Source: Pelagibius litoralis
GTDB taxonomy: Bacteria > Pseudomonadota > Alphaproteobacteria > Kiloniellales > DSM-21159
DNA: 42,686 nucleotides
NCBI GenBank assembly: GCA_029287455.1
Contig: JARFRB010000063.1
Span: forward strand, 1 to 42,686
Reading direction: 5' to 3'
A program made the translations under genes and the position numbers. The notes beneath the pieces are model-generated. The model was not told the origin of the DNA. It searched no databases and was given only the letters and a program-made list of their open reading frames with translations. Of this stretch, positions 1 to 42,686 are shown piece by piece; the first letter of the stretch is position 1; every line of letters begins with the position of its first letter.

Positions 1-39
1 TGTTCGTCTCGTGGGCTCGGAGATGTGTATAAGAGACAG
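1..39 (+). other. Nextera/Tn5 sequencing adapter (artefact)
   Basis: Bases 6-20 read GTCTCGTGGGCTCGG and bases 21-39 read AGATGTGTATAAGAGACAG, which is the Nextera read-2 adapter followed by the 19-bp Tn5 mosaic end. This is library-construction sequence left at the edge of an assembled contig, not genomic DNA. Bases 1-5 are probably further adapter or index sequence. Genomic sequence starts at about base 40. Read as coding, the adapter gives a spurious peptide beginning MGSEMCIRD. Confidence 0.97.
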
Positions 40-647
40 GTGTCGTACATGCCGGCCGCGTCGAGTTCCAGCAGGGTCATCGAATAGGGCGCGGCAAAGG
101 CCCGCATGGCTGCTTCGCAGCGCGCCTGCTGGTTCTTGTCCTCCAGTATGTGGGTGGCGGCGAAGGGCAGGAACTCCAGGGTCTTGCCGCCGGAATGGAT
201 GTCCAGCGCCGTGTCGGCCAGGGGCAGCAGCACGCGCTGGAAGTAGTCGGCGATCTTCTCCGTGACGCCGCCGTCCGGGCGACCCGGGAAGCCACGGTTG
301 AGGTTCCCGCCGTCGATCGGTGAGGTGCGGCGGCCCGCCAGAAAGGCCGGATAGTTCATGGCGGGGACGATGATCACGCGGCCCTGGATGTCCTCCGCCC
401 GCAAGGTTCTGGCGAGATCGAAAAGCGCGATCGGCCCTTCGTACTCGTCCCCGTGATTGGCCCCGGTCAACAAGGCGCTCGGCCCATCACCGTTCTTCAC
501 CACGGCGACGGGGATCATGATGCTGCCCCAAGCGGAGTCGTCGCGGCTGTGAGGGAGCTTAAGGTGCCCGTGCTGGACGCCGCCGGCTTCGAAGTCCACG
601 CTGACGGATATGGGGCTCGCCTGTAAGCCTTGCGCGTTGCCGGGCAT
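40..647 (-). CDS. doeB: N-acetyl-diaminobutyrate deacetylase DoeB, 3'-truncated
   Basis: DoeB removes the acetyl group from N2-acetyl-L-2,4-diaminobutyrate, the product of DoeA, giving diaminobutyrate for transamination in ectoine catabolism. The ATG at 647 opens a frame that stays open to the contig edge, so about 202 residues are present and the C-terminus is missing. The sequence belongs to the AstE/AspA zinc deacylase family: GANHGDEYEGP carries the first zinc His and Glu, NLNRGFPG is the family substrate-binding motif, and ALDIHSGG holds the third zinc ligand. The visible end (LELDAAGMYDT) matches the DoeB type rather than succinylglutamate desuccinylase, as I recall it. It starts 7 bp after the doeA stop, so the two are one operon. 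It is cut by the adapter at base 40. Confidence 0.9.
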
Positions 648-654
648 GGGGCCG

Positions 655-1836
655 CTAGTCCTTCACGAAAAGCTGGCGGGGTGTCGTGCAGAGGCACTCA
701 TAGCCGTCCTCGGTGATGCGAAAAGGCTCGGTGATCTCGATGCCGCCGTCGTCCAGCCAGAGGCCGGGCATGAAGTGGAAGCACATGTTGGGCTTGAGCT
801 CGCTTAGGTCGCCAGCCCGGAAGGACATGGTCCGCTCGCCCCAATCAGGTGGATAGGACAGGCCGATTGAATAGCCGGTGCGGCTGTCCTTCTCGAACCC
901 GAATTTCCGCAGGGTCTCGTAGAAGGCAATCGCGATGTCCGCGCAGGTGTTGCCTGGCTTCGCCTGGGCCAGGCCAGCGTTGATGGCCTCCAGGACCGCC
1001 TTCTCGGCGTCGAGGAACTTTTGATCGGGCTTGCCGAGGAACAGGGTGCGCGACTGTGGGCAGTGATAGCGCCGATGGCAGCCGGCGATCTCGAAGAAGG
1101 TCCCCTCGCCGCGCTTCAGGGGCCGGTCGTCCCAGGTGAGGTGCGCCGCCGTCGCGTCCAGGCCCGAGGGGGTCATGGGCACAATTGCCGGGTAGTCCCC
1201 CCAGTGGCCTTCCGCACCCATGATGGCGGTGTGGTAAATTTCCGCGACCAGCTCGTTCTTGGGCAGCCCGGGCTCGGCGACCTCCAGGATGCGGGCATGC
1301 ATGGCCTCGACGATCCGCGCGGCCCGGCGGATGTATTCCAGCTCTTGAGTGCTCTTGACCGCCCGGCGCCAGTTCACAAGGGCCGTGGCATCCTTGAAGC
1401 GCCCGTTCGGAAGCTCGGCTGTAAGAACCGCGTAGGCTTGTGCCGTGAAGTAATAGTTTTCCATCTCCACGCCGATAACCGCGTTCGCCCAGCCCCGCGT
1501 CTCGAGCAGGCGGGCCAGATCCTCCATGGGATGGAATTCCGTCGACATCACGAAGTGGTCCGCATAGGGCACCACGGCGTCTTCAGCCATGTAGACTGTG
1601 CGCCGCGCGCCTGGCGAATCCATGCCCCGGCCCCACCAGATGGGCTCGCCCTCCGGGCCGATTAGCACTGCTTGATGGGTGTAGAACGACCAGCCGTCGT
1701 AGCCCGTCAACCAGGCCTGGTTGGAAGGATCGGAGACGATCAGGACGTCCAGCTCCGCCTCGGCCATGGCGGCGCGGGTCGCGTCCAAGCGCTGGGCGTA
1801 TTCCGCGCGGGTAAAGTTGAGATGGGCGTCGGACAT
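655..1836 (-). CDS. doeA: Ectoine hydrolase DoeA
   Basis: DoeA opens the ectoine ring by hydrolysis to N-acetyl-diaminobutyrate, the first step of ectoine use as carbon and nitrogen source. The 393-residue protein is an M24 (creatinase/aminopeptidase P fold) enzyme of the usual DoeA length. The N-terminal part has the DoeA-type stretch SNQAWLTGYDGWSFYTHQ, and the C-terminal pita-bread domain contains AAHLTWDDRPLKRGEGTFFE and later GIEITEPFRIT. The start at 1836 (MSDAHLNFTR) is chosen because GGAGG lies just upstream; the reading frame is open to 1992, but the added residues have no family character. doeB follows 7 bp downstream. It faces away from the ammonium transporter gene, which fits release of ammonium or amino groups from ectoine. 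Confidence 0.93.
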   Translation of the reverse strand: MSDAHLNFTRAEYAQRLDATRAAMAEAELDVLIVSDPSNQAWLTGYDGWSFYTHQAVLIGPEGEPIWWGRGMDSPGARRTVYMAEDAVVPYADHFVMSTEFHPMEDLARLLETRGWANAVIGVEMENYYFTAQAYAVLTAELPNGRFKDATALVNWRRAVKSTQELEYIRRAARIVEAMHARILEVAEPGLPKNELVAEIYHTAIMGAEGHWGDYPAIVPMTPSGLDATAAHLTWDDRPLKRGEGTFFEIAGCHRRYHCPQSRTLFLGKPDQKFLDAEKAVLEAINAGLAQAKPGNTCADIAIAFYETLRKFGFEKDSRTGYSIGLSYPPDWGERTMSFRAGDLSELKPNMCFHFMPGLWLDDGGIEITEPFRITEDGYECLCTTPRQLFVKD

Positions 1837-2127
1837 GCGGCCTCCGATATCAAAGTCTGAGAAACTGCCCTTTCTAGTGGAATCCGAGAAGCCCCCGCCA
1901 TGGCAAGCAAAAAAGAGCCCCGCCCAAAAGCCTTGGTGAATTTCTGGCCCAGCGGGTTTGGGTGGCCACGCGAATCTCGAAGGACGCTGCACGCCGAGCG
2001 GGTTTGGTATAGCTTTGGATCATTTGCCATGAACATTGGTTTTCTTCCGGTTTTGCGGTAGCCTGAACGGGATCCGCGCAGGCTCTGCCTGGAGTGGTTC
2101 CTGGGGGAAGTAACGGGGAAGATCCAA
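1837..2127. promoter_or_regulatory. Divergent intergenic region doeA / amt
   Basis: This 291-bp stretch holds no convincing gene and must contain the promoters of doeA (minus) and amt (plus). I could not find a confident sigma-70 or sigma-54 promoter. At 2014-2022 is TTTGGATCA, identical to a sequence at 19850-19858 in front of the GntR regulator gene; it may be a shared operator half-site. The motif AGCGGGTTTGG occurs twice, near 1950 and 1997. Confidence 0.4.
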
Positions 2128-3510
2128 ATGGAAGAGCAGTTAGCCGAAATGGCCGCCAGGCTCGCTGAGCTGGAGGCCAAAGCGAACGTCACGGGTACGA
2201 TGTTCTCGGAAGCGTACTACTACTTGACCATTCCGCTGATGGTCATCATTCATGCGGGCTTCTTGGCCTACGAAATGGGCGCGTCGCGCCAGAAGAACGT
2301 GCTGGCGTCCGGGATTAAGAACATCCTGGCCTTCGCCTTCATGGTTCCGACTTTCTATTTCTTCGGCTGGTGGATTTACTGGGCTTTCCCCAACGGTATC
2401 GACCTGAGCGCGGGACCCATCGAAATCAGTGGCTTGGCTTACGCCAACGAAATCGCCTTGCCCTGGGTGGAGTACATGGGGCCAAACCTCGCCGATAATG
2501 CCTCGGGCGTTTTCTGGGGCGCCTTTACACTCTTCGCGGCGACCACGGCCTCGATTTTCTCGGGTGCGGTGATCGAGCGCATTCAGGTGGTCGGCTTCAT
2601 CATCCTTGCCATCGTGCTTGGATCGGCTGCTTGGGTCATCGGCGCCGCCTGGGGCTGGCACGCGGATGGTTGGCTGGTTCAGAACTTTGGCTATCACGAC
2701 TTCGGCGCGGCCGGTGTCGTGCACACCATCGCCGGCTTCTTCGCCTTGGGCGTCTTGATCAACCTCGGGCCCCGTATTGGCAAGTTCAACCCGGACGGCA
2801 CGGCCAATAATATCGCCGCCCACAACCTGCCCTTCACCTTGACCGGCCTGATGCTGATCATCGTCGGCTTCTGGGGCTTCCTCATGGCCTGCATGATCGT
2901 GCCGGGCGAGGCTTGGTCCTGGTTCACGGACAAGGGGGCCACCATCTATGGAACCCCGATGACGCTGTCGTCCCTGGCCTTCAATATCCTGATGGGCTTC
3001 GCCGGCGGGATTATCGGTGCCTGGATGGTGACGCGCGATCCCTTCTGGATGATGTCCGGCGCTTTGGCGGGGATCATCGCCTGTGCCGCCGGTCTCGATC
3101 TCTGGTGGCCGCCGCTCGCCTTCGCGCTCGGCTTCTCCGGCGGTGCCATCTTGAAGCCGGCCGCGGGCCTCCTGGAGCGTTTCGGGATCGACGACGCCGT
3201 TGGTGCCGTGACCGTTCACGGGACCGTGGGCGTCTGGGGCGTTCTGGCCGTGGGCATCTTCGCCTCGGGCTATCCGGCGCTCCAGGGCGATCCCGGTGTT
3301 GCCACCACGTCCTTCATCGGTCAGCTGATTGGTGCCGTGGTCATGGTGCTCCTGGGCTTGGTTCCGGGCTATCTGATCTCGCTTGTCCTCAAGGGCGCGG
3401 GCCTATTGCGCGTGAGCCCGGAGGCGGAGATCGCGGGTCTGGACGTGACCAAGGTTCCGGTCGCGGCCTATCCGGAAGGCATCAATGTTTCGGGTTCCCC
3501 GGCTGAATAA
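2128..3510 (+). CDS. amt: Ammonium transporter (Amt/MEP family)
   Basis: This is an inner-membrane ammonium (and potentially methylammonium) channel of 460 residues. About eleven hydrophobic segments are visible. The twin pore histidines of the family are present: H199 in AAGVVHTIAGFF and H364 in VTVHGTVGVWG. The family stretch GFLAYEMGASR follows the first segment. Unlike typical AmtB there is no signal-like leader; instead the first 22 residues (MEEQLAEMAARLAELEAKAN) look like a short charged amphipathic or coiled-coil segment before TM1. The gene lies between ectoine and methylamine catabolic loci, so scavenging of ammonium or methylamine is a reasonable role. No glnK (PII) gene follows, which is unusual for amtB loci; a 59-aa membrane protein takes that place. 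The ribosome site (GGGGAAG) is modest. Confidence 0.93.
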   Translation: MEEQLAEMAARLAELEAKANVTGTMFSEAYYYLTIPLMVIIHAGFLAYEMGASRQKNVLASGIKNILAFAFMVPTFYFFGWWIYWAFPNGIDLSAGPIEISGLAYANEIALPWVEYMGPNLADNASGVFWGAFTLFAATTASIFSGAVIERIQVVGFIILAIVLGSAAWVIGAAWGWHADGWLVQNFGYHDFGAAGVVHTIAGFFALGVLINLGPRIGKFNPDGTANNIAAHNLPFTLTGLMLIIVGFWGFLMACMIVPGEAWSWFTDKGATIYGTPMTLSSLAFNILMGFAGGIIGAWMVTRDPFWMMSGALAGIIACAAGLDLWWPPLAFALGFSGGAILKPAAGLLERFGIDDAVGAVTVHGTVGVWGVLAVGIFASGYPALQGDPGVATTSFIGQLIGAVVMVLLGLVPGYLISLVLKGAGLLRVSPEAEIAGLDVTKVPVAAYPEGINVSGSPAE

Positions 3511-3541
3511 GCGCCAGGGCAGCAATTAGGAGGACCTTGCA

Positions 3542-3721
3542 ATGGGTTCAGCATTCGATTCTTGGAACGAAGTCACCGGCCCCATCTACATGGGCGCCAA
3601 CTCCTCCTGGGAGTTCATCTGGTTCATCGTCGCCGTGGTGCTCTGCATCCTGCCGCTGATCGTCGGCAGCCGGCACGAGCTGGATGCCTATAAGAAGATG
3701 GCCCAAAAGAACGGCGAATAG
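3542..3721 (+). CDS. 59-residue single-span membrane protein downstream of amt
   Basis: This small gene starts 31 bp after the amt stop with an excellent ribosome site (TTAGGAGG, about 7 nt before ATG). The 59-residue product has a polar N-terminus (MGSAFDSWNEVTGPIYMGAN), one strongly hydrophobic span at about residues 24-42 (FIWFIVAVVLCILPLIVG), and a short charged C-terminal tail ending KKMAQKNGE. By the positive-inside rule the tail is cytoplasmic. I do not recognise a named family. The position, the tight spacing and the shared terminator imply co-expression with the transporter, so it may be a small accessory or regulatory subunit of Amt. It was short enough to be missed by length-filtered gene finding. 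Confidence 0.75.
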   Translation: MGSAFDSWNEVTGPIYMGANSSWEFIWFIVAVVLCILPLIVGSRHELDAYKKMAQKNGE

Positions 3722-3741
3722 CGCATCGATTCTAGGTAGGG

Positions 3742-3772
3742 AAGGGCCGCTGGCGTTTAGCTGGCGGCCCTT
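3742..3772. terminator. Bidirectional terminator hairpin
   Basis: A 13-bp stem (arms 3742-3754 and 3760-3772, two G-T pairs) with a 5-nt loop is followed on the plus strand by TTTCGTTATT-type sequence. It ends the amt/small-protein transcript. On the minus strand the TAA stop of the FAD oxidoreductase gene (3757-3759) lies in the loop, so the same hairpin can end the long minus-strand TMAO transcript. Confidence 0.8.
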
Positions 3773-5121
3773 TCGTTATTCGCTCCGTCGAGCGTCGCGC
3801 GGTCGCGGTTCGCCTGGGCGTTCTGCCGCCGGTCCACGAACTGCCGGTACCAGAAATCCGCTGCCGTCAGGAAGTATCCGCGCCCGTCCGGGTGGAAGGG
3901 CCGGGCAACCAGCGGTGTTTGGGAGTAGGCCGTTTCCCCGCGCGGGTCGCCGATAGCCTGATAACCAACCTTCATCCCAAGGTAAGGGGCCATTGCGACG
4001 CCTGAGCCGGAGTATCCCATCGCGAAGTGGATGCCTTCGCGCGCGCCCACCTGGGGCATGTGGGTAAAGCTGTAGCCGGTGTTGCCTGTCCAGGCATGGG
4101 TGAGCCGGACTTGGGCCAGGCTCGGCCAAATCTCCGCCATGGTGGCGCGCAAGCGCCAGGCCGCCTTCTCCAAAGGGATTGGCATCATTGCCGCGCGCCC
4201 GCCGAAGAGGAAGCGGCTGCCGTCCGGGCTGATCCGGACATAGGAATGGCGCGCCCGGGTCTCGACCATCATGCGGCCGCCGGGGGCCAGCGCCCGGATC
4301 GTCTCGCCCGGTAAGGGCTCCGTCGCGATAATGTAGCTGGGCAAGGGAAAGACGCGCCGCCGGAACCAGCCGAAGCGGCCGCGTGTATAGCCGTTTGTCG
4401 CCAGGATCACCTTGCCGGCCTCGAAGTCCCCCCTGGCCGTTTCGGCGGTGAAGGTGCTGGCCTTGGGCGCTATGCTCTCAACCGGGCAGTCGGCGACCAA
4501 CGAAACGCCGCTGTCGAGCGCTCGCTTCAATAGTCCTTGGTGGAACTTCCAGGGCTGCACGGCCCCGTGTGCGGGAAAGCGGATCGCGCCGAAGTACTTG
4601 TCGGTGGCGATTTCCTTGGTCAGATCGCCGCGACTGACAATTTCCATTTTCGAGCGGGAGAGGGGCGAGAGTTGTGCAACCTGGCATTTCTGATCCTCGA
4701 AATGGCTTTGCGTCCAGGCAAGCTGAATTCGGCCGGTTTGCTGGAAATCGCAATCGATACCTTCCCGCTCGATCAGGCCACGCGTGAAATCGTAGGCGGC
4801 CGGGGCCTCTTCGACCAAGCGGCGGGCCACATTCTCCCCGAATCGGGCGACCATGGTCTCGAAGGGCAGGCGGGGGTGCGGGCCGAACATGCCGCCATTG
4901 CGGGTCGAGGCCCCTTGCCCCGGCTGGCCCGCATCGACGAGGAGGACCTTCGCGCCCTCTCGCGCGCATGCGAGCGCCGCGCTCAACCCTGTGAAACCGG
5001 CACCGACGATCAGCACATCGACCGGTGATCCCGGGACTTCGCCGGTGTGGGGCGGGGAAAAGGGGTCGCCCCACCAGTAGGGTTGGCCCAACGGCGCTGC
5101 TTCGGGTGCGAAGAGACTCAC
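3757..5121 (-). CDS. FAD-dependent amine oxidoreductase (DAO family), coupled to tdm
   Basis: A 454-residue FAD enzyme of the D-amino-acid-oxidase (DAO) superfamily, resembling PuuB/OrdL-type amine oxidases. The dinucleotide-binding motif VDVLIVGAGFTGLSAALA is at about residues 33-50, the flavin motif GASTRNGGMFG follows, and the C-terminal substrate/FAD region FAMGYSGSGVAMAP is intact. The start is GTG at 5121, which overlaps the tdm TGA as GTGA; the open frame runs further upstream into tdm, but that part has no family character. Translational coupling to tdm strongly ties it to TMAO breakdown. The exact substrate is not shown by sequence; dimethylamine (the Tdm product) or another secondary N-methylamine is my inference, because no DmmDABC dimethylamine monooxygenase genes occur in the window. 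A sarcosine or dimethylglycine oxidase role is the main alternative. Confidence 0.85.
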   Translation of the reverse strand: MSLFAPEAAPLGQPYWWGDPFSPPHTGEVPGSPVDVLIVGAGFTGLSAALACAREGAKVLLVDAGQPGQGASTRNGGMFGPHPRLPFETMVARFGENVARRLVEEAPAAYDFTRGLIEREGIDCDFQQTGRIQLAWTQSHFEDQKCQVAQLSPLSRSKMEIVSRGDLTKEIATDKYFGAIRFPAHGAVQPWKFHQGLLKRALDSGVSLVADCPVESIAPKASTFTAETARGDFEAGKVILATNGYTRGRFGWFRRRVFPLPSYIIATEPLPGETIRALAPGGRMMVETRARHSYVRISPDGSRFLFGGRAAMMPIPLEKAAWRLRATMAEIWPSLAQVRLTHAWTGNTGYSFTHMPQVGAREGIHFAMGYSGSGVAMAPYLGMKVGYQAIGDPRGETAYSQTPLVARPFHPDGRGYFLTAADFWYRQFVDRRQNAQANRDRATLDGANNERAAS

Positions 5122-7490
5122 GTGTAGTTGCCCTTGACCCGCTCCTTGGTGGGGTCGAAGTGTGGGAAGGGCACGACGCTTGCCTTGAGTCGTTTCTGCT
5201 GTCCGTCCAGCTGTCCGACCTCGATAGCTGTGCCGGGGACCGCGTGTGTCACGTCCACCCGGGCCAACGCGATGACCTTGCCTAGAACGGGCGATTTCAT
5301 GGCCGAGGTGATCTCGCCCACCTGCGCTTTGCCGATGCGAAGGCAATCGCCTCCCGAGGGGACCACCCCTCCCTCGAGATCGAGGCCCACAAGTTTCTTC
5401 TGAGGGTGGGCTTTACGCTCCTCCAAGGCTGCGCGGCCGATGAAATCATCCTCCTTGGATTTCAGGGGCACCGTGAAGCCGATTCCCGCCTCGAAGGGAT
5501 CTGTCTGGTCGGAAAACTCCGAGCCCGCGAAGATTAGGCCTGCTTCGATGCGCAGCATATCGAGGGCCGCCAAACCGAGCGGAATCATGCCGAGCGGCTC
5601 GCCCGCCCGCCAGATCGCCGCGAAGACCTCTTCGGCATCCTTGGGGTGGCAGAAGACTTCATAGCCCAGTTCGCCGGAATACCCGGTTCGGCTGACCACG
5701 CAGGCGGGTCCATGAAAATCGCCGATCCGCGCGACGGCGAAGCGGAACCATTGCAGCTCCTCCACCGTGGGCTGAGCCGGCGCGGTCCAGAGTACCTGGC
5801 TCAGGATTTCCCGCGAGCGGGGCCCTTGCACCGCCACGTTGCAAAGCTGGTCTGTGGAGTTGCGCACCCAGGCATTCATGCCGCGCTCTTCCGCCTGCTT
5901 GCGCAGCCAGAGGCCGCTGTCGTCAGTGCCGCCAATCCAGCGGAAATTCGTGTCGCCGAGGCGGAATACCGTGCCGTCGTCGATCATCCCGCCGTGTTCG
6001 TAGCACATGGCGGTGTAGACCACCTGCCCGACCGAGAGCTTCTTCATGTTGCGGGTGACCGCAAGCTGCAGCAGCGCCTCGGCGTCCGGCCCGGTCACTT
6101 CGTATTTGCGCAAGGGCGAGAGGTCCATGATCGCCGCCTTCTCGCGGCAGGCCCAGTACTCGGCGATCGCCCCGTGATCGGTCATTTGCTTGGGCAGCCA
6201 ATAGCCGTTGTATTCCACGAAATCACGCGTGTGCTGCGCGAAACTGGAGTGGAACCCGGTGGTCTTCGTTTCCTCCACATCTTCCTCCGGATTTTTCCGC
6301 CAACCGATGGAGCGCTTGAAGGCTTCCTTCTCGTCGTAGACGCGCACCTGAATATCCGTCGGGTTCCAGGCGTTGGCGGAGTCAATGTCGCAAGGGCAGG
6401 CCGTTGAGACGCAGACGAGGTCCGTCAAGGCCTTCAGTAAAACGTAGTCGCCCGGACGCGACCAAGGATCGTCCATGCCGATGGCGTTCGTTGCGTCCAG
6501 CAGGGTGTTGAAGAAGAAGTTGATTGCCGGCCATCCCGCGCGCGGCTTCACGCCGTAGGGTAAAAGCTCGGCCGTGATGTTGTCCGAGCAATTTATATGC
6601 CCGGGATAGCCTTGGTCTTCGTAATAGCGGGCAGTGCAGGCCAAGCCGAAGGTATCGTGCCGGCCACAGGTGTCCTGGACGATCTCAACCAGGGGCTCAT
6701 GGTCCACGGTCCAATACTTGGCGTAGAGTCCGGGTTCCGGGTAGAGGGAGCCCATGAGCGAGCGGGTGGTGGTGGGATCGATCTCGCGCTCCAGGCCCCG
6801 GTCCAGGGCGGCACGCGAAAATGCCTGGAAGTCCGAGCATTCGCGCCCCTGCACGTCGAGGATTTGGATGTAGCCGCCAGCCTTCACCTCATAGGCCTTG
6901 GCATATCCAGGCTGGATGTTGACGTCGGCGAGCGGGTCGGCCAGCGGTGGAGGCGGGGCGAGAGGATCGCGGGCATTCGCCGGATTGGCGCGGCGAATGT
7001 AGAGCACGATCTCCGTGGGCGTGTTCTGGGCGTCAGGCGCCATGGGCGTGCCCGCCGCGCAGACGATCAACACGCCTTCGGTCTCGGCCTGCAAGGTGTG
7101 GCTATCGCCGGGGCGGGACCCTTCGCCGAAGAGCCGGGCCGCGCGGGCCTTACCCAGGTCGAATCCGGCCGCCTTTAGGGCCCTGAGGACCCGCTGACCG
7201 GATTCCGAACCGTCCGAGAGGGTGGCGCGCAGGCCAGTGGGCTCGCCCGCGTCCTCGGCCCCGATGAGCGCGGGGTCGCTTGTGCCATCTCCGGCGAAGA
7301 CCACGATCTCCACCGGCTGCAGGCCTTCCTTGTCGACGATGGTGATCTCGTCGCCGGTGGCAATCGGCACCGCGCGCGATCCCCCACCCGGCACCGGGTA
7401 TCTCTCGACCCCCGGCGGCAAGACCGGCAGGCCGGGCAGGATTACGCCGGCCCGCTCGTAGGCGTGTTCCAAGACCATTGATCCGGCCAT
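5118..7490 (-). CDS. tdm: Trimethylamine N-oxide demethylase Tdm
   Basis: Tdm splits TMAO into dimethylamine and formaldehyde in the cytoplasm, with the formaldehyde captured on tetrahydrofolate by the C-terminal domain. The 790-residue protein has the diagnostic layout: an N-terminal DUF1989 region (core about 188-375) and a C-terminal GcvT-like folate-binding region (about 415-785, with RTGYSGELGYEVF). Cysteines C218, C275, C285, C301, C360, C365 and C367 cluster in the DUF1989 part; C275, C365 and C367 (TCGRHD and ACPCD) are the best candidates for the three-cysteine zinc site known for this enzyme. Residues 38-65 look like a second, cysteine-free copy of the 197-224 segment. The start at 7490 has GAGGGAGGG upstream. 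It follows tmoW by 22 bp and overlaps the FAD oxidoreductase start. Confidence 0.92.
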   Translation of the reverse strand: MAGSMVLEHAYERAGVILPGLPVLPPGVERYPVPGGGSRAVPIATGDEITIVDKEGLQPVEIVVFAGDGTSDPALIGAEDAGEPTGLRATLSDGSESGQRVLRALKAAGFDLGKARAARLFGEGSRPGDSHTLQAETEGVLIVCAAGTPMAPDAQNTPTEIVLYIRRANPANARDPLAPPPPLADPLADVNIQPGYAKAYEVKAGGYIQILDVQGRECSDFQAFSRAALDRGLEREIDPTTTRSLMGSLYPEPGLYAKYWTVDHEPLVEIVQDTCGRHDTFGLACTARYYEDQGYPGHINCSDNITAELLPYGVKPRAGWPAINFFFNTLLDATNAIGMDDPWSRPGDYVLLKALTDLVCVSTACPCDIDSANAWNPTDIQVRVYDEKEAFKRSIGWRKNPEEDVEETKTTGFHSSFAQHTRDFVEYNGYWLPKQMTDHGAIAEYWACREKAAIMDLSPLRKYEVTGPDAEALLQLAVTRNMKKLSVGQVVYTAMCYEHGGMIDDGTVFRLGDTNFRWIGGTDDSGLWLRKQAEERGMNAWVRNSTDQLCNVAVQGPRSREILSQVLWTAPAQPTVEELQWFRFAVARIGDFHGPACVVSRTGYSGELGYEVFCHPKDAEEVFAAIWRAGEPLGMIPLGLAALDMLRIEAGLIFAGSEFSDQTDPFEAGIGFTVPLKSKEDDFIGRAALEERKAHPQKKLVGLDLEGGVVPSGGDCLRIGKAQVGEITSAMKSPVLGKVIALARVDVTHAVPGTAIEVGQLDGQQKRLKASVVPFPHFDPTKERVKGNYT

Positions 7491-7512
7491 GGCTGAGCGG
7501 CCCTCCCTCGCG

Positions 7513-9477
7513 TTACTCCAGGCCGAGCGCTTTCTTGCGGTCGGCTGACCAACGAATAATCAAATGGTCCACCAAGAGACCCATGAAAGCCACGCAAAGG
7601 CCCAAAACCAGGCCCTTGCCGACATCCGTGGCGGATAGTGCGCGCTGCATCTCCTGGCCAAGATCGCGCGTGCCGATAAAGGCGGCAATGATCACCATGA
7701 AGAGCGAGAACATCACGGTCTGATTGACGCCCACCATAATGGTCGGCAGGGCCAGTGGAAGCTTCACGGTCCAAAGCTTCTGGCGCTTGGTGGCACCGGA
7801 CATGTCGGCGGCCTCGATCAGGGCCGGCGGCACACCACGCAGCCCCTCGATCGTGTAGCGGGTCATCGGCACCATTCCGAAGACGATCACGGCACCTATG
7901 GCCGCGACGTCGTTCACCCCGAAGAGCATGATGACCGGGATGAGGTAGATGAAGCTGGGGAAGGTCTGCGCCGAATCGCAGATCAAGAGCACGATCCGCG
8001 CCCGCTCCTCCCGGCCGGCGGCCCAGATTCCAAGCGGCAAGCCGATCAAGGCCGCCACAAGCACCGCGAATGTCACCATGTAGGCGGTGATCATTCCCCT
8101 GTCCCACCAGCCCGACATGGCGATAAGACCGGCGAAGGCAAGACAGATCAGTGCCGAACGCGCGCCGCCGATCTTCCAGCCGATGCCGGCGGCCAGGGCC
8201 AGTACGGCTGTATAGGGCAGCCAAAGATAAGCGTCCTGCAAGGGGATCAGCACCCAGACAATCAGGAAGGAGCGCAGGGCCTGGGAGATGGGGTCGAGCA
8301 TCAAGATAACCCAATCGACCACCGCGTCGAATTCCTTCGAGAGCGTGAAGGCTTGGCTGCGCTTGATGACGTGGGCCGCCGGCCAGACCGCCGCCAGGGC
8401 GAAAGCGCCCGCGGTAAGCCCGCACCAGGCAAGGAACAGGCGATTGCGCTTCCACCAGGGCGTTCCACGTTCGAAGTGAACCGGCTGCATCTCCGCCCAG
8501 GCCTTGGAGCAACGGTCGAGCATCACGGCCAAAAGCACGATGGTGATGCCGATCTCGATGGAGCGGCCGATCTTCAGCGCCTGCAGCAGCTGCAGCAGCT
8601 TTTGGCCCAGGCCCGGCATGCCGATGAAGCTCGCCAGCACCACCATGGCCAGGCATTGCATGATCACCTGGTTGACGCCGATCAGGATCTCCGTGCGCGC
8701 TGTCGGGATGCGCACGTGACGCAGGAGCTGCCATTGGGTCGAACCGCACATCATGCCGCTCTCGACCACCTCCGGCGGCACCTTCTTCAAGCCGAGAACG
8801 GTCATCCGGATCATCGGCGGCGTGGCAAAGATGATGGTGACGATGGCGCCAGCCTTTGGGCCCAGCCCGATAAACACTACAACGGGTATCATGTAGGCGA
8901 AGTGCGGCAGGGACTGCGCGATGTTGAGGATCGGATTGAGGATTGCCTCGACCCAGGCCCGGCGCCAGGCCGCGATCCCTAGCAGAAGCCCAAGCGCGAC
9001 GGCGATCGGCACCGCGATCACGATGACCGAGAGGGTCTCCATGGCCCATTTCCATTGGCCCATGAAGGCGATCCAGACGAAGGTTCCGCCGGAGAGCAGC
9101 CCGAGCTTCCAGCCCTTGAGGCCATAGCCAATCATGAAGGCAGTAACCGCGATCACAGTCCATGGCAGGGGGCCGATTCGCGGCCAGCGGTTCTTGCCGT
9201 AGAGCAGATTGGCGGTGATATCCAACAGCCATTCGACCCCGCCGGCGATGGCGCGGGTCACGTAGATCAGCCCCAGGTCATCCTTGATGAAGTTAAAGGT
9301 CCAGTTGATCCAATCGGCGAAGGGCCACACCAGCCACTCCGGAGGGCGAATCAGCCCGTCGGGGAGCGCGAACTTGAAAGCGGCGAGCAGGATGGCGAGC
9401 AGGAACAGCGCTTGACCCACACGTGCCGGGCTCAGGGCGGGCACGGGGGCCGGAACGTCGCGTGCGAGTTCGCTCAT
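7513..9477 (-). CDS. tmoW: TMAO ABC transporter permease (double-length)
   Basis: An inner-membrane permease of 654 residues made of two ProW/OpuAB-type BPD_transp_1 modules in one chain, roughly residues 130-330 and 430-640. Both halves carry the cytoplasmic EAA-loop type sequence (VVESGMMCGSTQWQLLRHV and LIEAADMSGATKRQKLW). The fused arrangement is the one known for TmoW and related betaine permeases. It starts with ATG inside the tmoV stop (ATGA at 9474-9477), so the two are translationally coupled, and tdm follows after 22 bp. Substrate assignment to TMAO rests on the neighbours tmoX, tdm and tmm; glycine betaine or choline are alternatives from sequence family alone. Confidence 0.88.
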   Translation of the reverse strand: MSELARDVPAPVPALSPARVGQALFLLAILLAAFKFALPDGLIRPPEWLVWPFADWINWTFNFIKDDLGLIYVTRAIAGGVEWLLDITANLLYGKNRWPRIGPLPWTVIAVTAFMIGYGLKGWKLGLLSGGTFVWIAFMGQWKWAMETLSVIVIAVPIAVALGLLLGIAAWRRAWVEAILNPILNIAQSLPHFAYMIPVVVFIGLGPKAGAIVTIIFATPPMIRMTVLGLKKVPPEVVESGMMCGSTQWQLLRHVRIPTARTEILIGVNQVIMQCLAMVVLASFIGMPGLGQKLLQLLQALKIGRSIEIGITIVLLAVMLDRCSKAWAEMQPVHFERGTPWWKRNRLFLAWCGLTAGAFALAAVWPAAHVIKRSQAFTLSKEFDAVVDWVILMLDPISQALRSFLIVWVLIPLQDAYLWLPYTAVLALAAGIGWKIGGARSALICLAFAGLIAMSGWWDRGMITAYMVTFAVLVAALIGLPLGIWAAGREERARIVLLICDSAQTFPSFIYLIPVIMLFGVNDVAAIGAVIVFGMVPMTRYTIEGLRGVPPALIEAADMSGATKRQKLWTVKLPLALPTIMVGVNQTVMFSLFMVIIAAFIGTRDLGQEMQRALSATDVGKGLVLGLCVAFMGLLVDHLIIRWSADRKKALGLE

Positions 9478-10505
9478 CTTTCGCTTCCGAAGAGGACCTC
9501 CAAGGCCGCGCGGCGCTTCATCGCGCCGATAACCTGTCCAGCCTCGTCGCTCACGGAAATCAGTTCGCGCTCGTCGTTGACCAGGCGCCGCGCGAGATCC
9601 AGGATGGTGGCGGTGGCGGAAACCGGCTCACCCGGCGGCGTGTCGCCCGCGACATCCTCGGCCAGGTTCTCGGCGCGGATGACACGGGACTTCTCGATAT
9701 CCTCCGTGAATTTCGCGACATATTCGGATTTGGGGTCGAGGACAATGCGCGCGGGTGTGTCGATCTGTTCCACCGCGCCGTCCTTCATGATGGCGATGCG
9801 GTCGGCCAGGCGCAGTGCCTCGTCGAAATCATGGGTGATAAAGACAATCGTCTTGCCGAGCATATCCTGCAGGCGCAGGAATTCGCCCTGCATCTCCCGC
9901 CGGATGAGCGGGTCCAGGGCGGAAAAGGGTTCGTCCAGGAACCAAATGTCGGGCTCGATGGCGAGGCTTCTGGCAATCCCCACCCGTTGCTGCTGGCCGC
10001 CGGAAAGTTCACGCGGGAAATAGGTCTCGCGCCCTTCCAGCCCCACCAGCTTGATGACCTCCATCGCCCGCTCGCGGCGATCGTGGCGGTTTTGGCCACG
10101 CATCTCCAGGGGATAAGCGACATTCTCCAGCACCGTGCGATGGGGCAAGAGGGCGAAGTTCTGAAACACCATGCCCATCTTGTTGCGCCGAAGGTCGATC
10201 AGTTCCGTTTCGCTTAGTGCGCCGAGATCAAGCCCCTCGACCGTGATGGAGCCGCTGGTGATTTCCACCAGGCGGGACAGACAGCGCACCAAGGTCGACT
10301 TGCCCGAGCCGGACAAGCCCATAATCACCAGCATCTCGCCGCTGGAGATGTCCAGCGAGACGTCGCGGCAGGCGGCGATATAGCCGGCCTGATGGATCTC
10401 TTCGTAGCTTGGGTTCCCGCTCAGGCGGGAGATATAGCGTTCCGGATGCGGTCCGTAGAGCTTCCAGACGTCGCGGCAGGAAATAACGGGGGCGCTAGCT
10501 GTCAT
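9474..10505 (-). CDS. tmoV: TMAO ABC transporter ATPase
   Basis: The ATP-binding subunit of the TMAO importer, a ProV/OpuAA-family protein of 343 residues. Walker A is GLSGSGKST at about 63-71, the signature is LSGGQQQRVGIARSLA, and Walker B is IWFLDEPFSALDP. A short C-terminal regulatory tail with CBS-like sequence (DEAGQVIGAMKRRAALEV) follows, as in the osmoregulated betaine ATPases. I place the start at 10505 (MTASAPVIS), 8 nt behind AAGGA; the open frame extends to 10541, but that would run into the intercistronic hairpin and adds a non-family leader. It overlaps tmoW by 4 nt. Confidence 0.9.
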   Translation of the reverse strand: MTASAPVISCRDVWKLYGPHPERYISRLSGNPSYEEIHQAGYIAACRDVSLDISSGEMLVIMGLSGSGKSTLVRCLSRLVEITSGSITVEGLDLGALSETELIDLRRNKMGMVFQNFALLPHRTVLENVAYPLEMRGQNRHDRRERAMEVIKLVGLEGRETYFPRELSGGQQQRVGIARSLAIEPDIWFLDEPFSALDPLIRREMQGEFLRLQDMLGKTIVFITHDFDEALRLADRIAIMKDGAVEQIDTPARIVLDPKSEYVAKFTEDIEKSRVIRAENLAEDVAGDTPPGEPVSATATILDLARRLVNDERELISVSDEAGQVIGAMKRRAALEVLFGSER

Positions 10506-10527
10506 GCAGCTATCCTTGCACGAGGAA

Positions 10528-10553
10528 CCGCCCCGGCGCAAAGGCCGGGGCGG
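10528..10553 (-). promoter_or_regulatory. Intercistronic GC-rich hairpin tmoX/tmoV
   Basis: A perfect 10-bp stem (CCGCCCCGGC at 10528-10537 with its complement at 10544-10553) and a 6-nt loop sits between the binding-protein gene and the ATPase gene. No T-run follows on the minus strand. Such hairpins commonly protect the upstream message so that binding protein is made in excess; that function is inferred. Confidence 0.7.
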
Positions 10554-10567
10554 CTGTGGGCAAAGGC

Positions 10568-12984
<2,417 letters not shown>

Positions 12985-13014
12985 GGATAATCCCTCCTTT
13001 TGTGCCCCCGTACT

Positions 13015-13602
13015 CTAGCTCGACGTGCTCTTGTCCCAATCCGGCCGGAATGCCAGCACGACCGTCTCCGGATGCAGATTGGGATTGAAGAGAAGGTTAT
13101 GCCACCAGGTGGCCTGATACATCGGATCGTTTCTGCCTAGCTTCCGCGCCTCGCACTTCAGGTCAAAGCCCTGGCTATAGGCCTCGAACGTCAAGGTGCA
13201 GCCGCCGGCCGCCGCGATGCGCTCGGCTGCTTCGGAGTTCGGGCCGAAAGCCGCGGTCAGAACGTCGCTGAACTCCTTGGGCTTCTGGAAATAGGTCTCG
13301 GAGAAAAGCTCGATGGCCTTTTCCCGCCGCTGCGCCGGATCATGGGTGCGCTTGATCATGTGCATGAGCTCCGGCGTCTTCGAAAAGGACGGTGCCTTGG
13401 AAAGCACGGTCACCACATGGCCGAGCGGCGCTGTCTCTCCGGGCAGGGTCAACGCGGGCATGATGGCATCGTCGGGCCGGCCCTGACGCTCACGCATGGC
13501 GATCTGCCGGACCCTGCATTGCCAGCGCAGGAAAGCGTCCTTCAGGGGATTGCGGGTGCTTGGCAGGCCGACCCAATCCGCCATTTCCCCTAGGCCCGCC
13601 AT
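13015..13602 (-). CDS. Unrecognised 195-aa protein between amidase and tmm
   Basis: A 195-residue soluble protein that I cannot assign to a family. The start at 13602 overlaps the amidase stop (13590) by 13 nt and has AAGGA 9 nt upstream, so it is co-translated with that gene; tmm begins 30 bp after its stop. No signal peptide or membrane span is visible. The N-terminal third is basic (RWQCRVRQIAMRERQGR) and the C-terminal part is aromatic and ordered (TFEAYSQGFDLKCEARKL, YQATWWHNLLFNPNLHPETV). Three cysteines are scattered with no metal-site spacing. Its place inside the TMA/TMAO operon suggests a role in that pathway, for example as a small accessory or sensory protein, but nothing in the sequence names it. 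Confidence 0.8.
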   Translation of the reverse strand: MAGLGEMADWVGLPSTRNPLKDAFLRWQCRVRQIAMRERQGRPDDAIMPALTLPGETAPLGHVVTVLSKAPSFSKTPELMHMIKRTHDPAQRREKAIELFSETYFQKPKEFSDVLTAAFGPNSEAAERIAAAGGCTLTFEAYSQGFDLKCEARKLGRNDPMYQATWWHNLLFNPNLHPETVVLAFRPDWDKSTSS

Positions 13603-14456
13603 CGAGAGCTTTCCTTCGCCTGCAGGCTTTCCGGGCCGATGCCGTAGGGCCTGTCATGTTCCAGGCTGGGAATACGCTTGCGTGTCGCGGCGACCTTGCC
13701 GAGGTCGAGGGTGGCGCTCACGACGCCCGCCTCCGTCCCGCCGTCCGCTAAAACTTCGCCCCAGGGGTCCACGATCAGGGAATGGCCATAGCTCTCGCCG
13801 CCGCCCTCCACCTTGCCGATGGCGCAAGGCGCCACGACGAAGGCTCCATTCTCGATAGCCCGCGCCCGGTTGAGCACGTGCCAATGGGCCTCGCCTGTCA
13901 GCTTCGTGAAAGCGGCCGGGACCAGAAGGATTTCCGCTCCCGCTTGGGCAAGATCCCGATAAAGGCCCGGAAAGCGCAGGTCGTAGCAGATGGTGTGGCC
14001 AAGCAGCGCCCAGGGCGTCTGGGACAGGCCTGCCAGATCGCCGCCTGCCACCGAGGCGCTTTCCCGGTAGCTCTTGCCCTCGGCGAGATCGACGTCGAAG
14101 AGATGGATCTTGTCGTAGCAGTGCTGGATCCGTCCGCCGCCGTCGATCACGAAGCCGCGGTTCCAGATCTTTCCCGCCGGGCCATCCACCGCGAGCGAGC
14201 CCAGCACAATCCAAACGCCGCGCTTGGCGGCGAAATCCCGCAAGCCCCCGAGGACCGGATGGCAATCTTCCGGCGCCGAGGGCGGCACGAACACCGCCCC
14301 CTCGGTCGTCAGCCCCCCGCAGTATTCGGGCAACGCCAGCAATTCCGCCCCGCCCTCGACCGCCTTTTCCGCCAAGCCCAAAGCTTCGGTCAGGGCGGAG
14401 TCGAAGTCCGGGCGGGGCCGGGTTTGCAGGCAGGCGACGGTCAGCGCTCGAGTCAT
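13590..14456 (-). CDS. Carbon-nitrogen hydrolase (Nit2 / omega-amidase-like)
   Basis: A 288-residue nitrilase-superfamily amidase. The catalytic triad is complete: E44 (LALPEYC), K116 (CYDKIHLFDVD) and C157 (HTICYDLRFPGL). The motif YDKIHLFDVDL followed by the YRES segment is typical of the branch containing Nit1/Nit2, deaminated-glutathione amidase and omega-amidase. It starts 4 bp after the stop of the 137-aa gene and overlaps the following 195-aa gene by 13 nt, so it belongs to the long methylamine transcript. Known family reactions clear alpha-keto amides; here I infer possible repair of a side product of gamma-glutamylmethylamide, or hydrolysis of another amide in the pathway. The family assignment is firm, the substrate is not. 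Confidence 0.88.
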   Translation of the reverse strand: MTRALTVACLQTRPRPDFDSALTEALGLAEKAVEGGAELLALPEYCGGLTTEGAVFVPPSAPEDCHPVLGGLRDFAAKRGVWIVLGSLAVDGPAGKIWNRGFVIDGGGRIQHCYDKIHLFDVDLAEGKSYRESASVAGGDLAGLSQTPWALLGHTICYDLRFPGLYRDLAQAGAEILLVPAAFTKLTGEAHWHVLNRARAIENGAFVVAPCAIGKVEGGGESYGHSLIVDPWGEVLADGGTEAGVVSATLDLGKVAATRKRIPSLEHDRPYGIGPESLQAKESSRWRA

Positions 14457-14460
14457 GGCA

Positions 14461-14874
14461 TTAGAATTTCGCGTAGGCCTTCCTCAGGTTCACCAAGGGG
14501 TGGCGGTCCGACATCTGGAATTTGATCAAGAGTTCGCGCGCAATCATATCCCGATCTTGCTGATTATCGGGCATTTCGATGGATTTGGGCACGCGGACCC
14601 AGCCGTTGATATTTCGGTCGAAGACGGCTGCGTTGCCGTCCTCGTAACCCATGTGCACATCCTCCAGCCAATTCAGGTCGTCCCAGCCCATGTACTCCAT
14701 GTAGTCCTTGAGGAAGGGGGTGAGGCGATCGTAGTCCGGCACCAGGTTGACGTCGTAGCGGTAGCCGATGTGCTGGCCGATTTCCTTTTCCCGCTCGCTG
14801 TCCAGTCCCTTGGAATCATTCAGGAACTGATCGACATCCTTGATCTCGGAGCCTCTGTATTGCGTTCCGGCCAT
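14461..14874 (-). CDS. Unrecognised 137-aa protein directly after mgsC
   Basis: A 137-residue acidic soluble protein, not recognised. It starts at 14874 (MAGTQYRGSEIKDVDQF) with GGGAGGG well placed upstream and lies 11 bp after mgsC; the frame is open further up to 15021 inside mgsC, but that extension has no ribosome site. It has no cysteines, signal peptide or membrane span. Aromatic and acidic residues are frequent in the middle (FLKDYMEYMGWDDLNWLED), and the end is basic (HPLVNLRKAYAKF). The amidase gene begins 4 bp later. Position suggests a partner of the N-methylglutamate synthase MgsABC or of GmaS, possibly a small structural subunit. The function is unknown. Confidence 0.82.
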   Translation of the reverse strand: MAGTQYRGSEIKDVDQFLNDSKGLDSEREKEIGQHIGYRYDVNLVPDYDRLTPFLKDYMEYMGWDDLNWLEDVHMGYEDGNAAVFDRNINGWVRVPKSIEMPDNQQDRDMIARELLIKFQMSDRHPLVNLRKAYAKF

Positions 14875-14885
14875 GAGACCCTCCC

Positions 14886-16241
14886 TTAAAGATGATGATA
14901 GTCTTCGACGCCGACGGTGTAGTCGGTGCCGGCCAGCGGCACGCCCGCCATGGCGGAGGCTTCCATGGTGAGCGCGGCGAGATCTTCCGGCTCCAGGGAA
15001 TGCAGATTTGTCTTGCCGCAAGCGCGGGCGAAGAGCTGTGCCTCGATGGTGAGGGTGTGCAGGAAGTTGTAGACCCGCTCGGCCGCCTCGTCCGGGTCGA
15101 GGCGGGCGCGCAGCGCCGGATCTTGCGTCGCCACGCCGACCGGGCAGCGGCCCGTGTGGCAGTGGTAGCAGTAGCCGGGCTCGACCCCCATCTCCTCTTC
15201 GTAGTCGGCTTCCGGGATGTCCTTGTTGCAGTTCAAGGCCATCAAGGAGGAGTGGCCGATGGCGATGGCGTCGGCGCCGAGCGCCATGGCCTTTGCCACG
15301 TCAGCGCCGTTGCGGATGCCACCGGCGTAGATCAGGGTGATCTCGCCCCGCTTGCCCAGGTCATCGATGGCCTTGCGGGCCTGGCGGATCGCCGCGATGC
15401 CGGGCACGCCGGTGTCTTCGGTGGCCAGATGCGGGCCAGCGCCGGTGCCCCCTTCCATGCCGTCGATGTAAATGGCGTCGGGATCGCACTTCACCGCCAT
15501 GCGCACGTCATCGTAAACCCGCGCGGCGCCAAGCTTGAGCTGGATCGGGATGCGCCAATCGGTGGCTTCCCGGATTTCCAGGATCTTTAGGGCCAGATCG
15601 TCCGGGCCCAGCCAGTCCGGGTGGCGTGCCGGGGACCGCTGGTCGATGCCGGCAGGCAGGGAGCGCATCTCCGCGACCTGGTCGGTCACCTTCTGGCCCA
15701 TCAAATGCCCACCCAGACCGACCTTGCAGCCCTGGCCGATGAAGAACTCGCAGCCGTCCGCCAGCACCAGGTGGTGCGGATTGAAGCCGTAGCGTGACTG
15801 GATGCACTGATAGAACCACTTGGTGGAGTAGCGCCGCTCATCCGGGATCATGCCGCCTTCGCCCGAGCAGGTGGCCGTGCCGGCCATGGTGGCACCCCGC
15901 GCCAGCGCCGTCTTGGCCTCGTAGGACAGTGCGCCAAAGCTCATGCCCGTAATATAAACCGGTATGTCGAGGTCGAGCGGCCGCTTGGCGCGGGGGCCGA
16001 TTACCGTGCGCGTCTCGCACTTTTCCCGATAACCCTCGATGACGAAGCGGGTGAGGGTGCCGGGCAGAAAGGTCAAGTCATCCCAATGCGGAATCTTCTT
16101 GAACAAGGAGAACCCGCGCATTCGGTAGCGGCCGAGTTCAGACTTGATATGGATGTCGTCGATAACGCGCGGCGGAAAGACGAAGGAGCTACCGAGGCGG
16201 TAGGTGTCGCGATCCAGCGGCCGCTTTCTAAGTTGATCCAT
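14886..16241 (-). CDS. mgsC: N-methylglutamate synthase subunit MgsC (FMN/Fe-S)
   Basis: The catalytic synthase subunit of N-methylglutamate synthase, 451 residues, corresponding to the central and FMN domain of glutamate synthase GltB. The FMN barrel is marked by PVYITGMSFGALSYEAK near the N-terminus, IQLKLGAARVYDDV, DAIYIDGMEGGTGAGP and TLIYAGGIRNGADVAKAMALG. A cysteine cluster CYHCHTGRCPVGVATQDP is the 3Fe-4S type ligand region of this family. Together with MgsA and MgsB it transfers methylamine from gamma-glutamylmethylamide (or onto glutamate) to form N-methylglutamate. The start ATG at 16241 follows mgsB by 19 bp. No frameshift is seen. Confidence 0.93.
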   Translation of the reverse strand: MDQLRKRPLDRDTYRLGSSFVFPPRVIDDIHIKSELGRYRMRGFSLFKKIPHWDDLTFLPGTLTRFVIEGYREKCETRTVIGPRAKRPLDLDIPVYITGMSFGALSYEAKTALARGATMAGTATCSGEGGMIPDERRYSTKWFYQCIQSRYGFNPHHLVLADGCEFFIGQGCKVGLGGHLMGQKVTDQVAEMRSLPAGIDQRSPARHPDWLGPDDLALKILEIREATDWRIPIQLKLGAARVYDDVRMAVKCDPDAIYIDGMEGGTGAGPHLATEDTGVPGIAAIRQARKAIDDLGKRGEITLIYAGGIRNGADVAKAMALGADAIAIGHSSLMALNCNKDIPEADYEEEMGVEPGYCYHCHTGRCPVGVATQDPALRARLDPDEAAERVYNFLHTLTIEAQLFARACGKTNLHSLEPEDLAALTMEASAMAGVPLAGTDYTVGVEDYHHL

Positions 16242-16260
16242 GCGATGTGTCCTCCGCGCC

Positions 16261-17130
16261 CTAGAGAATGAGCTTCTTCTCGGTGGGCTCCAGGTTGTCG
16301 TAGTTCCAGAGCTGCTTGCCGGCGACGATCTTGGTGAAGTGATCGACTCCTTGACTTGGTAGCAGATCGTATTGGCTGAGCTTGCGGGTCAGCCATTTAC
16401 GATCGAGCTCGGTCAGTTCCACCTCCACAGCGTCGACGCCCAGGGAGCGGATCTCGCCGCCGATGTAGATGGTGCCGTCGTACATGGAGTCGCCCAGGTT
16501 CTTGCCGGCGTCGCCGCAGACGATCATTCGACCGCGCTGCATCATGAAGCCGGACAATGCACCGGTGTCACCGCCCACGATAATGGTGCCGCCTTTCATA
16601 TCGATCCCGGTACGCGAGCCCACGGATCCCTTGCAGACCAGATCGCCGCCACGGATAGCCGCGCCAAAGGTGGAGCCGGCGTTCTTTTCGATCACAACCG
16701 TGCCCGACATCATGTTCTCGCCGCAGGACCAGCCGACACGGCCATTGATGCGCACGTTCGGCCCATCGATCAGCCCGACCGCGAAGTAGCCGAGCGAGCC
16801 CTCGAACACCAGGTTTAGCCGGTTCAGAATGCCAACGCCCAAGGCGTGTTTGCCGCGCGGGTTCTTGACGACGATCGAGCCATAGCCCTCGGCCATCAGC
16901 GCGCGCAGTTTCTCGTTAACCTCCGTCGTGCTTAGCTCGTCGGTGTCGACCTCGATGCGTTTGTTGTAGTCCACGTCCGGCGCCCAGGGGTAGCCGAAGC
17001 GCTCCTCGGCCTCGGGATCGAACTCGATGAACAGCGAGCGGCCGGTCAGCTGCTCTGTCGTCATGCCGAGCGCCTTGGCCCGCTCCTCCTGGGACATGCC
17101 TTGGAGTTGCTCGTCGGTTACGCCTGCCAT
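16261..17130 (-). CDS. mgsB: N-methylglutamate synthase subunit MgsB (GXGXG)
   Basis: A 289-residue protein equal to the C-terminal beta-helix (GXGXG) domain of glutamate synthase. Repeated glycine-rich rungs run through residues about 90-230 (for example INGRVGWSCGENMMSGTVVI, MKGGTIIVGGDTG, YDGTIYIGGEI). An extra N-terminal segment of about 60 residues (DEQLQGMSQEERAKALGM) precedes the domain. The C-terminal tail (FTKIVAGKQLWNYDNLEP) may dock on MgsC. The start overlaps the mgsA stop by 13 nt, so the subunits are coupled in translation. It has a structural role in the MgsABC complex in the cytoplasm. Confidence 0.92.
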   Translation of the reverse strand: MAGVTDEQLQGMSQEERAKALGMTTEQLTGRSLFIEFDPEAEERFGYPWAPDVDYNKRIEVDTDELSTTEVNEKLRALMAEGYGSIVVKNPRGKHALGVGILNRLNLVFEGSLGYFAVGLIDGPNVRINGRVGWSCGENMMSGTVVIEKNAGSTFGAAIRGGDLVCKGSVGSRTGIDMKGGTIIVGGDTGALSGFMMQRGRMIVCGDAGKNLGDSMYDGTIYIGGEIRSLGVDAVEVELTELDRKWLTRKLSQYDLLPSQGVDHFTKIVAGKQLWNYDNLEPTEKKLIL

Positions 17131-18053
17131 ACGCGGACCTCCTCGTCATAGGGATCGTAAGTGTCGATTTCCTGGGGCAGGATCGCGCGGATCGCGACCT
17201 CCTCGGAGGCCATGGCGATCATGTCGCCGCCCTCGTAGAGCACCAGCGGCTTCGCGGCCATGGTGTCCTTGGCCATGCCCAAGGCGTCCTTGGTCGCCAC
17301 AAGGTAGGTGAAGACCCCGTCGATCTCCTCGATCGATTGGCGCAGGCTATCTTCCAGGCTCATGGAGTTCGCCAGGTTGTGCGCCGTATAGACCGCCAGC
17401 AGCTCGGAATCGCAGTTGGACATGAAGCGGTGACCCTTGCGCTCCATCTCCCGGCGCATGATCCAGTAGTTCGTGATCTGCCCATTGTGGACCACCGCGA
17501 CGTCGTTATAGGGGAAAGCCCAGTAGGGGTGGGCCGAGCGGATGTCCACGTCGGACTCGGTTGCCATGCGAGTGTGGCCGATGGCGTGGGTGCCGACGAA
17601 GCCGCCAAGGTCGTAGGCCTCGGAAACCACCGTGGCGTCGCCTAAATCCTTGATCAGCTCCAGGCCGTTACCCAAGGAAAGGATCTCCACGCCCTCGATC
17701 TCCTCGATATGCTTGGCCATGGCTTCGGTATCGCCGTCATGACTCAGCACGAAGCGCAGGGCATAGGGGGTGACCGTGTCGCGCTCCTTCACCTTGGCGC
17801 CATGGCTGTCGAGCCGCTTCTCGAGCTCCGCGATGCGCTCGGCGATGCGGTCCATGATGCCGTGACCTTTTTCGATGTCCTCTTTCTCCGCGACTTTCAC
17901 GCGCATCACGTAGTCGCCCGGGTTCGGCGGCCCGTAGACCGCGAAGCCCGTTGAGTCGGGACCTCGATGCTTCAGCGCTTGCAGCATCGAGGTCATTTCC
18001 GCGCCCACGGCGGAGGCTTTACCGCGATGGATCAATCCCGCGATTCCGCACAT
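17118..18053 (-). CDS. mgsA: N-methylglutamate synthase subunit MgsA (class II amidotransferase)
   Basis: The glutaminase-like subunit of N-methylglutamate synthase, 311 residues. It begins MCGIAGLIHRG, so Cys2 becomes the N-terminal nucleophile of a class II (Ntn) amidotransferase after Met removal. Further family marks are LKHRGPDSTGFAVYG, AIGHTRMATESDVDIRSAHPY, VVHNGQITNYW and FMSNCDSELLA. In this pathway the domain releases methylamine from gamma-glutamylmethylamide for use by MgsC. AAGGA lies 9 nt before the ATG, and gmaS ends 30 bp upstream. The order mgsA-mgsB-mgsC after gmaS is the usual N-methylglutamate arrangement. Confidence 0.93.
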   Translation of the reverse strand: MCGIAGLIHRGKASAVGAEMTSMLQALKHRGPDSTGFAVYGPPNPGDYVMRVKVAEKEDIEKGHGIMDRIAERIAELEKRLDSHGAKVKERDTVTPYALRFVLSHDGDTEAMAKHIEEIEGVEILSLGNGLELIKDLGDATVVSEAYDLGGFVGTHAIGHTRMATESDVDIRSAHPYWAFPYNDVAVVHNGQITNYWIMRREMERKGHRFMSNCDSELLAVYTAHNLANSMSLEDSLRQSIEEIDGVFTYLVATKDALGMAKDTMAAKPLVLYEGGDMIAMASEEVAIRAILPQEIDTYDPYDEEVRVWQA

Positions 18054-18083
18054 CTATTCCGTTCCTTTCTTGCGATCGGCCGA

Positions 18084-19556
18084 TTAGGGGAGATAGTCGA
18101 GGTAGGTCTCGACGTCCCAATTGGTCGTGGTGTGCATGAAGCGCTCCCACTCGTCGGTCTTGTACTCGTTGAACAGCCGGTACATTTCCCCCGGCATCGC
18201 CGCCTTGATGGTCTCGTCCTTCGATAGCGCGTCGAGCGCTGCGCCCAAGGACATCGGCAGCTTCTTGACCTGTTTGCCTTCCTCCATGGCGACGTAGATG
18301 TTGCGCTCTTCCGGCTTGCCGCAGTCGATCTTGTTGGTCAGCCCGTCGTCAATGGCCATCAGCAAGGCCGAGCCCATGAGATAGGGGTTGACCATGGAAT
18401 CCACGGAGCGGAATTCGAAGCGGCCTGGCGCGGAGATGCGCAAGCCCGTCGTGCGGTTCTGGAAGCCCCAATCCTTGAACACCGGTGCCCAGAAGCCGGT
18501 ATCCCACAAGCGCCGGTAGGAGTTCACGGTGGAACAGCCGATCGCGGTCAAGGCGTCAAGGTGCTTGACGATGCCGCCGATGGAATGTTGCCCAACAATA
18601 CCCGGCATCTGCGGGTCGTCGCCTTCCGGCATAAAGGTATTCTCGCCGCCGCTGAGATAGGCGAAGACCGCGTCCATTGCCGGACGCTCTTTCTGACCCA
18701 GAGCCTTCTCCTTGTCCTCGCCGCCGCGCCACAGGGAAATGTTGTGATGGCAGCCGGAGGCCGAAACGCCCATGAAGGGCTTGGTCATGAAGCAGGCGAT
18801 CAGGTTGAACTCGCGGGCGACCTGGGCACAGATTTGGCGATAGGTGGTCAAGCGGTCCGCGTTGCGCAGGCAGTCGTCGAAGGTAAAGTTTAGCTCTAGC
18901 TGCCCCGGCGCGTCCTCGTGGTCGCCTTGGATCATGTCCAGGCCCATCGCACGGCCGTATTCGATGACCCGCATGTAGACCGGGCGCAGGCTCTCGAACT
19001 GATCGATATGATAGCAGTAGGGATTGGAGAAGCCGCCGGCGGGCTGCCCGTCCTCGCCCTTCTTCAGCCACATCATCTCCGGCTCGGTGCCGGACCTCAG
19101 GTGCAAGCCGTGCTTGGCCTGGAAGTCTGTGTGGAGGCGCCGAAGATTGCCCCGGCAGTCGGAGGTCAGGAAGGCACCGGGATCCTGGCGTTCCTCCCGG
19201 TTACGGAAGAGGGTGCACCAGACCCGCGCCACCCGCTTGTCCCAGGGTAGCTGGCAGAAGGTTTCCGGCTCGGGAATGCCGACCAGTTCCGCGGCCTCCG
19301 GGCCATAGCCCATGTACTCGCCGTGGCGGTTGAGGAAGAGGTTGACCGTCGCGCCATAGACCAGCTGAAACCCGCGCTCCGCGATGCTTTCCCAGTGATC
19401 CGCGGGAATCCCCTTGCCGCAAATCCGCCCAGTGATGGAGACGAACTGCAGGTAGAGGTACTCAACGCCAAGCGCGTCGATCTTCTGGCGCACCTCCTTG
19501 ACAAGCTTGTCGCGGTCTTCGGCTTCGACGACGGTTTCGATGTCCATCTTCCCCAC
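18084..19556 (-). CDS. gmaS: Gamma-glutamylmethylamide synthetase GmaS
   Basis: GmaS joins methylamine to glutamate with ATP, the entry step of the N-methylglutamate pathway. The 490-residue protein is a glutamine-synthetase-fold enzyme of the GlnT/type III-like branch. Visible marks are LRSGTEPEMMWLKKG (metal site), GQLELNF (acidic substrate region), SGCHHNISLW, CSTVNSYRRL and ISAPGRFEFRSVDSMVNPY. The start is GTG at 19556, six nucleotides behind GGGAGG; an internal ATG at 19547 would be too far from that site. It is the first gene of the thirteen-gene minus-strand set and lies divergent to a GntR regulator gene, which probably controls it. Glutamine synthetase activity is the alternative, made unlikely by the mgs neighbours. 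Confidence 0.94.
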   Translation of the reverse strand: MGKMDIETVVEAEDRDKLVKEVRQKIDALGVEYLYLQFVSITGRICGKGIPADHWESIAERGFQLVYGATVNLFLNRHGEYMGYGPEAAELVGIPEPETFCQLPWDKRVARVWCTLFRNREERQDPGAFLTSDCRGNLRRLHTDFQAKHGLHLRSGTEPEMMWLKKGEDGQPAGGFSNPYCYHIDQFESLRPVYMRVIEYGRAMGLDMIQGDHEDAPGQLELNFTFDDCLRNADRLTTYRQICAQVAREFNLIACFMTKPFMGVSASGCHHNISLWRGGEDKEKALGQKERPAMDAVFAYLSGGENTFMPEGDDPQMPGIVGQHSIGGIVKHLDALTAIGCSTVNSYRRLWDTGFWAPVFKDWGFQNRTTGLRISAPGRFEFRSVDSMVNPYLMGSALLMAIDDGLTNKIDCGKPEERNIYVAMEEGKQVKKLPMSLGAALDALSKDETIKAAMPGEMYRLFNEYKTDEWERFMHTTTNWDVETYLDYLP

Positions 19557-19877
19557 GGGAGACCTCCCTTCCGTTTCCGCAATCGTGGACGCCCCCTTAG
19601 CGTCCGCGCGTCGTATCTAACGGGATCGGCCCCTATACGGACGCAGCCGCCCCGGCGCGGTCCCTTGGCTGGTCTGCCGGGGAGTCCACCCAATCCGGCG
19701 CGTGGTTGTGCGCGTGAGCCTCTTCCCTCCGCGCCTGATCGGCGCGGTTCCATAATGGCATCCAGATTAGGTTCCTTGAGACCGGAACGCAAACCCAATC
19801 TGGTCCAAATACGGTGATATTGACGAATTGGACCGCTCTTTGGCACAATTTTGGATCAAAAATCGAGGAACGCCTGC
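19557..19877. promoter_or_regulatory. Divergent control region gmaS / gntR with candidate operators
   Basis: This 321-bp gene-free region must drive gmaS (minus) and the GntR gene (plus). It contains TGGTCCAAA (19801-19809) and TTGGACC (19828-19834), which form an inverted repeat of GGTCCAA arms (19802-19808, 19828-19834) with a 19-bp spacer. A second small palindrome, TTTGGATCAAA at 19850-19860, overlaps the region just before the gntR ribosome site. These are plausible FadR-type operators. A 7-bp GC stem (19650-19656 with 19676-19682) lies nearer gmaS and may be a leader structure. Promoter boxes could not be called with confidence. Confidence 0.55.
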
Positions 19878-20567
19878 ATGGACGACAACGTCAGCAAACG
19901 CATAGGCGCGGCTGAGGTGGCGAGTGCTCTGAGGCGCGAGATAGCCAGGGGCGCCCTTGCCACCCATGACCGCCTGCCGCCGGAACGGGTTCTGGCGCGC
20001 GATTACGGTGTCGCGCGGGGCACGGTCCGCGAAGCGCTCAATCAGCTTTCCAGCGAGGGCTTGGTTGAGATACGCCCCGGCAGTGGCAGCTACGTGGCCT
20101 TGGAAGCCCACGATCAACCGAACGCCGTGGTCTCCAACGCCGGGCCGCTCGAACTGATAGACGCGCGCTTCGCCTTGGAGCCGCACATCTGCCGCCTGGC
20201 TGTGCTGCGGGCGCGCCAGCAGGACTTCGAGAAGATGGAGCGCCTGATGGAGCGCATGGAGGCCAGCGAGCAGGATCCCATCGCCTTTTCCATCGCCGAC
20301 ATGGATTTCCATACTGTCCTGGCGCAAACCACCGGCAACGGGCTATTGATCTGGATCGTCTCGCAGATCAGCTCGGTGCGCAATCAGGAGCAGTGGTCGC
20401 GTGTGCTCGAGTCGACCTTGAATCCGGAGATCATCGCCGAATACAACATCCAGCACCGGGCGGTGGTGGAGGCCATCAAGCGGCGCGAGCCGGAGCCGGC
20501 CGCGGCCCTCATGAAAGAGCATCTGGAGACTGCCCGGCTCTCCCTGACCCGCTCGGCGGCGACGTAG
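19878..20567 (+). CDS. GntR family regulator, FadR subfamily
   Basis: A 229-residue DNA-binding regulator. The N-terminal winged helix covers about residues 5-75 (LPPERVLARDYGVARGTVREALNQLSSEGLVEIRPGSG), and the C-terminal all-helical FCD effector domain covers about 90-215 with the metal-ligand type residues in DMDFHTVLAQTTGN and QHRAVVEAIKRRE. The start at 19878 (MDDNVSKRIG) has GAGGA 8 nt upstream; an upstream TTG at 19851 gives a longer frame but lacks a site. It is transcribed away from gmaS across a region with GGTCCAA/TTGGACC repeats, so I infer that it controls the methylamine operon and itself. The likely effector is a pathway acid or amide such as N-methylglutamate or gamma-glutamylmethylamide; this is unproven. 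Confidence 0.9.
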   Translation: MDDNVSKRIGAAEVASALRREIARGALATHDRLPPERVLARDYGVARGTVREALNQLSSEGLVEIRPGSGSYVALEAHDQPNAVVSNAGPLELIDARFALEPHICRLAVLRARQQDFEKMERLMERMEASEQDPIAFSIADMDFHTVLAQTTGNGLLIWIVSQISSVRNQEQWSRVLESTLNPEIIAEYNIQHRAVVEAIKRREPEPAAALMKEHLETARLSLTRSAAT

Positions 20568-20582
20568 AAAGGCGTGGCTCTT

Positions 20583-20693
20583 CTTCCCGCCATTGCGAGG
20601 CGAAGCCGTGGCCATCCAGAGGTATCCGGTTTGTCTGCCGCTCGAACCAACAAACCCTGGATTGCCACGGCTTCGCCTCGCAATGATGGGAAG
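20583..20693. repeat. Large REP-like palindrome
   Basis: Perfect 22-bp inverted arms at 20591-20612 and 20664-20685 (CATTGCGAGGCGAAGCCGTG...) extend inward to 29 bp with one mismatch, and outward with CTTCCC/GGGAAG to about 37 bp. The spacer is about 37 bp. The CATTGCGAGG core is typical of dispersed intergenic repeats in alphaproteobacteria. It sits between convergent genes (the GntR regulator and the amidotransferase), where it can also act as a transcription stop for both. Confidence 0.88.
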
Positions 20694-20749
20694 GGGCTGC
20701 GCGCGATGATGCAGGGGAAGAGCGCGAAATGACCTGCGAGGCTGACAGC

Positions 20750-21478
20750 CTACACCTTTGCGGAGGTCTGTAGCCAGTTGATGTAAACGCGCTCTGCCGC
20801 CGCCTCAAAGCCTTCCATTTCGCGCGCGCAGTCTGCCTCCAGGATCTCCGCGCCCGTTGGCCCCAGAGCCCGGTCCAGGGCCTGGGCGTAGGCGGGGATT
20901 GCTTTCCAGTTGCTGACCGTGTCCGGCTCCACCTCGAGATGGAATTGGGCGGAGGCGGCGCGCGGGCCCCACTGCATGGCCTGCACGGCGCAGTCTGGGG
21001 AGGTCGCCAGGCACTTGGCGCCTTCGGGCATGCGCTTCACCTCGGCGCTGTGCCATTGCAGGCAGTCGAAGCGCTCGGGTAGGCCGTCGAGCAGGATTCC
21101 GCTCGCCCCTTCTTCAGTCATTTGGACCTCCATCACGCCGATTTCCGGAGTCTCGCTGGGGCCGCAGGCACCGCCAAGCGCTTCCGCCAGAAGCTGGTGG
21201 CCGAGGCAGAGACCTAGGAAGGGCAGGCCGCGCTCCTCGACAGCGGCTCGGATGAAGTGTTTTTCCGCCTTGAGCCAGGGGTGCGCCTCTTCTTCCCAAA
21301 CATCCATCGGGCCGCCCATCACCCAGAGCGCGTCGAAGGTGTCGAGCGCGTTGGTGTCGGGAAGCGGCTCGCCTTCGTTGAGATGCACCGGCGTCCAGCT
21401 GTGCCCGTCTTCCGCGAGGAAGCGGCGGAAGCTTCCCGGATGTTCGACACGCTCGTGCTGGAGAACGAGAATTTTCAT
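20750..21478 (-). CDS. Class I glutamine amidotransferase (GMP-synthase-like)
   Basis: A stand-alone 242-residue GATase1 protein. The nucleophile elbow is FLGLCLGHQLLAEALGG with C91, and the His-Glu pair is FHLEVE (H180, E182), where the usual family form is FHPE. GG in VMGGPMDVWEEE forms the oxyanion region. The protein resembles the YfeJ/GMP-synthase-like group that hydrolyses gamma-glutamyl amides or unknown substrates. It lies 81 bp downstream of the GlxA-type regulator on the same strand and may share its transcript. Near gmaS and mgd genes, a role in gamma-glutamylmethylamide hydrolysis is conceivable but not shown. Confidence 0.87.
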   Translation of the reverse strand: MKILVLQHERVEHPGSFRRFLAEDGHSWTPVHLNEGEPLPDTNALDTFDALWVMGGPMDVWEEEAHPWLKAEKHFIRAAVEERGLPFLGLCLGHQLLAEALGGACGPSETPEIGVMEVQMTEEGASGILLDGLPERFDCLQWHSAEVKRMPEGAKCLATSPDCAVQAMQWGPRAASAQFHLEVEPDTVSNWKAIPAYAQALDRALGPTGAEILEADCAREMEGFEAAAERVYINWLQTSAKV

Positions 21479-21559
21479 CTGACCGCTGCCCCTCTTGATT
21501 TGCCCGCGTCAGGTAAAGCAAAGGCAGCCCCCGTTTGGCAAGCCGGCGGGTCCGGCAAG

Positions 21560-22531
21560 CTAATGCCGTGCGGCTGAGGGCGGCTGCCCGAAGCGCTCGG
21601 CGAAGGCCTTGGAGAAATGCGCGGAGTTCGCGAAGCCCGTTGCGAGGGCGATTTGGGTGATCGAGAGGGTCGAATGCGCAAGCAATCCGCGCGCCTTGTC
21701 CAGGCGCAGGTCGCGGTAGAAGGCCATCGTGCTGCGCCCGAGCTTCTCCATGAACAGCCGGTTGAGTTGACGTTTGCCGAGGCTCACCAGCCGCGCCAGG
21801 CCAGCCAGATCAAGCGGATCGGACACATGGTTCTCCATGAGTTCGATCGCCTGGATGACGGCGGGGTTGGTGGTGCCGTGACGCTCAACGAGGCCGGCGC
21901 GCTGCTGGCCGCCGGGCGGCCGGACCTCGGTGTGAATGAACCAGTCGCTGACCTGTTGTGCGAACGCCGCCCCTTGATGGCGGGCGATAAGCGAATGCAT
22001 CATGTCCAATGGCGCCATGCCGCCAGCGCAGGTGATCCGGTCCCTGTCGAATACGAAGAGGCTGCGCTCCAGCAGAAGCATGGGCGCGATCTCAGCCAAG
22101 GCGGCGGCGTGCTCCCAATGGACCGTCATGCGCCGGTCGCCCATGGTTCCCGCCTTCGCCAGGATAACCGGCCCGCCGGAAATGCCGCCGAGCACGACAC
22201 CCCTGCGTGCCGCTTGGCGAAGCATTTGAAACACCCCTGTATCCTCGAAGCCCAGGGGGTCGCCGCCGGCGGCGACGAACAGGAAATCCAAGGCCACGGC
22301 GTTCCCCTGTTTGGCGTGGAGGGGGTCCTCTGCCGGGACGACGGCGCCACTAGAGCTTAGGGCTTGCCCTCCCCAGGCGGAAAAATTGCGGATTTCGTAA
22401 AGATTGCGGCCGGCCAGCAGGTTCGCCGCACGCAAAGGCTCCACCGCGGCCGCGTAGGACATCAGCGCGAAACCGTCGATCAAGAGAAAACCGATCTGGA
22501 TCGGTTCCGAAGCGAAAGGCTCTTTGTCCAT
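21560..22531 (-). CDS. GlxA-family AraC regulator (GbdR/SouR/CdhR type)
   Basis: A 323-residue regulator with an N-terminal DJ-1/PfpI (GATase1-like) ligand domain (about 10-180) and a C-terminal AraC helix-turn-helix pair (about 220-318: LDLAGLARLVSLGKRQLNRL and LSITQIALATGFANSAHFSK). The start at 22531 (MDKEPFASEPIQIGFLLIDG) is the normal beginning of this family; a longer open frame to 22630 would cross the mgdA start. The ribosome site is weak. Known members GbdR, SouR and CdhR respond to glycine betaine, sarcosine and carnitine. It is divergent from mgdA, whose product is a sarcosine-oxidase relative, so N-methylglutamate or a related N-methyl amino acid is a sensible inducer (inference). 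Confidence 0.9.
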   Translation of the reverse strand: MDKEPFASEPIQIGFLLIDGFALMSYAAAVEPLRAANLLAGRNLYEIRNFSAWGGQALSSSGAVVPAEDPLHAKQGNAVALDFLFVAAGGDPLGFEDTGVFQMLRQAARRGVVLGGISGGPVILAKAGTMGDRRMTVHWEHAAALAEIAPMLLLERSLFVFDRDRITCAGGMAPLDMMHSLIARHQGAAFAQQVSDWFIHTEVRPPGGQQRAGLVERHGTTNPAVIQAIELMENHVSDPLDLAGLARLVSLGKRQLNRLFMEKLGRSTMAFYRDLRLDKARGLLAHSTLSITQIALATGFANSAHFSKAFAERFGQPPSAARH

Positions 22532-22614
22532 AATACGAAAAAATCCGTCTTCAACGGGAAAGTCAAGCGGCGGTCCTCTGGTCGAAAATCGGCTTATTGT
22601 CAGAGGGCGCACGC
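22532..22614. promoter_or_regulatory. Divergent promoter region glxA-like / mgdA
   Basis: An 83-bp spacer that must hold both promoters. It contains TGGTCGAAA at 22579-22587, one base different from TGGTCCAAA in front of gmaS. An A-rich tract (ACGAAAAAATCC) lies near the regulator start. AGAGGG at about 22602 is the mgdA ribosome site. Confidence 0.5.
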
Positions 22615-23865
22615 ATGCGGTATTCGGCACTGAAAATCCTCGCCGAGGGGCTTACCGGGAACAAGGGTTGGAGGCCGATCTGGCGCCAGCCCGAGCCCAA
22701 GGCCGAGTACGACGTGGTGATCGTGGGCGGCGGCGGCCACGGTCTGTCCACAGCGTATTATCTCGCCAAGACCTTCGGCATCACCAAGGTTGCTGTTCTG
22801 GAGAAGGGCTGGCTGGGCTCGGGTAACATCGGGCGGAACACCACCATCATCCGCTCCAACTATCTGCTGCCGGGCAACGAGCCCTTCTACGAGCTCTCGT
22901 TGAAGCTTTGGGAGGGCCTGGAGCAGGATTTCAACTACAACGCCATGATCTCCCAGCGGGGGATCGTGAACCTCTTCCACAGCGACCCACAGCGCGATGC
23001 CTACGTGCGGCGCGGAAACGCCATGCGTATGGCCGGGGCGGATGCGGAATTGCTCGACCGCGAGGCCTTGGGCAAGCTCTGCCCCTATCTCGACTTCGAC
23101 AACGCACGATTTCCCATCAAGGGCGGGTTGCTGCAGGCGCGCGGCGGCACGGTGCGCCATGACGCGGTGGCCTGGGGCTACGCGCGCGGTGCCGACAGCC
23201 GGGGCGTGGATCTGATCCAGAATTGCGAAGTGACGGGTTTCCTGATGAACAAGGGGGTTTGCGAGGGCGTGGAAACCTCGCGCGGCACGATCCGGGCCAA
23301 GAAGGTGGCGGTTTGCGTCGCCGGCTCGTCGAGCCGAGTCATGAGCCAGGCCGGCCTGCGCCTGCCTATTGAAAGCCACGTGCTGCAGGCCTTCGTTTCG
23401 GAAGGGCTGAAGCCGGTCCTGCCGGGGGTCATCACCTTCGGCGCCGGGCACTTCTACGTCTCGCAATCGGACAAAGGCGGCCTGGTCTTCGGCGGCGATA
23501 TCGACGGCTACAACTCCTATGCCCAGCGCGGAAACCTGCCGGTCGTTGAGGATGTCTGCGAGGGCGGCATGGCGATCATGCCGATGATTGGGCGCGCGCG
23601 GCTGCTGCGCATGTGGGGCGGGGTTATGGACATGTCGATGGATGGCTCGCCCTTCATCGACAAGACCCCGATCTCCGGCCTCTATTTCAACGGCGGCTGG
23701 TGCTACGGCGGATTCAAGGCCACCCCCGCCTCGGGATATTGCTACGCCCACCTGCTGGCCAAGGATGAACCCCATCCCACTGCGCGCGAATACCGGCTGG
23801 ACCGCTTCCGGCGTGGCCACATGATCGACGAGAAGGGCTCGGGCGCCCAACCGAACCTACACTGA
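22615..23865 (+). CDS. mgdA: N-methylglutamate dehydrogenase subunit A (SoxB-like)
   Basis: The FAD-bearing beta-type subunit of the four-part N-methylglutamate dehydrogenase, 416 residues, homologous to SoxB of sarcosine oxidase. The dinucleotide motif DVVIVGGGGHGLSTAYYLA is at about 38-56, and GSGNIGRNTTIIRSNYL follows. The stretch GGTVRHDAVAWGYARG (His near residue 182) corresponds to the covalent-flavin histidine region of the SoxB family. The C-terminus has the FAD contact GGWCYGGFKATPASG. The start is the ATG at 22615 (MRYSALKILAEGL) behind AGAGGG; a TTG at 22597 is an alternative. mgdB begins 13 bp after the stop. Without mgs genes nearby this would be called sarcosine oxidase. Confidence 0.92.
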   Translation: MRYSALKILAEGLTGNKGWRPIWRQPEPKAEYDVVIVGGGGHGLSTAYYLAKTFGITKVAVLEKGWLGSGNIGRNTTIIRSNYLLPGNEPFYELSLKLWEGLEQDFNYNAMISQRGIVNLFHSDPQRDAYVRRGNAMRMAGADAELLDREALGKLCPYLDFDNARFPIKGGLLQARGGTVRHDAVAWGYARGADSRGVDLIQNCEVTGFLMNKGVCEGVETSRGTIRAKKVAVCVAGSSSRVMSQAGLRLPIESHVLQAFVSEGLKPVLPGVITFGAGHFYVSQSDKGGLVFGGDIDGYNSYAQRGNLPVVEDVCEGGMAIMPMIGRARLLRMWGGVMDMSMDGSPFIDKTPISGLYFNGGWCYGGFKATPASGYCYAHLLAKDEPHPTAREYRLDRFRRGHMIDEKGSGAQPNLH

Positions 23866-23878
23866 GGACAGCCGAGAG

Positions 23879-24166
23879 ATGATCATCGACCATCCACTCC
23901 TGGGCCCGCGAGATGCCGCCGAGTTCGTCTATCTGGGCGACGCTTCGCTGATCGAACGGCCGGACTGGCAGGCAGAGGACGCCGCGGAGCGTTTCCATGA
24001 CTATCTCTATCTTCGCGACAATCCGGCCGGCGAACACCAGGAGCTCTGGTACCACGAGCAAGGCGACCGCTCTTGGCTGGTGGTGACCCGAGACACGCTG
24101 ACTCACGAGATCCTCAAGGTCGAACTCGCCAGCGACGTCGCCCGCGCCCGGGGTAGGCGCAAGTAA
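23879..24166 (+). CDS. mgdB: N-methylglutamate dehydrogenase subunit B (SoxD-like)
   Basis: The small delta-type subunit, 95 residues, equivalent to SoxD. SoxD proteins of sarcosine oxidase bind zinc through an N-terminal CPYCG motif and later His/Cys residues. Here the same place reads HPLLGPRDAAEFVYLGDA and the whole protein has no cysteine, so the zinc site is absent or rebuilt. The rest (DYLYLRDNPAGEHQELWYHE, GDRSWLVVTRDTLTHEI) follows the family. It sits between mgdA and mgdC in the normal order, with 13-bp and 26-bp spacers. It is probably structural. Confidence 0.9.
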   Translation: MIIDHPLLGPRDAAEFVYLGDASLIERPDWQAEDAAERFHDYLYLRDNPAGEHQELWYHEQGDRSWLVVTRDTLTHEILKVELASDVARARGRRK

Positions 24167-24192
24167 GCGATGAGCAGGGGGGAATGCGCGAA

Positions 24193-27141
24193 ATGACTCA
24201 GGCCTACCGCGTCAAGGGCGGGCTGATTGAGCGCGCGCGCCCCGTCTCCTTTTCCTTCGATGGCCGAAGCCTGGAAGGCTACCCCGGCGATACCTTGGCC
24301 TCGGCCCTGCTGGCCAACGGAAGGCGCTTGGTGGCGCGCTCCTTTAAGTACCACCGGCCCCGCGGCATTTTCACCGCTGGCTCGGAGGAGCCGAGCGCCC
24401 TTGTCCAACTGCGCCGCGGGAATGCCCAGGAACCCAATACCCGGGCCACCGTGGTCGAGCTCTTCGACGGCCTTGAGGCGACGAGTCAGCACCACCGGGG
24501 CTCGCTCAGGTTTGACGTTCTGGCGGTCAACGACCTCTTGTCGCCCTTCCTGTCAGCCGGCTTCTACTACAAGACCTTCATGTGGCCGAAGTCCTTCTGG
24601 GAGAAGGTCTACGAGCGGGCGATTCGCGCGGCCGCCGGGCTCGGCAGCCTGTCAGGCTCGCCGGACCCGGACGTCTATGACAAGGGCTTCCTGCACTGCG
24701 ATGTCCTGATCGTTGGCGCGGGGCCCGCCGGTCTGGCCGCAGCCTTGACGGCAGGTCGGGCCGGGGCGCGGGTAATCCTGGCCGACGAGGATTTCCGAAT
24801 GGGCGGCCGGCTTAACGCCGAGACCTACGCGGTCGAGGACATGGCCGGGGCCGACTGGGCCGCGGCGGCAGCCGCCGAACTCGCCTCAATGGATAATGTG
24901 CGCTTGATGCCCAGGACCACGGTTTACGGCGCCTACGATCATGGCGTCTATGGTGCGCTGGAGCGGATGACCGATCACCTCCGGGAGTCCGGCGGCAAGC
25001 CCCGGCAGGTACTTTGGCGGGTCTATAGCAAGCGCGCCATTCTTTGCGCCGGCGCGACCGAGCGCTCCATCGCCTTCGGCAACAACGATCGGCCGGGCAT
25101 TATGCTGGCGGGGGCGGCGCGGGCCTATGTCAACCGCTTTGCCGTGGCGCCTGGCGACAGGATCGCCGTCTTCACCAACAACGATGACGGCTGGCGAACG
25201 GCGGTCGATCTGTCGGCCAAGGGAGTCGAGGTCACGGCTTTGATCGACACCCGCGACCGTCAGCCCTTGGCGGCGATCCGGGGCGCCATGATCCTGATGG
25301 GTGGCGCGGTCACGGACACCAAAGGGCGCCATGGCGTCAAGTCCATCGCCTTGTCGAACGGGCAAAGTATCCGGGCCGATTGCCTGGCCGTTTCCGGCGG
25401 CATGAGCCCGAATGTGCAGATCACCTGCCATCAGCGCGGCCGGCCCGTCTGGCGCGAGGATATCGCTGCTTTCGTGCCAGGGGAGGGGCTGCCCCCGGGC
25501 CTCGCCGTCGCCGGCGCGGCCAAGGGCACTTACGGTTTGGGCGCGGTCCTGCGCGAAGGGCACGACGCCGCGAAGGAGGCGGTGTCGTCGTTGGGCCTAA
25601 AGCCGCCCAAGGGAGCGGCCCCGCGCGCCGACGACGAAGCCAGCGAGATCAGCGCGTTCTGGCGCGTAAAGGAAAGCACGGAGCGCGCCTGGATCGACCT
25701 GCAGAACGACGTCACGGTGAAGGACGTTTACATCTCCCACCGCGAGGGCTTCCGGGCGGTCGAGCATCTCAAGCGCTACACCACGCTCGGTATGGCGACC
25801 GATCAGGGAAAGACGGCGAACGTTTTGGGCCTGGCCATCATGGCCGAGCACACCCAGCGCTCGATCCCGGAGACAGGCACGACGATCTTCCGGCCGCCCT
25901 ACACGCCGGTGCCCATCGGGGCCCTCGCCGGGCGTTCGCGAGGCAAGGAGTTCCGCCCGGTCCGCCTGACGCCGAGCCATGCCTGGGCCGAGGCGCAAGG
26001 GGCCGTTTTCGTCGAGGCGGGAATGTGGCTGCGCGCCCAGTGGTACCCCCGCGAGGGCGAAACCCATTGGCGCGAAAGCGTGGACCGCGAGGTCAAGCAG
26101 ACGCGCGGCTCGGTCGGCATTTGCGACGTAACCACCCTGGGCAAGATCGATATTCAAGGGCGCGATGCTGCCGAGTTTCTCAACAGGGTCTACGCCAATG
26201 GCTTCGCCAAGCTGGCTGTTGGAAAGGTGCGCTATGGCCTGATGCTGCGCGAGGATGGCATTGCCATGGACGACGGAACCACCGCGCGCTTTTCCGAAAC
26301 ACACTTCGTCATGACGACCACCACCGCGAACGCCGTGGGTGTCTTCCGGCATCTGGAGTTCTGCCGCCAATGCCTCTGGCCGGACTTGGATGTGCACCTG
26401 ATCTCCGCGACGGAGCAGTGGGCGCAGTTCGCCGTAGCGGGGCCGAATTCGCGGGCGCTTCTGCGCAAGATCATCGACCCGGAGTTTGACATCTCCAACG
26501 AGGCCTTCCCCTTTATGGCTTGCGCGGAACTAACGCTGTGCGGCGGGGTGCCGGGGCGGCTTTTCCGGATCTCCTTTTCGGGCGAACTCGCTTACGAGCT
26601 CGCGGTGCCCGCGCGTTACGGGGATGCCCTGGTCCGCGCCTTGATGGAAGCCGGCGAGGAGTTCGGGGTCGTCGCTTACGGCACAGAGGCCTTGGGTGTG
26701 ATGCGGGTCGAGAAAGGTCACGCGGCGGGCAACGAACTAACCGGGCAGACCACCGCCCGCGATCTGGGGCTCGGGCGCATGGTGTCCAAGAAGAAGGATT
26801 GCATCGGCGGTGTGCTCTCCGAGCGCGCCGAGCTTAATCGGGAGGATGGGCTGGCTTTGGTCGGCTTTAAGCCGGTCAAGCCCGAGGAGAGCCTGACGGC
26901 GGGCGCGCATTTCCTCACCAAGGGCAAGTCCGCGAGTACGGAGAACGACGAGGGGTGGATGACTTCCGTCGCCTACTCGCCGGAATTGGGGCATTCCATC
27001 GGGCTGGGTTTCATCAAGCGCGGGCAGGAGCGTCTGGGAGAGGTTGTGGTGGCGGCGAGCCCGCTGACCGGTGGGGATGTCGAGGTGGAGATCGTCTCCC
27101 CCCATTTCGTCGATCCGGAGGGGGAGCGGTTGCGTGCCTGA
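24193..27141 (+). CDS. mgdC: N-methylglutamate dehydrogenase subunit C (SoxA-like)
   Basis: The large alpha-type subunit, 982 residues. Order of domains: an N-terminal ferredoxin-like fold without iron-sulfur cysteines (about 5-100, RPVSFSFDGRSLEGYPGDTL), a pyridine-nucleotide binding region (about 171-460, CDVLIVGAGPAGLAAALTAG), and a C-terminal GcvT-like folate domain (about 587-980, RISFSGELAYELAVPARYG). The subunit binds NAD and passes the methyl-derived C1 unit to tetrahydrofolate. The start at 24193 (MTQAYRVKGGLIERARP) is preferred since AGGGGGG is about 10 nt upstream; the ATG at 24184 is too close. It overlaps mgdD by 8 nt. Confidence 0.93.
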   Translation: MTQAYRVKGGLIERARPVSFSFDGRSLEGYPGDTLASALLANGRRLVARSFKYHRPRGIFTAGSEEPSALVQLRRGNAQEPNTRATVVELFDGLEATSQHHRGSLRFDVLAVNDLLSPFLSAGFYYKTFMWPKSFWEKVYERAIRAAAGLGSLSGSPDPDVYDKGFLHCDVLIVGAGPAGLAAALTAGRAGARVILADEDFRMGGRLNAETYAVEDMAGADWAAAAAAELASMDNVRLMPRTTVYGAYDHGVYGALERMTDHLRESGGKPRQVLWRVYSKRAILCAGATERSIAFGNNDRPGIMLAGAARAYVNRFAVAPGDRIAVFTNNDDGWRTAVDLSAKGVEVTALIDTRDRQPLAAIRGAMILMGGAVTDTKGRHGVKSIALSNGQSIRADCLAVSGGMSPNVQITCHQRGRPVWREDIAAFVPGEGLPPGLAVAGAAKGTYGLGAVLREGHDAAKEAVSSLGLKPPKGAAPRADDEASEISAFWRVKESTERAWIDLQNDVTVKDVYISHREGFRAVEHLKRYTTLGMATDQGKTANVLGLAIMAEHTQRSIPETGTTIFRPPYTPVPIGALAGRSRGKEFRPVRLTPSHAWAEAQGAVFVEAGMWLRAQWYPREGETHWRESVDREVKQTRGSVGICDVTTLGKIDIQGRDAAEFLNRVYANGFAKLAVGKVRYGLMLREDGIAMDDGTTARFSETHFVMTTTTANAVGVFRHLEFCRQCLWPDLDVHLISATEQWAQFAVAGPNSRALLRKIIDPEFDISNEAFPFMACAELTLCGGVPGRLFRISFSGELAYELAVPARYGDALVRALMEAGEEFGVVAYGTEALGVMRVEKGHAAGNELTGQTTARDLGLGRMVSKKKDCIGGVLSERAELNREDGLALVGFKPVKPEESLTAGAHFLTKGKSASTENDEGWMTSVAYSPELGHSIGLGFIKRGQERLGEVVVAASPLTGGDVEVEIVSPHFVDPEGERLRA

Positions 27142-27703
27142 CTTGAAGTTATCCGCTGTCACGCCCCTGGGTGATCTGCGCCGCGATTTCGCGGGGACCT
27201 CGCTCGCCGAAGTATCCGGCAAAGCCCTCGTATCCATAGCTATTCCCCGCGGCGGCGAGGCGGCGATGGCCAAGGCGGTCTCCGGGGCTTATGGGATCAA
27301 GCCGCCGGCCATCGGCAGTTCGGCCGAGTCCAGGGACGGGGCCGCGCGCTTTCTAGGGCTGCAGAGCGACCAGTTCTTTCTTCTCTTCGACCATTCGGGC
27401 GACAGGGCCGTGGAGGTGGTTTCGGGAAAGCTCGGAGACGCCGGCTACTACACGGATCAATCGGACAGTTGGGCCATGCTTCGCCTTGCCGGACTGCAAA
27501 GCCTGGCCGCGCTGGAGTGCATTTGTCCGCTGGACCTCGACGTGACAGCTTTTCCGCCTGGCGCGGTGGGCCGGACCGCCATGGAGCATTTGGGCGCCAT
27601 CATTCTGCGGGAAGCGGAAGACACCTTTCTCCTTCTGTCCGCCCGCTCCTCCGCGCGATCTTTCCTGCACGCCGTCGAGACCTCGCTGGTCAACGTTTCC
27701 TGA
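27134..27703 (+). CDS. mgdD: N-methylglutamate dehydrogenase subunit D (SoxG-like)
   Basis: The gamma-type subunit, 189 residues, SoxG family. It starts with GTG at 27134, overlapping the end of mgdC by 8 nt, behind GGGGGAG; the longer open frame from 27071 is a shadow inside mgdC. Family features are the middle stretch QSDSWAMLRLAGLQSLAALE and the C-terminal PPGAVGRTAMEHLGAIILRE and FLLLSARSSARSFLHAVETS. It completes the MgdABCD complex that oxidises N-methylglutamate to glutamate plus a C1 unit. It is the last gene of the plus-strand operon. Confidence 0.91.
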   Translation: MPDLKLSAVTPLGDLRRDFAGTSLAEVSGKALVSIAIPRGGEAAMAKAVSGAYGIKPPAIGSSAESRDGAARFLGLQSDQFFLLFDHSGDRAVEVVSGKLGDAGYYTDQSDSWAMLRLAGLQSLAALECICPLDLDVTAFPPGAVGRTAMEHLGAIILREAEDTFLLLSARSSARSFLHAVETSLVNVS

Positions 27704-27856
27704 TCGGGTTTCAACGCCTTCGCGTTCCTTCACAAGTGTCGTTCCCATAAGGAAAGGCCCTTAAGGGAGCAATTGGCTGCCGCCATTTTCTCGTCTAATT
27801 GACTGATTTATATAGTTTCGTGTTATGTCGCCGTGTTTGGCGGCATGGGACGGATG

Positions 27857-27886
27857 AGAAATTCTAATTTATATCTGGGAATTTCT
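27857..27886. promoter_or_regulatory. Inverted repeat in AT-rich region before the CmcJ-like gene
   Basis: AGAAATTC (27857-27864) and its exact complement GAATTTCT (27879-27886) are separated by 14 bp, a two-turn spacing that suits a dimeric regulator. The region 27780-27890 is the most AT-rich in the window, with TTTATATAG near 27810. It lies 84 bp before the CmcJ-like start. The 266-bp gap 27704-27969 otherwise holds a CCCTTAAGGG palindrome at 27758-27767 and no gene. Confidence 0.5.
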
Positions 27887-27969
27887 AAATTGTGCGCCGG
27901 ACGGGTTATGGGCATCTGCTAGTCACGCGGCGATCATGGCCGCGGGGTTGCGAACAGGAGCTTTTCGAG

Positions 27970-28815
27970 ATGCAGACCCAAGTCCAGGCACCGGTTGTCG
28001 CTTATGCCCCCATCACCGCCGAAGGCGTCACTGCTGCCATAACCCATGCGGTCAAGTCCGACACCAAGCCCTACATGCACACCTCGGCGTTCACGGGTGG
28101 GGCACCCCAATACTTCGGCGAGCAGATCGCATCCACGGTCGTCATCGCGAACGCCCGGCCCTTCGCCGGCGCGTTGTCCCTCGACCACGAGGGGGTGGCC
28201 TTTCGTAACAATGTGAGCGCGGTCAGGGACTTCCACGACGACGCCGAAGTCGAACGCGTCTACTACCCCGAGATCGTAGCGTTCCTGAAGGCGGAAACCG
28301 GCGCACGGGAGGTGCTGATTTTCGATCATACGCGCCGCACGGATACAGCCGGCAAGTCTGGGTTCCGGGGGCCTGCCAACCGCGCGCACAACGACTATAC
28401 CCACAAGTCCGGCTTGGAGCGGGTCCGCACCCTTCTGGGCGAAGACGCGGTGGCCCGTCTCGATGAGCGCCCGGTCGCCCAGGTCAACGTTTGGCGCCCG
28501 ATCAGCGAGCCCGTTTTGCGTTCGCCCCTGGCGCTGCTGGACGCGACCAGCGTGGAGCCCGGAGACCTGATCGCGACGGACCACGTCTACGCCGACCGAA
28601 TCGGCGAGATCTATCACTTGGCCCATAACCCCAATCACCGCTGGCTGTACTTTCCAAAGATGCGGCGCGATGAAATTATCTTGATCAAGGGCTACGACTC
28701 GCGCGAGGACGGCCGGGCGCGCTTCACGCCCCACAGCGCCTTTGAGGATCCGGCCACGCCCGCCCGCGCGCCCGCGCGGGAGTCGATCGAGATTCGCACG
28801 CTCCTAACCTTCTGA
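27970..28815 (+). CDS. CmcJ/NvfI family putative Fe/2-oxoglutarate oxygenase
   Basis: A 281-residue protein of the CmcJ/NvfI (GA4 desaturase-like) family, which includes non-heme iron 2-oxoglutarate oxygenases of secondary metabolism and many uncharacterised bacterial members. Candidate iron ligands are H140 and D142 in NRAHNDYTHKSG and H255 in FTPHSAFEDP, with the nearby arginine in RESIEIRTLL as co-substrate contact. The start at 27970 (MQTQVQAPVVAYAP) follows AGGAG; a GTG at 27892 would give a longer frame. It is a single gene after an AT-rich control region, between the mgd operon and the HcnCAB-like genes. The substrate is unknown. Confidence 0.82.
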   Translation: MQTQVQAPVVAYAPITAEGVTAAITHAVKSDTKPYMHTSAFTGGAPQYFGEQIASTVVIANARPFAGALSLDHEGVAFRNNVSAVRDFHDDAEVERVYYPEIVAFLKAETGAREVLIFDHTRRTDTAGKSGFRGPANRAHNDYTHKSGLERVRTLLGEDAVARLDERPVAQVNVWRPISEPVLRSPLALLDATSVEPGDLIATDHVYADRIGEIYHLAHNPNHRWLYFPKMRRDEIILIKGYDSREDGRARFTPHSAFEDPATPARAPARESIEIRTLLTF

Positions 28816-28830
28816 CTTTCCTTTGCCCCC

Positions 28831-28856
28831 GGCGGAGGGTGCCACCCCCTCCCGCC
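28831..28856 (+). terminator. Possible hairpin after the CmcJ-like gene
   Basis: GGCGGAGGG (28831-28839) pairs with CCCT-C-CCGCC (28847-28856) around a short loop with one bulged C. It begins 15 bp after the stop codon. The following bases CGTTTCGCC are only weakly T-rich, so termination strength is uncertain. Confidence 0.4.
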
Positions 28857-28949
28857 CGTTTCGCCAATCGGCTTTGTGAGTCCTTGGCCGCGCCGATATA
28901 GTGGGACGCGAAGGCGCGGCCCGCCCGCGCATTTTCTGGGGGCGCGCCC

Positions 28950-30077
28950 ATGGCAAGGGACGAAGCCGAGATAGACTTCGCGGTCGCCGGTGGCGGCTTG
29001 GTCGGGATGGCCGTGGCCTATGGCCTTGCGCGCCTTGGCCGCAAGGTCACAGTCTTCGACGAGGGCGATCTGGCCTATCGGGCATCGCGCGGGAACTTCG
29101 GTCTGGTCTGGGCGCAGGGCAAGGGCGTGGATATGCCCAACTACGCCCGCTGGACCCGGCTCTCGGCAAGCCTATGGCCGGAGTTGGCGGAAGATCTCTC
29201 CAGGGCCTCTGGCGTGGGGCTGGAGTTGCGGCAGCCGGGTGGGTTCGACATCTGCCTGTCCGAAGAGGAGTTGCAGGGCCGCACGGCCCGTTTCGAAGGA
29301 CTTCGGGACGCGCTTGGCGGGGACTACCCATTCGAAACCCTAGGGCACAATGCCTTGCGGCGCATGCTTCCCGCGATCGGCCCAAAGGTGGCCGGCGCTA
29401 CCTTTTTCCCCGAGGACGGTCACGTCAATCCGCTCTATTTGCTGCGCGGTTTGGTGCAGGCTTTTCAGGCCCTGGGAGGGCGGATCGTGAACGGCACGGG
29501 CATCGAGCGGATCCTGCCCGAGGCCGAGGCCTTTCGCCTTGAAAGCGGAGGCCGGGTTTTCGAGGCGGGGCGGGTCGTCTTGGCGGCCGGTCTGGGGAAT
29601 GCCAAGCTGGCGCCGATGGTGGGCCTGAACGCACCGGTGAAGCCCAATCGCGGCCAGGTCCTGATCACCGAGCGGGTCCAACCCTTTCTGGATCATCCGA
29701 CCGCCCAGATCCGGCAGGTGGGGGAGGGAGCGGTCCAGATCGGCGATTCCAAGGAGGACGTGGGCCTCGACGACACCACGAGCCCTGAGGTGGTCGGTGC
29801 CATCGCCAAGCGCGCGACCCGGATATTTCCCATCCTGGAGCAGGCACGGGTAGTGCGCAGCTGGGGGGCCTTGCGGGTGATGAGCCCGGATGGCCATCCG
29901 ATCTACGACCGCTCGACAGCCCACCCGGGCGCTTATCTGGTGACCTGCCACAGCGGGGTCACCCTGGCGGCGTCGCACGCCCTGCGGCTGGCGCCTTGGA
30001 TAGCGACCGGCGAAACCGATCTTCCGTACATGGAGGCCTTCAGTGCCAAGCGGTTCGATCTTCGCTCGGTTGCCTGA
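28950..30077 (+). CDS. FAD-dependent oxidoreductase, HcnC/DAO-like subunit
   Basis: A 375-residue DAO-family flavoprotein with dinucleotide motif FAVAGGGLVGMAVAYGLA (about 10-27) and C-terminal YLVTCHSGVTLAASHALRL. It is the catalytic-type subunit of a three-component dehydrogenase: the next gene (2Fe-2S) overlaps its end by 35 bp, and the third overlaps that by 4 bp. The same three-part design is known from HcnABC (glycine), opine oxidase OoxAB relatives and D-hydroxyproline dehydrogenase. The start has GGGGG upstream. The substrate is not evident; in this neighbourhood an amino acid or N-methylated amino acid is likely (inference). Confidence 0.86.
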   Translation: MARDEAEIDFAVAGGGLVGMAVAYGLARLGRKVTVFDEGDLAYRASRGNFGLVWAQGKGVDMPNYARWTRLSASLWPELAEDLSRASGVGLELRQPGGFDICLSEEELQGRTARFEGLRDALGGDYPFETLGHNALRRMLPAIGPKVAGATFFPEDGHVNPLYLLRGLVQAFQALGGRIVNGTGIERILPEAEAFRLESGGRVFEAGRVVLAAGLGNAKLAPMVGLNAPVKPNRGQVLITERVQPFLDHPTAQIRQVGEGAVQIGDSKEDVGLDDTTSPEVVGAIAKRATRIFPILEQARVVRSWGALRVMSPDGHPIYDRSTAHPGAYLVTCHSGVTLAASHALRLAPWIATGETDLPYMEAFSAKRFDLRSVA

Positions 30078-30372
30078 GCCGGACCGCCGGCCGGTCACCC
30101 TCTTCTTCGAGGGCGAGCCGGTCGGGGCCCTGCAGGGCGACAGCGTGGCCGCCGCGCTTCTGGCAGCCGGTAAACTGACGTTCCGCGCCACGCCGGTCGG
30201 CGGTGCTCCGCGCGGCCCATATTGCATGATGGGTGTCTGTTTCGAGTGCTTGCTGGAGATCGACGGCGTGGCCAATCGCCAGGGCTGCATGGTCCAAGCC
30301 GCCGACGGGATGCGCGTGAGCCGGATGCTGGGCGCGCGCGGCTTGGCCGATTCGAACGGCCCCGCGCGATGA
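30043..30372 (+). CDS. (2Fe-2S)-binding subunit, HcnA-like
   Basis: A 109-residue small iron-sulfur protein of the Fer2_4 type. The cysteines C61, C66, C69 and C82 (YCMMGVCFECLLEI and RQGC) have C-x4-C-x2-C-x12-C spacing, complete for one 2Fe-2S cluster, unlike the equivalent fold in MgdC, which lacks them. It starts with GTG at 30043 behind GGAGG, overlapping the flavoprotein gene, and its TGA overlaps the ATG of the next gene. It should carry electrons between the two flavin subunits. Confidence 0.88.
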   Translation: MPSGSIFARLPEPDRRPVTLFFEGEPVGALQGDSVAAALLAAGKLTFRATPVGGAPRGPYCMMGVCFECLLEIDGVANRQGCMVQAADGMRVSRMLGARGLADSNGPAR

Positions 30373-31751
30373 AGCGAAGCGCGCCCCTCGTTATCGTTGG
30401 CGCCGGCCCGGCGGGCCTGGCAGCGGCCAAAACCGCCCTGGATCATGGCCTGCCCGCCGTCCTGCTTGACGAGCAGCCCGCGGCAGGCGGACAAATCTAT
30501 CGCGGCGTGGGTGAGGCGGGGGAGGGCCGGCGGAAGGTGCTCGGCGCGGACTACGCCAAGGGCGCGGACCTGCTTCGGGTGCTCGCTGATAAGGGTTTGG
30601 ACTACCGCCCCGGCGCCGAGGTCTGGGAAATGACCCGCGAGCGGGAGATTTTCTTCACGCGCCAGGGCGCGGTCGAGCGGCTTGCTGCCGATCAGCTCAT
30701 TCTGTGCACGGGCGCGATAGAACGGCCCATGCCTTTCCCCGGCTGGACGCTGCCGGGTGTGATGACCTGCGGTGCCGCGCAGATCCTCCTGAAGACCGCC
30801 GGCGTGTATCCAAGGCAGGACATCGTCTTGGCGGGCAGCGGTCCCTTGCTGCTGCTCTTGGCAACGCAGCTTCTGGCCACGGGCGCGAAGATCGCGGCTT
30901 TGGTCGAAACTACGCCTTCGGAGAATTACAAGGCAGCCTTGCCCTACCTTCCGGCCGCCTTGCAAGCGCCAGACTACATTTTCAAGGGGTTGGGATTTAT
31001 CCGCGATCTGAAGCGTGCCGGGGTGCCATGGCACAAATCCGCGCGAGAGCTGGAGGCGCTGGGCGATAACGCGGTTTTGGGATTGCGATTCCGCGATGCC
31101 GCTGGGATACGCGAGGTTGCCTGTGGGGCTCTCCTTCTGCACCAGGGGGTGGTGCCAAACGTGCAGATTTCGCGGTCCTTGCGCCTGGAGCACCTCTGGG
31201 ATCCGCTGCAGCGGTGTTGGCGGCCGAAACTGGATGACTGGGGGCTGAGTGAAATCCCGGGCGTCGCTGTTGCCGGGGATGGTGGAGGGATCGTGGGGGC
31301 GAAGGCGTCGGAAGCCCAGGGAGGCTTGGCCGCGCTCGGCGCGCTCCGCCGCCTGGGGGAGTTGGACACGGCCGCGCGCGACGCCAAAGCCCGGTCCCTA
31401 CAAAAAGACTTCCGCCGCGAGGTGGCGCCCAGGCGCTTTCTGGACGCCCTCTACCGGCCGTCCGGCGCGTTCCTGCGGCCAAGCGACGAAACGATCGCCT
31501 GCCGCTGCGAGGAAGTCACCGCCGGCCGGATCCGGGAGTTCGTCGCCTTGGGTTGTCTCGGCCCCAATCAAGCCAAAGCCTTTGGGCGTTCGGGGATGGG
31601 GCCTTGCCAGGGACGGGTCTGCGGCTTGCTGGTTTCCGAGATCATGGCCGACGCGCGCGGCGTCTCCCCCGATGAGGTCGGCTATTATCGGATCCGCCCG
31701 CCGATCAAGCCGGTGACTCTCGGCGAAATGGCCTCAATGGCCGAGGACTAG
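30369..31751 (+). CDS. FAD/NAD(P) oxidoreductase with BFD-like 2Fe-2S domain, HcnB-like
   Basis: A 460-residue pyridine-nucleotide-disulfide-type flavoprotein. FAD motif IVGAGPAGLAAA is at 9-20, a second nucleotide fold around IVLAGSGPLLLLLATQL, and a C-terminal BFD-like cluster region with C378, C380, C413 and C418 (CRCEEV and GPCQGRVC). It starts in the stop of the 2Fe-2S gene (ATGA). With its two upstream partners it forms an HcnABC-type membrane-associated dehydrogenase feeding electrons to quinone or another acceptor. The order here is C-A-B. There is no sign that it is a cyanide synthase, as related complexes oxidise proline, hydroxyproline or opines. Confidence 0.87.
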   Translation: MKRSAPLVIVGAGPAGLAAAKTALDHGLPAVLLDEQPAAGGQIYRGVGEAGEGRRKVLGADYAKGADLLRVLADKGLDYRPGAEVWEMTREREIFFTRQGAVERLAADQLILCTGAIERPMPFPGWTLPGVMTCGAAQILLKTAGVYPRQDIVLAGSGPLLLLLATQLLATGAKIAALVETTPSENYKAALPYLPAALQAPDYIFKGLGFIRDLKRAGVPWHKSARELEALGDNAVLGLRFRDAAGIREVACGALLLHQGVVPNVQISRSLRLEHLWDPLQRCWRPKLDDWGLSEIPGVAVAGDGGGIVGAKASEAQGGLAALGALRRLGELDTAARDAKARSLQKDFRREVAPRRFLDALYRPSGAFLRPSDETIACRCEEVTAGRIREFVALGCLGPNQAKAFGRSGMGPCQGRVCGLLVSEIMADARGVSPDEVGYYRIRPPIKPVTLGEMASMAED

Positions 31752-31779
31752 ACGCTTCCTCAAGCGCCGCCCTTTTTCT

Positions 31780-31809
31780 CGTCATTGCGAGCGCAGCGAA
31801 GCAATGACG
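31780..31809. repeat. Short REP-like palindrome
   Basis: CGTCATTGC (31780-31788) and GCAATGACG (31801-31809) form a perfect 9-bp inverted repeat around GAGCGCAGCGAA. The core CATTGCGAG is shared with the large palindrome at 20591. It lies between the convergent HcnB-like and MFS genes, a normal place for such repeats, just after a CCTTTTTCTC tract. Confidence 0.75.
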
Positions 31810-31874
31810 GATGAAAACAACGTTCGCCTCGCGAGGGTGCCAGGCAAGCGGTGCGGGCTTATGCCTGAAACGCG

Positions 31875-33215
31875 TCACTCCAGATGCGCGTACTCTTGGT
31901 TCTTGCCCGGCGTGCGCAGGAAGGCCACGGCGAGGATCGCCGCCAAGAGCGGATAGAGTGCCAGAAGCCGCAGCGTCCAAGTCGCATCGCCAAGCAGGTC
32001 GAAGGCGAGCCCCACCGGGAGTGGCCCGAGCGAGGCGCCCACAACGCCGATCATCTGTCCGGTCCCCTGAATGCCGCCGAGATGGCGGCGCCCGAAATAG
32101 CGCGGCCAGAGATAGCCGAACATGGTCATGCTGAAGGCATTGTTGACGCCGAAGATCAAGGCATAGATCATCGCGGACACAAGGTCCGTGGCCAAGGTCA
32201 CCGCCACCAGCGACGTGGCGGTAATCAGCAATCCGATGGCGAAGACATAGCGCGTGCGCAGCGCGTCGAAAAGGCGGCCGACGAAAGGCATGGCCAGGGC
32301 CATGGTCAGCGCCGAGATGGTGAAGATCCGCGCGGCGGATTCCACGCTCACCCCTTGGGCCGTCAGAAGCGTCACTTGATAGAAGTGCAAGGTGGTGATC
32401 AGCATGGCGATGGCGAACCAGCCGAAGGAAAGAATGTAGAAGGTGTGGGTCCTCAGTGCCTGAGCGCGCGTGAGGCCCGCGATCTCTTGTGGCTCCGCAG
32501 GGCTCTCTTCCGATTTGCTTGGCCGGGCGGCTCCGTCGGGCAGAAGGCCCAGGGATTCCGGCGTGTCGTGGAGCAAGAGGATGATCGGAGGCAGCATGAT
32601 AATCCAGGTCAGGACCCCCAGCACGACCCAGGCCTGTCGCCAGCCGATCTCCGAAACCAGAAACTGGGAGAGCGGCGGATGGATCGCCATGGAGATCCCG
32701 AAACCCAGAGCCATCAGGCTCATGGCAAAGCCGCGCCGGCGGCTGAACCACTGCGAGACCAGGTTGGCGTTGGCCAAAAGCATCGAGCCCTGACCGAAGA
32801 ATCGTAGAAGCGCGAATCCTATGGCCAGCCAGACGAAGTTCGCCGCCGCCCCGAAAAACAAGCAGGCGAGCCCCAGCAGCAAGGTGATCGCGATCAACGC
32901 GCGGCGCGGCCCGAAACGGTCCACCGCTCGCCCCATTCTGGGCAAGAGGAAGGCGGCCGCCAGCGTTGCCAGGCCGTAGGCAGTGGCTAGGGTGGCGCTG
33001 GACACTCCCAAGTCCTGGCTGATCGGTTCAACGAAGACGCTGAAGGTGTGTGATTGTCCCGGCCCGCTGGCGAAGATGCCAAGGCTGGCGACCCCGACGA
33101 TGGTCCAGCCATAGAAGAGCTTGTTGTTGACGCGTTCGACGATGCTACGGCGCAAGCGGTCCAGGGCTCTATCTCCGTGGGCCTGGGGTGAGCGAAGCGG
33201 GCAGATCCGGCCCAA
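31875..33215 (-). CDS. MFS transporter (monocarboxylate/OFA-like)
   Basis: An inner-membrane transporter with about twelve hydrophobic segments and the MFS loop GRAVDRFGPRRALIAIT between TM2 and TM3, plus GRLFDALRTRYVFAIG in the second half. The first span region LFYGWTIVGVASLGIFASG resembles oxalate/formate antiporter and monocarboxylate porter families. The central loop is polar (RPSKSEESPAEPQEI). The start is uncertain: no ATG lies before TM1, and candidates are TTG at 33215 or TTG at 33155. The substrate is unknown; a small acid or betaine-like acid would suit the neighbours. It converges on the HcnB-like gene. Confidence 0.85.
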   Translation of the reverse strand: MGRICPLRSPQAHGDRALDRLRRSIVERVNNKLFYGWTIVGVASLGIFASGPGQSHTFSVFVEPISQDLGVSSATLATAYGLATLAAAFLLPRMGRAVDRFGPRRALIAITLLLGLACLFFGAAANFVWLAIGFALLRFFGQGSMLLANANLVSQWFSRRRGFAMSLMALGFGISMAIHPPLSQFLVSEIGWRQAWVVLGVLTWIIMLPPIILLLHDTPESLGLLPDGAARPSKSEESPAEPQEIAGLTRAQALRTHTFYILSFGWFAIAMLITTLHFYQVTLLTAQGVSVESAARIFTISALTMALAMPFVGRLFDALRTRYVFAIGLLITATSLVAVTLATDLVSAMIYALIFGVNNAFSMTMFGYLWPRYFGRRHLGGIQGTGQMIGVVGASLGPLPVGLAFDLLGDATWTLRLLALYPLLAAILAVAFLRTPGKNQEYAHLE

Positions 33216-33431
33216 GGAACGGGCCTTGCCAAAAGGCGGTCGGCCGCGTCTTTATGCCCCGCCCGACCCCCTCTGTCTCGCTGAAAAATTCGTGGCTTCG
33301 CGGGTGACGCCGGCTGCACAGCTAAGTGGCTGGCGGATATAGTATTTTGCTTCGGAGGTCTTGTCTTCGTAGCCTCTCGCCGCCACGTCCAAAAGAAGGC
33401 GCGAATCTGGTATGCGACGGAGGACTCCATC

Positions 33432-34289
33432 ATGCGGAAGACGGTGTTTTGTGCGGCCATGGCCTTCTCACTTGCGTCCTTTCCGGCGCTGGCCTTCGAA
33501 GCGGAGTTTCTGTCCGCCAGCACCGCCGATCTGGAAAACCCTCACGACATCAAACTCTCGCGCGATGGCCGCTATCTGTTCGTCTCCGATCTTGGCAACA
33601 ACCGCGTGGCCGTGCTGGATGCCGAGACTCTCAAGATGAAGGGCACAATCGGCGAGGACGAGCAGAGGGGGCCCCACGACGTCGATCTGGACGCCTCCGG
33701 GCGCCTCCTGGTCGCCGACACCCATAATCATCGCATCGCGATTTATGAGCTGGACGGCATCGAAGGGCGCCTGGTGGAGAGCCTGTCCGACGGTATACGT
33801 AAGCCCGAGGGCGTCTTGGCGGGGTCAGAGGGCCGCGTGTTCGCGACCGGTGCCGGCAGCGACAATCTGGTTGTCTTTCTTGACGGGGCCGTGCGCAAGG
33901 AAATCGGTGACCTCTCCGCGCCACACGATGTGGAGTTTGCGCCGAACCGGGATGTTTGGATCGCGGACGCCGCCAATGACCGCCTGGTGCGCGTCAACCA
34001 GGATCTCGGGATCGAGACGATTCTCTCCGGCGATCCCTACGGCTTTAGCGGGCCAAGGTATCTCGACGTTGCGCCGGACGGAACCTTGGTGGTTGCCGAC
34101 AAGTATAGCCATAGCGTCAAGGTCATCGCCGAATCCGGCGAGGTGATCGGCGTGATCGGGACTGGGGAGCCGGGGCTTGGCCCCAACGTCTTCAAGACAC
34201 CGGAGGGCGTGGAGTTACGCGGCGACACCGTGTGGCTCTCCGACAGCGGCAATGACCGGATCGTCAAATACCGGCTGACCTGGGACTAA
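33432..34289 (+). CDS. Secreted NHL-repeat beta-propeller protein
   Basis: A 285-residue exported protein. The signal peptide is clear (MRKTVFCAAMAFSLASFPALA, cleavage near residue 21). The mature part is made of NHL-type blades with repeated Asp-Gly/His-Asn-Arg units (HDIKLSRDGRYLFVSDLGNN, HDVDLDASGRLLVADTHNHR, HDVEFAPNRDVWIADAANDR, PEGVELRGDTVWLSDSGNDR). Six blades are likely. GGAGG is 8 nt before the ATG. Such proteins can be lyases, lactonases or binding scaffolds; no catalytic identity can be read. It converges on the hydroxylase gene with a 12-bp gap. Confidence 0.86.
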   Translation: MRKTVFCAAMAFSLASFPALAFEAEFLSASTADLENPHDIKLSRDGRYLFVSDLGNNRVAVLDAETLKMKGTIGEDEQRGPHDVDLDASGRLLVADTHNHRIAIYELDGIEGRLVESLSDGIRKPEGVLAGSEGRVFATGAGSDNLVVFLDGAVRKEIGDLSAPHDVEFAPNRDVWIADAANDRLVRVNQDLGIETILSGDPYGFSGPRYLDVAPDGTLVVADKYSHSVKVIAESGEVIGVIGTGEPGLGPNVFKTPEGVELRGDTVWLSDSGNDRIVKYRLTWD

Positions 34290-34301
34290 GGCTCGGCCCC
34301 T

Positions 34302-35450
34302 CTAGGCCACCTGATCCTCGATCGCCGCGAGAGTGGATAGCAGCCCGTCCTTGTCGGCGTAGCAGCCTTGCAGCCAGCGGCTGCCCTCGCCGGAGTAAGC
34401 TTCGCGCGCGTGCAGAACCCGGGTGTTGTCCACCATGAAGAGCTCCCCCGGCGCCAGCTTGAAAGTGACCCACATGGCCGGGTCCTCGATGATCTCGGTA
34501 AACCGCCGGGACGCGGCGTAGTAGCCCTCCATCTCGTCGAAAGGCACATCCACGGGAGCCGCCGCCGAGCGGTTGTTCCAGCGCACCGCAATCACCTGTC
34601 CATCCGGCGCCAGCTCGATCACCGGCCGCCGCGAGCGCAGCCGCACACCGGGCGATCCGGCATACTCGAAGCGCGTGCAATACCCTGACAAGAGGTCGAA
34701 GTGCGCTAGGTTTTCGGACTTTAGCCGTTCGACGGCGCGGAACCCGTCCACCAGCCGGGAATCGCCGCCCTCCACCGAGTTTTCCAGACAGCACAAGAGC
34801 TGCAGCGTTGGCACCGGGTCGCGGTAGGGGTTATCGCTATGGGCTTCCAGACCCAGGTTCGTGAAGGCGAGGTTGCTTGGGTTCACCTGCGCGCGCACGT
34901 CGAACAAGCGGCCGTAGTTCGTCTCCCGCACGAAGCCGAAACGCTCCGCGGCCGTGCAAACCGCTCCCGGCTCCTTCGGCACGTTTTCCAGCAGGCTGAA
35001 GCCGTAGGCGCGGACCGGGACCAGCCAAGCCGCCAAGGCCGCCGGCGAGGTTGAAACCGCGCGCCAATCGGAACGGGGGAGGTCCGCCCCAAAACCGGCG
35101 TCCCAGGTCGTTATCGCCGGATCGAACCAGCCGCGCTCCGCCTCGCGGGCTTGGTCGTAGGCACGCGCCCGCAGCCACTCGGCCGGGAAGCGGAAAGCGC
35201 GCATGTCCGGCGCCAAGGTGATGCTGACCTCACCCTCGGGTGAGATGGCGGCCGCTGTGGCGGCCGTCTTGGAGGGCACGTCGAGGAGACTGATCAGCCG
35301 CTGGCCGTTGCTGGCGCTGCGGGTCGCTTCGTCGAGCGCGTTGTAGCGCAGCCAGACCGCGTGATAGCGCGCGGAGAAGCCGTCGCTCCAAGCGACTCGG
35401 ACAGCGCGCCCGTTGAGTATCACGGATGCGGCTTCGGCGGACGGCGTCAT
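34302..35450 (-). CDS. Gamma-butyrobetaine dioxygenase
   Basis: A 382-residue Fe(II)/2-oxoglutarate oxygenase of the BBOX/TauD family that hydroxylates gamma-butyrobetaine to L-carnitine. The iron ligands are H204 and D206 (LEAHSDNPYRDP) and H347 (RVLHAREAY). TNYGRLFDVRAQ contains the tyrosine (Y179) equivalent to a trimethylammonium-cage residue of human BBOX1, and VRWNNRS is a bacterial BBOX mark. The N-terminal GBBH-like domain (about 10-100) starts HAVWLRYNALDEATRS and lacks the Cys3-His zinc ligands of the animal enzyme. AGGGAGG precedes the ATG. It is divergent from the BKACE gene. Trimethyllysine dioxygenase is a less likely alternative. Confidence 0.88.
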   Translation of the reverse strand: MTPSAEAASVILNGRAVRVAWSDGFSARYHAVWLRYNALDEATRSASNGQRLISLLDVPSKTAATAAAISPEGEVSITLAPDMRAFRFPAEWLRARAYDQAREAERGWFDPAITTWDAGFGADLPRSDWRAVSTSPAALAAWLVPVRAYGFSLLENVPKEPGAVCTAAERFGFVRETNYGRLFDVRAQVNPSNLAFTNLGLEAHSDNPYRDPVPTLQLLCCLENSVEGGDSRLVDGFRAVERLKSENLAHFDLLSGYCTRFEYAGSPGVRLRSRRPVIELAPDGQVIAVRWNNRSAAAPVDVPFDEMEGYYAASRRFTEIIEDPAMWVTFKLAPGELFMVDNTRVLHAREAYSGEGSRWLQGCYADKDGLLSTLAAIEDQVA

Positions 35451-35595
35451 GGGCTAGGGTCCTCCCTTCCGGAAACGAGATGCGAGGTGCCGTGCGGATT
35501 GTGTTTTGCCAATATTGATCCTATAGGGCCGTGCGGCCAAGCCGAACTTGGCTTTCCAGCCGTGCCGCGCGGCGAAACGAGAGAGGGTTGATGCC
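35451..35595. promoter_or_regulatory. Divergent promoter region BBOX / BKACE
   Basis: A 145-bp spacer between divergent genes of one proposed pathway. It contains the palindrome CAATATTG (35510-35517) followed by TGATCCTATAGG, which is a candidate promoter/operator for the plus-strand genes. Sites are not certain. Confidence 0.45.
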
Positions 35596-36504
35596 ATGCC
35601 GTTGCAAATGAACCGGGAGGTCTTCATCACCTGCGCGGTCACGGGCTCGGGCGGAACGCAAGACCGCAGCCCGCACGTGCCAAGAAGCCCCCAGCAAATC
35701 GCCGAAAGAGCCATCGACGCGGCAAAGGCCGGCGCCGCCGTGGTGCATTGCCATGTGCGCGACCCGGAAACCGGGGCGCCGGCGCGCGACCCGAGTCTCT
35801 ACCGCGAGCTGACCGAGCGGGTGCGCGACGCTGACGTCGATGTGGTGCTGAATCTCACCGCCGGCATGGGTGGCGACTTGGTGCTCGGCGGGGTGGATCA
35901 ACCCCTTCCGCCGGGCCCGGGCACCGACATGATCTCGGGCGCGGAGCGGCTGGCCCATGTCGCAGATTGCCTGCCGGAAATCTGCACACTCGATTGCGGC
36001 ACCATGAACTTCGCGGAAGCCGACTACATCATGGTGAACAGCCCGGGCATGCTGCGGGACATGGGCGCGCGCATGACCGCTCTTGGTGTCAAGGTCGAGA
36101 TCGAGGCCTTCGACACGGGCCACCTCTGGCTGGCCAAGCGGCTGGTCGAGGAGAGCGTCCTGAACAGCCCCGCATTGGTGCAGCTTTGCATGGGTGTGCC
36201 TTGGGGTGCGCCAGACGACCTGCGCACCTTCCTGGCCATGGTGGACGCGGTGCCGGCCGATTGGGTCTGGTCGGGCTTCAGCCTTGGCCGCCACCAGATG
36301 CCCTACGTCGCCGCCGCCGTTCTGGCGGGCGGGAATGTGCGTGTCGGGCTGGAGGACAATCTCTATCTCGACAAGGGCGTTCTAGCGACGAATGCCCAGC
36401 TCGTGGAGCGTGCAGTTTCCATTATCGAAAACCTGGGCGCCCGCGTGATCGGCCCCGAGGACGTCCGGGCACGCCTCGGCCTGGAAAAGAGGGCGCCGCG
36501 ATGA
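35596..36504 (+). CDS. cdhC: 3-dehydrocarnitine cleavage enzyme (BKACE, DUF849)
   Basis: A 302-residue beta-keto acid cleavage enzyme. It condenses 3-dehydrocarnitine with acetyl-CoA and splits it into acetoacetate and betainyl-CoA. Zinc ligands are H51 and H53 in VVHCHVRDP, with the Glu in RVGLEDNLYLDKGV. The stretches LNLTAGMGGDLVLGG, EICTLDCGTMNF and FDTGHLWLAKRL follow the carnitine-type CdhC branch as I recall it. The start at 35596 has AGAGGG 8 nt upstream; an in-frame ATG at 35548 lacks a site. The neighbouring butyrobetaine hydroxylase supports the carnitine assignment. Other BKACE substrates (3-keto-5-aminohexanoate) are less likely. Confidence 0.9.
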   Translation: MPLQMNREVFITCAVTGSGGTQDRSPHVPRSPQQIAERAIDAAKAGAAVVHCHVRDPETGAPARDPSLYRELTERVRDADVDVVLNLTAGMGGDLVLGGVDQPLPPGPGTDMISGAERLAHVADCLPEICTLDCGTMNFAEADYIMVNSPGMLRDMGARMTALGVKVEIEAFDTGHLWLAKRLVEESVLNSPALVQLCMGVPWGAPDDLRTFLAMVDAVPADWVWSGFSLGRHQMPYVAAAVLAGGNVRVGLEDNLYLDKGVLATNAQLVERAVSIIENLGARVIGPEDVRARLGLEKRAPR

Positions 36505-36532
36505 GCTGCGTTTGCGCCGGAAGGCGGCGGGC

Positions 36533-37294
36533 ATGACGCGCCGGGTTCTGGTGACGGCCGGCGGCTCGGGCATCGGGCGCGCCATGGGGGAGGCCTTCGC
36601 GGCCGAGGGCGCGGAGGTTTGGGCGGTGGATATCGATCCGGTCGCGCTCGACGCCTGCCCGAGGGCCTGGCGCCGGGATTGCCTGGACGTGACCGAGGAG
36701 GCTGCGGTCGCGGAACTCTTCGGACGCCTGGCGGCGCAATGGGGTGGGTTGGACGTGCTCTGCGCGAATGCCGGGATCGCTGGGCCGACGGCGCTGGTGG
36801 AGGACGTGGCGCTGGACGACTGGCGCCGCTGCGTTTCGGTCAACCTCGACGGCGCCTTCCTGTTCGCCAAGCACGCGGCACCGCTGATGAAGGCGCAGCG
36901 GTCGGGGGTCATCTTGCTGACCTCTTCCACGGCTGGGCTGCATGGCTATCCCAGCCGCTCGCCCTATTGTGCCGCGAAGTGGGCGGTGATCGGCCTGATG
37001 AAAACGCTGGCGATGGAACTGGGCCCTTACGGCATACGCGCCAACGCCATCTGCCCGGGGTCGGTGGAGGGCGAGCGCATGGATGGCGTCTTGGCCCGGG
37101 AAGCGGCGGCGAAGGGCACCACACAGGAGGTGTTGCGGGCGGGTTATGCCTCGGGCACCTCGCTTAGGTCCTGGGTGCGCGCGGAGGACGTGGCGGCCAT
37201 GGCAGCGTATCTTGGCAGCGATGCCGCGCGGCTAGTGAGCGGTCAAACGATCGCCGTGGACGGTCACACGGAAAATCCCGACCCCAAGGTTTAG
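36533..37294 (+). CDS. SDR family dehydrogenase (candidate carnitine 3-dehydrogenase)
   Basis: A 253-residue short-chain dehydrogenase. The cofactor motif is TAGGSGIGRAMG (8-19), the NAG motif is CANAGIAG, and the catalytic set is S132, Y145 and K149 (SPYCAAKWAV). The aspartate in AVDIDP at about 33 indicates preference for NAD. It starts 28 bp after cdhC with GGAAGG upstream. Carnitine breakdown needs oxidation of the 3-hydroxyl before BKACE can act, and no classical L-carnitine dehydrogenase gene is present here, so this SDR is the local candidate (inference). Its stop overlaps the stop of the convergent ABC gene by 4 bp. Confidence 0.88.
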   Translation: MTRRVLVTAGGSGIGRAMGEAFAAEGAEVWAVDIDPVALDACPRAWRRDCLDVTEEAAVAELFGRLAAQWGGLDVLCANAGIAGPTALVEDVALDDWRRCVSVNLDGAFLFAKHAAPLMKAQRSGVILLTSSTAGLHGYPSRSPYCAAKWAVIGLMKTLAMELGPYGIRANAICPGSVEGERMDGVLAREAAAKGTTQEVLRAGYASGTSLRSWVRAEDVAAMAAYLGSDAARLVSGQTIAVDGHTENPDPKV

Positions 37295-38928
37295 GCGGGC
37301 TCCGTTCCAGCGGCGGCGCGTTCGGCGAGCAGGCGGTCGAGCCAGTCCGGGTCCATCTCCGGGACCGAGGACAGCAGCAGCTCCGTATAGGGATGGTGCG
37401 GCGGCTGGAACATTTCCGACTTGCGGCCTTGCTCCACCACCTTGCCTTCCTTCATGACCACGACCTCGTCGGCGATGGCGCGGACCGTGGCGAGATCGTG
37501 GGTGATGAACATGTAGGCGAGATCGAACTCACTCTGCAGCCGGTCCAGCAGCTTGAGGATCCCTTCCGCCACCAGTTGGTCGAGGGCGCTGGTCACCTCG
37601 TCGCAGATTATGAAGCGGGGCTCCGCCGCCAGGGCCCGAGCGATGCCGATGCGCTGCTTCTGGCCGCCGGAGAGTTCCGAGGGGAGGCGGTCGATGAAGT
37701 CATCCGGCTCCAGCTCGATGAGGTTGAGAAGCTCCCGGGTCCGCTCTTCCAGGGCCTTGCCGCTCAGGCCCAGATAAAAAGCCACCGGCCGGCCGATGAT
37801 CTCGCGGATCTTCTGCATCGGATTCAGGGCCGTGTCGGCCATCTGATAGATCATCTGCGCCTGGCGCAGCTGATCCTTGCTGCGCGCTTGGTAGCCTGTC
37901 GGGAGGGCTTGACCGTCGAATAGCACCTCGCCGGAGGACGGCGGGAGCAGGCCGGTGATTACCCGCGCGGCCGTAGATTTTCCGGATCCCGACTCCCCCA
38001 CGACTGCGACGGTGCGCCGGGCGTGTATGTCGAAGCTGACGTCGAAGAGGACCGGTGCCTTGCCATAAGCCGCGTCGATGTTGCGCAGTGAGACCACAGG
38101 CGTTTCGCCCGGCCCTGCCAAAGGCTGCTCTTTGCGCTCATGGCTGCGCACGGCCCACAGCGACTTGGTGTAATCCTCTTTGGGAGTTGCGAGCATGGTC
38201 CGGGTGTCGGCTTCCTCCACCTCGTCGCCTTTCAGCAGCACCTTGATCCTGTCGGCCATCTGGGCAACCACAGCCAGATCGTGGGTGATGTAGATGGCGG
38301 CGGTGTGAAACTGCTCGACGATATCCCGGATTGCCGCCAGCACCTCGATCTGTGTCGTCACGTCGAGGGCGGTTGTCGGCTCGTCGAAGATGATGAGATC
38401 GGGCCGGCAGGCCATGGCCATGGCGGTCATGGCGCGCTGAAGCTGGCCGCCGGAGACCTGGTGGGGATAGCGAAAGCCGATCTCCTCGGGATTGGGCAGC
38501 CGCATGCGGCGGTAAAGCTCCACCGCGTCCTTCTCCGCTTCCTCCCGGCTCATCACGTGATGGGAAAGCGGGGCCTCGCAATACTGGTCAATCAGCTTGT
38601 GGGCGGGGTTAAAGCTCGCCGCCGCGGACTGTGCCACATAGGCGATGCGCTTGCCGCGCAAGCCCCGGCGCTTGGCTTCGCTGGCTTTGCGCAGATTGAT
38701 GCCGTCGAACTCGATCGAGCCGCCGGAGATGCGGCAGCCATCGCGGGTGAAGCCCATGGCCGCCAAGCCAATTGTGGATTTGCCCGCACCCGACTCGCCG
38801 ATCAGTCCCATGACCTCGCCTCGGTGCAGGGTCAGATCCACGCCCTTCACGATGGGCTGCCAGGTTTCGTCGGCGCGCCCTTCGATGTGCAGGTCCTTGA
38901 TTTCCAGAAGCAGGGATTGTTCGGACAT
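37291..38928 (-). CDS. ABC transporter ATPase, fused Dpp/Opp-type (two cassettes)
   Basis: A 545-residue protein with two complete ATPase cassettes, equal to DppD and DppF fused. First: Walker A GESGAGKST, signature VSGGQLQRAMTAMA, Walker B LIIFDEPTTALDV. Second: GESGSGKST, LSGGQKQRIGIARALA, FIICDEVTSALDQ. AAGGAG precedes the ATG, and the permease gene ends 4 bp upstream. It powers the peptide-type importer encoded with the next three genes. Next to carnitine genes the likely cargo is gamma-butyrobetaine, carnitine or a related betaine rather than peptide (inference). Confidence 0.9.
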   Translation of the reverse strand: MSEQSLLLEIKDLHIEGRADETWQPIVKGVDLTLHRGEVMGLIGESGAGKSTIGLAAMGFTRDGCRISGGSIEFDGINLRKASEAKRRGLRGKRIAYVAQSAAASFNPAHKLIDQYCEAPLSHHVMSREEAEKDAVELYRRMRLPNPEEIGFRYPHQVSGGQLQRAMTAMAMACRPDLIIFDEPTTALDVTTQIEVLAAIRDIVEQFHTAAIYITHDLAVVAQMADRIKVLLKGDEVEEADTRTMLATPKEDYTKSLWAVRSHERKEQPLAGPGETPVVSLRNIDAAYGKAPVLFDVSFDIHARRTVAVVGESGSGKSTAARVITGLLPPSSGEVLFDGQALPTGYQARSKDQLRQAQMIYQMADTALNPMQKIREIIGRPVAFYLGLSGKALEERTRELLNLIELEPDDFIDRLPSELSGGQKQRIGIARALAAEPRFIICDEVTSALDQLVAEGILKLLDRLQSEFDLAYMFITHDLATVRAIADEVVVMKEGKVVEQGRKSEMFQPPHHPYTELLLSSVPEMDPDWLDRLLAERAAAGTEPA

Positions 38929-38932
38929 CTTC

Positions 38933-39766
38933 CTACTCCTTCAATCCGCTGGCGCGGTGCAGCATCCAGTCCACCACGAAGTTCACGCCGACGGTCAAAA
39001 GGGCGATGGCGCCGGCGGGCAGCAGCGGCGTGATCTCGCCAAAGGTGATCAGGGTGGCGTTCTCTCGCACCATGGAGCCCCAGTCGGCGGTGGGGGGCTG
39101 GATGCCGAGCCCCAAGAAGCTCAGCGCAGAGATGGACAGGAAGACGAAGCAGAAGCGCAAGCCGAACTCGGCCACCAAGGGGGCGGCGGCGTTCGGCAGG
39201 ATTTCCCGCAGGATCAGGTGCCGCATGCCTTCGCCGCGCAGCCGCGCCGCCTCGATGTAGTCCATCACCACGATATTCATGGCGACGGCGCGTGCGAGAC
39301 GGAAGACGCGGGTCGAATCGATCAGGGCGATCACGAGGATCATGTTCGTGATCGAGGTTCCGACGATGGTCAACAAGAGCAGCGCCAGGATGAGCGCCGG
39401 GATCGCCATGATGACATCCACGGCGCGGCTTAGGAGTTGATCGAGCTTGCCGCCGGTGGTGGCGGCCAGAAGCCCCAGGATCGATCCAAGCAGGAAGGCG
39501 AGCAGGGTGGTCAGGAAGGCGATCCCAACGGTGTTGCGCGCTCCGTAGATCAGCCGTGTGAACATGTCCCGGCCGAGCTTGTCGGTTCCCAGGATGTGTT
39601 CGGCGCTCCAGGGCAGGTATTGCTGACCCACCACCTCGCGCTCGCCGTAGGGGGCGATGACGGGCGCCAGAAAGGCGACCGCGATGTAGGCCAGAATGAC
39701 AATCATCCCAAACCATGCGGTCGGCGGCGCGGTGCGGAGGGCCTTGCCGACGGCTTGTGTGTTCAT
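38933..39766 (-). CDS. ABC transporter permease, DppC-like
   Basis: A 277-residue inner-membrane permease with about six spans. The family N-terminus is LAPVIAPYGEREVVGQQYLPWSAEHILGTDKLGRDMF, reduced here to its marks APYG and GTDKLGRDMF. The EAA loop is YIEAARLRGEGMRHLILREI, and the end is SFLGLGIQPPTADWGSM. The start at 39766 (MNTQAVGKALRTAPP) has GAGGGAGGG upstream. It lies 13 bp after the partner permease and 4 bp before the ATPase gene. Confidence 0.9.
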   Translation of the reverse strand: MNTQAVGKALRTAPPTAWFGMIVILAYIAVAFLAPVIAPYGEREVVGQQYLPWSAEHILGTDKLGRDMFTRLIYGARNTVGIAFLTTLLAFLLGSILGLLAATTGGKLDQLLSRAVDVIMAIPALILALLLLTIVGTSITNMILVIALIDSTRVFRLARAVAMNIVVMDYIEAARLRGEGMRHLILREILPNAAAPLVAEFGLRFCFVFLSISALSFLGLGIQPPTADWGSMVRENATLITFGEITPLLPAGAIALLTVGVNFVVDWMLHRASGLKE

Positions 39767-39779
39767 GATCCGCCCTCCC

Positions 39780-40733
39780 TCATCGGCTATGAACGAGGCG
39801 CGGGTTGGACAGGGTCGAGAGCACGTCCGCCGCGAGGTTGAGAAGCACGTAGGCACAGGCGAATATCAGGGCGGCGGCCTGAACCACGGTGATGTCGCGC
39901 TTGGACACCGAGTCGACCATCAACTGACCTAGGCCGGGATAGACGAAGACCACCTCCACCACCACCACGCCGGTGATGAGGTAAGCGAGGTTAAGGGCGA
40001 TCACATTAATGATCGGCGCCAGCGCGTTGGGCAGCGCGTGGCGCAGGATGATCGCCGTGGGCGAGGCCCCCTTGAGCTTGGCCATCTCGATGTAAGGCGA
40101 GGCAAGCAGGTTGATGATGGCTGCCCGCGTCATCCGCATCATGTGGGCCGTGACGACGAGGGTTAGGGTCAGGGCAGGCAGGAAGGTGCGGTGAATCCGC
40201 TCGCTGAAGGCCATCTCCGGTGAGACGTTCGCGATGGAGGGAAACCATCCGGTCTGGGACAGCAAGAAGATTAGGATATAAGCAACGAAGAACTCCGGGA
40301 AGGAGATCGAGGTCAGGGTGAAGATGTTCACAGCCCGGTCGTAGAGCGAATTGCGGAACAAGGCCGCGAGAATGCCCAGGGTCAGCGCCAGCGGCACCGC
40401 GATAACCGCCGCGTAGAGCGCCAGGAAGAGCGTATTCCCTAAACGCGTCGCGATCAGATCGGTGATGGGCCGGCCGTTCGCAAGCGAGTTTCCGAAGTCG
40501 CCCTGCAAGACATCGCCTAGCCAGACGAAGTATCTGATATAGGCGGGCTGGTCGAGGCCGAGCTCGCGCCGGAACGCGGCCACCGTCTCGGGCGTTGCGG
40601 CTTGGCCGAGGATCTCTTGCGCGATGTCGCCTGGTAGCAGCTCGACCGCGCCGAAGATGAGCAAGGAGATCACGAACAAGGTCACTAGGCCTAGGCCGAG
40701 ACGCAGCGCGATCATTTTCCAGATGCTGGACAC
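39780..40733 (-). CDS. ABC transporter permease, DppB-like
   Basis: A 317-residue inner-membrane permease of the DppB/OppB type. It has the N-terminal sequence LIFGAVELLPGD, the stretch RRELGLDQPAYIRYFVWLGD with GDFGNSLANGRPI, and the EAA loop YIEMAKLKGASPTAIILRHA. The end FVYPGLGQLMVDSV is typical. The start is GTG at 40733 behind AGGGGAA; an internal ATG six codons later is possible. It forms the heterodimeric channel with the DppC-like permease. Confidence 0.9.
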   Translation of the reverse strand: MSSIWKMIALRLGLGLVTLFVISLLIFGAVELLPGDIAQEILGQAATPETVAAFRRELGLDQPAYIRYFVWLGDVLQGDFGNSLANGRPITDLIATRLGNTLFLALYAAVIAVPLALTLGILAALFRNSLYDRAVNIFTLTSISFPEFFVAYILIFLLSQTGWFPSIANVSPEMAFSERIHRTFLPALTLTLVVTAHMMRMTRAAIINLLASPYIEMAKLKGASPTAIILRHALPNALAPIINVIALNLAYLITGVVVVEVVFVYPGLGQLMVDSVSKRDITVVQAAALIFACAYVLLNLAADVLSTLSNPRLVHSR

Positions 40734-40801
40734 ACCGTTCCCCTTTTCCAGCTATCAAATCGCTCGCTCGTCCGCCGCACGACCGGCCGCGGAGCCATTC
40801 C

Positions 40802-40879
40802 CGCCTAAGGCTGAACCTTGCATGGAGGTGCGAGCGGGAACCCCCGGCGCAACCGCGCCGGGGGTCGGGGCCTTAGGCG
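40802..40879 (-). promoter_or_regulatory. Nested intercistronic hairpins after the binding-protein gene
   Basis: An outer perfect 9-bp repeat, CGCCTAAGG (40802-40810) with CCTTAGGCG (40871-40879), encloses an inner perfect 11-bp stem (ACCCCCGGCGC at 40840-40850 with its complement at 40855-40865) with a 4-nt loop. The outer arm includes the TAA stop of the binding-protein gene. No T-run follows in the minus-strand direction, so mRNA protection or partial attenuation before the permease genes is more likely than full termination. Confidence 0.72.
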
Positions 40880-42453
40880 AACCACCACCGCTCGATGGCG
40901 CGGAAGCCATCCATGGTCCAGTTCGCCCCGACTTGCTCGGGGTGCGCCACCTTGTCCGTGTGGGCCATGACGTAGCTTGCGAACATGGGCACCACGACGC
41001 CACCTTCGTTGCTCACAATGCCTTGCATTTCCTCGTACATGGCGCGGCGCTTAGCTTCGTCGAGTTCCGAGCGGGCCTCGAGCAGAAGCTTGTTAAAGCG
41101 CTCGTGCTCCCAGAAGCTGTCATTCCAGGCCGCCCCCGAGGCGTAAGCGGTTGAGAACATCCAATCCTCAGTGGGCCTGCCACCCCAGTAGACGGCCGAC
41201 CAGGGCTTCACCATCCAGACGTCGGACCAGTAGCCGTCATTGGGCTCGCGCGCCACCTCGATGTTGATGCCGGCGGGCGCGGCTTTTTCGGAATAGAGAA
41301 CCGCCGCGTCCACCGCACCGCCGAAAGCGGCGTCGGCGGCGCTGAGGGTCACGTCCAGGGACGATAAGCCAGCCTCCTTGAGGTGGAATTTCGCCTTATC
41401 CGGGTCGTAGCTATGTTGCTCCAGGTCTTTGGCGAAATAGCGGTTTGAGCGGCCGATGGGATGGTCGTTTCCAACTTCCCCATAGCCGTTCAGGATTTTG
41501 TCGACGAGCTCTTGTCGGTCGATGGCGTACTTCAGCGCCAGCCGCACGTTATTGTCGTTGAAGGGCGCCACACGGGTATCCATCGCGAAGGTGTAGTGCT
41601 GCGTGCCTGTGGTCGGCAAAACAACGATGCCCGGCGCGCGCTTCAACAAATGGACGGTGTTGAGGTCCACGCGGTCAATCATATCTACTTCACCGGTGAT
41701 GAGCGCGTTTTGACGGGCCGCCGGATCGACAATCGTAAGCATTTCGGCGGATTCGAAGTGCGCGCGGCCATCCTTCCAGTAGTTGGGATTGCGCTTCATC
41801 GTTGCGCGAACGCCAGGTTCATAGGCGTCGACGACATAGGCACCACATCCGTCGCTCGTGGTGACGTCGATCTTCCCATCGCTCGAGGGCATGATCGGCA
41901 GGTGGTAGTCGGACATTATGAAGGGGAAGTCGGCATTGCCCGCTTCCAGGGTGATCACCACCACATTCGCGCCATCGGCCTTCATGTCGGAGATCGCCTC
42001 GACGATCGGCTTGGCGGCAGACTTACTGTCCTCACCGCGATGGTAGTCCAAAGAAGCGACTACGTCGTCGGCAGTGACAGATTTGCCGCTGTGATAGGCA
42101 AGGCCGTCGCGGATCTTAAACGTCCAGACCTTTGCGTCCGGCGAGGCTTCCCAGCTTTCTGCCACTTCTCCGACAAGTGAACCGTCGGCGGCAATCTCGG
42201 TGAGGTTGCCATGCCGCGCCGTGGCAAATACCTGAACGAATGCGTTATCCCAGGTCGCTGGATCGTAACTGTCGGTCGTGTTGCCATGGCCCATGGCGAC
42301 CCTGAAGTGTCCGCCGGATTTTGGCTGCGCCTTGGCCGCACGCATTGAAAGCGGCCCAACCAGTGCCGCCGCGCCAACCGCTGCCGTGCCCTGAAGCACT
42401 TTACGGCGCGAAACTCCCGTCAGACCCGTACGCTTAGTTTCTATTGTCTTCAT
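40873..42453 (-). CDS. ABC transporter substrate-binding protein (family 5, Tat-exported)
   Basis: A 526-residue periplasmic binding protein of the DppA/OppA family (SBP_bac_5). The leader carries a twin-arginine signal: GVSRRKVLQGTAAVGAAALV, with cleavage near AKAQ at about residue 45, so it is exported folded. The mature start GGHFRVAMGHGNTTDSYDPA and the later VRLALKYAIDRQELVDKILN are family features. The start at 42453 (MKTIETKRTGLTG) is chosen since GAGGA lies 8 nt upstream; the open frame to 42516 is a non-family extension. It is the first gene of the transporter operon. The ligand is unproven; a quaternary amine is inferred from context. Confidence 0.9.
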   Translation of the reverse strand: MKTIETKRTGLTGVSRRKVLQGTAAVGAAALVGPLSMRAAKAQPKSGGHFRVAMGHGNTTDSYDPATWDNAFVQVFATARHGNLTEIAADGSLVGEVAESWEASPDAKVWTFKIRDGLAYHSGKSVTADDVVASLDYHRGEDSKSAAKPIVEAISDMKADGANVVVITLEAGNADFPFIMSDYHLPIMPSSDGKIDVTTSDGCGAYVVDAYEPGVRATMKRNPNYWKDGRAHFESAEMLTIVDPAARQNALITGEVDMIDRVDLNTVHLLKRAPGIVVLPTTGTQHYTFAMDTRVAPFNDNNVRLALKYAIDRQELVDKILNGYGEVGNDHPIGRSNRYFAKDLEQHSYDPDKAKFHLKEAGLSSLDVTLSAADAAFGGAVDAAVLYSEKAAPAGINIEVAREPNDGYWSDVWMVKPWSAVYWGGRPTEDWMFSTAYASGAAWNDSFWEHERFNKLLLEARSELDEAKRRAMYEEMQGIVSNEGGVVVPMFASYVMAHTDKVAHPEQVGANWTMDGFRAIERWWFA

Positions 42454-42668
42454 ATCCCTGTCCTCGCTTGTTTCTTGATTCTTTCGGGCGTCCGGTAGGA
42501 AACCTACCCTATTCACCTAACCTGCCTCGAAAGCGCGCGAGGCGCAATCGGCTTGCGGCGCGGGCGGTAGCCTCGACATGGGCGATCACGTTTGCGCTAG
42601 GCTGTTCAAACGGGCTGCCACGCGCCCTATCTGCCGTGGTGAGACCTAAGTAAGCGAAGGGAAATTCG
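42454..42668. promoter_or_regulatory. Upstream region of the ABC operon
   Basis: A 215-bp gap between the minus-strand binding-protein gene and a possible plus-strand gene at the edge. It should hold divergent promoters, but I see no clear boxes or operators in it. Confidence 0.35.
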
Positions 42669-42686
42669 ATGACCCGATTGACGAGG
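42669..42686 (+). CDS. Possible start of a plus-strand gene, cut by the window edge
   Basis: ATG at 42669 opens a frame (MTRLTR) that runs off the window. AAGGGAA is 6 nt upstream, a good ribosome site, and a divergent gene is expected opposite a transporter operon. Only six codons are visible, so no function can be given. Confidence 0.35.

Follow-up and report, generated by a model that had tools for sequence, protein, structure and literature searches.

Trimethylamine N-oxide (TMAO) is the fish-odour compound, and bacteria that demethylate it with Tdm are left with dimethylamine, which has still to be turned into methylamine. Among described systems, that conversion is the work of DmmDABC, a multi-subunit monooxygenase according to PMC5520151, and the same step would fall to an FAD-dependent oxidoreductase encoded directly behind tdm in Pelagibius litoralis, whose assembly is without DmmA, if a first-pass annotation of the locus is right. 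The trimethylamine and dimethylamine dehydrogenases (FMN, 4Fe-4S) resemble such an enzyme in their flavin-dependent demethylation of amines but belong to family PF00724, whereas the oxidoreductase belongs to PF01266. E. coli PuuB, the gamma-glutamylputrescine oxidase, has the same domain, a similar length, 27% identity over 386 aa and the same two leading profiles, AmaA and Phn_aa_oxid; the oxidoreductase departs from this PuuB/AmaA/aminophosphonate-oxidoreductase branch in that the NCBIfam scores shown for it lie far under cut-off and that no puu gene was seen beside it by eye.

Marine bacteria of the SAR11 type offer a further comparison. In the portion of PMC5520151 available to us, dmmDABC is stated to be absent from all SAR11 representatives, and strain HTCC1062 is described as expressing a predicted general amine oxidase under nitrogen limitation, its role unproven. 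The same strain, without dmmDABC, is reported to use TMAO as its only nitrogen source for growth, possibly by recruiting an isoenzyme (PMC8918994). Its monomeric sarcosine oxidase, SAR11_1304, has a gcvT-like gene and a transporter of the glycine-betaine type as neighbours according to PMC3160333, where such genes are spoken of as demethylating unknown substrates. Among the papers searched, PMC3160333 is the sole one to name SAR11_1304, and, judged from titles and the opening lines of abstracts, none proposes it for dimethylamine; in the available part of PMC13390433, on the regulation of this pathway in Ruegeria, the words 'oxidoreductase' and 'FAD' do not occur. The wider question is how bacteria without dmmDABC turn dimethylamine into methylamine: a candidate answer from a single lineage is the P. 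litoralis gene; a concrete one, with a bearing on the amount of dimethylamine that escapes from the sea, is a sarcosine-oxidase-like enzyme of SAR11-like bacteria, described below.

An oxidoreductase gene overlapping tdm

The window, by which we mean the whole stretch of 42,686 nucleotides analysed here, holds a set of genes for TMAO and methylamine:

3757..5121, minus strand: FAD-dependent oxidoreductase, DAO family (PF01266), PuuB/AmaA-like branch, 454 aa, GTG start (from ORF, domain, alignment and tree)
5118..5121, minus strand: GTGA overlap of tdm stop and oxidoreductase start (read directly)
5131..5135, minus strand: AAGGG, possible ribosome-binding site of the oxidoreductase, inside tdm (read from the sequence, unscored)
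5118..7490, minus strand: tdm, trimethylamine N-oxide demethylase, DUF1989 plus GcvT folate domain (NF053776, 1230 bits, cut-off 1100)
7513..9477, minus strand: ABC transporter permease, TmoV-like by gene order (homologues adjoin tdm in other loci)
9474..10505, minus strand: ABC transporter ATPase, TmoW-like by gene order, with a 4-nt overlap with the permease gene
10568..11518, minus strand: ABC substrate-binding protein, TmoX-like by gene order
11644..12984, minus strand: tmm, trimethylamine monooxygenase (NF058570, 782 bits, cut-off 675)
14886..18053, minus strand: mgsCBA-like genes, N-methylglutamate synthase (domains, gene order)
18084..19547, minus strand: gmaS-like glutamine-synthetase homologue, named by gene order
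22615..27703, plus strand: mgdABCD-like (sarcosine-oxidase-type) N-methylglutamate dehydrogenase genes (soxB, soxA and soxD models)

The gmaS-like protein scores 286 bits against the type III glutamine synthetase model (cut-off 469.6) and 201 bits against that for gamma-glutamylputrescine synthetase (cut-off 650). Two mgd-like genes pass their models (soxB 696 bits over a cut-off of 529, soxA 1340 over 1164); soxD reaches 86 bits (cut-off 116.5), and the last gene of the group, 27266-27703, has no model match at E 1e-20. Two further proteins accompany these genes. That of 137 aa directly after mgsC (14461-14874, minus strand) has no NCBIfam match at E 1e-10 and, in a longer reading of its frame, no Pfam match either, and homologues 72-80% identical to it adjoin mgsC in at least L121, L122, L134, L273-L277 and L279. 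The other, of 195 aa (13015-13602, minus strand), likewise matches no Pfam or NCBIfam model, and its homologues, 35-40% identical, lie in the vicinity of tmm or mgs genes in L107, L112, L118, L120, L121 and L138.

The oxidoreductase gene is the last of six on the minus strand, after tmm, the binding protein, ATPase, permease and tdm. Its frame is intact, with 455 codons including the TAA stop and a GTG start at 5121-5119, while tdm ends in ACG TGA with the TGA at 5120-5118, the two genes sharing GTGA in different frames. The sequence thus bears out the first-pass statement that a DAO-family oxidoreductase starts inside the tdm stop; the overlap is real, but to call it the tightest possible coupling was an overstatement, as two ABC-transporter genes of the same operon also overlap by 4 nt (9474-9477). 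The open frame extends upstream to a TTG at 5346, and a codon-score caller favoured a start at 5016; a start at 5121 is needed because the PYWW motif of the family, whose W16 is nearly invariant in the alignment, requires it. The AAGGG at 5135-5131 stands 9 nt upstream of the GTG. The GC and GC3 of the gene resemble those of its operon neighbours, and a scan for promoters and terminators found no more than in shuffles. Seen by eye, and absent from the list produced by that scan, a repeat GGGCCGC/GCGGCCC flanks the oxidoreductase stop (3744-3750 and 3764-3770).

Family, relatives and conservation

The protein is a fresh member of the known DAO superfamily in an unusual place: it matches PF01266 with 206 bits (cut-off 27.9) over residues 35-385 and profile positions 1-350 of 353, and has the N-terminal GxGxxG dinucleotide motif. 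The first-pass identities of Tdm and of the oxidoreductase both hold at these scores. Among the 25 best NCBIfam matches shown, none reaches its cut-off. The best, the L-pipecolate oxidase AmaA (NF050086), stops at 159 of 600 bits, which places the protein outside AmaA proper; the aminophosphonate oxidoreductase model gives 132 bits (cut-off 633), and the sarcosine oxidase models give 35 bits (TIGR01373, soxB; cut-off 529) and 23 bits (TIGR01377, monomeric; cut-off 480). With 27% identity and no puu neighbour recognised by eye it does not classify as PuuB, nor, with no PF00724 match in the domain search, as a dimethylamine or trimethylamine dehydrogenase. A single-sequence AlphaFold model has a pLDDT of 34.8, too low to be of use.

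The best relatives found are 48% identical or less, PuuB/AmaA-like, and located elsewhere than behind tdm. The seven best homologues in the order of P. litoralis (43-48%) lie among unrelated genes, none on a contig with tdm (0/7); of the weaker matches listed, two lie on a contig that also carries tdm, G010:C47 (33%) some 97 kb and G050:C63 (30%) some 58 kb away from it. A paralogue in the same genome (39%) and four plasmid homologues (39-44%) adjoin ABC transporters, annotated as polyamine-type in two records, and in two records aldehyde dehydrogenase and aminotransferase genes are also near; around the Ti-plasmid homologue stand ABC transporters (one annotated spermidine/putrescine), an aldehyde dehydrogenase and a class III aminotransferase. 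When 36 proteins were placed in a tree, the window protein shared its smallest starred clade with the Ti-plasmid protein and one from genome G252 (support 99/92); its own branch is long (1.25), and the program cautions that long branches may have been drawn together. Searches of plasmids, with the Ti protein at E 1e-100 and with the G252 protein at E 1e-80, returned the same Ti record only, and a contig scan with the FAD protein as query gave one fragment at 27%.

The relatives in G252 and G061 (42 and 41%) adjoin MgsA-, MgsB- and MgsC-like, glutamine-synthetase-like and aldehyde dehydrogenase genes, a setting reminiscent of the window's own GmaS/MgsABC genes, which suggests glutamate-linked amines as a further class of substrate. 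This neighbourhood may represent one event: among the 26 genomes with a relative at E 1e-95 (385 genomes of the class), a relative near an MgsC-like gene occurs, besides the window, in G252 and G061 only, and a general linkage of the FAD protein with MgsC was rejected accordingly (contigs compared at E 1e-100 and E 1e-95). In L162 and L163, gene names given by eye put an aldehyde dehydrogenase, a DAO protein and MgsABC-like and glutamine-synthetase-like proteins together next to an ABC transporter of branched-chain type, a grouping that resembles a route by way of glutamate for some other amine.

Conservation of the pair was judged on 61 other near full-length tdm loci, from 57 genomes, found in searches of the order and class. 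The next gene could be called at 58 of them (35 on the tdm strand, 21 of those within 100 bp), and at none was it a homologue of the oxidoreductase or any other DAO gene (0/58), in calls made by a simple codon-score or longest-ORF script that may miss neighbours and left some known genes unrecovered, with many neighbourhood names assigned by eye. A panel of 35 proteins, chiefly DAO, matched two next genes, in L093 and L124, both GcvT-type proteins that match the GcvT part of fused DAO proteins. A DAO gene is the second gene from tdm in L134, and in L156 one of 29% identity is found upstream, two genes from tdm and on the opposite strand. The order binding protein-ATPase-permease-tdm recurs without the oxidoreductase, for example in L094, L096, L113, L114 and L150; L119 has it too, its contig ending right after tdm. 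In L090, L091 and L092, of the family of P. litoralis, tdm is followed by what by eye is a sodium/solute-symporter-like gene, and the ABC transporter does not adjoin.

Near full-length tdm occurs in 27 genomes of the order, 25 of which were also searched for DmmA. It is absent from 21 of the 25, P. litoralis included, and the other 20 are all without the FAD-tdm pair. Since the pair was seen in P. litoralis alone, most tdm genomes of the order carry neither DmmA nor the pair; the absence of dmm is therefore ordinary among tdm carriers, and the oxidoreductase is not the usual answer to it. Nor is the adjacency beyond chance by number alone: the 3.6 Mb genome holds 27 near full-length DAO matches, about 0.8% of an assumed 3,500 genes, from which roughly half a case would be expected among 58 tdm loci.

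Candidates for the dimethylamine step in P. litoralis and in a SAR11-like order

The DIMETHYLAMINE step is missing from the P. litoralis assembly, as far as its completeness of 96.3% shows. DmmA, searched with a query from G006, a genome of the same family, has no match in the assembly, the window included; within the order it matches in 4 of 59 genomes (G006, G046, G049, G060), and PF11927, the family of DmmC, in 11 of 59. DmmA, DmmB, DmmC and DmmD do not stand together here, DmmA being absent and PF11927 solitary. The first-pass remark that the window holds no dmmDABC therefore extends to the genome, where the DmmA and PF11927 searches found no such cluster elsewhere.

The sole PF11927 (HODM) protein (G000:C137:17167-17955, minus strand, 284 aa, 274 bits) is flanked by Sel1/TPR-like and ATPase genes, named by eye, with no dmm neighbours. 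It was rejected as DmmC on its 34% identity over 201 aa, its solitary position and its relatives at 51-52% identity in G012 and G013, both without a full tdm match. A search for a dimethylamine dehydrogenase yielded two long PF00724 proteins on C10 and C27, one of 677 and one of 684 aa, both matching best 1ps9 (2,4-dienoyl-CoA reductase) and 6qkg (NCR), with trimethylamine dehydrogenase lower, and these too were rejected. Where histamine dehydrogenase has the Cys that carries FMN, the C27 protein has an Ala in the alignment.

A different DAO protein adjoins tdm in an order here called SAR11-like on the basis of genome size (mostly 1.1-1.5 Mb among those with the DAO gene, three of 0.8-1.0), low G+C and gene order; the absence of dmm from it is taken over from what the accessible part of PMC5520151 says of SAR11.

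L134:6307-7635, minus strand: sarcosine-oxidase-like DAO gene beside tdm (also in L271, L272, L273 at 10049-11392, L274, L276, L277 and L283)

In G265 (1.2 Mb, G+C 0.33), tdm is followed by a 116-aa gene, the 443-aa DAO gene and then gmaS- and mgsABC-like genes. The DAO gene lies between tdm and gmaS in L273, L274, L276 and L277, and between tdm and mgdA in L271, L272 and L283; G+C is 0.30-0.36 in 12 stretches of the order besides L134 (0.33). Across 105 genomes, the DAO protein was found in 42 (E 1e-40) and tdm in 39 (E 1e-150), and all 39 tdm genomes, which are mutually related, carry the DAO gene, in G511 as a piece cut by the contig end. It lies within 600 bp of tdm in 35 of the 39 (30 downstream on the same strand, 5 divergent) and 3.5-6.2 kb downstream in the remaining four. 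In three further genomes the DAO gene occurs although tdm gave no match; it is close to a contig end in G465 and G509 and away from one in G354. Outside the order the protein turned up in no other tdm neighbourhood examined, L134 being the sole match in L077-L165, and the small low-G+C genomes G089 and G393 (L123, L124) are among those without it, which counts against wide use.

Its nearest solved chain by sequence is 2gag_B, of the sarcosine oxidase beta type (E 7e-14), and it is probably of the same family as SAR11_1304, to judge by position and annotation. It resembles the window oxidoreductase in belonging to the DAO superfamily and in adjoining tdm, in bacteria of a kind for which absence of dmm is reported; it differs in being of the sarcosine-oxidase-beta type and in being kept with tdm across its order, unlike the window gene. 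Judged by sequence comparison it is not an orthologue of the latter, the two giving no significant BLAST match (E 0.42 over 40 aa). A search of the P. litoralis genome for an orthologue of it was equally fruitless, the best match at the loci of the 27 near full-length DAO matches being 27% over 223 aa. The SAR11-like DAO looks like the holder of the place of the missing step, and a stronger case than the window enzyme; its linkage to tdm strengthens the general idea of a DAO enzyme in place of Dmm.

Substrate and alternative readings

We regard it as evenly balanced whether the gene encodes a PuuB/AmaA-type FAD amine oxidoreductase that is specific to its lineage, was added to the TMAO operon and acts on an N-methyl amine of the TMAO/methylamine route. 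This judgement includes the dimethylamine case, and the likelihoods given here, those of the alternatives among them, overlap and are not shares of one whole. On this view a tmoX-tmoW-tmoV-tdm operon that otherwise recurs gained the gene at its 3' end, and translation of the gene probably goes together with that of tdm. By the chemistry of the family, the FAD would take a hydride from the carbon next to the amine nitrogen, and the resulting imine would hydrolyse to an aldehyde and a shorter amine; by position, the substrate would most likely be one of the N-methyl amines of the route, with formaldehyde or its folate adduct as the aldehyde. Formaldehyde from an N-methyl substrate could pass to folate, and Tdm itself has a GcvT folate domain. 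Dimethylamine is, tentatively, the leading single candidate; equally plausible is an N-substituted glutamate or some other amine with an acidic end, given that two relatives adjoin N-methylglutamate-synthase-like and glutamine-synthetase-like genes. Against this explanation counts that the N-methylglutamate step is already covered here by mgdABCD, and the link to tdm is possibly accidental, since no second instance of the pair turned up in the tested set.

The first-pass proposal, that the oxidoreductase completes the chain as a dimethylamine oxidase or dehydrogenase yielding methylamine and formaldehyde in place of DmmDABC, would agree with its position after tdm, with an assembly 96% complete that has neither DmmA nor a clustered DmmC, and with gmaS-mgs-mgd-like genes at hand to use methylamine. 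The non-orthologous DAO between tdm and gmaS in the SAR11-like order offers an analogy, as does the growth on TMAO nitrogen reported for HTCC1062 (PMC8918994). The comparison nevertheless lends the proposal no support: no DAO gene is next to tdm at the 58 other loci, the 20 other tdm genomes without DmmA do not have the pair, the relatives sit in other settings and the SAR11-like DAO shows no significant sequence match, all of which makes it unlikely in our view. That usual absence of DmmA (21/25) instead agrees with dimethylamine not being used further, a possibility that leans to the unlikely side, in which TMAO gives energy and C1 units, dimethylamine is released, methylamine from outside enters through gmaS-mgs-mgd and the oxidoreductase does something else. 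A dimethylamine bottleneck has been proposed for marine bacteria (PMC5520151), but the growth of HTCC1062 without dmm indicates that dmm-independent routes seem to exist.

The step might also be taken by another protein of the same genome, the C137 HODM-type protein or one of the long PF00724 flavoproteins, which belong respectively to the family of the DmmC subunit and to proteins with the layout of trimethylamine dehydrogenase; the low identity and dmm-free surroundings of the one, its relatives in genomes without full tdm, the nearness of the others to 1ps9 and 6qkg and the Ala of C27 make this very improbable. Rather doubtful, too, is that the gene came to lie behind tdm by chance and has nothing to do with methylamines: a singleton pair, a genome in which DAO genes are common and nearest relatives in unrelated surroundings would fit, but the shared strand, the 4-nt overlap, the similar GC make-up and the intact frame do not suggest it. 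Returning to an amine oxidoreductase recruited to the TMAO operon, it is quite unlikely that DAO-family flavoenzymes were recruited at least twice as dimethylamine demethylases in bacteria without dmmDABC, once as the SAR11-like sarcosine-oxidase type, retained between tdm and gmaS or mgd genes, and independently, in the lineage of the window, as the PuuB type whose translation would be coupled to that of tdm.

The window holds one further flavoprotein group, at 28950-31751 on the plus strand, where a DAO protein, a short protein that by eye is 2Fe-2S-like and a flavoprotein stand in a row and resemble the three-part amine/opine dehydrogenases.
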